Source of the DNA: Aquilaria yunnanensis
Lineage: Eukaryota > Streptophyta > Magnoliopsida > Malvales > Thymelaeaceae
Reading direction: 5' to 3'
Length of the DNA: 64,000 nt
Assembly (NCBI GenBank): GCA_039654915.1
Contig: CM077600.1
Coordinates: 44,066,492-44,130,491 of the forward strand
Both the position numbers and the translations under genes were made by a program. The notes under the pieces were generated by a model that did no database searches, was not told the origin of the DNA, and was given only the letters and a program-made list of their open reading frames with translations. This document shows, one piece after another, positions 1 to 64,000 of this stretch; the stretch's first letter is position 1, and each line of letters starts with the position of its first letter.

Positions 1-67
1 GTACAGGAATCATGACCTTGGCTCTCATCTTCCACTGATTTATGTCCAGTAATGGCTTCAATGCCTT

Positions 68-616
68 CTATAAGTCGGAGATTTGCTTCCCATCCAGTTT
101 TCTTACAAATTGACAAACAGGGTCGTTTAAAGTCACATTCCCAAGACTGTAACGGTTTCGTTCTTTATGGTAAGTCCTCCATAAACCGATAATTTCACCT
201 TGCACTTTTCCACAAGAATGCGTTTCAAGAGTCTCTTGGATATCTTCCAGAGATTCCTTACGCAGGCCATTCTTAATGAATTTTCTTTTATCTTCACGAT
301 TTATGGAGATGTATCCTAAAGAGCGACATTTAGTATTACAATTCCATCGCCCACATTTATAACACACGCCTAGTCTCTTTGCTCTTCGCCTTTTGGCATA
401 ACGGCTTTTACCTAAACCGGGCATGCGGGGTATAAATGCATCTGGAACTTCACCCGCCAAACAGACCTTAGCTTCAATTATCCACTGCATATTATCGGGA
501 ATGCCTTTGCGTGTAAAAACTCTGATTCTTTCACATCTAGCAAGGTAGATCTTTTTAAGGACTTTTATTGGAAGGGAAGGAAAGTATTTTCGCAGTGCAG
601 AAATAGTAGAATCCAT
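68..616 (-). CDS. Cargo ORF B, cysteine/arginine-rich zinc-finger protein (left unit)
   Basis: Protein of 182 aa, function unproven. A basic stretch at residues 70-81 runs straight into a Cys4 finger with C-x2-C-x4-C-x3-C spacing (Cys85, 88, 93, 97). After it come INREDKRKFIKNG at about 105-117 and a conserved ETHSCG around Cys135. The order basic stretch, finger, then I..N/FI..G motif is that of nucleic-acid-binding cysteine-rich proteins of Betaflexiviridae (carlavirus type), several of which suppress RNA silencing. The similarity is by eye, and viral fingers usually have a longer central spacer. By eye it is about 70% identical to cargo A, with no indel over 182 codons, which suggests selection on the protein. 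A TATA-like box lies about 120 bases upstream. A plant-specific family of another origin is the alternative. Confidence 0.7.
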   Translation of the reverse strand: MDSTISALRKYFPSLPIKVLKKIYLARCERIRVFTRKGIPDNMQWIIEAKVCLAGEVPDAFIPRMPGLGKSRYAKRRRAKRLGVCYKCGRWNCNTKCRSLGYISINREDKRKFIKNGLRKESLEDIQETLETHSCGKVQGEIIGLWRTYHKERNRYSLGNVTLNDPVCQFVRKLDGKQISDL

Positions 617-736
617 TGATGAGAGAAGAATTTGAGAGAAGAGGGAAATGAATCAGTTATTGTAGGAGACTGGAATAACCGACTTTAGAAGTCACGGGGT
701 ATCTTATCCGCTGCTTAATCAGAAGGAAGAACACGC

Positions 737-743
737 ATTTATA
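737..743 (-). promoter_or_regulatory. TATA box of cargo ORF B (left unit)
   Basis: On the minus strand CACTATAAATGCG lies 121 bases upstream of the ATG at 616. The same box is at 14682-14688. A weaker ATAAATA is at 13854-13860 before cargo C. Confidence 0.5.
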
Positions 744-905
744 GTGATGAAAAGGGATAACGTGTCGATTACACTTAGGGGAGCATGTACATCTGTCAAA
801 AGAAAATGCAAACTTTTCCAAATATAACAAACTGTATGTACAGTAATTGTGACTGTGGCTCACATCTTCCACTGGCTTTACGTCCAGTAACGGCATTAAC
901 GGCTT

Positions 906-1454
906 CTATGAGTCGAGGATTTGCTTCCCATCCAGTTTTCTTATAAGCTGGCAAACAGGGTCATTTACAGTCAGATTCCCGGGACTGTAACGGTTTCGTT
1001 CTTCATGAAAAATGCTCCATAAACCAAGAATTTCACGTTGCACAGATCCACAAGAATGCGTCTCAAGAGTCAATTGGATATCATCCAATGAGCCCTTACT
1101 CAAGCCATTCTTGATGAACCGTATTTTATCTTCTCGATTATTGGAGATCATTCCTAAAGAACGACACCTAGTCTTACAAGTCCACCTACCACATTTATGG
1201 CAGACTTGTAATCTTTTCGCTCTTCTTTTTCTAGCATAAGAACTTTTGCCAACACCAGGCATGTAAGACGCAAATGTCTCTGGGATTTCACCTGCCAGAC
1301 GAACCTTGGCTTCGATTAACCACCGTACATCTTCAGGTATTCCTTTGTGCATCAGAGCTCTTAATCGTTCACAGCGAACTCGGTAGATCTTTTTGAGGAT
1401 GTTCATTGGGAGAGAAGGGAAATACTTTCGCAAGGCGGAAAAAGTAGGATCCAT
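906..1454 (-). CDS. Cargo ORF A, cysteine/arginine-rich zinc-finger protein (left unit)
   Basis: Paralogue of cargo B, 182 aa and gap-free against it. The basic run at about 70-81 (KSSYARKRRAKR), Cys85/88/93/97 and Cys135 are all kept. The differences are spread out and often conservative (I/L/V, K/R), as in a gene under constraint. It lies 290 bases upstream of B on the same strand, and the leaders of A and B are similar too, so the repeat unit is promoter-leader plus gene. I see no clear TATA box directly upstream of A. Its role is inferred to be nucleic-acid binding. Confidence 0.7.
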   Translation of the reverse strand: MDPTFSALRKYFPSLPMNILKKIYRVRCERLRALMHKGIPEDVRWLIEAKVRLAGEIPETFASYMPGVGKSSYARKRRAKRLQVCHKCGRWTCKTRCRSLGMISNNREDKIRFIKNGLSKGSLDDIQLTLETHSCGSVQREILGLWSIFHEERNRYSPGNLTVNDPVCQLIRKLDGKQILDS

Positions 1455-1559
1455 TTTCTAGGAGGAAGTAAAAGAAAGAAGGGGTGAAGGAATCAGTTAT
1501 TATGGGCAACTGAGAAAACCGACTTGAGAGTTACGGAGTACCGTATCCGCCGTTTAACC

Positions 1560-4364
1560 GGAAAAGTGGATCCTACTTTATTTTGGTATCATAGATATTT
1601 CTTATCTTTGATGTCTCATCAGGCATGACATTGATCCAGTCCTTGATTATTGAATCCATTGTCTGCTTTCGACGACAATATTTCTCGATATCCGCGTTTA
1701 TCTTTGACCATAGCTATTTCTTATCTTGGATACCGCTAAGCTGGCGTCAATTCTGTCCATCCAGGTGTAGCCTCGATTATTGAATCGATTGCCAGGCTTT
1801 TGACATATTGTCTACCTTATCCTTGAATTCCTGATGCGGGTTGGTCCCGCATATTAGCTGTGTATCCAGTGATAGATTGGTAAGAGCTGATGACATTGAG
1901 ATCTCAGCTTATACTGCTGAAACTGTGCCGTGGATGTGCTTCCCATTTGGTTCCTATTATGCAAAAGTCATGCATGTATGATGTGAAATGCATGAATGCA
2001 GAGCATGTGGAATTGATGTTTTTTTTTTTTTTTATGGATCTAGTTCTTCATGTCTTTGCTTTACTGGATCTTCTTTATGATTGCCTTCTTAGACTATCAT
2101 TGAATCTCTTTATGCTTTCCAGCTTTTGTTCACTGCCTCAAAAGCCCAACTCTTTTCAAAATCCTCTTTCTTTGACTTGTTCTTGAATTTTGGCCTCAAT
2201 TTCTTTAAAGTTGGCCCGCCTCATAATTTATATCTCTTTCGGGTACTCATCCATTGTCATGGATTTGATACCATCAAAGGCTTTACTTTCAATGTCTGCT
2301 TTGCCCCTTTTCTTGTGACCGTGCCGACACTTACTTATTCCCATGTTATAATCTGAATGATTGCTCTTCCTTGAACTCATGTTTTGATCCATAAGACTTG
2401 CCCCCTTGTCTATTGAACTTCTTTGTTGGCAGTACTCCTCTTACACTTCGTAGAGACTACTTTGCCCCCTGAATATGGTATTTATGTGGATAAAAGGTAT
2501 CACCTCGCCTTTAACAGAAGGTCGAGCATTTCTAGACCTTTGTGATGGCACTTGATCGTAAATTTCTCTTACAAGAACCACATCTTATTAAAGAAAGACT
2601 CAAGCTATCTCCTCACTTTTAAGTCTACATACATTAATGAATAATGGTTTGGCCTTAAAGAAAAACTTTCATCAATTTGCAAGGCTTGACAAAGTAATTT
2701 ACGGTCTTTGTTTTTAATTAAAATATCCTGCCGTTCTTCCCTTTCCAACTCGAAGACATAAACTGTGCAAGGCAATAAGGTAGAAACATGATTCACAATA
2801 ATAGCCTTTTAACTGAATGAGGATGATATCGAGAGGTAAATGTTAGGTGTGAGGAAAGTTAAGTTTGAATGTTTTTTTTTTGTGGCAGTCTTTTAGCTGA
2901 ATGAGAATGATATTAAGAGGTAAATATTAGGTCTGAGTAAAGTTAAGTTTCAGTGGTGTGAAAGAAGGGTCTTTTAATACTACTCGTGAGCATATCTGAT
3001 TACGGTGAAAAATTCAATAGTGAAGACCTCAAACTTACCACCTTTTTCAGAAAGTTAGACCTCATCTGTTGCCCCCCAACTATCGTAATCTTTATGTACA
3101 CTTGGTTTGAGGGTTGCTTTTGTCTTCTAGACCGCCTTTACAGGTTTTCAGTCTAGAATCCATAGCTCACTTTTTTTCTTTTGCTCTAGTTTGAGCCCTT
3201 TTTCCTTTCTTTTTTTTTTGTTTCATTTTTTTTTGTTTCCCTTTTTTTTTTTGTGAGCTATGGTGATGACATACTTGATAACTCTCTTGAAGTGAGATGA
3301 CTCAAGTGGCCTTGCTTGCTCGTGCTTGTTCTCAGTCCTTTTTGGTTTTGAATTTTCCCTTGTTGTCTTTTGATGGAAGGGATGAATTTCTCTTTTCGGA
3401 GTTTGTGTTGCAAAGAACTGAGATCATAGCCCTCTTGAAGTGAAATGATTCAAGTGGCCTTAGTTGCTTGTGTTTGCTCTCAGTCTCTTTTTTTTGTTTT
3501 GGATTTTCCCTTTAATGGCTTTTGATGGAAGGGATTAACTTCTTTCCTTTGTTGGAATTTGTGTTGTGGAAAACTGAGAATTTTTTTTTTTGTATTGAGC
3601 ATTTGTGAGAATTGGGAGGCCACTGAAGTCATTTAATATGAGAGCTAACTTCTTTGGAAGCTAATCCCGGACTTCTTGCAAGGATGTTGATAACCACTGT
3701 GAATTTTTTTTTTAAGAGTTGGGGTGCAACATATGAAATCATTCTTGCTAGATTTAGTAGTACTTTCAAGATCACCACTATCAAATCTCCCTTAACTTTT
3801 TATTTTCACCCACGAGTAGTATCATTTAGAAAGCAAAGTATGATGGCAATAATAGTTTGTGCAATGGCAAAGATTGAGAGATAGAGGTAAAAATGAAATT
3901 TTTGGTAAAAAGTGGTAGAATGTGTAGGTGTAATAATTGAATTTTTGGTAAAAATTGGTAGAATGTGTAGATGTAATAATGGAATTAAAAAGTGGTAGAA
4001 TGCACACATAACATCTTTTTGTTGGAGAACAAAAAGAATTACCGGTTGTCAAAAAATAAAGTGTGATGACAATAATGGATAGTATAATGGCAAAGAGTGT
4101 AAAAATGGAAAGTAGTAGAATGCACGCATTAGATCTTTTTGTTGTACCAGAAAGAATACCAGGTGTCCATCTAACAAAGACTACACCCTAGATTCTGGAT
4201 TAAATCTAGGAGATTTTTACTATTAGATTACTTTTGCAAGCTTTCAAAGATACAAGTTTATTCAAAGGATTCCCTGTCATTTGAAAATGTATGCGAATTG
4301 TTAGGTCAGATCTGACTTGGAGCCCTTCCAAAATCAATGTAATTCCAGCTCAAAATCTTTACTT
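1560..4364 (-). other. Non-coding internal stretch where pol would be expected (left unit)
   Basis: No frame here resembles a known protein, and none exceeds 100 codons. T-rich tracts fill 3170-3600. A ~147-bp unit with CTTGAAGTGAGATGA and CAAGTGGCCTT is tandemly duplicated at about 3275 and 3422. Related TGGTAGAATG-type blocks recur at 3905, 3955, 3990 and 4100. This is where protease, reverse transcriptase and integrase would sit in an autonomous relative. Confidence 0.6.
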
Positions 4365-6392
4365 TCAATTACCAATCCCATCGAGCCTAGCAGCTTGACC
4401 TCGGTTTTGTTTGATTTGTAGAGGAATGGCCTCGGGACTTGACGGCTTAAGAGTAGGTTTTGAGATTGGTATAGCATTGACTTCTTGTTCTTTAATGATC
4501 ACATTCACATCATCATCTTTATCTGACATAAAAACGATAAGTTGGGATGAGTCTATGAGTCTTTGCAGATTCTTACGAAATTCTGAGCATTCTTGGATAG
4601 AATGACTCTTACTGTCATGAAAGTTGCACCATTTCTCATCTTCAACTTCTTCATGTCCAAAAGAAGGCTTTCCCATGATAATCCCTTCTTTCACAAGGCA
4701 TGAATATACATGCTTAAGAGGGGTTATGATATCATTGACTGACTTTTTCATCAGCCGGTGTTCTTCTATCATATTGACTGGTTTTTCTTGATGAGGCGGC
4801 AATGGATTGTGAGTGACGTTCGGTTCATCGGAAAAGTCCAACCACTTTGATTCGATTAATTGTTGGACTATACGTTTCAATGCTGTGCAATTTTCCAAGC
4901 CATGGCCTGGAACGCCATCATGATATGGGCAAGTTATGTTAGGGTCATACCACGTTGGATATGGGGGTCCAAATGGATTTGTAGGAATTGGACGGATAAG
5001 TTGACTTTCAATGAGTTTTGGATACAACTCAGTGTAAGTCATGGGAATTGGTGCAAAAACTTCTTTTGGTCTTCGTGTGGGTACTGGAGGAGTCGGAACA
5101 GGTGGCCGTAACTGATTAGGCCTGTTGAGAGGATAATTGTTGGGCCTATTGGGAGGATAATCATTAGGCCTATTGGAAGGATAGTCATTGGGCATATTGG
5201 GAGGATAGTCATTGGGCCTATTGGTAGGATAATAATTGGGCCTTTTGGCAGAATAGGATAGGCGAGGACCGGTAGCCACAGTACCTACGAGGGGAATCCC
5301 TCTTTCGCGTCCTATTTGTTGTACTTCTTCATCTTTTGTTCTGGATGGTCCTCCTCTTTTCATAGGATCACTAAAGGACTCAGCAATCTTCCCAGTCCTA
5401 ATCCCATGCTCGATCCTTTCTCCAGACATGACAACATCGGAGAAATTAGTTGCCGAATTGCCAATGAGTTTGTCATAATATGGGTATTTCAGTGTCTGGA
5501 CAAACAAAGTGACCATTTCTTTTTCTGTCATGGGTGGCTGAACTTGTGCAGTTAAGTCCCTCCACCGTTGGGCATATTCCTTGAATGTTTCTGGCTTTTT
5601 CTTCTCTATGTTTTGGAGAGTTTGGCGATCCGGAGCCAAGTCCATAACGTGTTTATAATTGACGATGAAGGCCTGAGCAAGGTCATTCCAAGTTTTAATG
5701 TTTCTTGGACCTTGACTTAGATACCACTGTAATGCTGATTTTGTGAGGCTTTCCTGAAAAAGTGCAATCCACACCTTTTCATCTTTTGTGAGTGGTTGTA
5801 GTCTCCTTAGAAACAATGTGATGTGAGTGATGGGATCACTCGTTCCATCGTATTTCACGAAATCTGGCACCTTAAAGTCCGAAGGGATTACGACGTCTGG
5901 CACTACGCAGAGGTCATCCACTGAGAGAGATCCGAATATATTACCTCCTTCAATGGCTCGCAGTCTCTTCTCTATTGTTCCGAGTTTTTGAGATTCTCCT
6001 TCTTCCTTTGGTGGTGTCTTCTTCTCTTCATACACAATGTCTTGTTTCAGGTGAACACTAGCAGACTGTCCTAGTTCCTGAAACAGGTTTTCTTGGACTG
6101 AGACTCGTTGCGGAGTGAATCTCGGAGGATAAGTGGGATCTTGTGCTTCTTTGATGGGAACTTGAGTTGCTTTCCCCTTGATTAGTTCCATCAATTGTCT
6201 CATCTGTTCTGCCATACTTTCAATCTTGGACTCCATCTCTATGAGACGTCCTTCGGCTTGTTCTGCCATTAATCTTGTGTGGAGCCGAGTTGGATATCGG
6301 CGTTGAGGTCCAATTTTACCCCTTTTAAAAGTAAGATTTATTTTATTAGACTCTACATGTATGTGATTGATGCAATGAATGCATGCATGCAA
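4365..6392 (-). CDS. Retrotransposon Gag (Tat/Ogre type), left unit
   Basis: Structural protein of the retrotransposon particle. The open frame is 675 codons. The likely start is Met42 (6269), because the 41 residues before it come from the leader. A coiled-coil-prone N-terminus (MEQ-rich, about 42-75) is followed by the retrotransposon gag domain at about 165-330, containing KYDGTSDP, LQWYLSQGP and ETFKEYAQRWRDL. Next comes a Pro/Asn/Tyr-rich linker of repeated NRPNDYPP units at about 390-430. Two zinc knuckles follow: C-x2-H-x5-H-x4-C from residue 488 and C-x2-H-x4-H-x4-C from residue 589. The frame stops after the second knuckle, where Tat/Ogre elements normally continue into protease; nothing like a protease follows. 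No stop or frameshift breaks Gag. Confidence 0.88.
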   Translation of the reverse strand: MHACIHCINHIHVESNKINLTFKRGKIGPQRRYPTRLHTRLMAEQAEGRLIEMESKIESMAEQMRQLMELIKGKATQVPIKEAQDPTYPPRFTPQRVSVQENLFQELGQSASVHLKQDIVYEEKKTPPKEEGESQKLGTIEKRLRAIEGGNIFGSLSVDDLCVVPDVVIPSDFKVPDFVKYDGTSDPITHITLFLRRLQPLTKDEKVWIALFQESLTKSALQWYLSQGPRNIKTWNDLAQAFIVNYKHVMDLAPDRQTLQNIEKKKPETFKEYAQRWRDLTAQVQPPMTEKEMVTLFVQTLKYPYYDKLIGNSATNFSDVVMSGERIEHGIRTGKIAESFSDPMKRGGPSRTKDEEVQQIGRERGIPLVGTVATGPRLSYSAKRPNYYPTNRPNDYPPNMPNDYPSNRPNDYPPNRPNNYPLNRPNQLRPPVPTPPVPTRRPKEVFAPIPMTYTELYPKLIESQLIRPIPTNPFGPPYPTWYDPNITCPYHDGVPGHGLENCTALKRIVQQLIESKWLDFSDEPNVTHNPLPPHQEKPVNMIEEHRLMKKSVNDIITPLKHVYSCLVKEGIIMGKPSFGHEEVEDEKWCNFHDSKSHSIQECSEFRKNLQRLIDSSQLIVFMSDKDDDVNVIIKEQEVNAIPISKPTLKPSSPEAIPLQIKQNRGQAARLDGIGN

Positions 6393-7226
6393 TGTGAGAT
6401 TATGTTTTTATCAGACTTTGTATGCACGTGATTGATGTAATGGATGCATGCAATATAAAGTGAGATTATGTTTTTATCAGACTTTATATGCACGTGATTA
6501 ATGTAATACATGCATGCGATGAGTGAGTTTGCTTATCCATCATCGTAGAACTTCAAAACTTTTAGTTGTCATTATAAAGACCAAAAAGTTAGCATAATTT
6601 GATGCGTGGTTTGATGCATGAAGAATAATTGCACAAGAAAGATAAGGTTATTAATAAGTTAAATAGCAATTAACAACTCATGAAGTATTATGGATAAACA
6701 AGTTAAAACCATACGAAGAAAAGTGTAGAGTAACAACACAGCATAACAAGGATATGCTTATAGCGTTGGTAAAATGGTAGAAATTCTATGGTCAGTTCTA
6801 TGGTTAAGTGGGGAGTTCTATATGCATAGGGTGGTTTATCAAAAAGGCAAGGGATAGTTCCCGAATCCCATCACTAAATTATAGTGACAGCCCGATTCCT
6901 TACCCTCTAGGGTTTATGTAAGGAATGGATTAATTCGAGTCGTAGCTTTTCGTGGGCCCATGCAGAGACTAACCGTCTCAGAAGGCAATACACTACTTTG
7001 CTACTTTGAAACCGGTGAAGGCTTGGAGACCATGGCCTCTCAAGGACAACAACACCAATTCCGCTTAGAAAGAACGTGTTCGCTTTGAAGAAGCTCGGGT
7101 ATAGAGCTTCATATTGTGAATGCATAATGCATGTTTACCTAAGTAAATATAACATATAAATCTACATAAATATAAGCAAAGCAAATCAAAACAAATCAAC
7201 TTGTAGGCTCGACTCACTAACGTCGA
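6393..7226 (-). other. Element leader between primer site and gag (left unit)
   Basis: Untranslated leader of about 0.8 kb. It includes three tandem copies of a ~65-bp unit at about 6349-6530, each with GCATGCATGCA-like (RY-type) and TATGCACGTGATT motifs. A 72-codon frame at 6907-7125 opens MHSQYEALYP; it could be a leader peptide, but I have no evidence it is translated. Confidence 0.55.
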
Positions 7227-7245
7227 GTCCCCAGCGGAGTCGCCA
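7227..7245 (-). other. Primer binding site, tRNA-Arg
   Basis: On the plus strand these 19 bases read as a tRNA 3' end closing in GGAGTCGCCA. The match extends into the T arm (TCGAGTCCCCAGC). From memory of plant tRNAs this is the arginine type whose acceptor starts GACTCCG. Ogre elements are known to prime with tRNA-Arg. It lies five bases inside the LTR. Confidence 0.8.
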
Positions 7246-9439
7246 AGCTATGGCAACGTCGGGTTTTCGGGAGTCGCCACCAATCTGTTTACCTAGGTCG
7301 ATTGGACACCTTAAAATTGGTCTGCGAGAGTTCGGGGATCGGGAGTACAGTTACGCTAAAACAACTTTGTTATAGCGCCCAAAATTGGCACCTTAGTTGA
7401 TTTTAATTTTGTTTTGCTTTGCTTTTAGAAAATATTCAGTTAATTTTCAAACTAGAAATTTTAACTGAATTAATCGGATGTGGATTTTTAAATTAATTTA
7501 TATAAATTTTGATACTTCCGAACCATGGACTCTGCCGAATCATTTGGACACGGAAGATTTAATTCCGAACCATGGACTCTGCCGAGTCACCCGGACACGG
7601 AATTTGATGAAATTTTAAATAAATTAATCCATATCGTAAATATGGATTTTTATCTTTGTATTTATTTAATTTAATTAAAAAGTAGATGTTTTCCAAACCG
7701 TAGATCCTGACGGATCATCCGGATATGGAAATTATGTTAAAAAGGTGAGCCAAAAAATAATTATTTAATCAAAATTTCATTTATTTAATAATGAAACCAA
7801 AAGTTTATGTATATTTCAAAAAAAATAAAAAGAAAAGTCTTAATAATTTATTTGATAAAAGGTGAACCAAAAAAAAAATTATTTAATCAAAGTTTTATTT
7901 AATAAAGGAAACAAAAATTGATATGTATATTTCAAAAATAAAAGAAAAGTTTTAATATTTTATTTGTTTTATTTTGTTTTAATGAAAGATTAACCAAAAG
8001 TAATTATTTAATTAAGAAACCAAAAATTCATATGCATATTTTAAAAATAAATAAAAGTTTTTGATATTTATATATTTTATTTTTTTTGTGTTCTTTTTTA
8101 TTGATAAAAAAATTTTCTAATTTATAAGTCTAAAAATACATCTAATTAATAAGTCTAAAATATTTAAAAAAATTTAATTCTTTTTTTCTTGTTTATTTTT
8201 ATTACCTTTATTTGAAATTATTTGGGTAAAATTTTATTTTGTTTAATAAAGGAAACAAAAAGTTATATCTTTTTATTATTTTGAAAGAAATAAGTAAAAT
8301 ATTACTGGATAAAGAGATAAGTAAAATATTAGTCCAAAGTTTTTTATTATTTTTATTCTTTTTAATAATAAAGAAACTAAAAAGTTATATTTTTATTATT
8401 TTAAAAGAAATAAATAAAATATCACTGGGTAAAGAAATAAGTAAAATATTAGCCCAAAGTTTTTTTATTCTTTTATTCTTTTTAAATAATAAAGAAACTT
8501 TATTTATATATTTTATTTAAAAAAATATTTTAAATTATTTAAAAAAAATTTATATACTTTATTTTTAAAAAATATTTTTCAAGCCATGGATCCTGGCAGA
8601 TCATTTGGACATGGAATTTAATTTTTATTAAATGTTATTTTTTAATTATTTAATTAATTATTAATTTTAATCATAATTTTTATTATTATTTTTTCTTTAT
8701 TTTTTTTTAAATATCATTAATTTTAAATATATGTTTAAAAAGAATTGATTTGTATATTTTTGGAATTATTTAATTATGTTTATTTATTAATTTTTACAAA
8801 AGGAATAAAAAGTTAACTTTTTGTTATCTTTAAAGAAATAATAAAAGAAACATGTATTCCAAAAATAATAAAAGATAATTGTTTTTTTTTTTAAAAAATG
8901 ATATTTATTAGCCTTAATAATTATTCACATAAAATTCTTTTTGTTTTGTTTTTATTTTTTATTAAAAGTGGAATAAATTTAACCACAAAAAAAAATAATT
9001 AATAATAACAAAGTGGGGCTTTTTGGCCATCCACTTTAATAACACAATAATAATAACAACAATAATAAAAGTTAACAAAGTTAGTAAAGTTAGATGTTAA
9101 TAACAATAAAAATAAAAGTTAGTAATGTTAGTTGAGTTAATTGTTAACAATAATAACAACAATAATAATAAAAGTTAGCAAAGTTAGTAAGTTAGTTGTT
9201 AGTAACAATAAAAATAAAATAAAAATAAAAGTTAGTAAAGTTAGATTAGCTGTTAATAACAACAATAAAAAAAGGTTAGTAATAATAACAATAATAAACA
9301 AATAAATAAACAAGTAAAAATTAAAAGAGTTGATAATTAATTCTGTAAGATCAAAATAAAAGGTTAGTGACCAAAGTGAAAGAAATTGAAAAGATGAAGG
9401 ATTAAATGAGAGTTTACCCTTTTGAAAACAAATTTTGAA

Positions 9440-9745
9440 TTCTGTTGTCACAGAACGACGCGGAACGCGGGGGGAAAAAAAACAACGGTGAACGGGGCTG
9501 GACACGGCGGCAAAGGCGTGGCGGCGAGGCGGCGTGGGGCGGCGGGGCAAAGGGCGGAGGGGTGACGGCGACGTGGGACGGCGGGAGCGGTGAGATCGAC
9601 GGCGGCGGCAAAAGCAAAGAAACGTGGAGCGGTTGCATCGGCGATGGGGAGCAACGGCGACGGCGGAAAGAGCGACGGCGACGGCGGGGGAGCGACCGAT
9701 GGCCGCGTGACGGCGACGGCGGGCGTGGCTAGGCCGGACGACGGC
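9440..9745. other. CpG-dense island inside the LTR
   Basis: About 300 bases rich in GGCGACGGCG-type motifs lie in an otherwise very AT-rich LTR, downstream of the TATA box on the minus strand. Long frames exist here in several registers, but their translations are low-complexity Gly/Arg/Ala/Pro runs, so I do not call genes. A counterpart lies at 23389-23694, and a diverged one at 27725-28015. Confidence 0.7.
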
Positions 9746-9960
9746 GGCAGAGGAGAGAAAAAAAACGGTGAACTGAGAAAGTGAGAGAAAACCGAAATAT
9801 TGGGGACGGGGGTTAAAACGTGAAAACAGAAAAGTTTTGGTCTTCTGGGAAGAGGGAGGAGAGGCTAGGAACTAAGGCTGTGATTTTCCCTTTTTTTTAA
9901 ACGGAGCTCTAAGCTTTCTCTCTATTTTTTTTCTGTGTTCAGCACTAAATTTGGAGGCCT

Positions 9961-9967
9961 ATTTATA
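9961..9967 (-). promoter_or_regulatory. LTR TATA box
   Basis: On the minus strand the sequence is CTCTATAAATAGGCCTCC. It sits about 500 bases from the LTR's upstream end and has counterparts at 23910-23916, 28219-28225 and 31785-31791. Transcription would run leftward through the GC-rich block and into the internal region. Confidence 0.7.
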
Positions 9968-10468
9968 GAGGAAGTTTGGCTGAACTGTTGATGAATAAAT
10001 TAATAAAAAATTTCAAACTTATCTTTTAAATTGGTAAAATGACAATTTCAGTCCTTTACGTTTCTCACGCTCTGGATAAGCTTCAGAAGCTTCTGATTTT
10101 GACAATTTTGTCGTTTTCTGTTAATTTGGGCCAGAAACGTCCGTTTAGGCCCAAAATTGACGCAAAAAATTGCCCAAAGCTCCTGGAACTTTCAGAATTT
10201 GTCAATTTTGCCCGAAACTTCTCAATTTTGTCATTTTTATCTCAAACTTTTTAATTTTGTCATTTTTATGGAGTTTTCTTTTTTTCTTTCAAACATACAC
10301 ATATACACACATATATCAAATCTTCACAAAACAAAACAAAAAATGTATTTTAAATTAATTAAAAAAATTTTAGTAATAATAATAACAATAATAATAATAA
10401 TACATTTTTTTTAATTAATTTTTTTTATTTAATTTTTTTTAATGGCCGGACGAAATTGGGTGTCAACA

Positions 10469-10483
10469 GCTGCCCCCCTTTGC
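10469..10483 (-). other. Polypurine tract
   Basis: Read on the minus strand, AAAGGGGGGCAGC directly precedes the LTR start TGTTGACACC. The same tract stands at 28723-28737 in the second family member. Confidence 0.8.
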
Positions 10484-10554
10484 ATGCTTCATGGGACATG
10501 ATGTATGCAAAGTCGTTATCAAATTTCGTCCGGCTTAGCTAGGCATTGAGAACC

Positions 10555-11690
10555 TTCTCGCCACCTAAATTGTAAGGTTAAGGAATCCTCCTTAGAACCT
10601 CGGCGATAGGAGGAGTCCTACCGTTGAAAGAAAATTGATTGTTTTCGAGGCAAAGGTTCCATCCTTAAAACCCCGATGATAGGAGCAGTCCTACCGTTGA
10701 ATGAAAATTGATTAATTTCGAGGCAAATGTTCCATCCTTAAAACCTCGACGATAGGAGCAGTCCTACCGTTGAAGGAAAATTGATTGAATGAAAATTGAT
10801 TGATTTCGAGGCAAAGGTTCCATCCTTAAAACCCCGACGATAGGAGCAGTCCTACCGTTGAAGGAAAATTGATTGTTTTCGAGGCAAAGGTTCCATCCTT
10901 AAAACCCCAGCGGTAGGAGCAATCCTACCGTTGATTGATTTCGAGGCAAAGGTTCCATCCTTAAAACCTCGGAGATAGGAGCAGTCCTACCGTTGAAGGA
11001 AAATTGATTGTTTTCGAGGCAAAGGTTCCGTCCTTAAAACCCCGACGATAGGAGCAGTCCTACCGTTGATTGTTTTCGAGACAAAGGTTCCATCCTTAAA
11101 ATCTCGACGATGAAAATTGATTGTTTTCGAGGCAAAGGTTCCATCCTTAAAACCCCGATGATAGGAGCAGTCCTACCGTTGATTGTTTTCGAGACAAATG
11201 TTCCATCCTTAAAATCCCGACGATAGCAGCAGTCCTACCGTTGATTGTTTTCGAGACAAAGGTTTCATCCTTAAAATCCCGACGATGAAAATTGATTATT
11301 TTCAAGGCAAAGGTTCCATCCTTAAAACCCCGATGATGAAAATTGATTGTTTTCGAGGCAAAGGTTCCATCATTAAAACCCCGATGATGAAAATTGATTC
11401 TTTTCGAGGCAAAGGTTCCATCCTTAAAACCCCGATGATGAAGATTGATTGTTTTCGAGGCAAAGGTTCCATCCTTAAAACCCCGATGATGAAGATTGAT
11501 TGTTTTCGAGGCAAAGGTTCCATCCTTAAAACCCCAATGATGAAGATTGATTGTTTTCGAGGCAAAGGTTCCATCCTTAAAACCCCGATTGATTGTTTTC
11601 GAGGTAAAGGTTCCATCCTTAAAACCCCGATGATGAAAATTGATTTTGAGGCTAAGGAGCTTTCCTTAGGACCTCGAGCGAAATTTATAT
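10555..11690 (-). repeat. 3' minisatellite of the complete element
   Basis: About 16 degenerate units of roughly 50-85 bp, each with GAGGCAAAGGTTCCATCC and ending CGATAGGAGCAGTCCTACCG or a deleted version. The last motif is an inverted repeat able to form a hairpin. Toward 11640 the units shorten to ~53 bp and lose the hairpin. Long frames crossing the array are repeat artefacts. Tandem repeats near the 3' end are known for Tat/Ogre elements. Confidence 0.8.
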
Positions 11691-12190
11691 GAAAGCAATT
11701 GAAATTGGAATAATTTTCTTCGAAAGTGTGAATTTTCATAATAGGCGAGCGCAAAGAATTAGGCTTCGATAAAACGAGTGAATCTTGATGATGACAATAA
11801 CACTGACAAATTATGTAAAGGGAACGGATGTTTGGAATCAATATTCAAGGTTCATCTAATATTTTCTTTAGTAAATATAGATTCCCTTGTGAGATATGTC
11901 ATCCAAATAAGTTAAAGCTTAACTACCCCAAAATGTTATGCCTAGTAGACCTAATAGGATGCGTCTCAAGAGTAACAAAAATTACTCTTTACTCAGTCAT
12001 TCCAACCTAAAGGCATTGTCCTATGGTTTTAATATCAGCATGGACGAAACTATATTATAAAAAAAGAAATTCTCTGAAAAGAAAAACTGAAACGCAAAAG
12101 AAAATGCTGATAATAAAACTAAAGGACAAGAAAAACGGATCAGATCGCTTCTTTCTTCCACAATACTTCAACAGGATGAGTAGAGGACCA
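11690..12190 (-). other. 3' flank of LOG cargo, conserved between two elements
   Basis: Non-coding, about 500 bases. It is clearly homologous to 30935-31443 in the older element, including the first bases inside the LOG frame. It probably includes the captured 3' UTR of LOG; element and captured parts cannot be separated by eye. Confidence 0.6.
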
Positions 12191-12820
12191 TTATGGGAGT
12201 GAACTGGTCGGGAAAGACTGTCGTGTCCAGTCTATCTGGATCATCGCTGGATCTGGTTCAGGAACAAAAGCTTGCATTTTATCTAGCAATTCTTCAGCAG
12301 TTGTTGCGGATATTATGATTCGTCGTGCTACTCTTGATATGAAATTCTTCTGCATAGCATAATCCACAAAAGCTATCAGACCTGTAAAGAAATTGTTAAC
12401 ATTCAACAGCCCAATGGGTTTCTTATGCAAATTAAGTTGGGCCATGGAAGCAATTTGAAAGACTTCTCCCAATGTGCCAAAACCACCTGGTAGAGCGATA
12501 AAAGCATCAGCATTTAAAAGCATTTGTAACACACGCTCTTGCAAATTTTTAACCACTAATTCTTCTCCAATCGTGCCCCCAGAAACAAATTTCAAAGGTC
12601 CAGGGATGATGCCCAAAACTTGACTTCCTCCTAAAGATGCTGCTGATGCTACACCTCCCATTAATCCGACACTACCTCCTCCATAAACTAAATGCATTTT
12701 TCGCTCAGCTAATACTCTACCCAAATGGTTGGCTGCCTTTAAATACTCTCCATCTTTTCCAGGAAAAGCCCTAGAAAATACACAAATACTTCAGGATTTA
12801 CGAGTTGGGGTTTTCTCCAT
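12191..12820 (-). pseudogene. LOG: LOG-type cytokinin-activating enzyme, intronless cargo with one early stop
   Basis: LOG enzymes release active cytokinin base from its riboside 5'-monophosphate in the cytosol or nucleus. From the ATG at 12820 the frame spans 209 residues plus stop, the normal LOG length, interrupted only by TGA at codon 10 (12793-12791). The nucleotide-binding GGGSVGLMGG starts at about codon 47 and the signature PGGFGTLGE at 111-119, so the PGGxGTxxE motif and its Glu are kept. Host LOG genes have several introns and this copy has none, which points to capture through an RNA. It sits after cargo C in the same orientation. The single N-terminal stop means either recent inactivation, an upstream exon spliced at TTTTCTAG near 12776, or an internal start. 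The relative at 31443-31473 keeps only its last codons. Confidence 0.82.
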
Positions 12821-12852
12821 TCCTATCCTTATCCTTGTGAGAAAAGAGGATA

Positions 12853-12860
12853 TATTTATA
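12853..12860 (-). promoter_or_regulatory. TATA box directly upstream of LOG cargo
   Basis: TCTCTATAAATATATCC on the minus strand, 33 bases before the LOG ATG. Transcription from it would give a leader of only a few bases, so it may serve an internal start instead. Confidence 0.5.
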
Positions 12861-12904
12861 GAGATAAAGAGATAAGGCAATAATTTTATTTTTCAAGAAT
12901 GGAT

Positions 12905-13240
12905 ACATTATTGCCAGCTATTCACAGTAGTCACGGGTATGACTCTGGTCAGGTATGGGTACACTATCGTTAAAAGATGAGGAAATTTTTCAAAATAGCT
13001 GCTAGCATGTACAGTAGTCACTACTGTAGCTTACGTCAGGGGTAGGTATGTGATTGTTGGAAGAGAAGGAAAATTTTAAAAGTGGTAGCTATATACAGTA
13101 GTCATAACTGTATCTCATGTCAGGAGTGGGTACATTATTGGGAGGATAATTTCAAAAGCGACAGCTAGCATGTACAGTAATCATGACTTTGGTCCACGTC
13201 TTCCACTGATTTTGCATCCAGTAACGGCTTCAATGCCTTC
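12905..13240 (-). repeat. Four degenerate 79-87 bp repeats upstream of LOG
   Basis: TACAGTAGTCAC-like cores recur at 12923, 13010, 13094 and 13173, with periods of 87, 84 and 79 bases. The same block occurs once before cargo C (about 13946) and once before cargo B (about 14781, and 836 in the left unit). On the minus strand one copy reads CTGACGTAAGC (13038-13029), like the TGACG element bound by plant TGA/bZIP factors. It is probably a shared regulatory module of the cargo genes. Confidence 0.5.
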
Positions 13241-13788
13241 TATGAATCGGCGATTTGCATCCCATCCAGTTTTCTCACAAACTGGCAAACTGGGTCGTTT
13301 AAAGTCAGATTCCCAAGACTATAACGATCTCGTTCTTTTTGGAGAATTATCCATAATCCAACAATCTCAAATTGCACTATTCCGCAAGAATGCGCTTCAA
13401 GAACCTCTCGAATATCTTCTAGAGATTCCTTACGCAAGCCATTCTTAATGAATCTTATTCTATCACTACGATTTCTGGTGATCACTCCTGGAGAACGACA
13501 TTTATTGCCGCAAATCCACCATCCACAATTATGACAAACGCCTAGCCTCTTTGCTCTTCTTTTTTTGGCATAAGCGCTTTTACCAAAGCCGGGCATACGG
13601 GGAAAGAACGCTTCTGGAACTTCACCAGCTGAACGAACCTTAACTTCGATTAGCCACCGCACATTATCAGGAATGCCTTTGTGCATAAATACTCTGAATC
13701 GTTCACATCTAGCTTAAAAAATCTTTTTAAGAACATTTATTGGGAAGGAAGGAAAATACTTTCGTAGGGCGGAAAGAGAAGACTCCAT
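13240..13788 (-). pseudogene. Cargo ORF C, third tandem copy with an early stop
   Basis: The full 183-codon span aligns without gaps to cargo A and B from an ATG at 13788. Codon 25 (13716-13714) is TAA where A has Arg and B has Leu. Downstream, the frame from Met38 to the end is open, with the basic stretch at 70-81 and all four finger cysteines at 85, 88, 93 and 97. A product starting at the internal Met would keep the finger and lose the N-terminal helix region, so loss of function is probable but not certain. It lies 225 bases downstream of B'. Its left-unit counterpart lies outside the window. Confidence 0.7.
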
Positions 13789-14012
13789 TGATGAAGGAGG
13801 TATTTAAGAGAAGAAAGAAATTAGTGATTGTAGGAAACGGAAATAACTAACACATATTTATGGTGATGAAAGGGATAATGCGTTAATTACACTTACAGAA
13901 GCAAGTACATTATTGTCAAAAGAAAATACAAATGACAGCTTATATGTACAGGAATCATGACCTTGGCTCTCATCTTCCACTGATTTATGTCCAGTAATGG
14001 CTTCAATGCCTT

Positions 14013-14561
14013 CTATAAGTCGGAGATTTGCTTCCCATCCAGTTTTCTTACAAATTGACAAACAGGGTCGTTTAAAGTCACATTCCCAAGACTGTAACGG
14101 TTTCGTTCTTTATGGTAAGTCCTCCATAAACCGATAATTTCACCTTGCACTTTTCCACAAGAATGCGTTTCAAGAGTCTCTTGGATATCTTCCAGAGATT
14201 CCTTACGCAGGCCATTCTTAATGAATTTTCTTTTATCTTCACGATTTATGGAGATGTATCCTAAAGAGCGACATTTAGTATTACAATTCCATCGCCCACA
14301 TTTATAACACACGCCTAGTCTCTTTGCTCTTCGCCTTTTGGCATAACGGCTTTTACCTAAACCGGGCATGCGGGGTATAAATGCATCTGGAACTTCACCC
14401 GCCAAACAGACCTTAGCTTCAATTATCCACTGCATATTATCGGGAATGCCTTTGCGTGTAAAAACTCTGATTCTTTCACATCTAGCAAGGTAGATCTTTT
14501 TAAGGACTTTTATTGGAAGGGAAGGAAAGTATTTTCGCAGTGCAGAAATAGTAGAATCCAT
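14013..14561 (-). CDS. Cargo ORF B' (complete element)
   Basis: Identical in protein to 68-616 (182 aa). Basic stretch at 70-81 and Cys4 finger at 85-97. It is the middle of three tandem cargo genes, 290 bases from A' and 225 bases from C. Likely nucleic-acid-binding; a virus-like silencing-suppressor role is inference only. Confidence 0.7.
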   Translation of the reverse strand: MDSTISALRKYFPSLPIKVLKKIYLARCERIRVFTRKGIPDNMQWIIEAKVCLAGEVPDAFIPRMPGLGKSRYAKRRRAKRLGVCYKCGRWNCNTKCRSLGYISINREDKRKFIKNGLRKESLEDIQETLETHSCGKVQGEIIGLWRTYHKERNRYSLGNVTLNDPVCQFVRKLDGKQISDL

Positions 14562-14681
14562 TGATGAGAGAAGAATTTGAGAGAAGAGGGAAATGAATCA
14601 GTTATTGTAGGAGACTGGAATAACCGACTTTAGAAGTCACGGGGTATCTTATCCGCTGCTTAATCAGAAGGAAGAACACGC

Positions 14682-14688
14682 ATTTATA
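14682..14688 (-). promoter_or_regulatory. TATA box of cargo ORF B'
   Basis: CACTATAAATGCG on the minus strand, 121 bases before the ATG at 14561. Its presence in the intergenic spacer suggests the cargo genes have their own promoters rather than being read only from the LTR. Confidence 0.5.
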
Positions 14689-14850
14689 GTGATGAAAAGG
14701 GATAACGTGTCGATTACACTTAGGGGAGCATGTACATCTGTCAAAAGAAAATGCAAACTTTTCCAAATATAACAAACTGTATGTACAGTAATTGTGACTG
14801 TGGCTCACATCTTCCACTGGCTTTACGTCCAGTAACGGCATTAACGGCTT

Positions 14851-15399
14851 CTATGAGTCGAGGATTTGCTTCCCATCCAGTTTTCTTATAAGCTGGCAAA
14901 CAGGGTCATTTACAGTCAGATTCCCGGGACTGTAACGGTTTCGTTCTTCATGAAAAATGCTCCATAAACCAAGAATTTCACGTTGCACAGATCCACAAGA
15001 ATGCGTCTCAAGAGTCAATTGGATATCATCCAATGAGCCCTTACTCAAGCCATTCTTGATGAACCGTATTTTATCTTCTCGATTATTGGAGATCATTCCT
15101 AAAGAACGACACCTAGTCTTACAAGTCCACCTACCACATTTATGGCAGACTTGTAATCTTTTCGCTCTTCTTTTTCTAGCATAAGAACTTTTGCCAACAC
15201 CAGGCATGTAAGACGCAAATGTCTCTGGGATTTCACCTGCCAGACGAACCTTGGCTTCGATTAACCACCGTACATCTTCAGGTATTCCTTTGTGCATCAG
15301 AGCTCTTAATCGTTCACAGCGAACTCGGTAGATCTTTTTGAGGATGTTCATTGGGAGAGAAGGGAAATACTTTCGCAAGGCGGAAAAAGTAGGATCCAT
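14851..15399 (-). CDS. Cargo ORF A' (complete element)
   Basis: Identical in protein to 906-1454. It is the first cargo gene in transcription order, about 2.9 kb downstream of gag and separated from it by the non-coding stretch. Finger and basic stretch are intact. Confidence 0.7.
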   Translation of the reverse strand: MDPTFSALRKYFPSLPMNILKKIYRVRCERLRALMHKGIPEDVRWLIEAKVRLAGEIPETFASYMPGVGKSSYARKRRAKRLQVCHKCGRWTCKTRCRSLGMISNNREDKIRFIKNGLSKGSLDDIQLTLETHSCGSVQREILGLWSIFHEERNRYSPGNLTVNDPVCQLIRKLDGKQILDS

Positions 15400-15504
15400 T
15401 TTCTAGGAGGAAGTAAAAGAAAGAAGGGGTGAAGGAATCAGTTATTATGGGCAACTGAGAAAACCGACTTGAGAGTTACGGAGTACCGTATCCGCCGTTT
15501 AACC

Positions 15505-18312
15505 GGAAAAGTGGATCCTACTTTATTTTGGTATCATAGATATTTCTTATCTTTGATGTCTCATCAGGCATGACATTGATCCAGTCCTTGATTATTGAAT
15601 CCATTGTCTGCTTTCGACGACAATATTTCTCGATATCCGCGTTTATCTTTGACCATAGCTATTTCTTATCTTGGATACCGCTAAGCTGGCGTCAATTCTG
15701 TCCATCCAGGTGTAGCCTCGATTATTGAATCGATTGCCAGGCTTTTGACATATTGTCTACCTTATCCTTGAATTCCTGATGCGGGTTGGTCCCGCATATT
15801 AGCTGTGTATCCAGTGATAGATTGGTAAGAGCTGATGACATTGAGATCTCAGCTTATACTGCTGAAACTGTGCCGTGGATGTGCTTCCCATTTGGTTCCT
15901 ATTATGCAAAAGTCATGCATGTATGATGTGAAATGCATGAATGCAGAGCATGTGGAATTGATGTTTTTTTTTTTTTTTTTTATGGATCTAGTTCTTCATG
16001 TCTTTGCTTTACTGGATCTTCTTTATGATTGCCTTCTTAGACTATCATTGAATCTCTTTATGCTTTCCAGCTTTTGTTCACTGCCTCAAAAGCCCAACTC
16101 TTTTCAAAATCCTCTTTCTTTGACTTGTTCTTGAATTTTGGCCTCAATTTCTTTAAAGTTGGCCCGCCTCATAATTTATATCTCTTTCGGGTACTCATCC
16201 ATTGTCATGGATTTGATACCATCAAAGGCTTTACTTTCAATGTCTGCTTTGCCCCTTTTCTTGTGACCGTGCCGACACTTACTTATTCCCATGTTATAAT
16301 CTGAATGATTGCTCTTCCTTGAACTCATGTTTTGATCCATAAGACTTGCCCCCTTGTCTATTGAACTTCTTTGTTGGCAGTACTCCTCTTACACTTCGTA
16401 GAGACTACTTTGCCCCCTGAATATGGTATTTATGTGGATAAAAGGTATCACCTCGCCTTTAACAGAAGGTCGAGCATTTCTAGACCTTTGTGATGGCACT
16501 TGATCGTAAATTTCTCTTACAAGAACCACATCTTATTAAAGAAAGACTCAAGCTATCTCCTCACTTTTAAGTCTACATACATTAATGAATAATGGTTTGG
16601 CCTTAAAGAAAAACTTTCATCAATTTGCAAGGCTTGACAAAGTAATTTACGGTCTTTGTTTTTAATTAAAATATCCTGCCGTTCTTCCCTTTCCAACTCG
16701 AAGACATAAACTGTGCAAGGCAATAAGGTAGAAACATGATTCACAATAATAGCCTTTTAACTGAATGAGGATGATATCGAGAGGTAAATGTTAGGTGTGA
16801 GGAAAGTTAAGTTTGAATGTTTTTTTTTTGTGGCAGTCTTTTAGCTGAATGAGAATGATATTAAGAGGTAAATATTAGGTCTGAGTAAAGTTAAGTTTCA
16901 GTGGTGTGAAAGAAGGGTCTTTTAATACTACTCGTGAGCATATCTGATTACGGTGAAAAATTCAATAGTGAAGACCTCAAACTTACCACCTTTTTCAGAA
17001 AGTTAGACCTCATCTGTTGCCCCCCAACTATCGTAATCTTTATGTACACTTGGTTTGAGGGTTGCTTTTGTCTTCTAGACCGCCTTTACAGGTTTTCAGT
17101 CTAGAATCCATAGCTCACTTTTTTTCTTTTGCTCTAGTTTGAGCCCTTTTTCCTTTCTTTTTTTTTTGTTTCATTTTTTTTTGTTTCCCTTTTTTTTTTT
17201 GTGAGCTATGGTGATGACATACTTGATAACTCTCTTGAAGTGAGATGACTCAAGTGGCCTTGCTTGCTCGTGCTTGTTCTCAGTCCTTTTTGGTTTTGAA
17301 TTTTCCCTTGTTGTCTTTTGATGGAAGGGATGAATTTCTCTTTTCGGAGTTTGTGTTGCAAAGAACTGAGATCATAGCCCTCTTGAAGTGAAATGATTCA
17401 AGTGGCCTTAGTTGCTTGTGTTTGCTCTCAGTCTCTTTTTTTTGTTTTGGATTTTCCCTTTAATGGCTTTTGATGGAAGGGATGAACTTCTTTCCTTTGT
17501 TGGAATTTGTGTTGTGGAAAACTGAGAATTTTTTTTTTTGTATTGAGCATTTGTGAGAATTGGGAGGCCACTGAAGTCATTTAATATGAGAGCTAACTTC
17601 TTTGGAAGCTAATCCCGGACTTCTTGCAAGGATGTTGATAACCACTGTGAATTTTTTTTTTAAGAGTTGGGGTGCAACATATGAAATCATTCTTGCTAGA
17701 TTTAGTAGTACTTTCAAGATCACCACTATCAAATCTCCCTTAACTTTTTATTTTCACCCACGAGTAGTATCATTTAGAAAGCAAAGTATGATGGCAATAA
17801 TAGTTTGTGCAATGGCAAAGATTGAGAGATAGAGGTAAAAATGAAATTTTTGGTAAAAAGTGGTAGAATGTGTAGGTGTAATAATTGAATTTTTGGTAAA
17901 AATTGGTAGAATGTGTAGATGTAATAATGGAATTAAAAAGTGGTAGAATGCACACATAACATCTTTTTGTTGGAGAACAAAAAGAATTACCGGTTGTCAA
18001 AAAATAAAGTGTGATGACAATAATGGATAGTATAATGGCAAAGAGTGTAAAAATGGAAAGTAGTAGAATGCACGCATTAGATCTTTTTGTTGTACCAGAA
18101 AGAATACCAGGTGTCCATCTAACAAAGACTACACCCTAGATTCTGGATTAAATCTAGGAGATTTTTACTATTAGATTACTTTTGCAAGCTTTCAAAGATA
18201 CAAGTTTATTCAAAGGATTCCCTGTCATTTGAAAATGTATGCGGATTGTTAGGTCAGATCTGACTTGGAGCCCTTCCAAAATCAATGTAATTCCAGCTCA
18301 AAATCTTTACTT
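15505..18312 (-). other. Non-coding internal stretch where pol would be expected (complete element)
   Basis: Same content as 1560-4364, with slightly longer homopolymers, for example a T run at about 15965. I see no protein-coding signal. Confidence 0.6.
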
Positions 18313-20340
18313 TCAATTACCAATCCCATCGAGCCTAGCAGCTTGACCTCGGTTTTGTTTGATTTGTAGAGGAATGGCCTCGGGACTTGACGGCTTAAGA
18401 GTAGGTTTTGAGATTGGTATAGCATTGACTTCTTGTTCTTTAATGATCACATTCACATCATCATCTTTATCTGACATAAAAACGATAAGTTGGGATGAGT
18501 CTATGAGTCTTTGCAGATTCTTACGAAATTCTGAGCATTCTTGGATAGAATGACTCTTACTGTCATGAAAGTTGCACCATTTCTCATCTTCAACTTCTTC
18601 ATGTCCAAAAGAAGGCTTTCCCATGATAATCCCTTCTTTCACAAGGCATGAATATACATGCTTAAGAGGGGTTATGATATCATTGACTGACTTTTTCATC
18701 AGCCGGTGTTCTTCTATCATATTGACTGGTTTTTCTTGATGAGGCGGCAATGGATTGTGAGTGACGTTCGGTTCATCGGAAAAGTCCAACCACTTTGATT
18801 CGATTAATTGTTGGACTATACGTTTCAATGCTGTGCAATTTTCCAAGCCATGGCCTGGAACGCCATCATGATATGGGCAAGTTATGTTAGGGTCATACCA
18901 CGTTGGATATGGGGGTCCAAATGGATTTGTAGGAATTGGACGGATAAGTTGACTTTCAATGAGTTTTGGATACAACTCAGTGTAAGTCATGGGAATTGGT
19001 GCAAAAACTTCTTTTGGTCTTCGTGTGGGTACTGGAGGAGTCGGAACAGGTGGCCGTAACTGATTAGGCCTGTTGAGAGGATAATTGTTGGGCCTATTGG
19101 GAGGATAATCATTAGGCCTATTGGAAGGATAGTCATTGGGCATATTGGGAGGATAGTCATTGGGCCTATTGGTAGGATAATAATTGGGCCTTTTGGCAGA
19201 ATAGGATAGGCGAGGACCGGTAGCCACAGTACCTACGAGGGGAATCCCTCTTTCGCGTCCTATTTGTTGTACTTCTTCATCTTTTGTTCTGGATGGTCCT
19301 CCTCTTTTCATAGGATCACTAAAGGACTCAGCAATCTTCCCAGTCCTAATCCCATGCTCGATCCTTTCTCCAGACATGACAACATCGGAGAAATTAGTTG
19401 CCGAATTGCCAATGAGTTTGTCATAATATGGGTATTTCAGTGTCTGGACAAACAAAGTGACCATTTCTTTTTCTGTCATGGGTGGCTGAACTTGTGCAGT
19501 TAAGTCCCTCCACCGTTGGGCATATTCCTTGAATGTTTCTGGCTTTTTCTTCTCTATGTTTTGGAGAGTTTGGCGATCCGGAGCCAAGTCCATAACGTGT
19601 TTATAATTGACGATGAAGGCCTGAGCAAGGTCATTCCAAGTTTTAATGTTTCTTGGACCTTGACTTAGATACCACTGTAATGCTGATTTTGTGAGGCTTT
19701 CCTGAAAAAGTGCAATCCACACCTTTTCATCTTTTGTGAGTGGTTGTAGTCTCCTTAGAAACAATGTGATGTGAGTGATGGGATCACTCGTTCCATCGTA
19801 TTTCACGAAATCTGGCACCTTAAAGTCCGAAGGGATTACGACGTCTGGCACTACGCAGAGGTCATCCACTGAGAGAGATCCGAATATATTACCTCCTTCA
19901 ATGGCTCGCAGTCTCTTCTCTATTGTTCCGAGTTTTTGAGATTCTCCTTCTTCCTTTGGTGGTGTCTTCTTCTCTTCATACACAATGTCTTGTTTCAGGT
20001 GAACACTAGCAGACTGTCCTAGTTCCTGAAACAGGTTTTCTTGGACTGAGACTCGTTGCGGAGTGAATCTCGGAGGATAAGTGGGATCTTGTGCTTCTTT
20101 GATGGGAACTTGAGTTGCTTTCCCCTTGATTAGTTCCATCAATTGTCTCATCTGTTCTGCCATACTTTCAATCTTGGACTCCATCTCTATGAGACGTCCT
20201 TCGGCTTGTTCTGCCATTAATCTTGTGTGGAGCCGAGTTGGATATCGGCGTTGAGGTCCAATTTTACCCCTTTTAAAAGTAAGATTTATTTTATTAGACT
20301 CTACATGTATGTGATTGATGCAATGAATGCATGCATGCAA
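18313..20340 (-). CDS. Retrotransposon Gag (Tat/Ogre type), complete element
   Basis: The protein is identical to that of 4365-6392: 675 codons, likely start at Met42 (20217), gag domain, NRPNDYPP-type repeats and two knuckles at residues 488 and 589. It lies about 0.85 kb downstream of the primer site. Gag could package its own RNA, but reverse transcription and integration must come from a helper element, since no pol ORF is seen between this gene and the 3' LTR. Confidence 0.88.
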   Translation of the reverse strand: MHACIHCINHIHVESNKINLTFKRGKIGPQRRYPTRLHTRLMAEQAEGRLIEMESKIESMAEQMRQLMELIKGKATQVPIKEAQDPTYPPRFTPQRVSVQENLFQELGQSASVHLKQDIVYEEKKTPPKEEGESQKLGTIEKRLRAIEGGNIFGSLSVDDLCVVPDVVIPSDFKVPDFVKYDGTSDPITHITLFLRRLQPLTKDEKVWIALFQESLTKSALQWYLSQGPRNIKTWNDLAQAFIVNYKHVMDLAPDRQTLQNIEKKKPETFKEYAQRWRDLTAQVQPPMTEKEMVTLFVQTLKYPYYDKLIGNSATNFSDVVMSGERIEHGIRTGKIAESFSDPMKRGGPSRTKDEEVQQIGRERGIPLVGTVATGPRLSYSAKRPNYYPTNRPNDYPPNMPNDYPSNRPNDYPPNRPNNYPLNRPNQLRPPVPTPPVPTRRPKEVFAPIPMTYTELYPKLIESQLIRPIPTNPFGPPYPTWYDPNITCPYHDGVPGHGLENCTALKRIVQQLIESKWLDFSDEPNVTHNPLPPHQEKPVNMIEEHRLMKKSVNDIITPLKHVYSCLVKEGIIMGKPSFGHEEVEDEKWCNFHDSKSHSIQECSEFRKNLQRLIDSSQLIVFMSDKDDDVNVIIKEQEVNAIPISKPTLKPSSPEAIPLQIKQNRGQAARLDGIGN

Positions 20341-21174
20341 TGTGAGATTATGTTTTTATCAGACTTTGTATGCACGTGATTGATGTAATGGATGCATGCA
20401 ATATAAAGTGAGATTATGTTTTTATCAGACTTTATATGCACGTGATTAATGTAATACATGCATGCGATGAGTGAGTTTGCTTATCCATCATCGTAGAACT
20501 TCAAAACTTTTAGTTGTCATTATAAAGACCAAAAAGTTAGCATAATTTGATGCGTGGTTTGATGCATGAAGAATAATTGCACAAGAAAGATAAGGTTATT
20601 AATAAGTTAAATAGCAATTAACAACTCATGAAGTATTATGGATAAACAAGTTAAAACCATACGAAGAAAAGTGTAGAGTAACAACACAGCATAACAAGGA
20701 TATGCTTATAGCGTTGGTAAAATGGTAGAAATTCTATGGTCAGTTCTATGGTTAAGTGGGGAGTTCTATATGCATAGGGTGGTTTATCAAAAAGGCAAGG
20801 GATAGTTCCCGAATCCCATCACTAAATTATAGTGACAGCCCGATTCCTTACCCTCTAGGGTTTATGTAAGGAATGGATTAATTCGAGTCGTAGCTTTTCG
20901 TGGGCCCATGCAGAGACTAACCGTCTCAGAAGGCAATACACTACTTTGCTACTTTGAAACCGGTGAAGGCTTGGAGACCATGGCCTCTCAAGGACAACAA
21001 CACCAATTCCGCTTAGAAAGAACGTGTTCGCTTTGAAGAAGCTCGGGTATAGAGCTTCATATTGTGAATGCATAATGCATGTTTACCTAAGTAAATATAA
21101 CATATAAATCTACATAAATATAAGCAAAGCAAATCAAAACAAATCAACTTGTAGGCTCGACTCACTAACGTCGA
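20341..21174 (-). other. Element leader between primer site and gag (complete element)
   Basis: Copy of 6393-7226 with the three ~65-bp units at about 20297-20478 and the 72-codon leader frame at 20855-21073. No other gene is seen. Confidence 0.55.
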
Positions 21175-21193
21175 GTCCCCAGCGGAGTCGCCA
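21175..21193 (-). other. Primer binding site, tRNA-Arg (complete element)
   Basis: Same 19-base tRNA-Arg 3' end as at 7227-7245, five bases inside the 5' LTR. It fixes the minus-strand orientation of the complete element. Confidence 0.8.
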
Positions 21194-23388
21194 AGCTATG
21201 GCAACGTCGGGTTTTCGGGAGTCGCCACCAATCTGTTTACCTAGGTCGATTGGACACCTTAAAATTGGTCTGCGAGAGTTCGGGGATCGGGAGTACAGTT
21301 ACGCTAAAACAACTTTGTTATAGCGCCCAAAATTGGCACCTTAGTTGATTTTAATTTTGTTTTGCTTTGCTTTTAGAAAATATTCAGTTAATTTTCAAAC
21401 TAGAAATTTTAACTGAATTAATCGGATGTGGATTTTTAAATTAATTTATATAAATTTTGATACTTCCGAACCATGGACTCTGCCGAATCATTTGGACACG
21501 GAAGATTTAATTCCGAACCATGGACTCTGCCGAGTCACCCGGACACGGAATTTGATGAAATTTTAAATAAATTAATCCATATCGTAAATATGGATTTTTA
21601 TCTTTGTATTTATTTAATTTAATTAAAAAGTAGATGTTTTCCAAACCGTAGATCCTGACGGATCATCCGGATATGGAAATTATGTTAAAAAGGTGAGCCA
21701 AAAAATAATTATTTAATCAAAATTTCATTTATTTAATAATGAAACCAAAAGTTTATGTATATTTCAAAAAAAATAAAAAGAAAAGTCTTAATAATTTATT
21801 TGATAAAAGGTGAACCAAAAAAAAAAATTATTTAATCAAAGTTTTATTTAATAAAGGAAACAAAAATTGATATGTATATTTCAAAAATAAAAGAAAAGTT
21901 TTAATATTTTATTTGTTTTATTTTGTTTTAATGAAAGATTAACCAAAAGTAATTATTTAATTAAGAAACCAAAAATTCATATGCATATTTTAAAAATAAA
22001 TAAAAGTTTTTGATATTTATATATTTTATTTTTTTTGTGTTCTTTTTTATTGATAAAAAAATTTTCTAATTTATAAGTCTAAAAATACATCTAATTAATA
22101 AGTCTAAAATATTTAAAAAAATTTAATTCTTTTTTTCTTGTTTATTTTTATTACCTTTATTTGAAATTATTTGGGTAAAATTTTATTTTGTTTAATAAAG
22201 GAAACAAAAAGTTATATCTTTTTATTATTTTGAAAGAAATAAGTAAAATATTACTGGATAAAGAGATAAGTAAAATATTAGTCCAAAGTTTTTTATTATT
22301 TTTATTCTTTTTAATAATAAAGAAACTAAAAAGTTATATTTTTATTATTTTAAAAGAAATAAATAAAATATCACTGGGTAAAGAAATAAGTAAAATATTA
22401 GCCCAAAGTTTTTTTATTCTTTTATTCTTTTTAAATAATAAAGAAACTTTATTTATATATTTTATTTAAAAAAATATTTTAAATTATTTAAAAAAAATTT
22501 ATATACTTTATTTTTAAAAAATATTTTTCAAGCCATGGATCCTGACAGATCATTTGGACATGGAATTTAATTTTTATTAAATGTTATTTTTTAATTATTT
22601 AATTAATTATTAATTTTAATCATAATTTTTATTATTATTTTTTCTTTATTTTTTTTTAAATATCATTAATTTTAAATATATGTTTAAAAAGAATTGATTT
22701 GTATATTTTTGGAATTATTTAATTATGTTTATTTATTAATTTTTACAAAAGGAATAAAAAGTTAACTTTTTGTTATCTTTAAAGAAATAATAAAAGAAAC
22801 ATGTATTCCAAAAATAATAAAAGATAATTGTTTTTTTTTAAAAAAAATGATATTTATTAGCCTTAATAATTATTCACATAAAATTCTTTTTGTTTTGTTT
22901 TTATTTTTTATTAAAAGTGGAATAAATTTAACCACAAAAAAAAATAATTAATAATAACAAAGTGGGGCTTTTTGGCCATCCACTTTAATAACACAATAAT
23001 AATAACAACAATAATAAAAGTTAACAAAGTTAGTAAAGTTAGATGTTAATAACAATAAAAATAAAAGTTAGTAATGTTAGTTGAGTTAATTGTTAACAAT
23101 AATAACAACAATAATAATAAAAGTTAGCAAAGTTAGTAAGTTAGTTGTTAGTAACAATAAAAATAAAATAAAAATAAAAGTTAGTAAAGTTAGATTAGCT
23201 GTTAATAACAACAATAAAAAAAGGTTAGTAATAATAACAATAATAAACAAATAAATAAACAAGTAAAAATTAAAAGAGTTGATAATTAATTCTGTAAGAT
23301 CAAAATAAAAGGTTAGTGACCAAAGTGAAAGAAATTGAAAAGATGAAGGATTAAATGAGAGTTTACCCTTTTGAAAACAAATTTTGAA

Positions 23389-23694
23389 TTCTGTTGTCAC
23401 AGAACGACGCGGAACGCGGGGGGAAAAAAAACAACGGTGAACGGGGCTGGACACGGCGGCAAAGGCGTGGCGGCGAGGCGGCGTGGGGCGGCGGGGCAAA
23501 GGGCGGAGGGGTGACGGCGACGTGGGACGGCGGGAGCGGTGAGATCGACGGCGGCGGCAAAAGCAAAGAAACGTGGAGCGGTTGCATCGGCGATGGGGAG
23601 CAACGGCGACGGCGGAAAGAGCGACGGCGACGGCGGGGGAGCGACCGATGGCCGCGTGACGGCGACGGCGGGCGTGGCTAGGCCGGACGACGGC
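23389..23694. other. CpG-dense island inside the 5' LTR
   Basis: Identical by eye to 9440-9745. It would be transcribed as part of the R/U5 leader. Confidence 0.7.
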
Positions 23695-23909
23695 GGCAGA
23701 GGAGAGAAAAAAAACGGTGAACTGAGAAAGTGAGAGAAAACCGAAATATTGGGGACGGGGGTTAAAACGTGAAAACAGAAAAGTTTTGGTCTTCTGGGAA
23801 GAGGGAGGAGAGGCTAGGAACTAAGGCTGTGATTTTCCCTTTTTTTTAAACGGAGCTCTAAGCTTTCTCTCTATTTTTTTTCTGTGTTCAGCACTAAATT
23901 TGGAGGCCT

Positions 23910-23916
23910 ATTTATA
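23910..23916 (-). promoter_or_regulatory. 5' LTR TATA box
   Basis: Same TATAAATAGG box as at 9961-9967. This is the likely promoter of the genomic RNA of the complete element. Confidence 0.7.
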
Positions 23917-24417
23917 GAGGAAGTTTGGCTGAACTGTTGATGGATAAATTAATAAAAAATTTCAAACTTATCTTTTAAATTGGTAAAATGACAATTTCAG
24001 TCCTTTACGTTTCTCACGCTCTGGATAAGCTTCAGAAGCTTCTGATTTTGACAATTTTGTCGTTTTCTGTTAATTTGGGCCAGAAACGTCCGTTTAGGCC
24101 CAAAATTGACGCAAAAAATTGCCCAAAGCTCCTGGAACTTTCAGAATTTGTCAATTTTGCCCGAAACTTCTCAATTTTGTCATTTTTATCTCAAACTTTT
24201 TAATTTTGTCATTTTTATGGAGTTTTCTTTTTTTCTTTCAAACATACACATATACACACATATATCAAATCTTCACAAAACAAAACAAAAAATGTATTTT
24301 AAATTAATTAAAAAAATTTTAGTAATAATAATAACAATAATAATAATAATACATTTTTTTTAATTAATTTTTTTTATTTAATTTTTTTTAATGGCCGGAC
24401 CAAATTGGGTGTCAACA

Positions 24418-26248
24418 ATTAGTTTATCAACTTTTTTCTTTCGTTATCATCTTTTTTCCGTCTCATCACTTTTCTTATAAATTAGTCATCTTTTCTATCT
24501 TAATATTGCTTCTTATCTTTTTTATCTTAATATTGCTTCTTTATCTTGTTCATCAACTTTATAAATAACATAACGCAAACTAATTATCGCCCTTTTTATT
24601 AAAAAAAACCAACCCTTCATCCGTGAAAAAAGTGATTTAATTCGGACAAATGCGTTTTAATTAGAAAGGATAGTACTTGTATTTAAAAGCATTTTTATGT
24701 GTAAATCTTTTACTACCCTCTTGGCAGACTTCACAAATAAATTAAGCATCACTACTTAGCTAACTCTTATATTAATTCACTTATCCATATTAATTCAAAT
24801 TTCTCACATTAATTTTTATTCTTTTTTCATTCTACCCACCATCTTCTTATTCTTGTTTTATTAATACATGCTCTTTCTCTCAAATTCTTTAACATTTTTT
24901 CCTTTTATCTCATATTAAATCAAACACATCACATTACCTCTATTTCTCTCAAACTATTTAATACTATTTTTCTTACTTCTACCAAAATTAATTACCACTA
25001 ATAAATTTATATATATAATATTACACAATTTTATCTGTTTACTCTTTATTCCCTTTATAAACTAAAATTCTTATTGATTTACAACCGGCACAAACCAGCA
25101 TAAACCAATTGCCCAGTAAAACGCTTTCAAACGTTTCTTTTTTGCTTTTTTGTCATTTTCTCCTATATCCGCAGTGGCAATGCAGAATCTTCCCAAATAA
25201 ACACTGCCCTTGATTGATCCGAAGTGAAAAATGATGAGCAAGCATCTCGATCTTGAAACAGGGAAAATAGGAAATTTTGTATCAAAATCATCGGAAAGCT
25301 TCACCGCAAGTTTTGTCTAATGCAAAGGATGAGACATTAACAGGAATACAAAAACTCCAGTCGTTAGGAAATAGAAAACCAAAACCTTAGAGCGGCCGGA
25401 ACCTTTATGATGGCGGACTTGATGACGACCGAGGGTCTCCGATTCGCTCTTTGACGGTCTCCAATTCTGATGCAGAACTTGGAGAAAAACACAAAAATGC
25501 ATGCGAGTACACTAAGAAAAGATTGCTCGAACTCAGGGACTCAACAACAAAATCTAAGAAGACTGCAAGACTTAAGAATCAATAAAAGATTTGGAAGATA
25601 AATGGAGTAAACTTTTGTATATTCAGCAACAGCTCTAATGGTAGCATACAAGGGTATTTATATCAATCCTCACATGATTGGGCACTGCAATCGCCCTCCG
25701 ATTCACCCTCCGATTGACGCCCAACGGTCTCAAATTCTCAAACCAGCTCCAAATCAATTGCTCCGATCATCAACCAGCTATGATTCGTCAATTGCTCCAA
25801 TTGTTCAACTGCTCCAATTTGTAACATCATCTGCATCTCCATCCAAGGAATCTGCATCTTAATTGGATGGCTTAATCCTCAATAGAAAGGCGAAGATGAC
25901 GAAGCTCTTTTTAATATTTTTTGTCACTTATTGGTGTGTTTGTCACATTTTTGGTGATTTTGTCGTCTATTTGGTGTTTTTGTCACATATTTGTTGATTT
26001 TGTCGTCTTTACGGTGATTTTGTAGCTTTTTTTTTTTTTGCTTGAATTATTAACATGTGTTTAATAATGTATATTACTGTGATTTTTATTGATTTAATGA
26101 GGAAAGAGATATTGTATTATACATTTTAGGTTCATATGAATATAAAATTCCATTTTAGATGTACGTAATCAAGTTATGGCCGAAACTACGGCAACTTGCC
26201 GCAGTGACTTATGGGCTGTTAGATTAGGAAGTGGGAGTATAGCTGTTC
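24418..26248. other. AT-rich flank between two elements, with dispersed repeats
   Basis: No gene recognised. About 24440-25190 is a diverged copy of 37250-38280 (shared CATCTTTTTTCC, ACAACCGGC and AAACGCTTTCAAAC). About 25885-26180 is a copy of 32690-32965 (shared TTGGTGTGTTTGTC and GATATTGTATTATACATTTT). 25540-25870 has a GTATTTATA box and looks like part of an LTR, but I could not find its ends. Confidence 0.5.
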
Positions 26249-26253
26249 GATGG
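26249..26253. other. Target-site duplication GATGG, left
   Basis: Pairs with GATGG at 32285-32289, directly outside the TG...CA ends of the older element. Confidence 0.85.
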
Positions 26254-28722
26254 TGTGGCAACGTCGGGTTTTCTGGAGTCGCCACCAATCTATTTCACCT
26301 AGGTCGATTGGTCACCTTAAAATTGGTCTACGAGAGTTCGGGGGTTCAGGAGTACGGTTACGTTAAAACAACTTTGTTAAAACGCCCAAAAATTGGTACC
26401 TTAGTTGATTTTAATTTTGTTTTGCTCTGTTTTTTTTTAAAAAAAATATTCAGTTAATTTTCAAACTAGAAATTTTAACTGAATTAGTCGGATTTGGATT
26501 TTTTCTTTAAATTAATATGGGTTTTAAAATCTTTAGTAATTAATTTATGTAAAATTTGATATTTCCGAACTATAGACTCTACCGAGTCACCCGGACACGG
26601 AAGTTTTAATTCCGAACCATGGACTCTGCCGAGTCATCCGGACACGGAATTTGACGAAATTTTTAATCTATATCGTAAATATGGATTTTTATCTTTGTAT
26701 TTATTTAATTTATTTAATTAAATTAAAAAGTTGATATTTTCCAAACTGTAAATCCTGCCGGATCATCTGGATATGAAAATTAATTTAATATTTTGTTAAT
26801 TTTTTTTTGTTTATTTAATCATAATTTTTTAATATTTTTAATATTTTGTTGTTATTATTATTTTCTTTTTACTTTTCTTAAATTGTTAATTACTATTACT
26901 TTTAAAAAAAATTGATTGATTTTTTTTAATGTTTTCTTTAAAAGAAATAAATAAAAATATGTAATCCAAAAATAATAAAAGATGGTTGGCTTTTTTTAAA
27001 AAAAAAAATTGATTTTTTTGTTAGACATACAAATGAAGTTGATTATTCACATAAAAAAAACTTCTTTTTTTGTTATTATTTTTTTTACTTTATTTTTTAT
27101 TTTATGGCTAAAGGTAAATTAAGTGAAATAAGTTTAACCAAAAAAATAAAATTGTTTGCATAAACAAAGGAAAATTAAAGGAATAAAGTGGATGTTTTCT
27201 TTTGTTTTAGTTTGGACAACCATTTAAAAAGTAAAAGATGTATAAATAACACATGTAAATAAAAGGAAGAAAAACACATAAAGAAAATAAAGGAATATTA
27301 AAAGATAATAAATAAAGTGGGGCTTTTTGGCCATCCACTTAAATAAATAATAAATAAGAGGTATAACCATCCATTAATTATAATAATAATAATAATAATA
27401 GTAATAATAAAATTAGTAATTAATAATAATAATAAGAGTTAATAGGGTTAGTAAGTTAGTAATAATAATAATAATAATATAAAGGTTGTTAAATAATAAT
27501 AACAATAATAACAATGAAGGTTAAGTTATGTTAATTGTTAAATAATAATAATAACAATAAAGGTTAAGTTATGTTAGTTGTTAAATAATAATAACAATAA
27601 TAAAAGTTAAAGGTTATGGTTAATTCTGCAGAAATAAAAAAAAACGTCAGTGACCAAAATGAAATAAAACAAAAAGATGAGATGTCAGAAAGGGGTTATA
27701 CCCTTGAATAAGAATTTTGAATCTGGACAAGGACGACGGATGCGCGCGAGGAGGAGAAGGTAGTTGGGGCGAGGGCGGCGGGGCGGTGAGGCAGAGGGCT
27801 AGGCGGCGAGGGGCGACGGCGTGACGGGCGACGGCGCGGGGAACGACGGCGGTGGAGGAAGAAGAAAGGGGCAGCGACGTCGGAGCGGAAGGAGACTCGC
27901 GGTCGGCGGCGTACCGGCGTGGGGACGGTGCGACGGCAGCGTGGGGGCGACGGCGGTGTGGAGGCGACGGCGGCAGGCCAGACGGCGACGGGATGGGGCG
28001 GCGGCAGTGAAGAAGAAGAGAGAGAGAAAACGGAAATATTGGGGACGGGGCTTAAAACGTGAAAACAGAAACGTTTTGGTCTTCTAGAAAGAGGAAAGAG
28101 AGGCCAGGGAATAAGGCTGTAATTTTCTCTTTTTTTAAAACGGAGCTCTAAGCTTGATTTTTATTTTTTTCTGTCTTTCTTTCTCTCTTTTTGTGTTAAC
28201 ACACAGATTTGGACCCCTATTTATAGGGGAAGGGGTGCTAGACTGTTCATAATTAAAAATTAAATAAATTCAAACTTATCTTTTAATTTGGTAAAATGAC
28301 AGTTTCAGTCCTTTACGTCTCTCAGACTATGGATAAGTTCCTGAAACTTCTGATTTTGACAATTTTGTCGTTTTCTGTTAATTTGGGCCAGAACGGTTAC
28401 GCTGGCCCCAAATTGATGTGACAAACTACCAAATGCTCCTGGAACTTTCAGATTTTATCAATTTTTCCCGAAACTTCTCAATTTTGTCATTTTTACCTCA
28501 AACTTTTTAATTTTGTCATTTTGATGGAGTTTTCTTTTTTCTTTCAAACATACACACATATATCAAATCTTCACAAAACAAAAAAATGTATTTTAAACTA
28601 ATTAAAAAATTTTAGTAATAATAATAATAATAATAATAGTAATAATAATAATAAATTTTTTTTTAATTAATTTTTTATTTAATTTTTTTTTTAAAATGGT
28701 CGGACGAAATTGGGTGTCAACA
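26254..28722 (-). repeat. 3' LTR of the older element
   Basis: 2469 bp; opens TGTTGACACCC and ends GTTGCCACA on the minus strand. TATA box at 28219-28225 and GC-rich block at 27725-28015. It is alignable to, but clearly diverged from, 7251-10468, with an ~0.7 kb shorter AT-rich part. Polypurine tract at 28723-28737. Confidence 0.85.
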
Positions 28723-28839
28723 GCTGCCCCCCTTTGCATGCTTCATGGGAATTGATGTATGCAAAGTCGTTACGAAATTTCGTCCGGCTTAGCTAGGCAT
28801 TGAAAACTTTCTCGCCGCATAAATCCTGAGGTTAAGGAA

Positions 28840-30120
28840 CTTTCTTAGAACCTCTGCGATAGGAACTTTCCTATCGTTAAATAAAAATTGATTGATTGAT
28901 GGAGGTTAAGGGCCCTACCTTAGAACCTCTACGATAGGAACCTTCCTACCGTCGAAAAGAAATTGATTTGGTTGGTTTTAAGATTTAAGGAAAGGTGCTT
29001 AGAACCTCTACGATAGGAAAGCTCCTATCGTTGTAAGATGGAATGATTGATTGATTGTTTGAGGTTAAGGAAAGGTCCTTAGAACCTCTACGATAGGAAA
29101 GCTCCTATCGTTGTAAGATGGACTGATTGATTGATTGTTTGAGGTTAAGGAAAGGTCCTTAGAACCTCTACGATAGGAAAGCTCCTATCGTTGTAAGATG
29201 GACTGATTAATTGATTGTTTGAGGTTAAGGAAAGGTCCTTAGAACCTCTACGATAGGAAAGCTCCTATCGTTGTAAGATGGACTGATTGATTGATTGTTT
29301 GAGGTTTAAGGAAAGGTCCTTAGAACCTCTACGATAGCAAAGCTCCTATCATTGTAAGATGAACTGGTTGATTGATTGTTTGAGGTTAAGGAAAGGTTCT
29401 TAGAACCTCTACGATAGCAAAGCTCCTATCACTGTAAGATGGACTGATTGATTGATTGTTTGAGGTTTAAGGAAAGGTCCTTAGAACCTCTACGATAGGA
29501 AAGGTCCTTAGAACCTCTACGATAGGAAAGCTCCTATCGTTGTAAGATGGACTGGTTGATTGATTGTTTGAGTTTAAGGAAAGGTCCTTAGAACCTCTAC
29601 GATAGGAAAGCTCCTATCGTTGTAAGATAGACTGGTTGATTGATTGTTTGAGGTTAAGGAAATGTCCTTAGAACCTCTACGATAGGAAAGCTCCTATCGT
29701 TGTAAGATGGACTGATTGATTGATTGTTTGAGGTTAAGGAAAGGTCCTTAGAACCTCTACGATAGGAAAGCTCCTATCATTGTAAGATGGACTGGTTGAT
29801 TGATTGTTTGAGGTTTAAGGAAAGGTCCTTAGAACCTCTACGATAGGAAAGCTCCTATCGTTGTAAGATGGACTGGTTGATTGATTGTTTGAGGTTAAGG
29901 AAAGGTCCTTAGAACCTCTACGATAGGAAAGCTCCTATCGTTGCAAAATGGACTGATTGATTGATTGTTTGAGGTTTAAGAAAAGGTCCTTAGAACCTCT
30001 ACGATAGGAAAGCTCCTATCGTTGTAAGATGGACTGATTGATTGATTGTTTGAGGTTTAAGGAAAGGTCCTTAGAACCTCTACGATAGGAAAGCTCCTAT
30101 CGTTGTAAGATGGACTGCTT
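28840..30120 (-). repeat. Hairpin minisatellite, ~75-bp family
   Basis: About 16 units, each with GGAAAGGTCCTTAGAACC and then ACGATAGGAAAGCTCCTATC. Both are inverted repeats, so one unit folds into two stem-loops. Stem bases are better kept than the linker GATTGATTGTTTGAGG, and some changes are paired. Confidence 0.85.
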
Positions 30121-30930
30121 GATTGATTGGATGAGGTTAAGGAACTCTCCTTGAACCTCGACGATAGGAATTTTCCTATCGTTGAAAGTAAAATTGATTG
30201 AATGAGGTTAAGGAACTCTCCTTGAACCTCGACGATAGGAATTTTCCTATCGTTGAAAGTAAAATTGATTGAATGAGGTTAAGGAACTCTCCTTGAACCT
30301 CGACGATAAGAACTTTTCTATCGTTGAAAGTAAAATTGATTGAATGAGGTTAAGCAACTCTCCTTGAACCTCGACGATAAGAACTTTCCTATCGTTGAAA
30401 GTAAAATTGATTGGATGAGGTTAAGGAACTCTCCTTGAACCTCGACGATAGGAACTTTCCTATCGTTGAAAGTAAAATTGATTGAATGAGGTTAAGGAAC
30501 TCTCCTTGAACCTCGACGATAGGAACTTTCCTATCGTTGAAAGTAAAATTGATTGGATGAGGTTAAGGAACTCTCCTTGAACCTCGACGATAAGAACTTT
30601 CCTATCGTTGAAAATTTGATTGAATGAGGTTAAGGAACTCTCCTTGAACCTCGACGATAGGAACTTTCCTATCGTTGAAAGTAAAATTGATTGAATGAGG
30701 TTAAGGAACTCTCCTTGAACCTTGACGATAGGAACTTTCCTATCGTTGGAAATTTGATTGAATGAGGCTTAAGGAACTCTCCTTAGAACCTCGACGATAG
30801 GAACTTTCCTATCGTTGAAAATTTGATTGAATGAGGCTTAAGGAACTCTCCTTAGAACCTCGACGATAGGAACTTTCCTATCGTTGGAAATTTGATTGAA
30901 TGAGGCTTAAGGAACTCTCCTTAGAACCTC
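30120..30930 (-). repeat. Hairpin minisatellite, ~67-71 bp family
   Basis: About 12 units with GAGGTTAAGGAACTCTCC followed by TTGAACCTC (a ~12-bp stem) and CGATAGGAACTTTCCTATCG (an 8-bp stem with a short loop). It is a second homogenised subfamily next to the first; the change of unit at about 30120 is abrupt. Confidence 0.85.
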
Positions 30931-30934
30931 GAAC

Positions 30935-31473
30935 GAAATTTATATGAAAGCAATTGAAATTGGAATAATTTTCTTCAAAAATGTGGATCTTCATAATAGT
31001 TGAGTGCAAAAATTTAAACTTCGATAAGATGAGTGAATCTTGATGATGACAATAACACTGACAAATTATGTAAAGGGAACGGATGTTTGGAATCAATATC
31101 CAAGGTTCATCTAATATTTTCTTCAGTAAATATAGATTCCCTTGTGAGATATGTCATCCAAATAAGATTAAAGCTTAACTACCCCAAAATGTCATGCCTA
31201 GTAGACCTAATAGGATGCGTCTCAAGAGCAATAAAAATTACTCTTTACTCAGCCATTCCAACCTAAAGGCATTGTCCTATGGTTTTAATATCAGCATGAA
31301 CGAAATTATCTTATAAGATAAAGAAATTCCCTGAAAAGAAAAACTGAAACACGAAAGAAAATGCTGATAATAAAACTAAAGGACAAGAAAAACGGATCGG
31401 ATCGCTTCTTCTTCCACAATACTTCAATAGGGTGAGTAGAGGACAATTATGGGATCAAACTGGTCAGGAATAT
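30935..31473 (-). other. LOG 3' flank remnant in the older element
   Basis: Homologous to 11690-12214. The right end (31443-31473) still covers the stop and about ten codons of the LOG frame before homology ends at a T/A run. This shows the LOG cargo was once present here. Confidence 0.7.
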
Positions 31474-31663
31474 TTTTTTTTAAAAAAGGCAAAGCAAAAC
31501 AAAATTAAAATCAACTAAGGTACCAATTTTTGGGCGTTTTAACAAAGTTGTTTTAACGTAACCGTACTCCCGAACCCCCGAACTCTCGCAGACCATATTT
31601 TAGGTGTCCAATCGACCTGAGTGAAAACCGATTGGTGGCGACTCCCGAAAATGACCCGCTAAG
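31474..31663 (+). repeat. Inverted LTR fragment
   Basis: About 190 bases that are the reverse complement of the LTR end seen at 26270-26450 (GTCGCCACCAATC..., TTGATTTTAATTTTGT...). It is joined directly to LTR sequence in the normal orientation at 31664, marking a rearrangement inside the element. Confidence 0.8.
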
Positions 31664-32284
31664 AGAGGCCAGGGAATAAGGCTGTAATTTTCTCTTTTTT
31701 TAAAATGGAGCTCTAAGCTTGATTTTTATTTTTTTTCTGTCTTTCTTTCTCTCTTTTTGTGTTAACACATAGATTTGGACCCCTATTTATAGGGGAAGGG
31801 GTGCTGGACTGTTTATAATTAAAAATTAAATAAATTCAAACTTATCTTTTAATTTGGTAAAATGACAGTTTCAGTCCTTTACGTCTCTCAGACTCTGGAT
31901 AAGTTCCTGAAGCTTCTGATTTTGACAATTTTGTCGTTTTCTGTTAATTTGGGCCAGAACGGTTACGCTGGCCCCAAATTGATGTGACAAACTACCAAAT
32001 GCTCCTGGAACTTTCAGATTTTGTCAATTTTTCCCGAAACTTCTCAATTTTGTCATTTTTACCTCAAACTTTTTAATTTTGTCATTTTTATGGAGTTTTC
32101 TTTTTTCTTTCAAACATACACACATATATCAAATCTTCACAAAACAAAAAAATATATTTTAAACTAATTAAAAAATTTTTGTAATAATAATAATAATAAT
32201 AGTAATAATAATAATAATTTTTTTTTTAATTAATTTTTTATTTAATTTTTTTTTAAAATGGTCGGACGAAATTGGGTGTCAACA
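31664..32284 (-). repeat. Truncated 5' LTR of the older element
   Basis: About 620 bases matching 28091-28722, including the TATA box at 31785-31791 and the terminal TGTTGACACCC (minus strand). Confidence 0.85.
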
Positions 32285-32289
32285 GATGG
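32285..32289. other. Target-site duplication GATGG, right
   Basis: Direct copy of 26249-26253. Confidence 0.85.
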
Positions 32290-33180
32290 TATATCGAATT
32301 TTAACCCATAACCTGCATCTCTACATTTTATTTTAACAGCAATTAATACCTCACAACAAAAAAAAACTTGAAGTACGATTGCAGGTGAGTTTGAATTTGA
32401 AAAAATTTTTGGCCGATCGCGTGTTGAGGTTATGTAAGATGACATTATTGTCATCGAAATAGGCATTAAAATGATGACGAATAAAAGGAGAAAATTAGAA
32501 AGATAAGGAAAGTAAACGTTACTTTTATTCTTCTATATTTGTTTTTATTCTTCTGTATTTGTAGTAAAAAGGCAATGTGTTTGGAACTAATTGATGAATG
32601 GAAGTTAGATATTGGTGGTGATTAGTATTAGTTACAGAAAAATGATTAGGAGAGACAAAAGGTGATAATAAAATTAAAAAGGTGACAAATTTAGTCACTT
32701 TTTTTTTTAATTTTTTCTCACTTATTTGGTGTGTTTGTCGCAATTTTGGTGATTTTGTCACCTATTTGGTGTTTTTGTCGCATTTTTATTGATTTTGTTG
32801 TCTTTATGGTGATGTTGTCACTTTTTTTTTTTGCTTGAATTAGTAACATGTGCCTAATAATGTATATTACTGTGATTTTTATTGATTCAGCAAGGAAAGA
32901 GATATTGTATTATACATTTTAGGTTTGTACGAATATAAAAGTCCATTTTAAGTGTACGTAATTAATTGTGGTGATGGATGAATATGTTTTTGTGCAAAGT
33001 AGCATGCGACACTAGCGGGTGAACCATGCACTCTTGAGCAAACTGTTGACCATGGATGGTTTGATTTTGATGCAGAGGTTCGGCGGCATCTTGAAAAGGT
33101 TTTATGAAGATTAAATGTCTCAAATATTGTCATTGCATTTATTGTATTATTAACATGATATGATTTTTTTTTGCAGATTT
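32290..33180. other. Intergenic, dispersed repeat copy
   Basis: 32690-32965 repeats 25885-26180, with the same TTTGGTGTGTTTGTCG and GATATTGTATTATAC motifs. No gene is recognised elsewhere in the stretch. Confidence 0.5.
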
Positions 33181-33960
33181 ATGTGCTAGTATATGGTGCA
33201 GGTGCAGATTTTTTTCCCTCTTGTTGTGGATATATTAGATAGACAAGTGCAGGTGTGGGACTCCATGTCACCTAGTAAACCTGTACATGAGTACAGATAT
33301 TGGATATCACACATTATAAGTTTGGTATTGACTTAATGGCAGTTTGAAAGTTATAATGAGATGGTGATTATAGTGGAGTTGTTTTAATTGCAGGTTAGAG
33401 CGCTGGAGTATATTATTTTACCGAAGGGATATTGCTTTCTGGATTTTCATCATGTATGAGTTCCGGTTATAGAGCAACCAAATGGATATGATTGTGAAAT
33501 TTTTACTTGTATGATAATGGAAAAGTCAGAGTTAGCCATATATTTTAACAGTGAAACAGTATGGTTTACTCTCCACTCAGCACTTAGGTATATTTATTCA
33601 ATATTAATTTCTAACATTTTTATGGTGTTCTAGTGGGATAGCCATAAACAACGATGTAATTGGCTGGTTTAAATTTTGTGCGGTGAAGAGAATAGCAATG
33701 TCCAGCTCCTTAGAAAAGTAGCAACATCATAGCATGAGGCACAACTAGTTGAACATGCCCTAGTGGTAGTTGAGCTTAAAGATATTCTCTCATCAGGTAA
33801 TCTAGATGTACGACTAGCTGAGAAGCGAAGAACACGTGCTACCCAAGTAAAAAATGTGAAAGGTGAAGTTCTTAGTAAAACAACGACATCTGTTGTCGAA
33901 GTTAAAAAATGCAGAGGGAAAGGGAAAAGGAAAAGTAAAGGCACTAAGAAGAAGAGTTGA
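33180..33960 (+). pseudogene. ULP1-like (C48) cysteine peptidase fragment, MULE type
   Basis: Three pieces read like the C-terminal half of a SUMO-protease-like domain. About 33222-33300 gives VVDILDRQVQVWDSM, where the Asp of WDS fits the catalytic Asp. 33460-33589 gives VPVIEQPNGYDCEIFTC, the Gln...Asp-Cys block with Glu in place of the usual Gly after the Cys. After an apparent GT-AG intron (33590-33633), WDSHKQRCNW follows. 33763-33960 is a Lys/Arg-rich tail (KGKRKSKGTKKK). The catalytic His region is frame-shifted. Such domains are often carried by plant Mutator-like elements. I saw no terminal inverted repeats. Confidence 0.5.
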
Positions 33961-34206
33961 TTGTGTGAATGAGTGCATTAATGTGTAAGAAACATATTTT
34001 TAAAAACTGTACATGTTTAGATGTTTTGAATGAAAAAGTGCATACGAAATTATTGAAAGGCGAAATGTGACCAAGAAAGCCGTTAAGAAATAGAGAAAGG
34101 CGACATGTAAGAACAGAAAAATGACAAAATAGCTTTTTAAATAAACACAAAGTAAGATGTTAATCAGAGACAAAAAAGGCGTTAAAATAAACAGAAATGC
34201 AATTTT

Positions 34207-34325
34207 GTAATGGAAAAAGCGTTTAGGAAGGGAAAAAAGCATTTATGAAGAAAAAGAGGCGTTTGTAATGGAAAAAGCGTTTAGGAAGTGAAAAATGCGT
34301 TGGTGAAGAAAAAGAGGCATTCAAT
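34207..34325. repeat. Two ~58-bp tandem units
   Basis: AATGGAAAAAGCGTTTAGGAAG followed by TGAAGAAAAAGAGGC occurs twice in a row, with weaker related AAAGGCG motifs upstream to about 34050. Confidence 0.5.
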
Positions 34326-34379
34326 GTCATAGGCTGCATTGAGATTTTCAAGTGAATTACAATTTGTATCATGGGATAT

Positions 34380-35700
34380 AGTCTAAATTACACTTTGGCC
34401 CTTCTATTTTTGAAATTTTTTATGGGGGACTTTTGGAGATATAATATTAACCATTTTTGCATGGAACACTTTCTGGGCCACTGTAGTTAAATTTGATGAG
34501 CCACTTTATACACCACTAATTCCAGAAAATGAACCACTAAATTTGTGGTGAACTTTTTGTGGGCCACTAGATGACCGCATGTTTTTGTGGTACAAATTCT
34601 GCGGTATTATGGTTCAATTTGAGGGACATAACTGGCAACCTCTGGTACACGGTTAGGGGCCACTTTTTAAACTACCTTTGCCTGAAATTACATCGCTGGT
34701 ATATGTTTAGAGGCCAATTTATGAACCACATTATCTAGAATATTAACCGCTAAATTAGTAGTTGATTTTTTGGGGCCTTAAAATGAACCACTTTTCAATG
34801 GTACACTTTCTGGGCCCTTGTGGTTAAATTTGAGGGGCCTAGAAAATGAACCGCTAAATTTGTGATGAACGTTTTGAGGGCCATATCATGAACCGCATGT
34901 TTTTGTGGTATAAATTATGGGGTATTGTGATTGAATTTGAGGGGACTGATTGGAAACCGCTGGTATATGGTTATGGGCCACTTTTTGAATCACTTTTGCC
35001 TAAAATTACACCACTGGTATGTGTTTAAGGGCCAATTTATGAACCACGTTACCTAGAAAATTAACCTCTCAATTAGTGGTTGATTTTTGGGGGCCATAAA
35101 ATGAACTGCTTTTCCGTTGTACACTTTTCTGGGCCCTTGTGGTTAAATTTAAGGGGCCCAGAAAATGAATCACTAAATTTGTGGTGAACTTTTTAGAGCC
35201 ATAAGATGAACCGTGTGTTTTTGTGGTATAAATTATGGGATGTTGTGGTTGAATTTAAGGGGTCTGACTTGAAACCGCTAGTACAAGGTTAGAGGTAACT
35301 TTTTGAACCACTTTTGCTTGAAATTACACCGTTTGTATGTGTTGATGAGTCAATTTATGAACCACATTAATTAGAAAATTAACCGCTCAAGTAATAGTTG
35401 ATTTTTGGGGGGCCATAAAATGAACCACTTTTCCATGGTACATTTTTCTAGGCTTTTGTGGTTAAATTTGAGGGATCACTTTATGCACCACGGACCCCAA
35501 AAAATGAACTGCTAAATTTGTGGTGAACTTTTTGGAGACCATAAGATGAACCGCTTGTTTTTGTGGTACAAATTCTGAGATGTTGTGGTTCAATTTGAGA
35601 GGCCTAACTAAAAACTACTGGTACACAGTTAGAGGTCACTTCTTGAACCACTATACCCAGAATTTATACAATTGATTTATATTTAGGGTCCACTTTGTTA
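34380..35700. repeat. Satellite-like tandem repeat, ~320 bp, four copies
   Basis: The marker AAATTTGTGGTGAACTTTTT recurs at about 34539, 34856, 35174 and 35513 (periods 317, 318 and 339). Within each unit, motifs such as TGAACCAC and GTGGTACAAATT also recur. Copies are strongly diverged. No coding potential. Confidence 0.75.
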
Positions 35701-36163
35701 ACCACTTATTCATTCTTGTATATCCATTTTTTTCTTATAAAATTATTTTAGTATTTTTTAAAGTTCACTTAGTGATGAAAGAAATATGAAAAATATTAAA
35801 ATTAATGAAATTCCAGTTTCAGATGCTTTAATTTTGGATGTGAGAAGTTGTGAAACACTATAAATGAAGCCGTGTTAAAGTATTAACTTTTAAAGATAGG
35901 AGACTCCATGTACGTTACATGAGACCATAGTGGCAATGTTATCATTAACCTTAAAGGATATAAACCGACTCCGCTAATTAAATTTCTCCAACCACATTTG
36001 AATTTTTACACTCACCCTCTATAACTCCATTATTTAATCTTCCACCCCCTGTAACTCCATTGCTTAATCTTTCTCCATTCTTCTCTGCTCCCATTGCCGC
36101 CAATACCAGCATTCCTTCTCCCTCACATTCACGTTCTATATTCCTACCTTTCATCGTCAAAGA

Positions 36164-36313
36164 ATGTCCCACGATGCTGCTAGAGACTTTGTGAAGGAAC
36201 TACTATGCGATTTGAAGAAATCCATGATAAAAAAACTGATGCCTCATAAGAAATTTCAGTTGGCAATTACTATTTACTTAGACGAGTCCCACGTTTCTCA
36301 CCTCAAACACCCG
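36164..36313 (+). CDS. Possible first exon of an unknown protein
   Basis: Fifty open codons from ATG, opening MSHDAARDFVKELLC, up to a donor CCG|GTATTT. Amino-acid composition looks protein-like. A CTCTATAACTCC stretch lies about 130-150 bases upstream. I recognise no family and find no second exon, so it may be a remnant of the mobile element carrying the ULP1-like piece. Confidence 0.2.
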
Positions 36314-36519
36314 GTATTTTCGATTTAAACTGCTAAAAATTTATTGTCATATTTTATATGCACGATGTTAGAAAAACAAAAAACTAATTTGAAAAAACTC
36401 CTCTGAGATCATTATTGTGAATAAAAGGTCATAGGGATTTTGTTGTAGATTTATTGTGTATTATGATGGTAATTTTATTGTAGATTTATTGTAGATGAGA
36501 AGAAAGAACTAAATAAAAC

Positions 36520-37060
36520 GCTACATAACTTTAAAATATGTGATCGAAAATTATGGAAAGCGATAAATATATAGAAAAAGAGATAAAAATTAGAAAAAGG
36601 TGAAAAAAATTTAAAAACGATAAAGTTTTGATAAAATTATGAAAAATTTTAAAAAAGGCTATTAAACTTCTAAAAAGGTGATACAAATTTTCAAAAGTGA
36701 ACAAAATTTAAAAAAGCGACAAAAAAATTAAAAAAGTCGATACCAATTTTTAAAAAGTGATAAAGATTTAAAAGGATAAAATTTTTAAAAAATTATGAAA
36801 ATCCATAAAAAAATTTAAAAAAAGTGATAAAAATTTAAAAAAGTGATAAAAATTTTAAAAAGGTGACAAAAATTTTAAAATGCTATAAAATTTTAAAGAA
36901 GCAATAAAATTTTAAAAAGGCAATAAAATTCAGGAAAATGTGAAATTTTTTTGAAAAAGGCAATAACAATTTAAAAAAGGCGATAAACTTTAAAAAGTGA
37001 AAAAATTTAGTAAAAAGTGATTAAACTTTAAAAAAGGTGATAAAGGTTCTATATCGGTTC
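36520..37060. repeat. A-rich degenerate short repeat
   Basis: About 20-25 copies of an AAAAAGGTGATAAAAATTT-like unit of roughly 20-25 bases. No coding signal. Confidence 0.6.
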
Positions 37061-37239
37061 AATTGTTTAAATTTTGATATTTTAAAAAAGTTCGTTGGCT
37101 GTTAAACTTACCCCTCGTATGTTTGATTTCATATTACATGCATATGTAAATTGACATGTACATAATAGGCTTAGTACATACCGTGTACATGGCAGTGTGA
37201 AGCCACTATTGGAATGGTTTAATGGGTTTTGAAAGATTG

Positions 37240-38330
37240 TGAAAGCCCCTCATTATCATCTTTTTTCCTTCTCATCGCTTTTCTTATAAATTTATCATTT
37301 TTTCTACCTCTATATCGCTTTTTTATCTTGTTCATCACCTTTATAAGTAATATAACGCAAACTCATTATAGGTTTTTTTTTTTTTAATAAAGCCAACAAC
37401 TCATCCACGAAAAAAGCGACTTAGTAGAAACAAAAGCGATTTAGTCAAAAACAAAAGCGAGTTAATCCAAACAAATGTGTTTTAATTAGAAAGGATATTA
37501 CTTTTATTTAAAAGCATTTTTATCTGTAAATCTTTTACTGCCCTTTTGGCAAACTTAAAAAAAAATACAAATAAATTAAATATCACTACTTAGCTAATCA
37601 TTCACAAACTCTTTATAATTCACACCTTCTTCCTTTATGATTTACTTATTTACACTCACATTCTCTTCACATTGCAACATTAATCTTATGTAGAGTTATA
37701 TTAATTTTATGTAGAGTTACAACTATGGAAGAAGATTCACTTAAAGCTTCTCAAATTCTACTTACAGACTTCCCCCTCACCACATATCTATCTCCATTGG
37801 TTGTCTTAACTCCCTTTTACTAACAAACACAACTACTACTCTTTTATTAATATTCACTTCTCCATATTAATTTAAATTTCTCACATTAATTCTCATTCCT
37901 TTTTAATTCCACTCACCCTTTTTTTGCTCTGTTAATACATGCTCCTTCTCTCAAATTCTTTAAAACTGTTTTCTTTTTTTTTTCTTACTTTATCTCATAT
38001 TAAATCAAACTCATCACATTACCTCTTTTTCTTTCAAACTATTTAATATCATTTTTCTTACTTTTACCTAAATTATTTTCCACTAATAAATTTTTAAATA
38101 TAATATTACATATTATTTTATCTGTTTACTCTTTATTCCCTTTATAAACTAAAACTATCATTAATTTACAACCGGCATAAACCAGTTAACCGGTGAAACG
38201 CTTTCAAACATTACTTTTAGTTTTCTCCCATATCTGCTACGGCAAGTTGCCGCAGCAGCAAAGCAGAATCTTCCACAATGGGGTGGGGGAGGGGAGGTTA
38301 AAGTTGAATATTTTCTCCTTTTTTTAATAA
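37240..38330. repeat. Dispersed repeat, second copy
   Basis: Diverged copy of about 24440-25190. It ends near CTACGGCAAGTTGCCGCAG (38234-38252), a near-palindrome that also stands at 26182-26200. Possibly non-autonomous transposon ends; class not determined. Confidence 0.5.
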
Positions 38331-40205
38331 CAGCCATTAACAAAGTTAAATGTTGAGGGAGACAAGTGTAGATATTTGAAAAAGAGGGAAAAACTATAGG
38401 TTCGAGTAAACCTCAGGGGGTTTTTTGGATAATTTTTCCTCCAAACAATTATGTTTGTCGGGACAGAACAGGGAAGGCGGAGCGAGAGTGAGACCAGAGG
38501 GGATCCAGAGTTGACGCCAGCCATCAACACCAGTACTGGCATCCAGAGTAGGTCAATCTAGCAAGAAAGAGTGACTTAGCAGGAAAGAGAAAGAGAGAGA
38601 GCTTGGTGGTTACAGAGAGAGCTGCGATTGGAACAATTTGGGCCACCATCGTTCTCGTGTAAGGCCATTGAAGCTGGAACAAGGTTCTATTTTCCATTTG
38701 GGTGACTGTTCTAGAGAGAGAAAGTAGAGTGAGAAAGAAAAACAGTGGAAAAAGAACATGAAAATGGGAGAAATAGAAAAATCGGTGAGTACCATTGGGA
38801 CGAGGGCCAGGAGAAGAGGCCGATGGTGATGCTATTTCTTTGATTCGGCGAGGTCAATTCCAAGCTACTGGATAGTGGCGGTCCGGCGACGTTTCGGCCA
38901 GTTGGGTGGTGGAGCTTGGAAGTGATAGCCTAACTGGAAGTTTTTAGGAGTTCGGCGACAAAGTGTAAAAAGGAAAGAGTTGGACGGTTTTCCAGATTTT
39001 TGAAACAAGATGACCCCTAAACTTGGATAAACTTTTCAAAAGTCACTGACGTTTGAAAAGTTTTACTTTAGTCACTAGAGGTAGTGACCAACACTTATTC
39101 CAAGAGTTACATATCTGATTTGATGATCCGATCCCATACTTTTGTATCAATAACACCACATTAAGTGCCACATGAGCATTTTTTTGTTAGAAACAAAAGT
39201 TTTAGGACTGATTTGGCAAAATGTGAAACTTTTAGGACTAACAGAGTTAACGGTTATAAGTTTTAGGACTTATTTGGAAAATCAAGAAGTTTAGGACTGA
39301 TTTGGCAAAATATAAAAAGCTTTAAGACTTATAATGTACTTCCCCTTGGTCAAAAAGAGGTTGAGGATGGAATGTTCTTTAGAAAAGTCTAGGACCAAAT
39401 TACAGAACTTCCAATGTTATGAACTAAAACAGGTCTAAACTTGCAGGCACATATGCATTAGCTGATAAGAAGATTAAACTTGAAATGGCCATCAAGTTGT
39501 CATGTTTTTACCATATACCCATCAAACATATTTTCGTTGTCATATTGTCCACTAAACTTTCAAAATCATGCTTGATTGTGCCACTTTTTCTAATTTGTAT
39601 CCTTTTTGTCACAAGTTAGAAAGTTTAACGCCAATTAGAATAACCCCTTGTAATTTGGTCTAATCTATATTTTTCTCTCTATTTTTAAAAATCTACACTT
39701 TACCCTACTTCGTTTACACTGTTCAACAATAATTTTTGAAAATCTAATTTAAATCGTACGATAGTCATCTTTCAGTAATTTCAATTTCTTCAATATTTTT
39801 GTACAAGTAATAGAAATTTTAAATTATCAAAATTTGTTCTTTGCAAATGCATTTTCCTTCTTGTAAATGCAAATCAATATTTTCTAAATATCAATTAACT
39901 ATAAAAAATATCAAAAATTTTAAAATTATTGAAACATAGTTATCAGATAGTTTAAACTGAAATATAAGAAGTTGTTGTCGGATAGTGTATGATAAGTAGA
40001 AGGTAACATGTAGAATTTTGAAATAGGAAGGGCAAAATGTAGGTTAAGCTAAATCATAGGGGTTATGTAGTTTTCCCAACATTTTGTGTGCAGGTGTGAA
40101 CTAAAAATTTTAATAGGTTAATTGTTATAAGATCAAAAGGTTGAGGACCCTTGGGGTTTTGTTATCTTAGAAAGAATTTCCAACATGAGACATATAGATA
40201 TACAC
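38331..40205. other. Intergenic, no gene recognised
   Basis: A repeated TTAGGACTGATTTGGCAAAA-type phrase at 39200-39320 is typical of old plant transposon sequence. The rest shows nothing I can name. Confidence 0.4.
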
Positions 40206-40541
40206 CCAATTCGTTTTAACTTAAATCAACTTAATCTAAAATGGTTTTAAATCTTTTTCATCTAGAACTAATTTCATTTGAAATTCAATATTATATAGGC
40301 GTAATAATCCATTTGAAACAAAATTTTTATCATGTTATTAAATTTCTATAAAATTTTCTCTTTTAATGTTTAAAAAAGAAAAATTCATAAAAAATTAATA
40401 GTATTATAAAAATTTTACAATCAATGGATTATTTTACCTAAATAATATTGAATTTCAAATAAAATTGGATTCAAGTAAAAAAGATGTAAACATAAAAATA
40501 AGTTGCTTTGAATTAAGTTAGCTTAAGTTAAAATGAATTGG
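40206..40541. mobile_element. MITE with ~115-bp terminal inverted repeats
   Basis: The two halves are imperfect reverse complements: CCAATTCGTTTTAACTTAA at the left pairs with TTAAGTTAAAATGAATTGG at the right. TTTGAAATTCAATATTAT pairs with ATAATATTGAATTTCAAAT inside. No ORF. Target duplication not clear. Confidence 0.7.
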
Positions 40542-41972
40542 CTAGTATGCCCTATGTAAGATATGATGTTTTACTATTTTTTTTTCAATAAATAAGTTAT
40601 TTAGATGATATTTGAGTTCTCATGAATTCTAATACAACCCTAATTTTTTATAACATCAATAGATTTCTTCTAATTTTTTTTTGTGAAAGAAATAAAGGTA
40701 CAAAAAATTTGGGATAAACTTGCAATGTCTAACTTTACACAAAATAAAAGAAAGAACTGCTGATGATATAACTGGTTCAAATATGTACACCAACTGCATT
40801 TGATAGTTCACCGTTAGGTAGATTTGGAATTCTGCAAGGAACCCACTAGCTAAGGCCATATCTTTTTTGGTTTTTCACCCTTGCTAATTTAAAAAAGTTT
40901 TATATGTTCTCTTAACTAGTCAATACACACAAGAGATGTACAAAGATATGCCCAATAGTAGAACCGGTTGATTTTGAATTGGGTGTTTCTTCATGCTCTA
41001 TGCTAAGCTCTCACACCAAAACACCAATAACAATTCACAAGACGGAAACCATAAGATAAAAGTATATATGGATCAACCATATATTTATATGCATTACGCT
41101 TTTCTTCAGCCTGCATGCTTGCTAGTAGGAGAGGAGTTCCCTCTTTCATTACCAAGATCATTCTCTCTTAACCCTCTTTTGTAACTTTTTTTTCTTTCCA
41201 TATATCCTTCTCGAATTCCAGGGATATCAAACTCCAATCACCGACTTCTTTAGCAATGAGCATGGTGACGCGCAGCTGTTCGATGGCTAAGGGAGGTGTT
41301 CTCTTGACGAGTCCTAGAAATCTACTGGATTTCAAAATCCAATCATCCACATCTTTAGCTGTTGTTCATTTCTAGCTTTATGCCCACTGTTTACCATTGA
41401 CAATTATCGTCTAGTCTGATCCACCCACATCCTCTCTTGTCATCCTTAAAGTTGAACTTGTTTTTGAGCCATCACCTCCTTCGATTCACAGTGTTGTTTT
41501 AAATCCATTTCTCTTCTAAACAATTTTCAGCAACAATGCCCTCCTTTGATCTCTCCAGGTCCTCCTCTCAAAGTTAGCTTTTAAGGATTTGGTATCTCAG
41601 TTGATGCTTAATCTACAGATGATTTTATTCCTCAAATGTTTTCCTTGCTTAATATGGAGGGTTGTCAATTGAATGCGTGTTACATTCCCTGTTAACCAAA
41701 AAACAAATTGGACTAACCAGGGAGATCAATTGACGGCCAAAAGATATATCAATGAATTGGAAAACGAATCAAAACCTGTAGGGTGGCATTCATACACAGC
41801 CACTTTCAAAATGGTGGCCCTAAGGTATGAGGCTAGAATATGCTTCTATTTAGAGCTATTATTTTGCAAGAAATGGCTGCTGTGATATACATCTAGCTAG
41901 TCGAAGGATAAATGTATCAGCAAGCGTGGGGAATGTACAGTTGAATTAGGAAGAAAAAGAAAAGAAGAAAAA
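40542..41972. other. Intergenic, no gene recognised
   Basis: No convincing frame. The right end (from about 41890) is the 3' flank of the broken Yippee-like gene and matches 51995-52076. Confidence 0.4.
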
Positions 41973-44900
41973 TTAAGCATCAGCAACATCATCATTTGCT
42001 GTAGTTGAACTGGCACCGACGCCAGCACCAACTTGCGAATGATCATGACTGACCACTTGGTTACCACCTTCAGCTTCAGGATCCAGCACCTTGAACTGTT
42101 GGGAATCCGAACGAGTTTCACGTTATTAAATTAGCGTGCACCAGGATCAGATTACAGAAATAATCACACGAGTACCTTGTTTTCGAAAATTTCATAAGTG
42201 CAGAATTCTCCAAGTTTTACTCGCTCAAATTCTTTCTCTCCCTGTTGCACTATATGAGTGTTTGTGCAATTATTGTTGTTGCTCTCATAATCTCTTTGTC
42301 AACAATGCACAACCACTCCTTTTATAGGCAAAAGCACAACAACTTCTTTTAGAAGTTAAAGCACAACAACTTCTTGTAGAAGCTAAAGCGTAACAACTTC
42401 TTTTAGAAGCTAAACCAGGTAGAGTTCACAAGGTGGCGTGGGACCCCTTGCAATCTTTGATGAATACTCATAAGTGTATTGCTAGTAAGGGTTTAAATCA
42501 TCATTATACACTTTGAGCATGATTAATTTTTATATTTTTAGCATTTTTCCACTGGGTCACTATTCACGTGTTTTTATTATTCACATGCATTTTTCACTAT
42601 TCCTAGTTACTATTCACTGAGTACTATTCACCGCTTTACTATTCATGCACATATTTCACTGTTCGCATACATATTTTTACTGTTAATACGTGTTTACTAT
42701 TCATCAATATTAAATAATTATTGTTTTTTTTTACGTAGGTAAAATCATCACTTGGTAACCCTTCACGAGAAAAATCATATCTGAAGCTGTAGATGTCAGA
42801 ACTGAGTGATTCCAAATTCATCTAAAAGCCAACACATAGATTTTCAACTTTGCTTCATTCTGTGAGCTAATTTGATCGTTTTCATTGCCGACATCTGATT
42901 ATAGATTAGATCTTTCGTTATTTTGTGTGCTGAAGAGCAATATCGGTAGAAAAATCATAACTTGAGATACAGATGCCTGATTTGAATGATCAAGCTATCG
43001 ATTTGAAGCTAAAGAGGAGATCTACAACTTCTGTACTTTGAGGAAGAGCTGATATGATATCTACGATGGTTGAAAAATTAAAAGAAGTTGCGGCCCGCCT
43101 TTATTGATTTGTATTTACCTACATTTTACCATTTTATTTTTACCATTTCATCCACCCCAAAACTCTATAAATAGGCACCTTGGGGGAAGGATGAAGGATG
43201 CCATTTCTTAGGCCTCCTTTATGTTCTTGTATCATCCTTAGTTTTTTTTTTTTAGTTTTGTTCTAATTTTCAATACCGAAGCTCTGTCCATGTGTTTTCT
43301 CATTCTTGCTCTTGTTCTTCTTTTGATCTTTCAATCTATGTTCATTTCATCTTTCTACATGTTGTCTACTTTTATTATGGCTAACTAATTTTCTTTTTAT
43401 TAAGGTGAAAGGGTGGAGCTTTTGGTATAAAGGTTATGATTGATTTGAATGGATCACAACGTTAACGGTATTTTCTTTCTTAATCTATTTAACTTTCCTC
43501 CTTGTTAAGTGGGAATCTTGATTCATCATAGTCAATCATTGGCACGAAAGCTGCTTAATTCCCTCTGTAGAACATGGTTCTGTCGGCTATATTGGAATCT
43601 TGAGTTATTGTTGATAAAGGTTGGCATGATGGATACTTGAACCTATTAGCAAGCGTTGACGTTTTAAGATCAATGAAAGTTAATACTAACTAAATTCCGT
43701 GATTGGGACCTCCTTTATATGTGGATCTCAATTGAGTGGTAAGATGGGCTAAAATTAATCATAACCGATATACTAAAAGTGGATTCCCTAACCTTAGTTA
43801 TTTTATTTGAATTTAAATTTTTAATCAACACTTGTTCACACTTTTCACAAAAACCTTCCTTCACTTTTGTAATTTATATTTCTTAATTCACTTCCCTGTG
43901 GTTTGACACTCGAATTCCCAAAATTTTATTACCTGCGACAGCTTACACTTGGGTTACAATTGCTAGAGTGCAGCAATCTCTTAATCCTGTCAAATTAGTC
44001 CCCAACTAATTTATTGTTTACAAGTCAGTACAAAATTTTACAAGACCTTGTAAAATCTCCCAGGATTTCAGAGATAATTTACAAGTACCCATTTTATTCT
44101 ATTCTATTCACCGTCCAATATTGTCATACATAATCCGGACTAGACCAACCTGTCAATACGAAATTAAATATGTGCACGTCTCTTCAACTTTATTCGCACT
44201 TTAAACAATTTAGAAAAATATTTATAAAATCTATATATACCATATATATAATTGTATGTAGAAAATAATATTTCCAAAACAATATTTTTCTAAATCGACC
44301 ACGTGAATTTCTTAATCCAAAAAACCAAGACACATACTCAACAATATTCACTCTTATTTTAGGAGCGGTGAATTCCATGTTGAATAATCATGAACTTAAC
44401 ATGTTAACATTTATGTAATCCAACATGTTCAAGTATATCCTATATTAGGCATCATTGGTTGACATATCAAAATCACATAATGTAACATTTAAATTTATAT
44501 TATTCTCAAATCTACGGAATAAATAATATTTACTCTTTCTCAACAGTTGAAGGTTTAAGAGTAATCAATTTGGTCCTGTTCAAATATTTATCTCCATAAA
44601 TATTCACATACACAATAGGAATCAATATTCCAGTGATTGAGACAAATCACTCTATCTCATATAATAATGTCTTATGTGCAATCTTTTATGAGTAATTAAC
44701 TCATGTATATACTCATAGATTGTGAACACCTTTTAAAGAACTATCAAGATGAATCAAGTCTCATGTGGCATGATCTCCATCATCCTTCAATCCATATATA
44801 ATATAGTTCTATGGGTTTATCATAGCAGAAGATAATAATAAAGTTTAAGTTGACTTTGATGAACACAATAAATCTTTCATGAACCTGCCCAAACAATACA

Positions 44901-46338
44901 AACATACTATATAGCTAGCTAGTATTAATTAGATAGATTGATCATCTTACATTTCAAGAGCAAATATCCCTACTATGAACTCCTAATTCCCCACATGAAC
45001 AGCCTCCTATAATTAATCACAAAGATCAGTTAGGTGTTATAAGTGAGGGAAAATCATCTTTTTTTGTTTTTTCTTCTTTCCTTCCAACAAATGCTAGCTA
45101 GGACGACGGGCTTGAGGAACATGGAGAGGGTAAAAAAGGGAAGGTGGGCTAGCTAGGTGTAGTTGTGAAACATAATTAAGCTTGGTAACTCACATATTTC
45201 CAACTAACAATGGAGCCGCAATGAACACAAAAAATGTCACCTATAGTATGCGATCCAGTCAACAACCTCTGTTCCTTCTTCTCTCCCACCGTTATGCTCA
45301 CTCTATATTATATACATGCATGTAAATGAATGTGCATTATAAGTAGTCTTATATAGTAATTAATTAATAAGATCATGGCTAAAAGCTTGGAGACTTCCCA
45401 CCCCTACACCACTCAGGCCCCTCCTTTACCTAGCTAGCTCCTCAACTTAATTCTTTCTGATCATCTGCCAAATATAAGTGTAACCTAGCCAGCTCCTTAA
45501 TTAATTTGAAAATATCGTCCTTTCCATTCTTCCTTCTACATGAATAATCTCTCAAGTCTCATCACACACATATTGAAGTCAAAAAACCAAGGCCAGCAGC
45601 AATATAAACCACATGCATATTCTAAGCGACCTAGCTCGCTATACATATGCATTGATAAGATGCAATTAGTTACAAATTATTGAAATTAAGGCCAATCAGG
45701 TACTCACACTTTATCAAAGAGATAAGCCTCGCCATGTCTCCTGAGAAAAGACTGAAACATTCATGGTTAAATTATATACTACATATCATGCAGGAGAAAT
45801 TGTGCAGTTAATTAAACTAATAAGGACATGCTTGCAACTGGATCAATGGAAGACAATTAACTTATATATCCATGACCGCCCCTAACCAGCAGCCCATATC
45901 AATGAAATTATAACTCAAACGTAAGATAACTCCGCCACCAACATTCCTGCTATATACGTAAATCAAACCAACTCACAGACGACGTGGTACGTACGACAAG
46001 CTACAAAATCTTTCTCCTCCAATATCCCCATAACCAAAGTACAATCATATTAATTCTAACCAATTGGCACGAACTGATCCATTAATCCATACTAAAGAAT
46101 ATACACAAAGATTATTGCCTGAGCGCGAGAGTAAAGAATTAATAGCTAAAAATATTCAAAGGCAATATTAGCAAGGGGAGGTAGATTGAGAAAGATGAAG
46201 GATTAAGATCGATCAAGAAAGCTTAATTACGTACGAACGTACCGTGGAAATAATGCAGTTGGCAGTGGCAAGATGGGTACGGCAATGCTTGCAACTGTAC
46301 ACGTTCCCTTCCAGATTGATCAAGAAAACTCTCCCCAT
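41973..46338 (-). pseudogene. Yippee-like zinc-binding protein, broken copy
   Basis: Five coding exons match the intact copy at 52077-53677: exon 1 46338-46243 ([19 protein letters not shown]), exon 2 45751-45708, exon 3 45302-45194 (IFCVHCGS), exon 4 about 45004-44949, exon 5 42096-41973. Splice borders of exons 1-4 are kept. Exon 4 has an in-frame TAG at its seventh codon, and its end has drifted. A 2.78 kb insertion lies exactly at the start of exon 5, destroying the acceptor. The product could at most be a truncated Yippee domain with both CxxC pairs. Yippee proteins are small conserved zinc-binding proteins of poorly known function. Confidence 0.82.
42097..44879 (-). mobile_element. LTR-type insertion in the last intron of the Yippee-like copy
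   Basis: Starts TGTTGGGAATCC, ends CTTTCA, and is flanked by TGAAC at 42092-42096 and 44880-44884. Two TATA-like boxes are present: CCTATAAAAGG (minus) near 42320 and CTATAAATAGGC (plus) near 43165. They suggest a solo LTR or short element with a second LTR-like piece nested inside. Three ~30-bp units with CTTCTTTTAGAAG lie at 42327-42416. No protein domain is seen. Confidence 0.7.
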
Positions 46339-46724
46339 TTCTTCTGATCAATTCTTAACTTCTTCCTCAACGATCGAGCAAGCGAACCCCAGCAGTAGAC
46401 GACCTACGTACGGTTGCAAGTAACTGGAAATTAATGATCTTATTGGCAGCAGAACCAAGAACTCCGCCGCGCACGGCAGTGCCTAAAGTAACTGTACCGT
46501 CGAATTGTTAGAGAGAGAGAGAGGGAGAGAGGGAGGGCGGGCGGGAGGGAGAGAGAATTGGAGGATTTGTAATGTGATCAGGAGAGAATGGTGACGGGAA
46601 GGGAAGTGATGCGAATATGATTGCTAGTTTTAACGTCTCCATAAATCGTATATAAACCAACGCCGATCTAGTCATCCAGCTTAAGATTAAGATCAAGATG
46701 AATTACATCACAATTTGGCTCCAT
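46339..46724 (-). promoter_or_regulatory. Upstream region of the broken Yippee-like copy
   Basis: Contains a GA-rich microsatellite at 46511-46555 and is alignable to 53678-53920 upstream of the intact copy. GA tracts are common in plant promoters. No TATA box was fixed. Confidence 0.4.
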
Positions 46725-47700
46725 TCCATTTCCATTGCATTTCTTGTTTCTTGTTTCTTTCTCTATCTGCTTTTTCTTTACCCGTAAGAATTTCAGTTTT
46801 CGAAAAACCAAAAACTTCATCGCTGAATATTTTCATTTTGTTTCGCCTGAATTGAATTCTGATCTTTTTCTTTTATGGAGGAAAAAAAAAAGGTTGAGCC
46901 ATGCATGCACAGTTTACTAAAAGCTAGATACAATTAATTAGGATTTTTTTCCGTTATAACGTATTATGCAACTTCTAAAATCTTAGCTCAGACTTTCAAG
47001 TAACTATATTCTAATGATTTGAAGTTGTTCAGTTGGTCCTTTACAACTAATTATCATTTAAAAAATATTGTTTAACATTTTAGAGATAAAAAATTGATAA
47101 TTTAAAATACCTATTAAATGTAAAGAAAACACTGGACATATCAAAATTATCAATATATATACCTAAAAGTTTAAATTAGAATTTCAAAAGAAAAAAAAAA
47201 AAGAACTTATAGATTTTTAAACATAAGGAGTGTAACTCTTATATTATCCTAAGTTCATAGGGTACTATAAATTACATAATTAATTGAACCAATAAAATTT
47301 CAACCAAATAAAGATTAAAGAAATATCAGAGCCACTACTCTAGAGCAGACAAGTTCATATCATGCACTACTTTGAACCAGACAGAATTATCTCTTTGATC
47401 GATTAGCAAACCTTATCTAAGCTACCTCCTTCAAGATTACAAATTTGCGGAACTTATGATAGAGTTAGCGCCAAGAGGATATATAATAGTACTAATTAAC
47501 GACCAAACCAATTATAAATAAGCTTTGGCCTTAATAGATATAGTATAGTGTATGTATGAAAATGAGACACTTTGCTCCTTGATTCACCGATTTGGCCAGC
47601 CATCAAATATGAAGTGTCTCATTCAACAATTATCAGGGGTACAAAATGAATTTAAGCCATAAATCAACAGGGTACAAGCATCGGACGGCTAAATCCTACA
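46725..47700. repeat. Triplicated ~1 kb flanking segment, copy 1
   Basis: Shares CATTTCTTGTTTCTTGTTTC, CATGCATGCAC, ATGATTTGAAGTTGTTC and CATCGGACGGCTAAATCC with copies at 49285-50045 (partial) and 54510-55535. It marks local duplication of the Yippee neighbourhood. Confidence 0.75.
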
Positions 47701-47885
47701 AGGTGTTGCAGGCTTGACTACTGCTAGTAGTGTGAACCTCCCACCAAGTGTTGCAGACCTACTTGAAGATTTTGGCTCACCTATTGATGATGGATGCCCA
47801 TTGTTAGTATTAGAAGAATTCTGTCTAGACAGTGAAGTCGGATGTTTTGGAACTAAGATGCTCTTTGAAGCTAGTTCCTCCATGA
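47689..47885 (-). pseudogene. Isolated exon of a Ser/Pro-rich At2g40070-like gene
   Basis: Open frame with SLSRQNSSNTNNGHPSS, alignable to 50047-50240. After about 47885 the sequence continues with the neighbouring intron in the opposite orientation compared with the other copy, so this copy has an internal inversion and cannot be spliced normally. Confidence 0.6.
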
Positions 47886-48060
47886 GAGGTCAATGCTGAG
47901 ACTTGATGCTTCTTTGTCACTGTAACTCCTTGAAAAGATTAAAGCAGGCTGAATATCTTTGTGTTGTTTTTTTATTTTTTGTGGTTATAGCTAGATTTTT
48001 TTTGCTTGTCTTTGGATGTGACATCCCATACAATTGCGTTGGGTTTTTGGTTGTAGCTGC

Positions 48061-48675
48061 CACTACTAAAAAAAATTCAAATTTCTAACAGCCTTGAATT
48101 TGAAAATTCATGTTTCCAACACAAGGCTGCTGGAAACATGGCCATTGGTAAACAACGCGTTAGAACAAAAATTTTCCAACGGCTCAATGATTGGCCATTG
48201 GTATTTCCAACAGCCATTGCGTTGGAAATTGGGTCATTAAAAATTTCCAACAACCTTACCATATAGGAGTGTTTCCAGCAGCTTAACCTTTTTCCAATGG
48301 CCAGGCCGTTGAAAATATCCAACAGCTTAGGCCAATAGAAAATTGCCAACAGCTCAAACCGATGGAAATTTAGCCGTTAGAAACTTGTTTCAAAAAAATT
48401 ATTGATAATAACTGAAAATATACTTTATAAAATTATAAAATTTATTTTTTTAGTATTGAAAAAAAATTAATTACTAAATTTATATTTTTATATAATTACT
48501 AAATTTATGATTACTAAAATTATATTTCCTATTTACTAAAACCAAAATTTATATTTTATATTTACAAAAAATTTATCTAATAAAATTCTGTAAAAGTATA
48601 TTACTAAAATAAAATATACTAAAATCAACTAAATATATATATATAGACCTGATAATATATTTTAGATATAAAATA

Positions 48676-48749
<74 letters not shown>

Positions 48750-49285
48750 GTATGATATATTTTAAATATATATTATTATATATGATACATTGTGATACAT
48801 ATGATAAATAATAATATATGATAATAATATATTTTAAATACATATTATTATATATTGTACGTTATGATACATACATATATTATAATATATGAAACATACA
48901 ATATAATAAATTATAATATATATTATTATATTTATAATAATAATAATAATAATAATAATACTTTACTTTCTAAAATTGTATAATAAAAATGATATATATA
49001 TATATATATCAATGTAATGTAAATATATATATTATAATTATTTTTATTTCTAATAATGTGTATAGATATATATGTACATATATATATTACTATCATCATC
49101 ATCATCATCATCATCATTTATAACAAAATATTTTCAAAATACTACTTTATTTTTGAAAATTGTAAAATTTTCAAAGTGAAATTTCCAACTGCCTCGCCAG
49201 AATTTCCAATGGCTTCATGTTAGAAATTTCCAACAAAATTAAATTTTTTGAAATACCCAATGAGATGGTTTCCAACGGCTCAATC
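48061..49285. mobile_element. CACTA-type (En/Spm) transposon fragment, non-autonomous
   Basis: Begins CACTACTAAAAAAA at 48061. Many subterminal motifs of the form TTTCCAACGGC or TTCCAACAGC occur in 48080-48390 and again at 49180-49285. The opposite terminal CACTA end is missing, so it is truncated. The core is microsatellite: ATT at about 48678-48747, AT tracts, TAA at 48937-48960 and ATC at 49092-49118. No transposase. Confidence 0.65.
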
Positions 49286-50045
49286 CATTATAATGATTAG
49301 GATATTTTACCGTTATAACGTATCTTGTAATTTCTAAAATCTTAATTCAAACTTTCAAGTAACTATATTCTAATGATTTGAAGTTGTTCGGTTGGCTCTT
49401 TACAGCTAATTATCATTTAAAAAATATTATTTAACATTTTAGATAGAAAAAATTGATAATTTAAAATCCTTATTAAATGTAAGGAAAACACTAGACATTT
49501 CAAAATTACCAATATATATACTTGACAGTTTAAATTAGGATTTCAAAAGAAAAAAAAAATGAAAAGAACGTGTAGATTTTTAAACTTAGGAAGTGTAACT
49601 GTTATATTATCGTAAGTTCATAGGGTACTGAAAATTACGTAATTAATTAAACCAATAAAATTTCAACCAAATAAAGATTAAAGAAATATCAAAGCCACTG
49701 CTTTAGAGCAGATAGATTCATATCATGCACTACTTTGAGCTAGACTAAATTATCTCTTTGATCGATCAATAAACCTTACCTAAGCTACCTCCTTCAAGAT
49801 TACAAATTCGTGGAACTTATGATAGGGTTAACGCCAAGAGGATATATAATAGTACTAATTAACGACCAAACCAATTATAAATATGCTTTGGCCTTAATAG
49901 ATGTAGTATAGTGTCTGTATGAAAATGAGACACTTTGCTGTTTGATTCACCGATTTGGTCAGCCACCAAATATGAAGTGTCTCATTCAACAAATATCAGG
50001 AAGATGAATTTTAGCCTTAAATCAATAGGGTACAAGCATTGGACA
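49285..50045. repeat. Triplicated flanking segment, copy 2 (partial)
   Basis: Matches the second part of 46725-47700, starting at the GATTAGGATATTTTACCG motif where the CACTA-type fragment ends. It runs directly into the Ser/Pro-rich gene remnant, as copy 1 does. Confidence 0.75.
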
Positions 50046-50046
50046 G

Positions 50047-51178
50047 CTAAATCCCACTAGGTGTTGCAGGCTTGACTACTGCCGGTAGTGTGGACCTCCC
50101 ACTGGGTGTTGCAAACCTACTTGAAGATTTTGGCTCACCAGTTGATGATGGACGCCCATTGCTAGTATCAAAAGAATTCTGTCTAGACAGTGAAGTTGGA
50201 CGTTTTGGAACTAAGGTGCTCTTTGAAGCTGGTTCTAATATGAGATTTTCCAGTAGCTGCAACCAAAAACCCCAACACAATTGTATGGGATGTCACATCC
50301 AAAGACAAGCAAAAAAATCTAGCTATAACCACAAAAAAAAATAAAAAAACAACATAAAGATACTCAGTCTGCTTTAATCTTATCAAGGAGTTATAGTGAC
50401 AAAGAAGCATCAAGTCTCAGCACTGAGCCAAAACCCAATAAATTAAAGTTCTTACCCTAGGTTTCAAAGCAGTAGGACGTGAGTTAGGCACTGCAATCTG
50501 GTTCATCATAGACTCCTTTTCCAAAGATGAAAGGAGTGTTGTGACAGGTGGAGTCAGCAACCTGGACACAGATGAATAAAGATATAATTTGAAGCCACCA
50601 AATAAAGAGGTACTGAGCTGTCAAATACTTGCCCATGGAACTCGAACAGTTCAAATTCAATTATTCCATTCCCAACTCCACTATCAAATAACGCCTGTCT
50701 TTATCTGTAACATCAAACTCTAATCTCGCTTGCTGGAAATCTTAAGCTACGAGCGATCACGAGAGAACTAATAATCATTTCATCATGAAATTAACATAGG
50801 GGAAAACACTACTGTAACAATTCACGCAACACCGTTGAAAAGAAATGGAAACAGAGAGACTGCAAAAGCATTACCACTCGTAGTCGGACTTATTATTCTC
50901 CGAGTTCAGAAAATTATCATAGCCATCCTCCGCGGCGGCATCGCTGACAACAGGTCAAACAGCGGTGAAAATCTGCCGTCGTTAGGTCCTATAGAATCAG
51001 GCAACAATCGACTGAAAAATCGCTTCTCGAACCAGCACTTAGAAGAAAACGGAGAATGAAGCAAGTATGTGCCTAAAGAGGCATCCGAGTTCTGAAGAGG
51101 CTCCGTCTTAGCATTCTCTTTCTCTCTTCTTCGTATCTCGAGGAAAAGCATAAGCTCCTCGTCTGTCTCTTTCGCCAC
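50047..51178 (-). pseudogene. Ser/Thr/Pro-rich At2g40070-like gene remnant
   Basis: Three pieces in order on the minus strand: 51178-50906 with TDEELMLFLEIRRREKEN; about 50558-50458 with LLTPPVTTLLSSLEKES followed by SRPTALKPR and a donor GTAAGA; and 50262-50047 with KRPTSLSRQNSFDTS and SGRSTLPAVVKPATPS. Their order matches the conserved N-terminal half of this plant family (family name from memory). An in-frame stop lies just upstream of the first piece with no ATG, and the frame stops at 50047, so it is a fragment. Confidence 0.55.
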
Positions 51179-52076
51179 ACATTTCTACTGGAGACTTCTG
51201 GTGATCTCTGGAGATTTAGAAATTCAAACAAAAAGAGAACGAAGAAAACAAGAAAGTTGTGTCCGTCCCGTTGTTGATTGAGCTTATTTTGGCTCTTGGA
51301 AATTCAAATGCTGCGGCAGATTTTATAATAAGCGCTCTTATGAGTCTTGTAACTCTAGTACTTGAAATGCCATTTATGGTAAGGTGAGGGATCTTTTTCC
51401 CTGTTTTCCTTTATTTGTTTCTTTTTCTGGTTATTCCAAATTTTTTAAAGGATTATTCAAAATTTTCTTTTCCGCTTTCTGCGCTTTCATCACTGGTAAT
51501 TTGCAAAAAAAAAAAAAAAGGAAAAAAAAAGGAGTAGGTGTTAAGGATAATAAAAAGCCACAACTGATTTCAATTTTATTGAGAAAACTTGATAGAAGGG
51601 TAGATAACGGTTCCAATGGAAGGTTGCATTTAGCACTTGGTTTATTTGTTTAACAATGTTCATACACATCGTAGGCGATTGTTTTTCAATTTTTACGTAA
51701 AGAAATATGCTCCACCATGCATCCCATGATAACCGACACATTTTTTTTGCCCATTTACAATTATTTTTTGTTTAAAAAATTATTATATATATATCATGTC
51801 TACTGAAAGTTTTGAAACAAAAATGAAATTAAAAGACTATAAGATTATCTATCACATACACTTACACACATTATAGGATAAATTACCATCATAGAGCCTA
51901 GGCTATGTAGCCATTGCCTTAATATGGTACCAAATTGATTTTGCCGTTAAAATCCATAATTTCCAAATCATTGAAGATATACCGATATTGTGATATACAT
52001 CTAGTGGAAGGATAAGATGTATCAGCAAGAGCGGGGAATGTTTAATTGAAGTAGAAAAAAAAGAAAAGAGGAAAAA
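51179..52076. other. Intergenic between gene remnant and intact Yippee-like gene
   Basis: No gene recognised. 51995-52076 is the 3' flank shared with 41890-41972. Confidence 0.4.
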
Positions 52077-53677
52077 TTAAGCATCAGCTGCATCATCACT
52101 TGCTGCATTTGAACCGGCATCGGCACTGGCACCAACTTGCGTATGATCATGACCGACCTCTTGGTTACTATCTTCAGCTTCAGGACCCAGCACCTTGAAC
52201 CTGCAAAAGCAACATATATATAATATATGTAATAGAAATGTACCATATAGCTAGTTAGTATTAATTAGATAGATTGATCGTCTCACATTTCAAGAACGAA
52301 TTTCCCTTCCTTGTACATTTGACTCATCACATGAACAGCCTCCTGTGATTAATCGTAAAGATCAGTTGGGTTATTTTTTTTTTCCTTCTTTCCTTCCAAC
52401 AGATACTAGCTAGGACGACGGGCTTGGGCAATGAGGACGTACGTGTAAGAACATGGAGAGGGGAAGAAAAAGAAGGTGGGCTAGCTAGGTGTAGTAGTGA
52501 AACATAATTAAGCTTGGTAACTCACATATTTCCAACGAACAATGGAGCCGCAACGAACACAAAAAATTTCGCCTATAGTGTACAATCCAGTCAACATCCT
52601 CTGTTCCTTCTTCTCTCCCACTGTTATGTTCGCTCTATATTATATACATGAAAGTAAATAAATGTGCATTATAAGTAGTCTTACATAGTAATTAATTAAT
52701 AAGATCATGGCTAAAAGCTTGGAGACTTCCCACCCTCACTCCACTCAGGCCCCCTCCTTTACCTAGCTAGCTCCTCAACTTAATTCTTTCTGATCATCTG
52801 CCAAATATAAGTGTAACCTAGCTAGCTCCTTAAATAATTTGAAAAAACTCGTCCTTTCCATTCTCCCTTCTACATGAATAATCTCTCAAGTCTCATCACA
52901 TATACATTGAAGGCAAAAAATTAAGGCCAGCAGCAATATAAACCACATGCATATTCTAAGCGACCTAGCTAGCTATACATATACAATGATAAGATGCAAT
53001 TAGTTACAAAGTATTGAAATTAAGGCCAATCAGGTACTCACACTTTATCAAAGAGATAAGCCTCGTCATGTCTCCCGTGAAAAGACTGAAACATTCATGG
53101 TTAAATTATATACTATATATCATGCAGGAGAAATTGTCCAGTTAATTAAACTAATAAGGACATGCTTGCAACTGGATAAATGGAAAACAATTAAGTTATA
53201 TATCCATGACCGCCCCTAACCAGCAGCCCATATCAATGAAATTATAACTCAAACATAAGATAACTCCGCCACCAACATTCCTGCTATATATGTAAATCAA
53301 ACCAACTCACAGACGACGTCGTACGTACGACAAGCTGCAAAATCTTTCTCCTCCAATATCCCCCGAACCAAAGTACAATCATATTAATTCTAACCAATTG
53401 GCACGAACTGATCCATTAATTCATACAAAAGAATATACACAAAGATTATTGCCTGAGCAAGCGTAAAGAATTAATAACTAAAAATATTCAAATGCAATAT
53501 TAGCAAGGGGAGGTAGATTGAGAAAGATAAATTAGGACTAAGATCGATCAAGAAAGCTTAATTAATTAAGTGCGAACTTACCTTGGAAATAACGTCGTCA
53601 GCGGTGGCAAGATGGGTACGGCAATGCTTGCAACTGTACACGTTCCCTTCCAGATTGATCAAGAACAGTCTCCCCAT
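52077..53677 (-). CDS. Yippee-like zinc-binding protein
   Basis: Coding exons: 53677-53582, 53085-53042, 52634-52526, 52342-52287 and 52200-52077, total 429 bases, 142 aa. All introns are GT-AG and the phases join without a break. Exon 1 gives [19 protein letters not shown]; the first zinc pair is Cys16/Cys19 and the second is in IFCVRCGS (exon 3). Exon 4 has YKEGKFVLE and exon 5 begins FKVLGPEAE, after which a ~35-residue acidic Ala/Ser/Asp tail replaces the usual short end. The family is small, nuclear or cytosolic, conserved in eukaryotes and of unclear role. The start is the first ATG, as in the family. A GA-rich tract lies about 140 bases upstream. Confidence 0.88.
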
Positions 53678-53931
53678 TTCTTCTGATCAATTCTTTATTC
53701 CTTCCTCAACGATCGAGCAAGCGAACCCCAGCAGTAGACGACCTACTTATCGGCAGCAGAACCAAGAAATTCCGCCGCGCCCGGCAGCGCCTAAAGTAAC
53801 TGTACTGTCGAATTGTTGGAGAGAGAGAGGGAGGGAGGGGGGGAGGTTGAGAGAATTGGAGGATTTGTAATCAGATCAGGAGAGAATGGTGACGGGAAGG
53901 GAAGTGATGCGAATGCGAACGCGAATGCATG
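53678..53931 (-). promoter_or_regulatory. Upstream region of the Yippee-like gene
   Basis: Shared with 46339-46620, with the GA/G-rich tract at 53818-53850. Candidate 5' UTR and proximal promoter. No TATA box assigned. Confidence 0.4.
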
Positions 53932-54490
53932 TGTTAACGCTAGGTTACACTTATAGTTGGCTCAGATCCAATAAACTTACAAATTTTAGTTTGTTTAGAA
54001 TTGAGTTTATGTTTATCTTTTGGATTTGGTTTTAATTTTTCTATTTTTTTGGGATTTAGCTTTCCTATTTTAATATGGTTTGGGTTTGTGTGTGCCTTAT
54101 AAAAAAACTTGTTGTATTAGAGTTTTAGCATGAAAGAAAAGTCAATATGATAAAGACACAAGATGTGAAGGTTTCAAGAAGGAGAAGAGATCTGAAGGCC
54201 GGAGAGAACTAGGACAAAAAGCATTTTGCAATTTCTCATAACTTATATATCTTATAATTGTGTAAGAGCAAAATATTAGGATTATCGGTAGTGTGTAGAG
54301 AATCCATATACCAGTGTGAACACTAAATGGATACCTCTACTGTAATCTCTATATTTTATTCGAGTAGATTCCTCTCATCCGTGAATGTAGGGTAGTTAAG
54401 AGCCGAACCATGTTAAATTTATGTGTATTTATTTGATCATGTTTGTTACTCCGCTACACGTGATGGGTGATTGGGAAATTTTTTCCAACA
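53932..54490 (+). mobile_element. Possible solo LTR (copia-like)
   Basis: Runs from TGTTAACGCTAGG to TTTTCCAACA, with CCTTATAAAAAAAC as a TATA-like box near 54095. It interrupts similarity to the other duplicated copy. No clear target duplication, so the class is tentative. Confidence 0.4.
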
Positions 54491-54509
54491 AATTCCACCA
54501 CAATTTGGC

Positions 54510-55535
54510 TCCATTCCATTACCATTGCATTTCTTGTTTCTTGTTTCTTTCTCTATCTGCTTCTTTCTTTACCTGTAAGAATTTCACTTTTTGAAAAATG
54601 AAAAACTTCATTGCTGAATATTTTCATTTTGTTTCACTTGAATTCTAATCTTTTTCTTTTATGGAGAAAAAAAAAAGTTGAGCCATGCATGCACCGTTTA
54701 CTAAAAGCTAGATAAAATTAATTAGGATATTTTACCATTATAACGTATCATGCAACTTCTAATTCTAAAATCTTAACATAGACTTTCAAGTAACTATATT
54801 CTAATGATTTAAAGTTTTGGTTGGTCTTTTACAGCTAATTATCATTTAAAAAATATTGTTTAATATTTTAGAGAGGAAAAATTGATAATTTAAAATATCT
54901 ATTAAAAGTAAAGAAAAGACTGGACAAATCAAAATTACTATTACATATACCTGATAGTTTAAATTAGGATTTCAAAAAAAAAATATAAGAAGAAAGTGTA
55001 GATTTTTAAACATAAGGAGCGTAACTGTTATAATATCCTAAGTTCATAAAGTACTGTAAATTATGCAATTGATTAAACCAATAAAATTTCAACGAAATAA
55101 AAAATAAAGAAATACCATAGCCACTGCTCTAGAGCAGACAGATTCATATCATGCACTGCTTTGAACCAAACAAAATTGTCTTTTTGATCAGCAAACCTTG
55201 TATAATCTATCTACTTCAAGATTACAAATTCAAGGAAATTATGTTAGAGTTAGAGCCAAGAGGATAGATAATAGTACTAATTAACGATGAATTATAAATA
55301 TGCTTTGGTCTTAATAGATGTAGTGTAGTGTATGTGTGAAAATGAGACACCTTTCAGCCATCAAATAGGCAAAAGTGTTCCGGTTAGGGGCGAACTATTC
55401 CAGTAATTTTCATGGTTTGAGGAATGAGTCCCGAGTTCAAAGTATGAAGTGTCTAATTCAACAAAGATCAGGGGAACAAAATGAATTTTAGCCATAAATC
55501 AACAGGGTACAAGCATCGGACGGCTAAATCCAAAA
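54510..55535. repeat. Triplicated flanking segment, copy 3
   Basis: Matches 46725-47700 over nearly its whole length, ending in CATCGGACGGCTAAATCC at 55513. It carries a ~60-base insertion-like stretch near 55370 and is not followed by the Ser/Pro-rich exon. Confidence 0.75.
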
Positions 55536-55701
55536 CAAATACCTATCTACTTATATTTACCAATCTACTTATATCCCATAAGGGCAGAGTAGAGCACCAA
55601 ACGGCCGAAGTAGTAGATAATAATATTGTTTGTAGCTGTAAGCTTTGTCGATTTATTTCTTGAAATCTGTTGTGCTTTACTACTCTTAATGAAGAAAAAT
55701 G

Positions 55702-55967
55702 TGAAGAATAATACTTTATATAGGACTATAGTTCTTAAGTTCCAATATAAGTTCGTTTAGTTCACTTACACGCATGCATTAAGCCTAGAAGAATAGGTCT
55801 AGGACTACTTCCTTTATCAGGATTTACCTACTTATTTTATTCCATATAGGATTCTTATGTATTAGGCTATTTAAAGACAAATTCTCTTGATCAATAAAGT
55901 GGTTGTTCTTTGGTTTGTTTTGCAAGTTTGATCTCTTGAGCATTTTTTTGATCAAATAATCTTAACA
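55702..55967 (+). repeat. 5' LTR of the copia element
   Basis: TG...CA ends; TTTATATAGGACTATAG near its start, AATAAAGTGG polyadenylation-like signal at about 55893. Ends CTTAACA. Confidence 0.9.
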
Positions 55968-55970
55968 AAC

Positions 55971-55982
55971 TGGTATCAGAGC
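55971..55982 (+). other. Primer binding site, initiator tRNA-Met
   Basis: TGGTATCAGAGC, the usual plant copia primer site, three bases after the LTR. Confidence 0.85.
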
Positions 55983-56044
55983 AACCACTAGGTTTGATAA
56001 CAAAGCAGCAGACTTTTGAGTGACATTTCAACCGAGAAAGAGAG

Positions 56045-59000
56045 ATGGCAAGTGAGAACAATGGAAGTTTTGTCCAGCCAGCCATACCGTGGTTCGATGG
56101 CCACTACAATCATTGGAGTATGTTGATGGAGAATTTCTTGAGATCCAAACAATATTGGAACTTGGTGGAGAATGGATATGTGGAACCAGCAGAAGGTGAA
56201 GTTCTCATAGAAACACAGCAAAAGAGGTTTGATGAATTAAAGCTCAAGGATTTAAAGGTAAAGAATTATTTGTTTCAAGCGATAGATAGAACTATACTTG
56301 AAACCATTCTAAAAAAGAATACATCCAAACAAATCTGGGATTCAATGAGGATGAAGTTTGAAGGGAATGCACGAGTGAAATAATCTATCCTTCAAGCACA
56401 AAGAAAGGAGTTCGAGACTCTTGAGATGAAATAAGGGGAGACTATCTTTGATTACTTTGCAAAAGTAATGTCTATAGCCAACAAGATGAGGATATATGGC
56501 GAGCAACTGAAAGATGTGACAATTGTGGAGAAGATCCTCAGACCATTAATTGATAAGTTTAATTATATTGTCTGCTTCATTGAAGAATCTAAAGATATTA
56601 ACAGCTTGTTAATAGATGAGTTACAAAGCTCATTAACTGTGCACGAGCAAAATTTTCAAAAGGTAAGAAGTGAAGAACAAGCCCTAAATGTGACCACTGG
56701 AAACAGATTCATTGGAAGAGTCCGAGGTAGAGGTGGATATAGAGGAAGAGGTCGTCAAGGTTTTAACAAAGCCACTGTAGAGTGCTTTAAGTGTCATAAA
56801 CTGGGACACTTTCAATATGAGTGTCCCACGTGGGACAAAGAAGCAAACTACACAAAGTTTGAAGAAGAAGAAGGAATGCTTTTAATGACAAATACTAACC
56901 TGTCTAAAGATGGAAAGGAAGATGTGTGGTTCTTGGATTCAAGGTGCTCGAATCACATGAGTGGGAATAGATCTTTGTTTAAAAACTTGGATGAAAGCTT
57001 CCAGCATACAATAAAGCTAAGCAATAACATGAAGATGAATGTAACTGGAAAAGGAAATGTAAAATTACTATTGAATGGAGTCTGCCATACCATATTAGAA
57101 GTATATTACATACCAAATTTGAAGAATAACCTGTTAAGCATTGGTTAATTGCAACAAAAAGGTATAATTATTGTGATCAATGAAGGAAAGTGCAAAATTT
57201 ACCATCCAGACAATGGAGCTAATCATTAAGTCCATTATGAAAACTAATAGAATGTTTGCTTTATCAAGCAGATCACGGGCACATGAAGAGGCTTGCTTTA
57301 AAATTGGGTCTCAAGATCTTACAAATCTTTAGCATCGAAGGTATGGACATCTAAGCCTTAAAGGCTTAAAAATATTACAAACTAAAGAAATGGTACGTGG
57401 ACTACCTCATTTTTCAGCATCAGAAGCCTCATGCACCAACTTTCTAATTGGAAAGCAGCACAGAAGTCTTATTCCTAAAGAAACTTCATGGAGAACAACA
57501 CAAAAGTTGGAGCTTATTCATGCAGATATATGTGGTCCTATAAATCCCATATATAACAACAAGAAAAGGTATTTTTTGTGTTTCATTGATGATTTTAATA
57601 GAAAAGCATGGGTATATTTCTTGGTAGAAAAATCAAATGCTTTGCAAACTTTCAGAACTTTCAAGAAGCATGTGGAGAAGGAGACCAGAATGTACATAAA
57701 GTGCTTACGCACTAATAGGGGGTGAGTTCAATTCAGAAGAATTTAAGAGATTTTGTGAAGAAACTGGTGTGAAAAGATAACTTACTACAGCTTTCACTCC
57801 ACAACAGAATAGTGTGCCAGAAAGAAAGAACAGGACTGTAATGAACATGGTGAGAAGCATGCTTTCAGACAAGAAAATTCCTAAAACTTTTTTGCGAGAG
57901 GCAGTAAACTGGGCAACCTACATTTTGAATAAATGTCCCACTTTAGCTATTAAGGAGATAATTCCTCAGGAAGCCTGAAGTGGAATTAAACCTACAGTAG
58001 AGCACCTCAGAATCTTTGGAAGCTTAGCTCATGTCCACATGCCAGATGAAAAAAGAACAAAACTTAATGATAAAAGCTTCACTTGTGTATTTTCTAGGTG
58101 TCAGTGAGGAATCAAAGGGATACAAACTATATTATCCAATTTCAAAGAGAATTGTTGTTAGTAGAGACGTGGTCTTTGAAGAAGAAAAACAATAGAATTG
58201 GGAAGAGAGCTATGGAAAACAAGTTTTGATGGAACTTGAATCAGAAGAAAGTGAATTAAATGAAGGCACAAATGAAGAATCAAGCGAAGGCAATAATAAT
58301 AATGGTAATGCAGAAGAGGTTGTACCAGAAAAAGTTGAGAAAGAAAGAGAAGTAAGGGAAATAGGTAGAAGAACGAGACAACCTCCAGGATGGCCGCAAG
58401 ACTACGAAAATGAGGCAGGACTTTCTGAAGAATAAGTCAACATGGTAATTACAGATCCTGTGTTCTTTGAAAAAGCCGTGAAAAATTACAAATGGAAGAA
58501 AGCAATGGATGCTGAAATTGAATCAATAGAAAAGAACAACACTTGGACACTTACTGAGTTACTTTCAGGTGCTAAGAAAATATAAGTGAAGTGGGTTTAC
58601 AAAATGAAATACAATGAACAAGGAAAGATTGACAAATGCAAAGCCTAACTAGTAGCCAAGGGTTACTCACAAGAGCATGGAATAGATTATACAGAAGTGT
58701 ATGTCCCTGTGGCTAGAATGGACACTGTTAGGATGATCATTGCTTTGGCAGCTCAAAGAAACTGGGAAATTTTCTAGTTAGACATAAAATCAGCCTTTCT
58801 TCATGGAAGTTTAAGTGAAGATGTCTTTGTTGAGCAGCAAAAAAGATATGAAAAAGGGGGAGAAGAACACTTGGTGTACAAGCTACACAAAGCTCTATAT
58901 GGTTTAAAGTAAGATCCAAGAGCTTGGTTCAGTAGGATTGAGGCACATTTTCTGGAACAGGGATTTCAAAGATGTAGCAGTGAACAGACATTATTCACTA

Positions 59001-59983
59001 AGAAAGGAAACGAAGGGAAGGTTCTAATTGTGAGTATATATGTTGATGATCTAATCTTTATTGGAAATGATACAAATTTGATGGATTACTTCAAAGATTC
59101 TATAATGAAGGAATTCAATATGACTGATTTAGGAAGAATGAGATTCTTTCTTGGAATTGAGGTACTTCAAAGATCTGATGGCATCTACATTTATCGAAGA
59201 AGGTATGCACAGGAAGTATTGAAGAAACTTAGGATGGCAAAAAGCAACTCAGTAGCCTGTCCTATAGTTCTTGGTTTCAAGATGAGTGAGGATATAAATG
59301 GAGAAAGAGTTGATGAAACCTATTATAAGCAAATTATTGGAGTCTTATGTATCTTACTGCAACTCGACCTGATATGATGTTTGCCATTAGCCTTATCAGC
59401 AGATATATGGCTAGACCTACTGAGCTTCATTTACAAGCAGCAAAAAAGGTCTTAAGGTATTTGAAAAGAACCATGAATTATGGAATTCAGTAGGGGAGAA
59501 GATAGTGGTTTGATAGCTTTCACAGATAGTGACTATGCTAGAGACATAAAGGATAGGAAAAGTACTTCAGGATATGTGTTTCTGATGAGCTCAGGAGCTG
59601 TTGCTTGGTTTGCGGAAAAACAACCAATAGTGACACTATCTACCACTGAAGCTGAATTTGTGGCAGTAGCAGGGTATGCATCTCAAGCTGTTTGGATGCA
59701 GAGAATTCTAAAGGATCTAGGACATACTCAGGAGGACTTCACAACAATGGTGTGTGATAACAGTTCAACAATCAAGTTATCCAAGAATCCTGTCATGCAC
59801 GGATGAAGTAAACATATTGACGTACGCTTTCACTTTCTAAGAGAGCTGGTTAAAGAATGAGTAATTAAATTAATGCACTGTGCAAGTCAAAATCAAGTAG
59901 CTGATGTAATGACCAAAATATTAAAACTTGAAGCCTTCCAAAGGCTACAAGAATAACTGGGAGTCTGTGACATTTCAGAAGTA
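56045..59983 (+). pseudogene. Copia polyprotein (gag-pro-int-RT-RNase H), multiply broken
   Basis: Begins MASENNGSF at 56045. Gag reads to a stop at 56381 and resumes to 57148. The zinc knuckle C-x2-C-x4-H-x4-C is at 56783-56824. The protease site near 56936 reads LDSRCSNHM, with Arg instead of the Gly of the usual DSG triad. Integrase segments at 57390-57725 include HADICGP; the residue before RGG is Asn where the catalytic Asp is expected, and the frame shifts there. Reverse transcriptase is at about 58450-59370 with YVDDLIF at 59040. RNase H is at 59480-59900 (FTDSDYARD, LSTTEAEF). At least eight stops or frame changes are present, so the copy cannot be active. Confidence 0.88.
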
Positions 59984-60020
59984 AACTAAATGCATATGGC
60001 AAATAGTTTAAGGGAGGGAA

Positions 60021-60294
60021 TGAAAAGTAATACTTCATATAGGACTCTAGTTCTTGAGTTCTTGAGTTCCAATATAAGTCTGTTTAGTTCACGTAGATGC
60101 ATGCACTAAGCCTAGAAGAATAGGTCTAGGACTACTTCCTGTATCAGGATTTACATACTTATTTTATTCCATACAGAATTCTTATATATTAGGCTATTTA
60201 AAGACAAGTTCTCTCAATCAATAAAGTGGTTGTTCTTTAGTTTGTTTTGCAAGTTTGATCTCTTGAGCATCCTGTTGATCAAATAATCTTAACA
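60021..60294 (+). repeat. 3' LTR of the copia element
   Basis: Matches 55702-55967 with several substitutions and a tandemly repeated GAGTTCTT. Preceded by the purine tract AGGGAGGGAA at 60011-60020. Confidence 0.9.
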
Positions 60295-60299
60295 AAATG

Positions 60300-61090
60300 T
60301 CCTTTCCTGTATGGCAATGGCACAAGCAAATAAGCTTGACGTGGAGCAAGGCAATTCCTTCAACTGCATCCTGGGAGCGGCCTTTAACGTTTAGGAAATT
60401 TTCTAATTTCATTTTCCCTGTTTCACAATAGAAATTTCTTTAATAATACTGATACAATTATTGCACTGTTGTTTAATCGTTTCTTCATCAATTTTTATAA
60501 CAAAATGGCTTCTTTTTCTTGGCGTGCAACATTTTGGCCTTCAAATTTTGGGGTTAGCTACTTTTCCAGTAATTATAAAGCCACTCAAACGCAACAATTT
60601 CAAATCTTTCGCTTCAAAATTTTCACTTGCAACAAGTACCTCAAGATAATGAGCAGAAAAATAGCAAATTTTCTGTACAAGTCCCAAACTTCTTTCAATC
60701 AAATAAGCGCTTAGGCTCCTGTCAGACTGTGCCCACCTAAGGAGACAACTATTGCCTACTTGGGCAAACACATGGAAAAGCATCATGCAAAATGGACCTA
60801 AATGAACAAAAAATATGCCCTCCACCACAGCTCTAGTTCTATCTATGCAGTCTTGTGTAAGATTTAACTGGTTCGGGAGATGGTTGAAAATCATGGTTAA
60901 ATTAAAAAATAAAATAAAAATAATCTAAACCATAACTTGTTAGAAGGATTGAAAACAAGTGGAGCACTTGCAGTAGCAATTGCCACCAGAGCACTTGTTC
61001 TTTGAACTATGGCAGGGAATTTTTTACCTCACAATAGGAAAAAAAAAATGAAGATCAAAGCATATCTTGACATTCAACCTGCAACGGAGC
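60300..61090. other. Intergenic / 3' side of the IMP2-like gene
   Basis: No gene recognised. A 117-codon frame at 60541-60894 (minus) has no recognisable motif. Part of this may be 3' UTR of the gene ending at 61091. Confidence 0.4.
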
Positions 61091-62387
61091 TTAGTTTGAG
61101 GAAGAAAATCTGCCTTCAGGGACTATTCTTGAAACCTTCCGTATTCTATGCGGAGGCCATAAAATGTGTGTAGCCCTTCCATCAGCCAAACCTAAAGGAA
61201 TCTGTGAAACTCATCTGGTTCAGTCTGCTATAAATGCAAATAATCACCTACTGCAGACTACAAACCATAAGTTTGTGAATAACCTCATTCACATATTCAG
61301 TTCCATTGTATCTAACAAGCTATTAGAGGAATCCCTTACATGCAGTAAGAACTAAAAAAAGGCAGTTTAAGGTAGCAAGTACATACAACACCATTACAAT
61401 TCATTATAAGTAGGAAGCCTATCTCACCATTGGAGATGAAGGGGGAGAAAAGCACTTACTTGCCCATGACGGCATTATGATATTTGTTTGTATGGCATTA
61501 GTAAGTTCAAATACATAACACTGCAAACAAATCCTGGGTTCTTCCTTCAATATTCATCAGTAGTCAGCAGTTAGCTGACAAAATGGTGCTAACTTACCCG
61601 GCCAAAAGACCTTGAATCCATGCTAGAAGCTGGATTATCACCCTCAACACAGCAATGTCCTTCAGGAACTTTTGTGACTTCATTAGAATAAGGACTCCCA
61701 CCCAATCACCCAGCAAGCCGATAACTCTCTTTATGTTTTTCTCCTTGTGATTATTTGGTGAGCTGCAGCCAACAGCTAAAAGGCAGTCAGCATTCAGTTA
61801 CAGTTATAAAGAAGCCATGGTTAGTAATTCAAAGCATTCACGCAATGAATCTCAATAAATAGAGCAAAACTTGCATCACACAATCCACAATACCCCTTAG
61901 TGTTCATTCTTCTAATTATTGAAATCCCAAGGTCTAATATGAAACATGAATCATGGAGGGCTAAGTACATTGTAGCTAACCATACTGGCATCTGAAACTC
62001 ATGCCGTCAGATACCCAATATGCAGAAAACATATCAGAGTGTTGAATGTAGAGAAAAAAGCTGAAAATGTACCCAAAAATTATCCCATCTCCATGGGAAA
62101 ATTTGCAGTGTTTGAGGCACCACTTCTTCACCAGAACCCAGTCATCTAAACCCAAGTCGGTAACAATCATCAGTTAATGAATATCACCTCAAAAGACAAA
62201 ATTTACTAGCCAAAAACTTTACCAGCAAATGACCCAATAATCTGCTGATTCCAGGATTGAAAGTAGGAGACATAGAAGAACCACGGACTGGAACCAGACT
62301 AGCAAACCAATCTGAAACAGTAAGTGCAACAAGCCCGGCAGTGAGATACTTCTTTGTCAAATTCCACAGAAAACCACGGCCTTCCAT
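61091..62387 (-). pseudogene. IMP2: Mitochondrial inner membrane protease subunit 2-like gene, one frame break
   Basis: IMP2 is a type I signal peptidase-like serine protease that removes sorting signals in the intermembrane space. Exon 1, 62387-62234, has MEGRGFLWN, a hydrophobic segment (about residues 17-33) and GSSMSPT with the catalytic Ser38. Exon 2, 62145-62073, has DDWVLVKK and KFSHGD. Exon 3, 61762-61598, has SPNNHKEK, then IKRVIG with the catalytic Lys, GDWVG, and after a lost base near 61693-61700 the family's VEGDNPASSMDSRSFG block in another frame. Exon 4, 61201-61091, has PLGLADGRATHILWPP. Introns are GT-AG and phases agree, but exon 1 needs the weak donor GTCATT (a GTAAAG donor 11 bases later gives the wrong phase). 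Apart from the frame break the length (about 167 aa) fits. Confidence 0.7.
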
Positions 62388-64000
62388 ATTGAAGTAGCCC
62401 CAAAGAACGCAAATCAACGTGGCAGGTGAAAATTGAAACCATCTGCACTTACAATCAACTTCAGCATCAAAAGCAGAAGAGGGACTGAAGGAGTAAGAAA
62501 AGAAAATGTAAGAATTACTCATATGAATGAACATAAAGGTCAAAACTTGAGATTGGAATACTCAATCTAAATCACCGTAATCAAAATCTTTCATATAGGT
62601 CTCAGAAAATTAAGCATGGAGTATGACGACATAGAATCTACTAGATTGGCAATAATCCACTCCAACCAAAGTGGCGCTTTACATTTTGAAATTTCAATCG
62701 AATGCGATACAAACTGAGTATTTGACTCATGAAACGTTTTAATAATAAATTGACTTTAACAAAGGAAGAAAACTAGAGTGAGATAAAGAGCCTACCTGGA
62801 GTGTATAAAAGAAAGAAAGACGAGGAGGGCGATTCAGAATAGGGCTGAGTTTGAAAGGTTTTAGGATTTACTGACAGGGAGTTCAGGCTCAGCTGAACGG
62901 AGAATTCCTTGCTGATCCAAATCCCACTACCGTCTTATGCCTGGCCTCAGTCCTGCTGGCGGCTTCCTCTCCGGACGACCCCTGTGTTATCAGAACCGGT
63001 TCTGCCAGGCTGATTGAACCATTTGGGAAGCCGTACCGATGGAGCCTCGATCCTAACCCGATATTGTCGGGTTTCAGCTCTTGTCTGTTTTCCCAATCTG
63101 AATCCTAAGCAAAGCATTCCACATAAAAAAAATATAGCACATTCTCAACTGAATAACAAGGATTGATAACAAAACTATATAAGGATAATATTTTGGATTG
63201 ATATGCACCAAATTTTGCTTCCAACAATATTCAACACAAGCTAATATATAAGACAGAACTATATAAGCTCCAAATTTGACTTCCATTACTCTCAAACAAG
63301 AAGCTCACAAATTTGGCTTCCATCACTCTCAAACAAGCTAATATTCATCGAACATTGCAATTGAATTCTCTGGGTTTGGGACGATTCACAATTTACCCTA
63401 AACCAAAATTTCAATTGAAAATTTAAAACTTGCGATCTCAGTTAGTGACTTCATCTCTGTGCGACTTGTGAGTATGTGCACTGAGCAAGCAGGATGAGTC
63501 AACAAACTGTCGGCGGGTGTCAGGTTCGTCTGACTAAATAGGGCGACGGTGAGAATGAGACGGAGGGAGGGGCGAAGCTACCTGAGCAGGACGGGCGGGG
63601 CGGACAGTGAGTGTGTGAGGTTTGAATGTGTTTGAAGACGAGGAGTGGAGTAGAGCAGAGCAGCTGAACAGAGAAGTAGTTGCTACGGTATGGGATTGGG
63701 ACTCACTTAGTTAAGGTTAGGCTTTAACAGCTAACGGCCAAATTATTGTTAGTGGGCTAGGCTAGGATTGAGAGGATTGAGTTTGAGGCCTAATATTTGG
63801 TTCAATCGAGTGGTTACGAGTTTAACCCGAACCAACCTGATTTTTAGTTTTTTAATAGGGTTGGGTTCAGGTTGGCTCTAATACTACTTATTTACTCCAC
63901 TGGCCCGACCCTGAGCTGAAAAATAAAAACGAGTTTTGGGTCAAGTTTCAGATTAGGGTTAAAAGGTTTTATCGCTACAGCCCAGACTCCGGGTAGCATG
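62388..64000. other. Upstream region of the IMP2-like gene, no other gene seen
   Basis: 62388-62960 could hold the 5' UTR and promoter. A GC-rich stretch at 63525-63615 contains CTCAGGTAGCTTCG on the minus strand, which could be a 5' UTR exon ending at a donor. 63780-63960 has GGGTTGGGTTCAGGTTGG-type repetitive DNA. No coding frame is convincing. Confidence 0.35.

Follow-up and report, generated by a model that had tools for sequence, protein, structure and literature searches.

Results

Structure of the element in the window

The window that we analysed is a 64-kb stretch of the Aquilaria yunnanensis genome (CM077600.1:44066492-44130491; 842 Mb in 345 contigs), and all coordinates are positions in this window. 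A Ty3/gypsy LTR retrotransposon with LTRs of 3.2 kb lies on the minus strand from 24417 to 7249. The features of this element and of its neighbours are as follows (NABP, nucleic-acid-binding protein; PBS, primer-binding site; PPT, polypurine tract).

21197..24417, minus strand: LTR1 (5′ LTR), starting TGTTGACACC; 99.81% identity to LTR2 over 3,218 columns
21175..21193, minus strand: PBS-like site TGGCGACTCCGCTGGGGAC after LTR1
18313..20340, minus strand: gag ORF of 675 aa when read from TTG, with the first ATG near 20217; Retrotrans_gag 8.1e-12 (Pfam)
15400..15510, minus strand: leader of NABP gene A, with homology to that of the L001 NABP gene (see below)
14851..15399, minus strand: intact NABP gene A, encoding 182 aa; Carla_C4 2.2e-6, Viral_NABP 2.4e-6
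14013..14561, minus strand: intact NABP gene B, encoding 182 aa; Viral_NABP 1.6e-8, Carla_C4 1.2e-4
13240..13788, minus strand: NABP gene C, 183 codons long, interrupted at codon 25 by an in-frame stop
12862, minus strand: TATA box of the LOG gene
12191..12822, minus strand: LOG-type gene; Lysine_decarbox (PF03641) 8.7e-31, TIGR00730 1.3e-35, above cut-off
10586..11645, minus strand: tandem repeat array between LOG and PPT, units of about 51 to 88 bp
10469..10481, minus strand: PPT-like sequence AAAGGGGGGCAGC, directly before LTR2
7249..10468, minus strand: LTR2, common to the first unit and the tandem second unit
1..7248, minus strand: interior of the second unit, with gag and NABP genes A (1454-909) and B (616-74)
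26254..32284, minus strand: second, rearranged element, CCATC on either flank
32284-31661, minus strand: LTR fragment of the rearranged element
31470-30887, minus strand: LOG 3′ end and downstream sequence of the rearranged element, 92% to the main element over 585 columns
Further on in the rearranged element, minus strand: tandem array, PPT, then LTR from 28720

The first-pass annotation had placed the zinc-finger genes in an LTR-bounded element with a primer site and a polypurine tract. We recovered the LTR starts, the PBS-like site and the PPT-like sequence. The gene array of that inventory was also found, whereas the tandem second unit, the LOG gene, the damage to the third gene copy and the pol-bearing relatives had been overlooked. 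In the interval of about 2.9 kb between gag and the NABP genes, no recognisable pol ORF was found in the window copy by ORF and Pfam analyses. The tandem second unit is evident from a 99.9% match of positions 1-10468 to 13946-24417. In the stretch L029, immediately to the left of the window, this unit continues with its third NABP gene, its LOG gene and a PPT/LTR start. The two units thus share one LTR in tandem. The LTRs of the rearranged element match only in part (the two longest segments at 82% and 73%). Since the LOG 3′ end is kept in this element, it is common to two clearly different family members.

NABP genes and LOG gene

In each of A, B and C, a basic stretch enters a finger with the spacing C-x2-C-x4-C-x3-C, in agreement with the first-pass description of a Cys4 finger. 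That description counted three 182-codon ORFs on one strand. Three tandem copies are present, but only A and B are intact; C is stopped at codon 25, and its residual ORF encodes 148 aa (13686-13240; Viral_NABP 1.2e-6). By tblastn, A is 70.2% identical to B over 181 residues and 67.6% identical to C over 182 residues, and the differences between A and B or C are in excess at third codon positions. The conservation within the element family spans 182 residues, and 188 of 227 relatives share the finger spacing.

The gene downstream of the array is, by profile, a member of the cytokinin-activating LOG family. One in-frame stop is located near its start, and its score against the equivalog model CtkRMPhLog (85.6 bits) is well below the cut-off of 300. 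The window ORF contains the LOG motif, PGGxGTxxE, as do 13 of 20 genomic LOG hits and 109 of 120 relatives. LOG ORFs of at least 197 aa were found in 9 of the 20 genomic hits.

Comparison with viral nucleic-acid-binding proteins

A likeness to the small cysteine-rich proteins of carlaviruses had been proposed, and the profile search agrees with it: the ORFs of A, B and C exceed the curated Pfam cut-offs of both viral families, Viral_NABP (PF05515) and Carla_C4 (PF01623), with a best E-value of 1.6e-8. Furthermore, 44 of 46 aligned family members match each viral model at E ≤ 0.01. The locus does not combine a missing profile match with a clear single-copy host gene family, because viral profiles match. 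As a control, we scored ten shuffled sequences: two were shuffled in full, and in the other eight all C, K, R and M residues were left at their positions. None of them reached a cut-off; the highest score was 12.1 bits, where 23 would have been needed.

The Pfam match is confined to about residues 33-121 and does not cover the whole protein. A 37-residue basic/C4 piece matches by itself, that of A exceeding the cut-off for Carla_C4 only. When residues 1-67 and 97-182 were used as separate queries, no Pfam match was obtained at E ≤ 1. Because these end pieces match nothing, the viral resemblance rests mainly on the module of about 37 residues. Three relatives each reach one of the two cut-offs: the L001 protein stays below that of Carla_C4 (20.4 against 20.9 bits), and P0105 and P0073 stay below that of Viral_NABP. 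That the basic/C4 module is the centre of the match would be expected under convergence, with these profiles matching whatever basic sequence adjoins a C4 finger. However, the shuffles that keep C, K, R and M did not exceed 12.1 bits, and we consider convergence very improbable.

Structural comparison was limited by the models. Two AlphaFold models were poor (pLDDT 63.9 and 67.1; pTM 0.29 and 0.34). A fold search of BFVD with a low-confidence model gave a best E-value of 0.03 and TM values to the query of at most 0.24; read by name, 18 of the 19 best matches are alpha-/betaflexivirus proteins (NABPs or "RNA silencing suppressors"), none of them significant. The same kind of search against PDB gave no match, and the PDB sequence search gave weak homeodomain matches only (E 0.19 and 0.57). 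Two scans of viral contigs returned pattern matches with no relative among them, and no virus name occurs among the best 120 of the 662 proteins from the profile search described below.

Thus far, profile homology of the element proteins to the flexivirus nucleic-acid-binding (cysteine-rich) proteins is shown at the level of sequence. The flexivirus proteins (carla-, allexi- and mandariviruses) have the same order of basic arm and C4 finger, with profile scores above cut-off. In contrast, the proteins described here are encoded by an LTR retrotransposon as two to four paralogues, and their N- and C-terminal thirds have no viral match. The C4 finger of carlaviruses has a longer spacing than C-x2-C-x4-C-x3-C.

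Capture from a virus is plausible on these comparisons. An NABP gene or subgenomic RNA of a flexivirus may have been reverse-transcribed into an ancestor of the retroelement, extended at both ends and amplified. The significant profile matches are to viral families only, and the available text of PMC3136472 describes, in cucumber, an endogenous sequence resembling a betaflexivirus replicase, for which a retroelement reverse transcriptase is the proposed route. On the other hand, the viral likeness is found only in the finger module whereas conservation in the family extends across 182 residues. We put the chance of such a capture at a little less than even.

Relatives in other plants

Of 165 candidates in the protein search, 127 are relatives; for the profile search, the figures are 662 of 982. 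Among the matches listed (best 120 of each search), the named plants are Xanthoceras, Acer, Rhamnella, Orobanche, Parasponia, Populus and Striga; the sources are mostly unnamed, and no non-element host gene was recognised among these matches. This distribution bears on transfer in the opposite direction, in which an old retroelement or plant module would have been acquired by flexiviruses. Judged by the named matches listed, the element family occurs widely in eudicots and is diverse, and the element protein is longer and more uniform. However, the lack of a recognisable non-element host gene among the matches listed speaks against this direction, which we regard as rather unlikely.

Several relatives carry the NABP together with other element parts. 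In P0073 (Rhamnella) and P0105 (Orobanche), the NABP is joined to a further piece, the NABP being the one part that Pfam finds in these proteins; we take the extra piece of P0073 to be an integrase-like C-terminal part and that of P0105 to be a protease-like part. In P0086 (Rhamnella), an NABP is followed by a LOG domain: the precomputed Pfam table gives Carla_C4 and Lysine_decarbox, and a rescan with Pfam gives only the LOG part at E ≤ 0.01. L001 is a contig in a bacterial MAG record, which we infer to be plant contamination. It has an integrase ORF (rve 2.3e-16), followed after 192 nt by a single NABP ORF of the same orientation. The leader and 3′ flank of this NABP gene align with those of the window genes, and a polypyrimidine-CAG stretch near 1653-1668 resembles, by eye, a splice acceptor.

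We also counted NABP and LOG matches with a shared source and an identical contig size. Among the matches listed (107 NABP and 50 LOG rows), there were seven such coincidences, against a mean of 1.0 and a maximum of 6 at 400 other offsets; one row, P0217, was entered after its match had been noticed, and without it the count is six, equal to the control maximum. For contigs of more than 1,600 bases, there were five coincidences (four without P0217) against a maximum of two at other offsets.

Copies across the source genome

The PF05515 profile search of the A. yunnanensis genome gave 7,051 candidates. The 150 that were scored all exceed the PF05515 cut-off, with a stop inside the matched stretch in six. 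None of 14 control genomes gave a PF05515 match. As a signature, we took 32 bases at the 3′ end of the gene and allowed at most two mismatches. This signature has 6,691 matches in the 842-Mb genome and its reversed pattern has none, which corresponds to roughly 2,000 arrays if most arrays hold three.

The context was analysed at 19 loci (every fourth match, ranks 1-73 of these 150). Tandem NABP copies are present at all 19 (three in 15, four in two and two in two), and LOG lies downstream of the array in 18. Upstream of the array, gag is present in seven contexts and integrase in six, and neither was found within the stretch in the other six; the orientation is uniform. In L021 and L024, pol ORFs that run off the stretch contain two RNase H domains (RT_RNaseH and RVT_3) and integrase. 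Thus the array, which the first-pass annotation had assigned to a retrotransposon family from one locus, is a standing feature of the family across the 19 contexts, the 78 copies considered next and the pol-bearing L021 and L024.

An NABP copy was counted as intact when its ORF was of 175-200 aa. By this rule, 39 of 78 copies (27 loci, with the window and L001 included and two duplicates dropped) are intact, and the other 39 are broken or outside the length rule. The damage weighs against function of the cassette: gene C and LOG of the window are each stopped, and broken copies make up half of those examined.

Evolution of the NABP genes

In a tree of the intact ORFs, the genes group according to their position in the array: the first genes together with the L001 gene (support 100/99), the third genes (100/98) and, weakly, the second genes (87/71). 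Of the relatives from other sources, P0002 is placed beside A (92%, 100/94) and P0001 beside C (88%, 100/98). Therefore at least the A/C duplication predates those splits.

The dN/dS values were computed on intact ORFs, gene C excepted, and are biased low because the ORFs were chosen for intactness: they are 0.28 for A-B, 0.25 for A-C, 0.32 for B-C and 0.20-0.30 against L001, and the pooled values are 0.28 within the first, 0.59 within the second and 0.38 within the third class, with 0.29-0.37 between classes. The value of 0.59 is fairly near neutral and indicates that the second-gene class is weakly constrained. These results bear on whether the genes are passive cargo, transduced and multiplied without use. 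The 39 copies that are broken or outside the length rule and the interrupted LOG of the window suit this explanation, but the values of 0.25-0.32 among A, B and C and those against L001, the persistence of three positional classes across elements and the similar LOG-NABP linkage elsewhere do not. We consider it very unlikely.

The final 55 codons or so show stronger conservation at synonymous sites than the rest of the gene, also in the class comparison. Of the degenerate codons shared by A and B, 37 of 85 are changed in codons 1-130 and 4 of 37 after them (p 0.0003); the comparisons with L001 agree (A-L001, p 0.007; B-L001, p 0.003). Over the 60 nt after the stop, the L001 gene is 83% identical to A, against 74% in the coding part; the values are 72% for C and, without gaps, 48% for B. 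A conserved RNA structure was not supported (z -0.04 and -1.58, computed on 60 of 76 sequences), and just 2 of 60 predicted pairs have changes on both sides. Leader hairpins gave z values of -0.8 to -1.4. Readthrough of the stop into the open frame after TAG was dropped because gene B shifts frame.

Promoter-like signals

TATAAAT within 160 nt upstream was found in none of 26 first NABP genes, 22 of 25 middle genes and 25 of 26 last genes, against a background of 538 of 5,200. This motif was picked after inspection of the window, a stricter motif having missed the boxes of the second and third genes. The stricter motif is present upstream of LOG in 18 of 20 cases (background, 410 of 5,200). 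These counts are not independent evidence, because the copies share ancestry within one family.

Discussion

The NABP array and LOG are probably accessory genes that form one cassette of a Ty3/gypsy (Tat/Ogre-like) family with very many copies. The cassette is laid out in the sense direction, with gag or gag-pol followed by two to four paralogous genes for basic C4 proteins of about 182 aa, LOG and the 3′ LTR. The first NABP gene would be expressed from the LTR-driven RNA, and the later NABP genes and LOG from internal promoters. The predicted NABP protein would be nuclear and would bind nucleic acid through its basic arm and finger. By analogy, it could shift transcription or silencing to the advantage of the element. 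LOG would raise local active cytokinin and keep cells dividing, so that insertions become heritable. The window copy, without pol, would depend on pol-bearing relatives.

An anti-silencing action of the NABPs may be proposed by analogy with the viral relatives. In the available text of PMC12172455, the cysteine-rich proteins of several viruses suppress silencing, the viral branch shows nuclear localisation, and a carlavirus protein acts as a transcription factor and causes hyperplasia. The NABPs could also be nucleocapsid-like RNA chaperones or export factors for the element RNA rather than silencing suppressors or transcription regulators. They are basic C4 proteins encoded by an element, and gag-only members might gain from a trans-acting factor. 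However, a regulatory role accounts better for the presence of several paralogues, of TATA boxes for individual genes and of a hormone gene beside them, and a chaperone or export function seems to us unlikely, though worth keeping in mind. In its most far-reaching form, the regulatory role would be a two-part manipulation of the host, in which specialised nuclear zinc-finger proteins, some with their own promoters, blunt silencing, and a cytokinin enzyme holds cells in meristem-like division and gives access to the germ line. This is speculative, and we think it distinctly unlikely in this full form. It can be likened to the accessory genes and oncogenes of animal retroviruses.

The family has gag and, in L021 and L024, the RNase H - integrase order of gypsy elements together with a second RNase H domain, which is given as a Tat trait in PMC9289625. 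Section 12 of that paper, which cites Steinbauerova et al. 2011, reports LOG (YgdH) in gypsy elements of Citrus and Populus. LOG is common to those elements and ours, whereas here it follows an NABP array; NABP is absent from the frequent extra domains listed in that section. The conserved AlkB gene of an Ogre-related orchid lineage (PMC9289625) is likewise an accessory gene between pol and the 3′ LTR with a probable link to nucleic acids, but AlkB is a single enzyme gene and not an array. Retand TRP28, in the available text of PMC11963269, also lies between pol and the 3′ LTR and is probably nucleic-acid related; however, TRP28 is antisense whereas the present array is in sense and is accompanied by a hormone gene. 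The env-like third ORF of plant gypsy elements has the same position and sense downstream of pol as the NABP gene of L001, as far as the excerpts of PMC7264820 and PMC1142308 go. Unlike that ORF, the gene described here encodes a soluble-looking zinc-finger protein with a viral NABP match.

LOG in plant gypsy elements was already known. The virus-type NABP gene in such elements is apparently new: we found no report of this virus-type gene in retrotransposons in the open-access literature searched. The lineage name Tat/Ogre is used here provisionally.

The extra ORFs of plant retrotransposons mostly have no known domains or functions. Here, the viral branch is well studied, the copies number in the thousands, half of the copies examined are intact and a hormone gene adjoins the array. 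Therefore, the role of accessory genes in plant retrotransposons becomes directly testable, and the NABPs of flexiviruses are tied to retroelements. This element is a good test case for host management by jumping genes.

Conserved 3′ end of the NABP genes

In each of the three tandem virus-type C4 zinc-finger (NABP) genes (window 13240-15399), conservation was unusually high at synonymous sites in the last third and in the 3′ flank, the ~60 nt that follow the gene. This 3′-end conservation extends to positions 2160-2410 of L001 (DAIEQH010000041.1), a contig of another source, in which an integrase ORF is followed by a single NABP ORF. No RNA structure accounting for the conserved 3′ end and the following ~60 nt was found. 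Because L001 carries plant retrotransposon genes and is filed under a Candidatus Nomurabacteria MAG, its presence there is probably contamination.

Arrangement of elements

Two near-identical element units, with one LTR common to both, lie in tandem across window 1-24417 and L029, the genomic stretch reaching just left of the window. The order is LTR-internal-LTR-internal in window 1-24417, and the PPT (polypurine tract)/LTR start is located further left, in L029. Unequal recombination, or else some very recent event, could have left such an arrangement; alternatively, the shared-LTR tandem may be an assembly artefact.

Both elements of the window possess tandem arrays between LOG (the cytokinin-activating-type gene) and the PPT, which have diverged in unit and length:

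10586-11645, one element, units of about 51-88 bp
28827-30936, second element, units of 71-80 bp

The second element is rearranged at the junction spanning 31440-31661, where an inverted LTR-end stretch adjoins the LOG tail. Additional elements are suggested by the following features:

44895-46413 with 52231-53753, direct repeat pair, identity within 85-90%
46701-47573 with 54491-55354, direct repeat pair, identity within 85-90%
56468-57148, ORF with a zinc-knuckle-like stretch

LOG in other plants

The Orobanche LOG-type proteins P0298 and P0336 represent clusters of hundreds of members (328 and 244, respectively), and many Reevesia copies were present among the LOG protein matches. These results suggest that elements have mass-amplified LOG in other plants.
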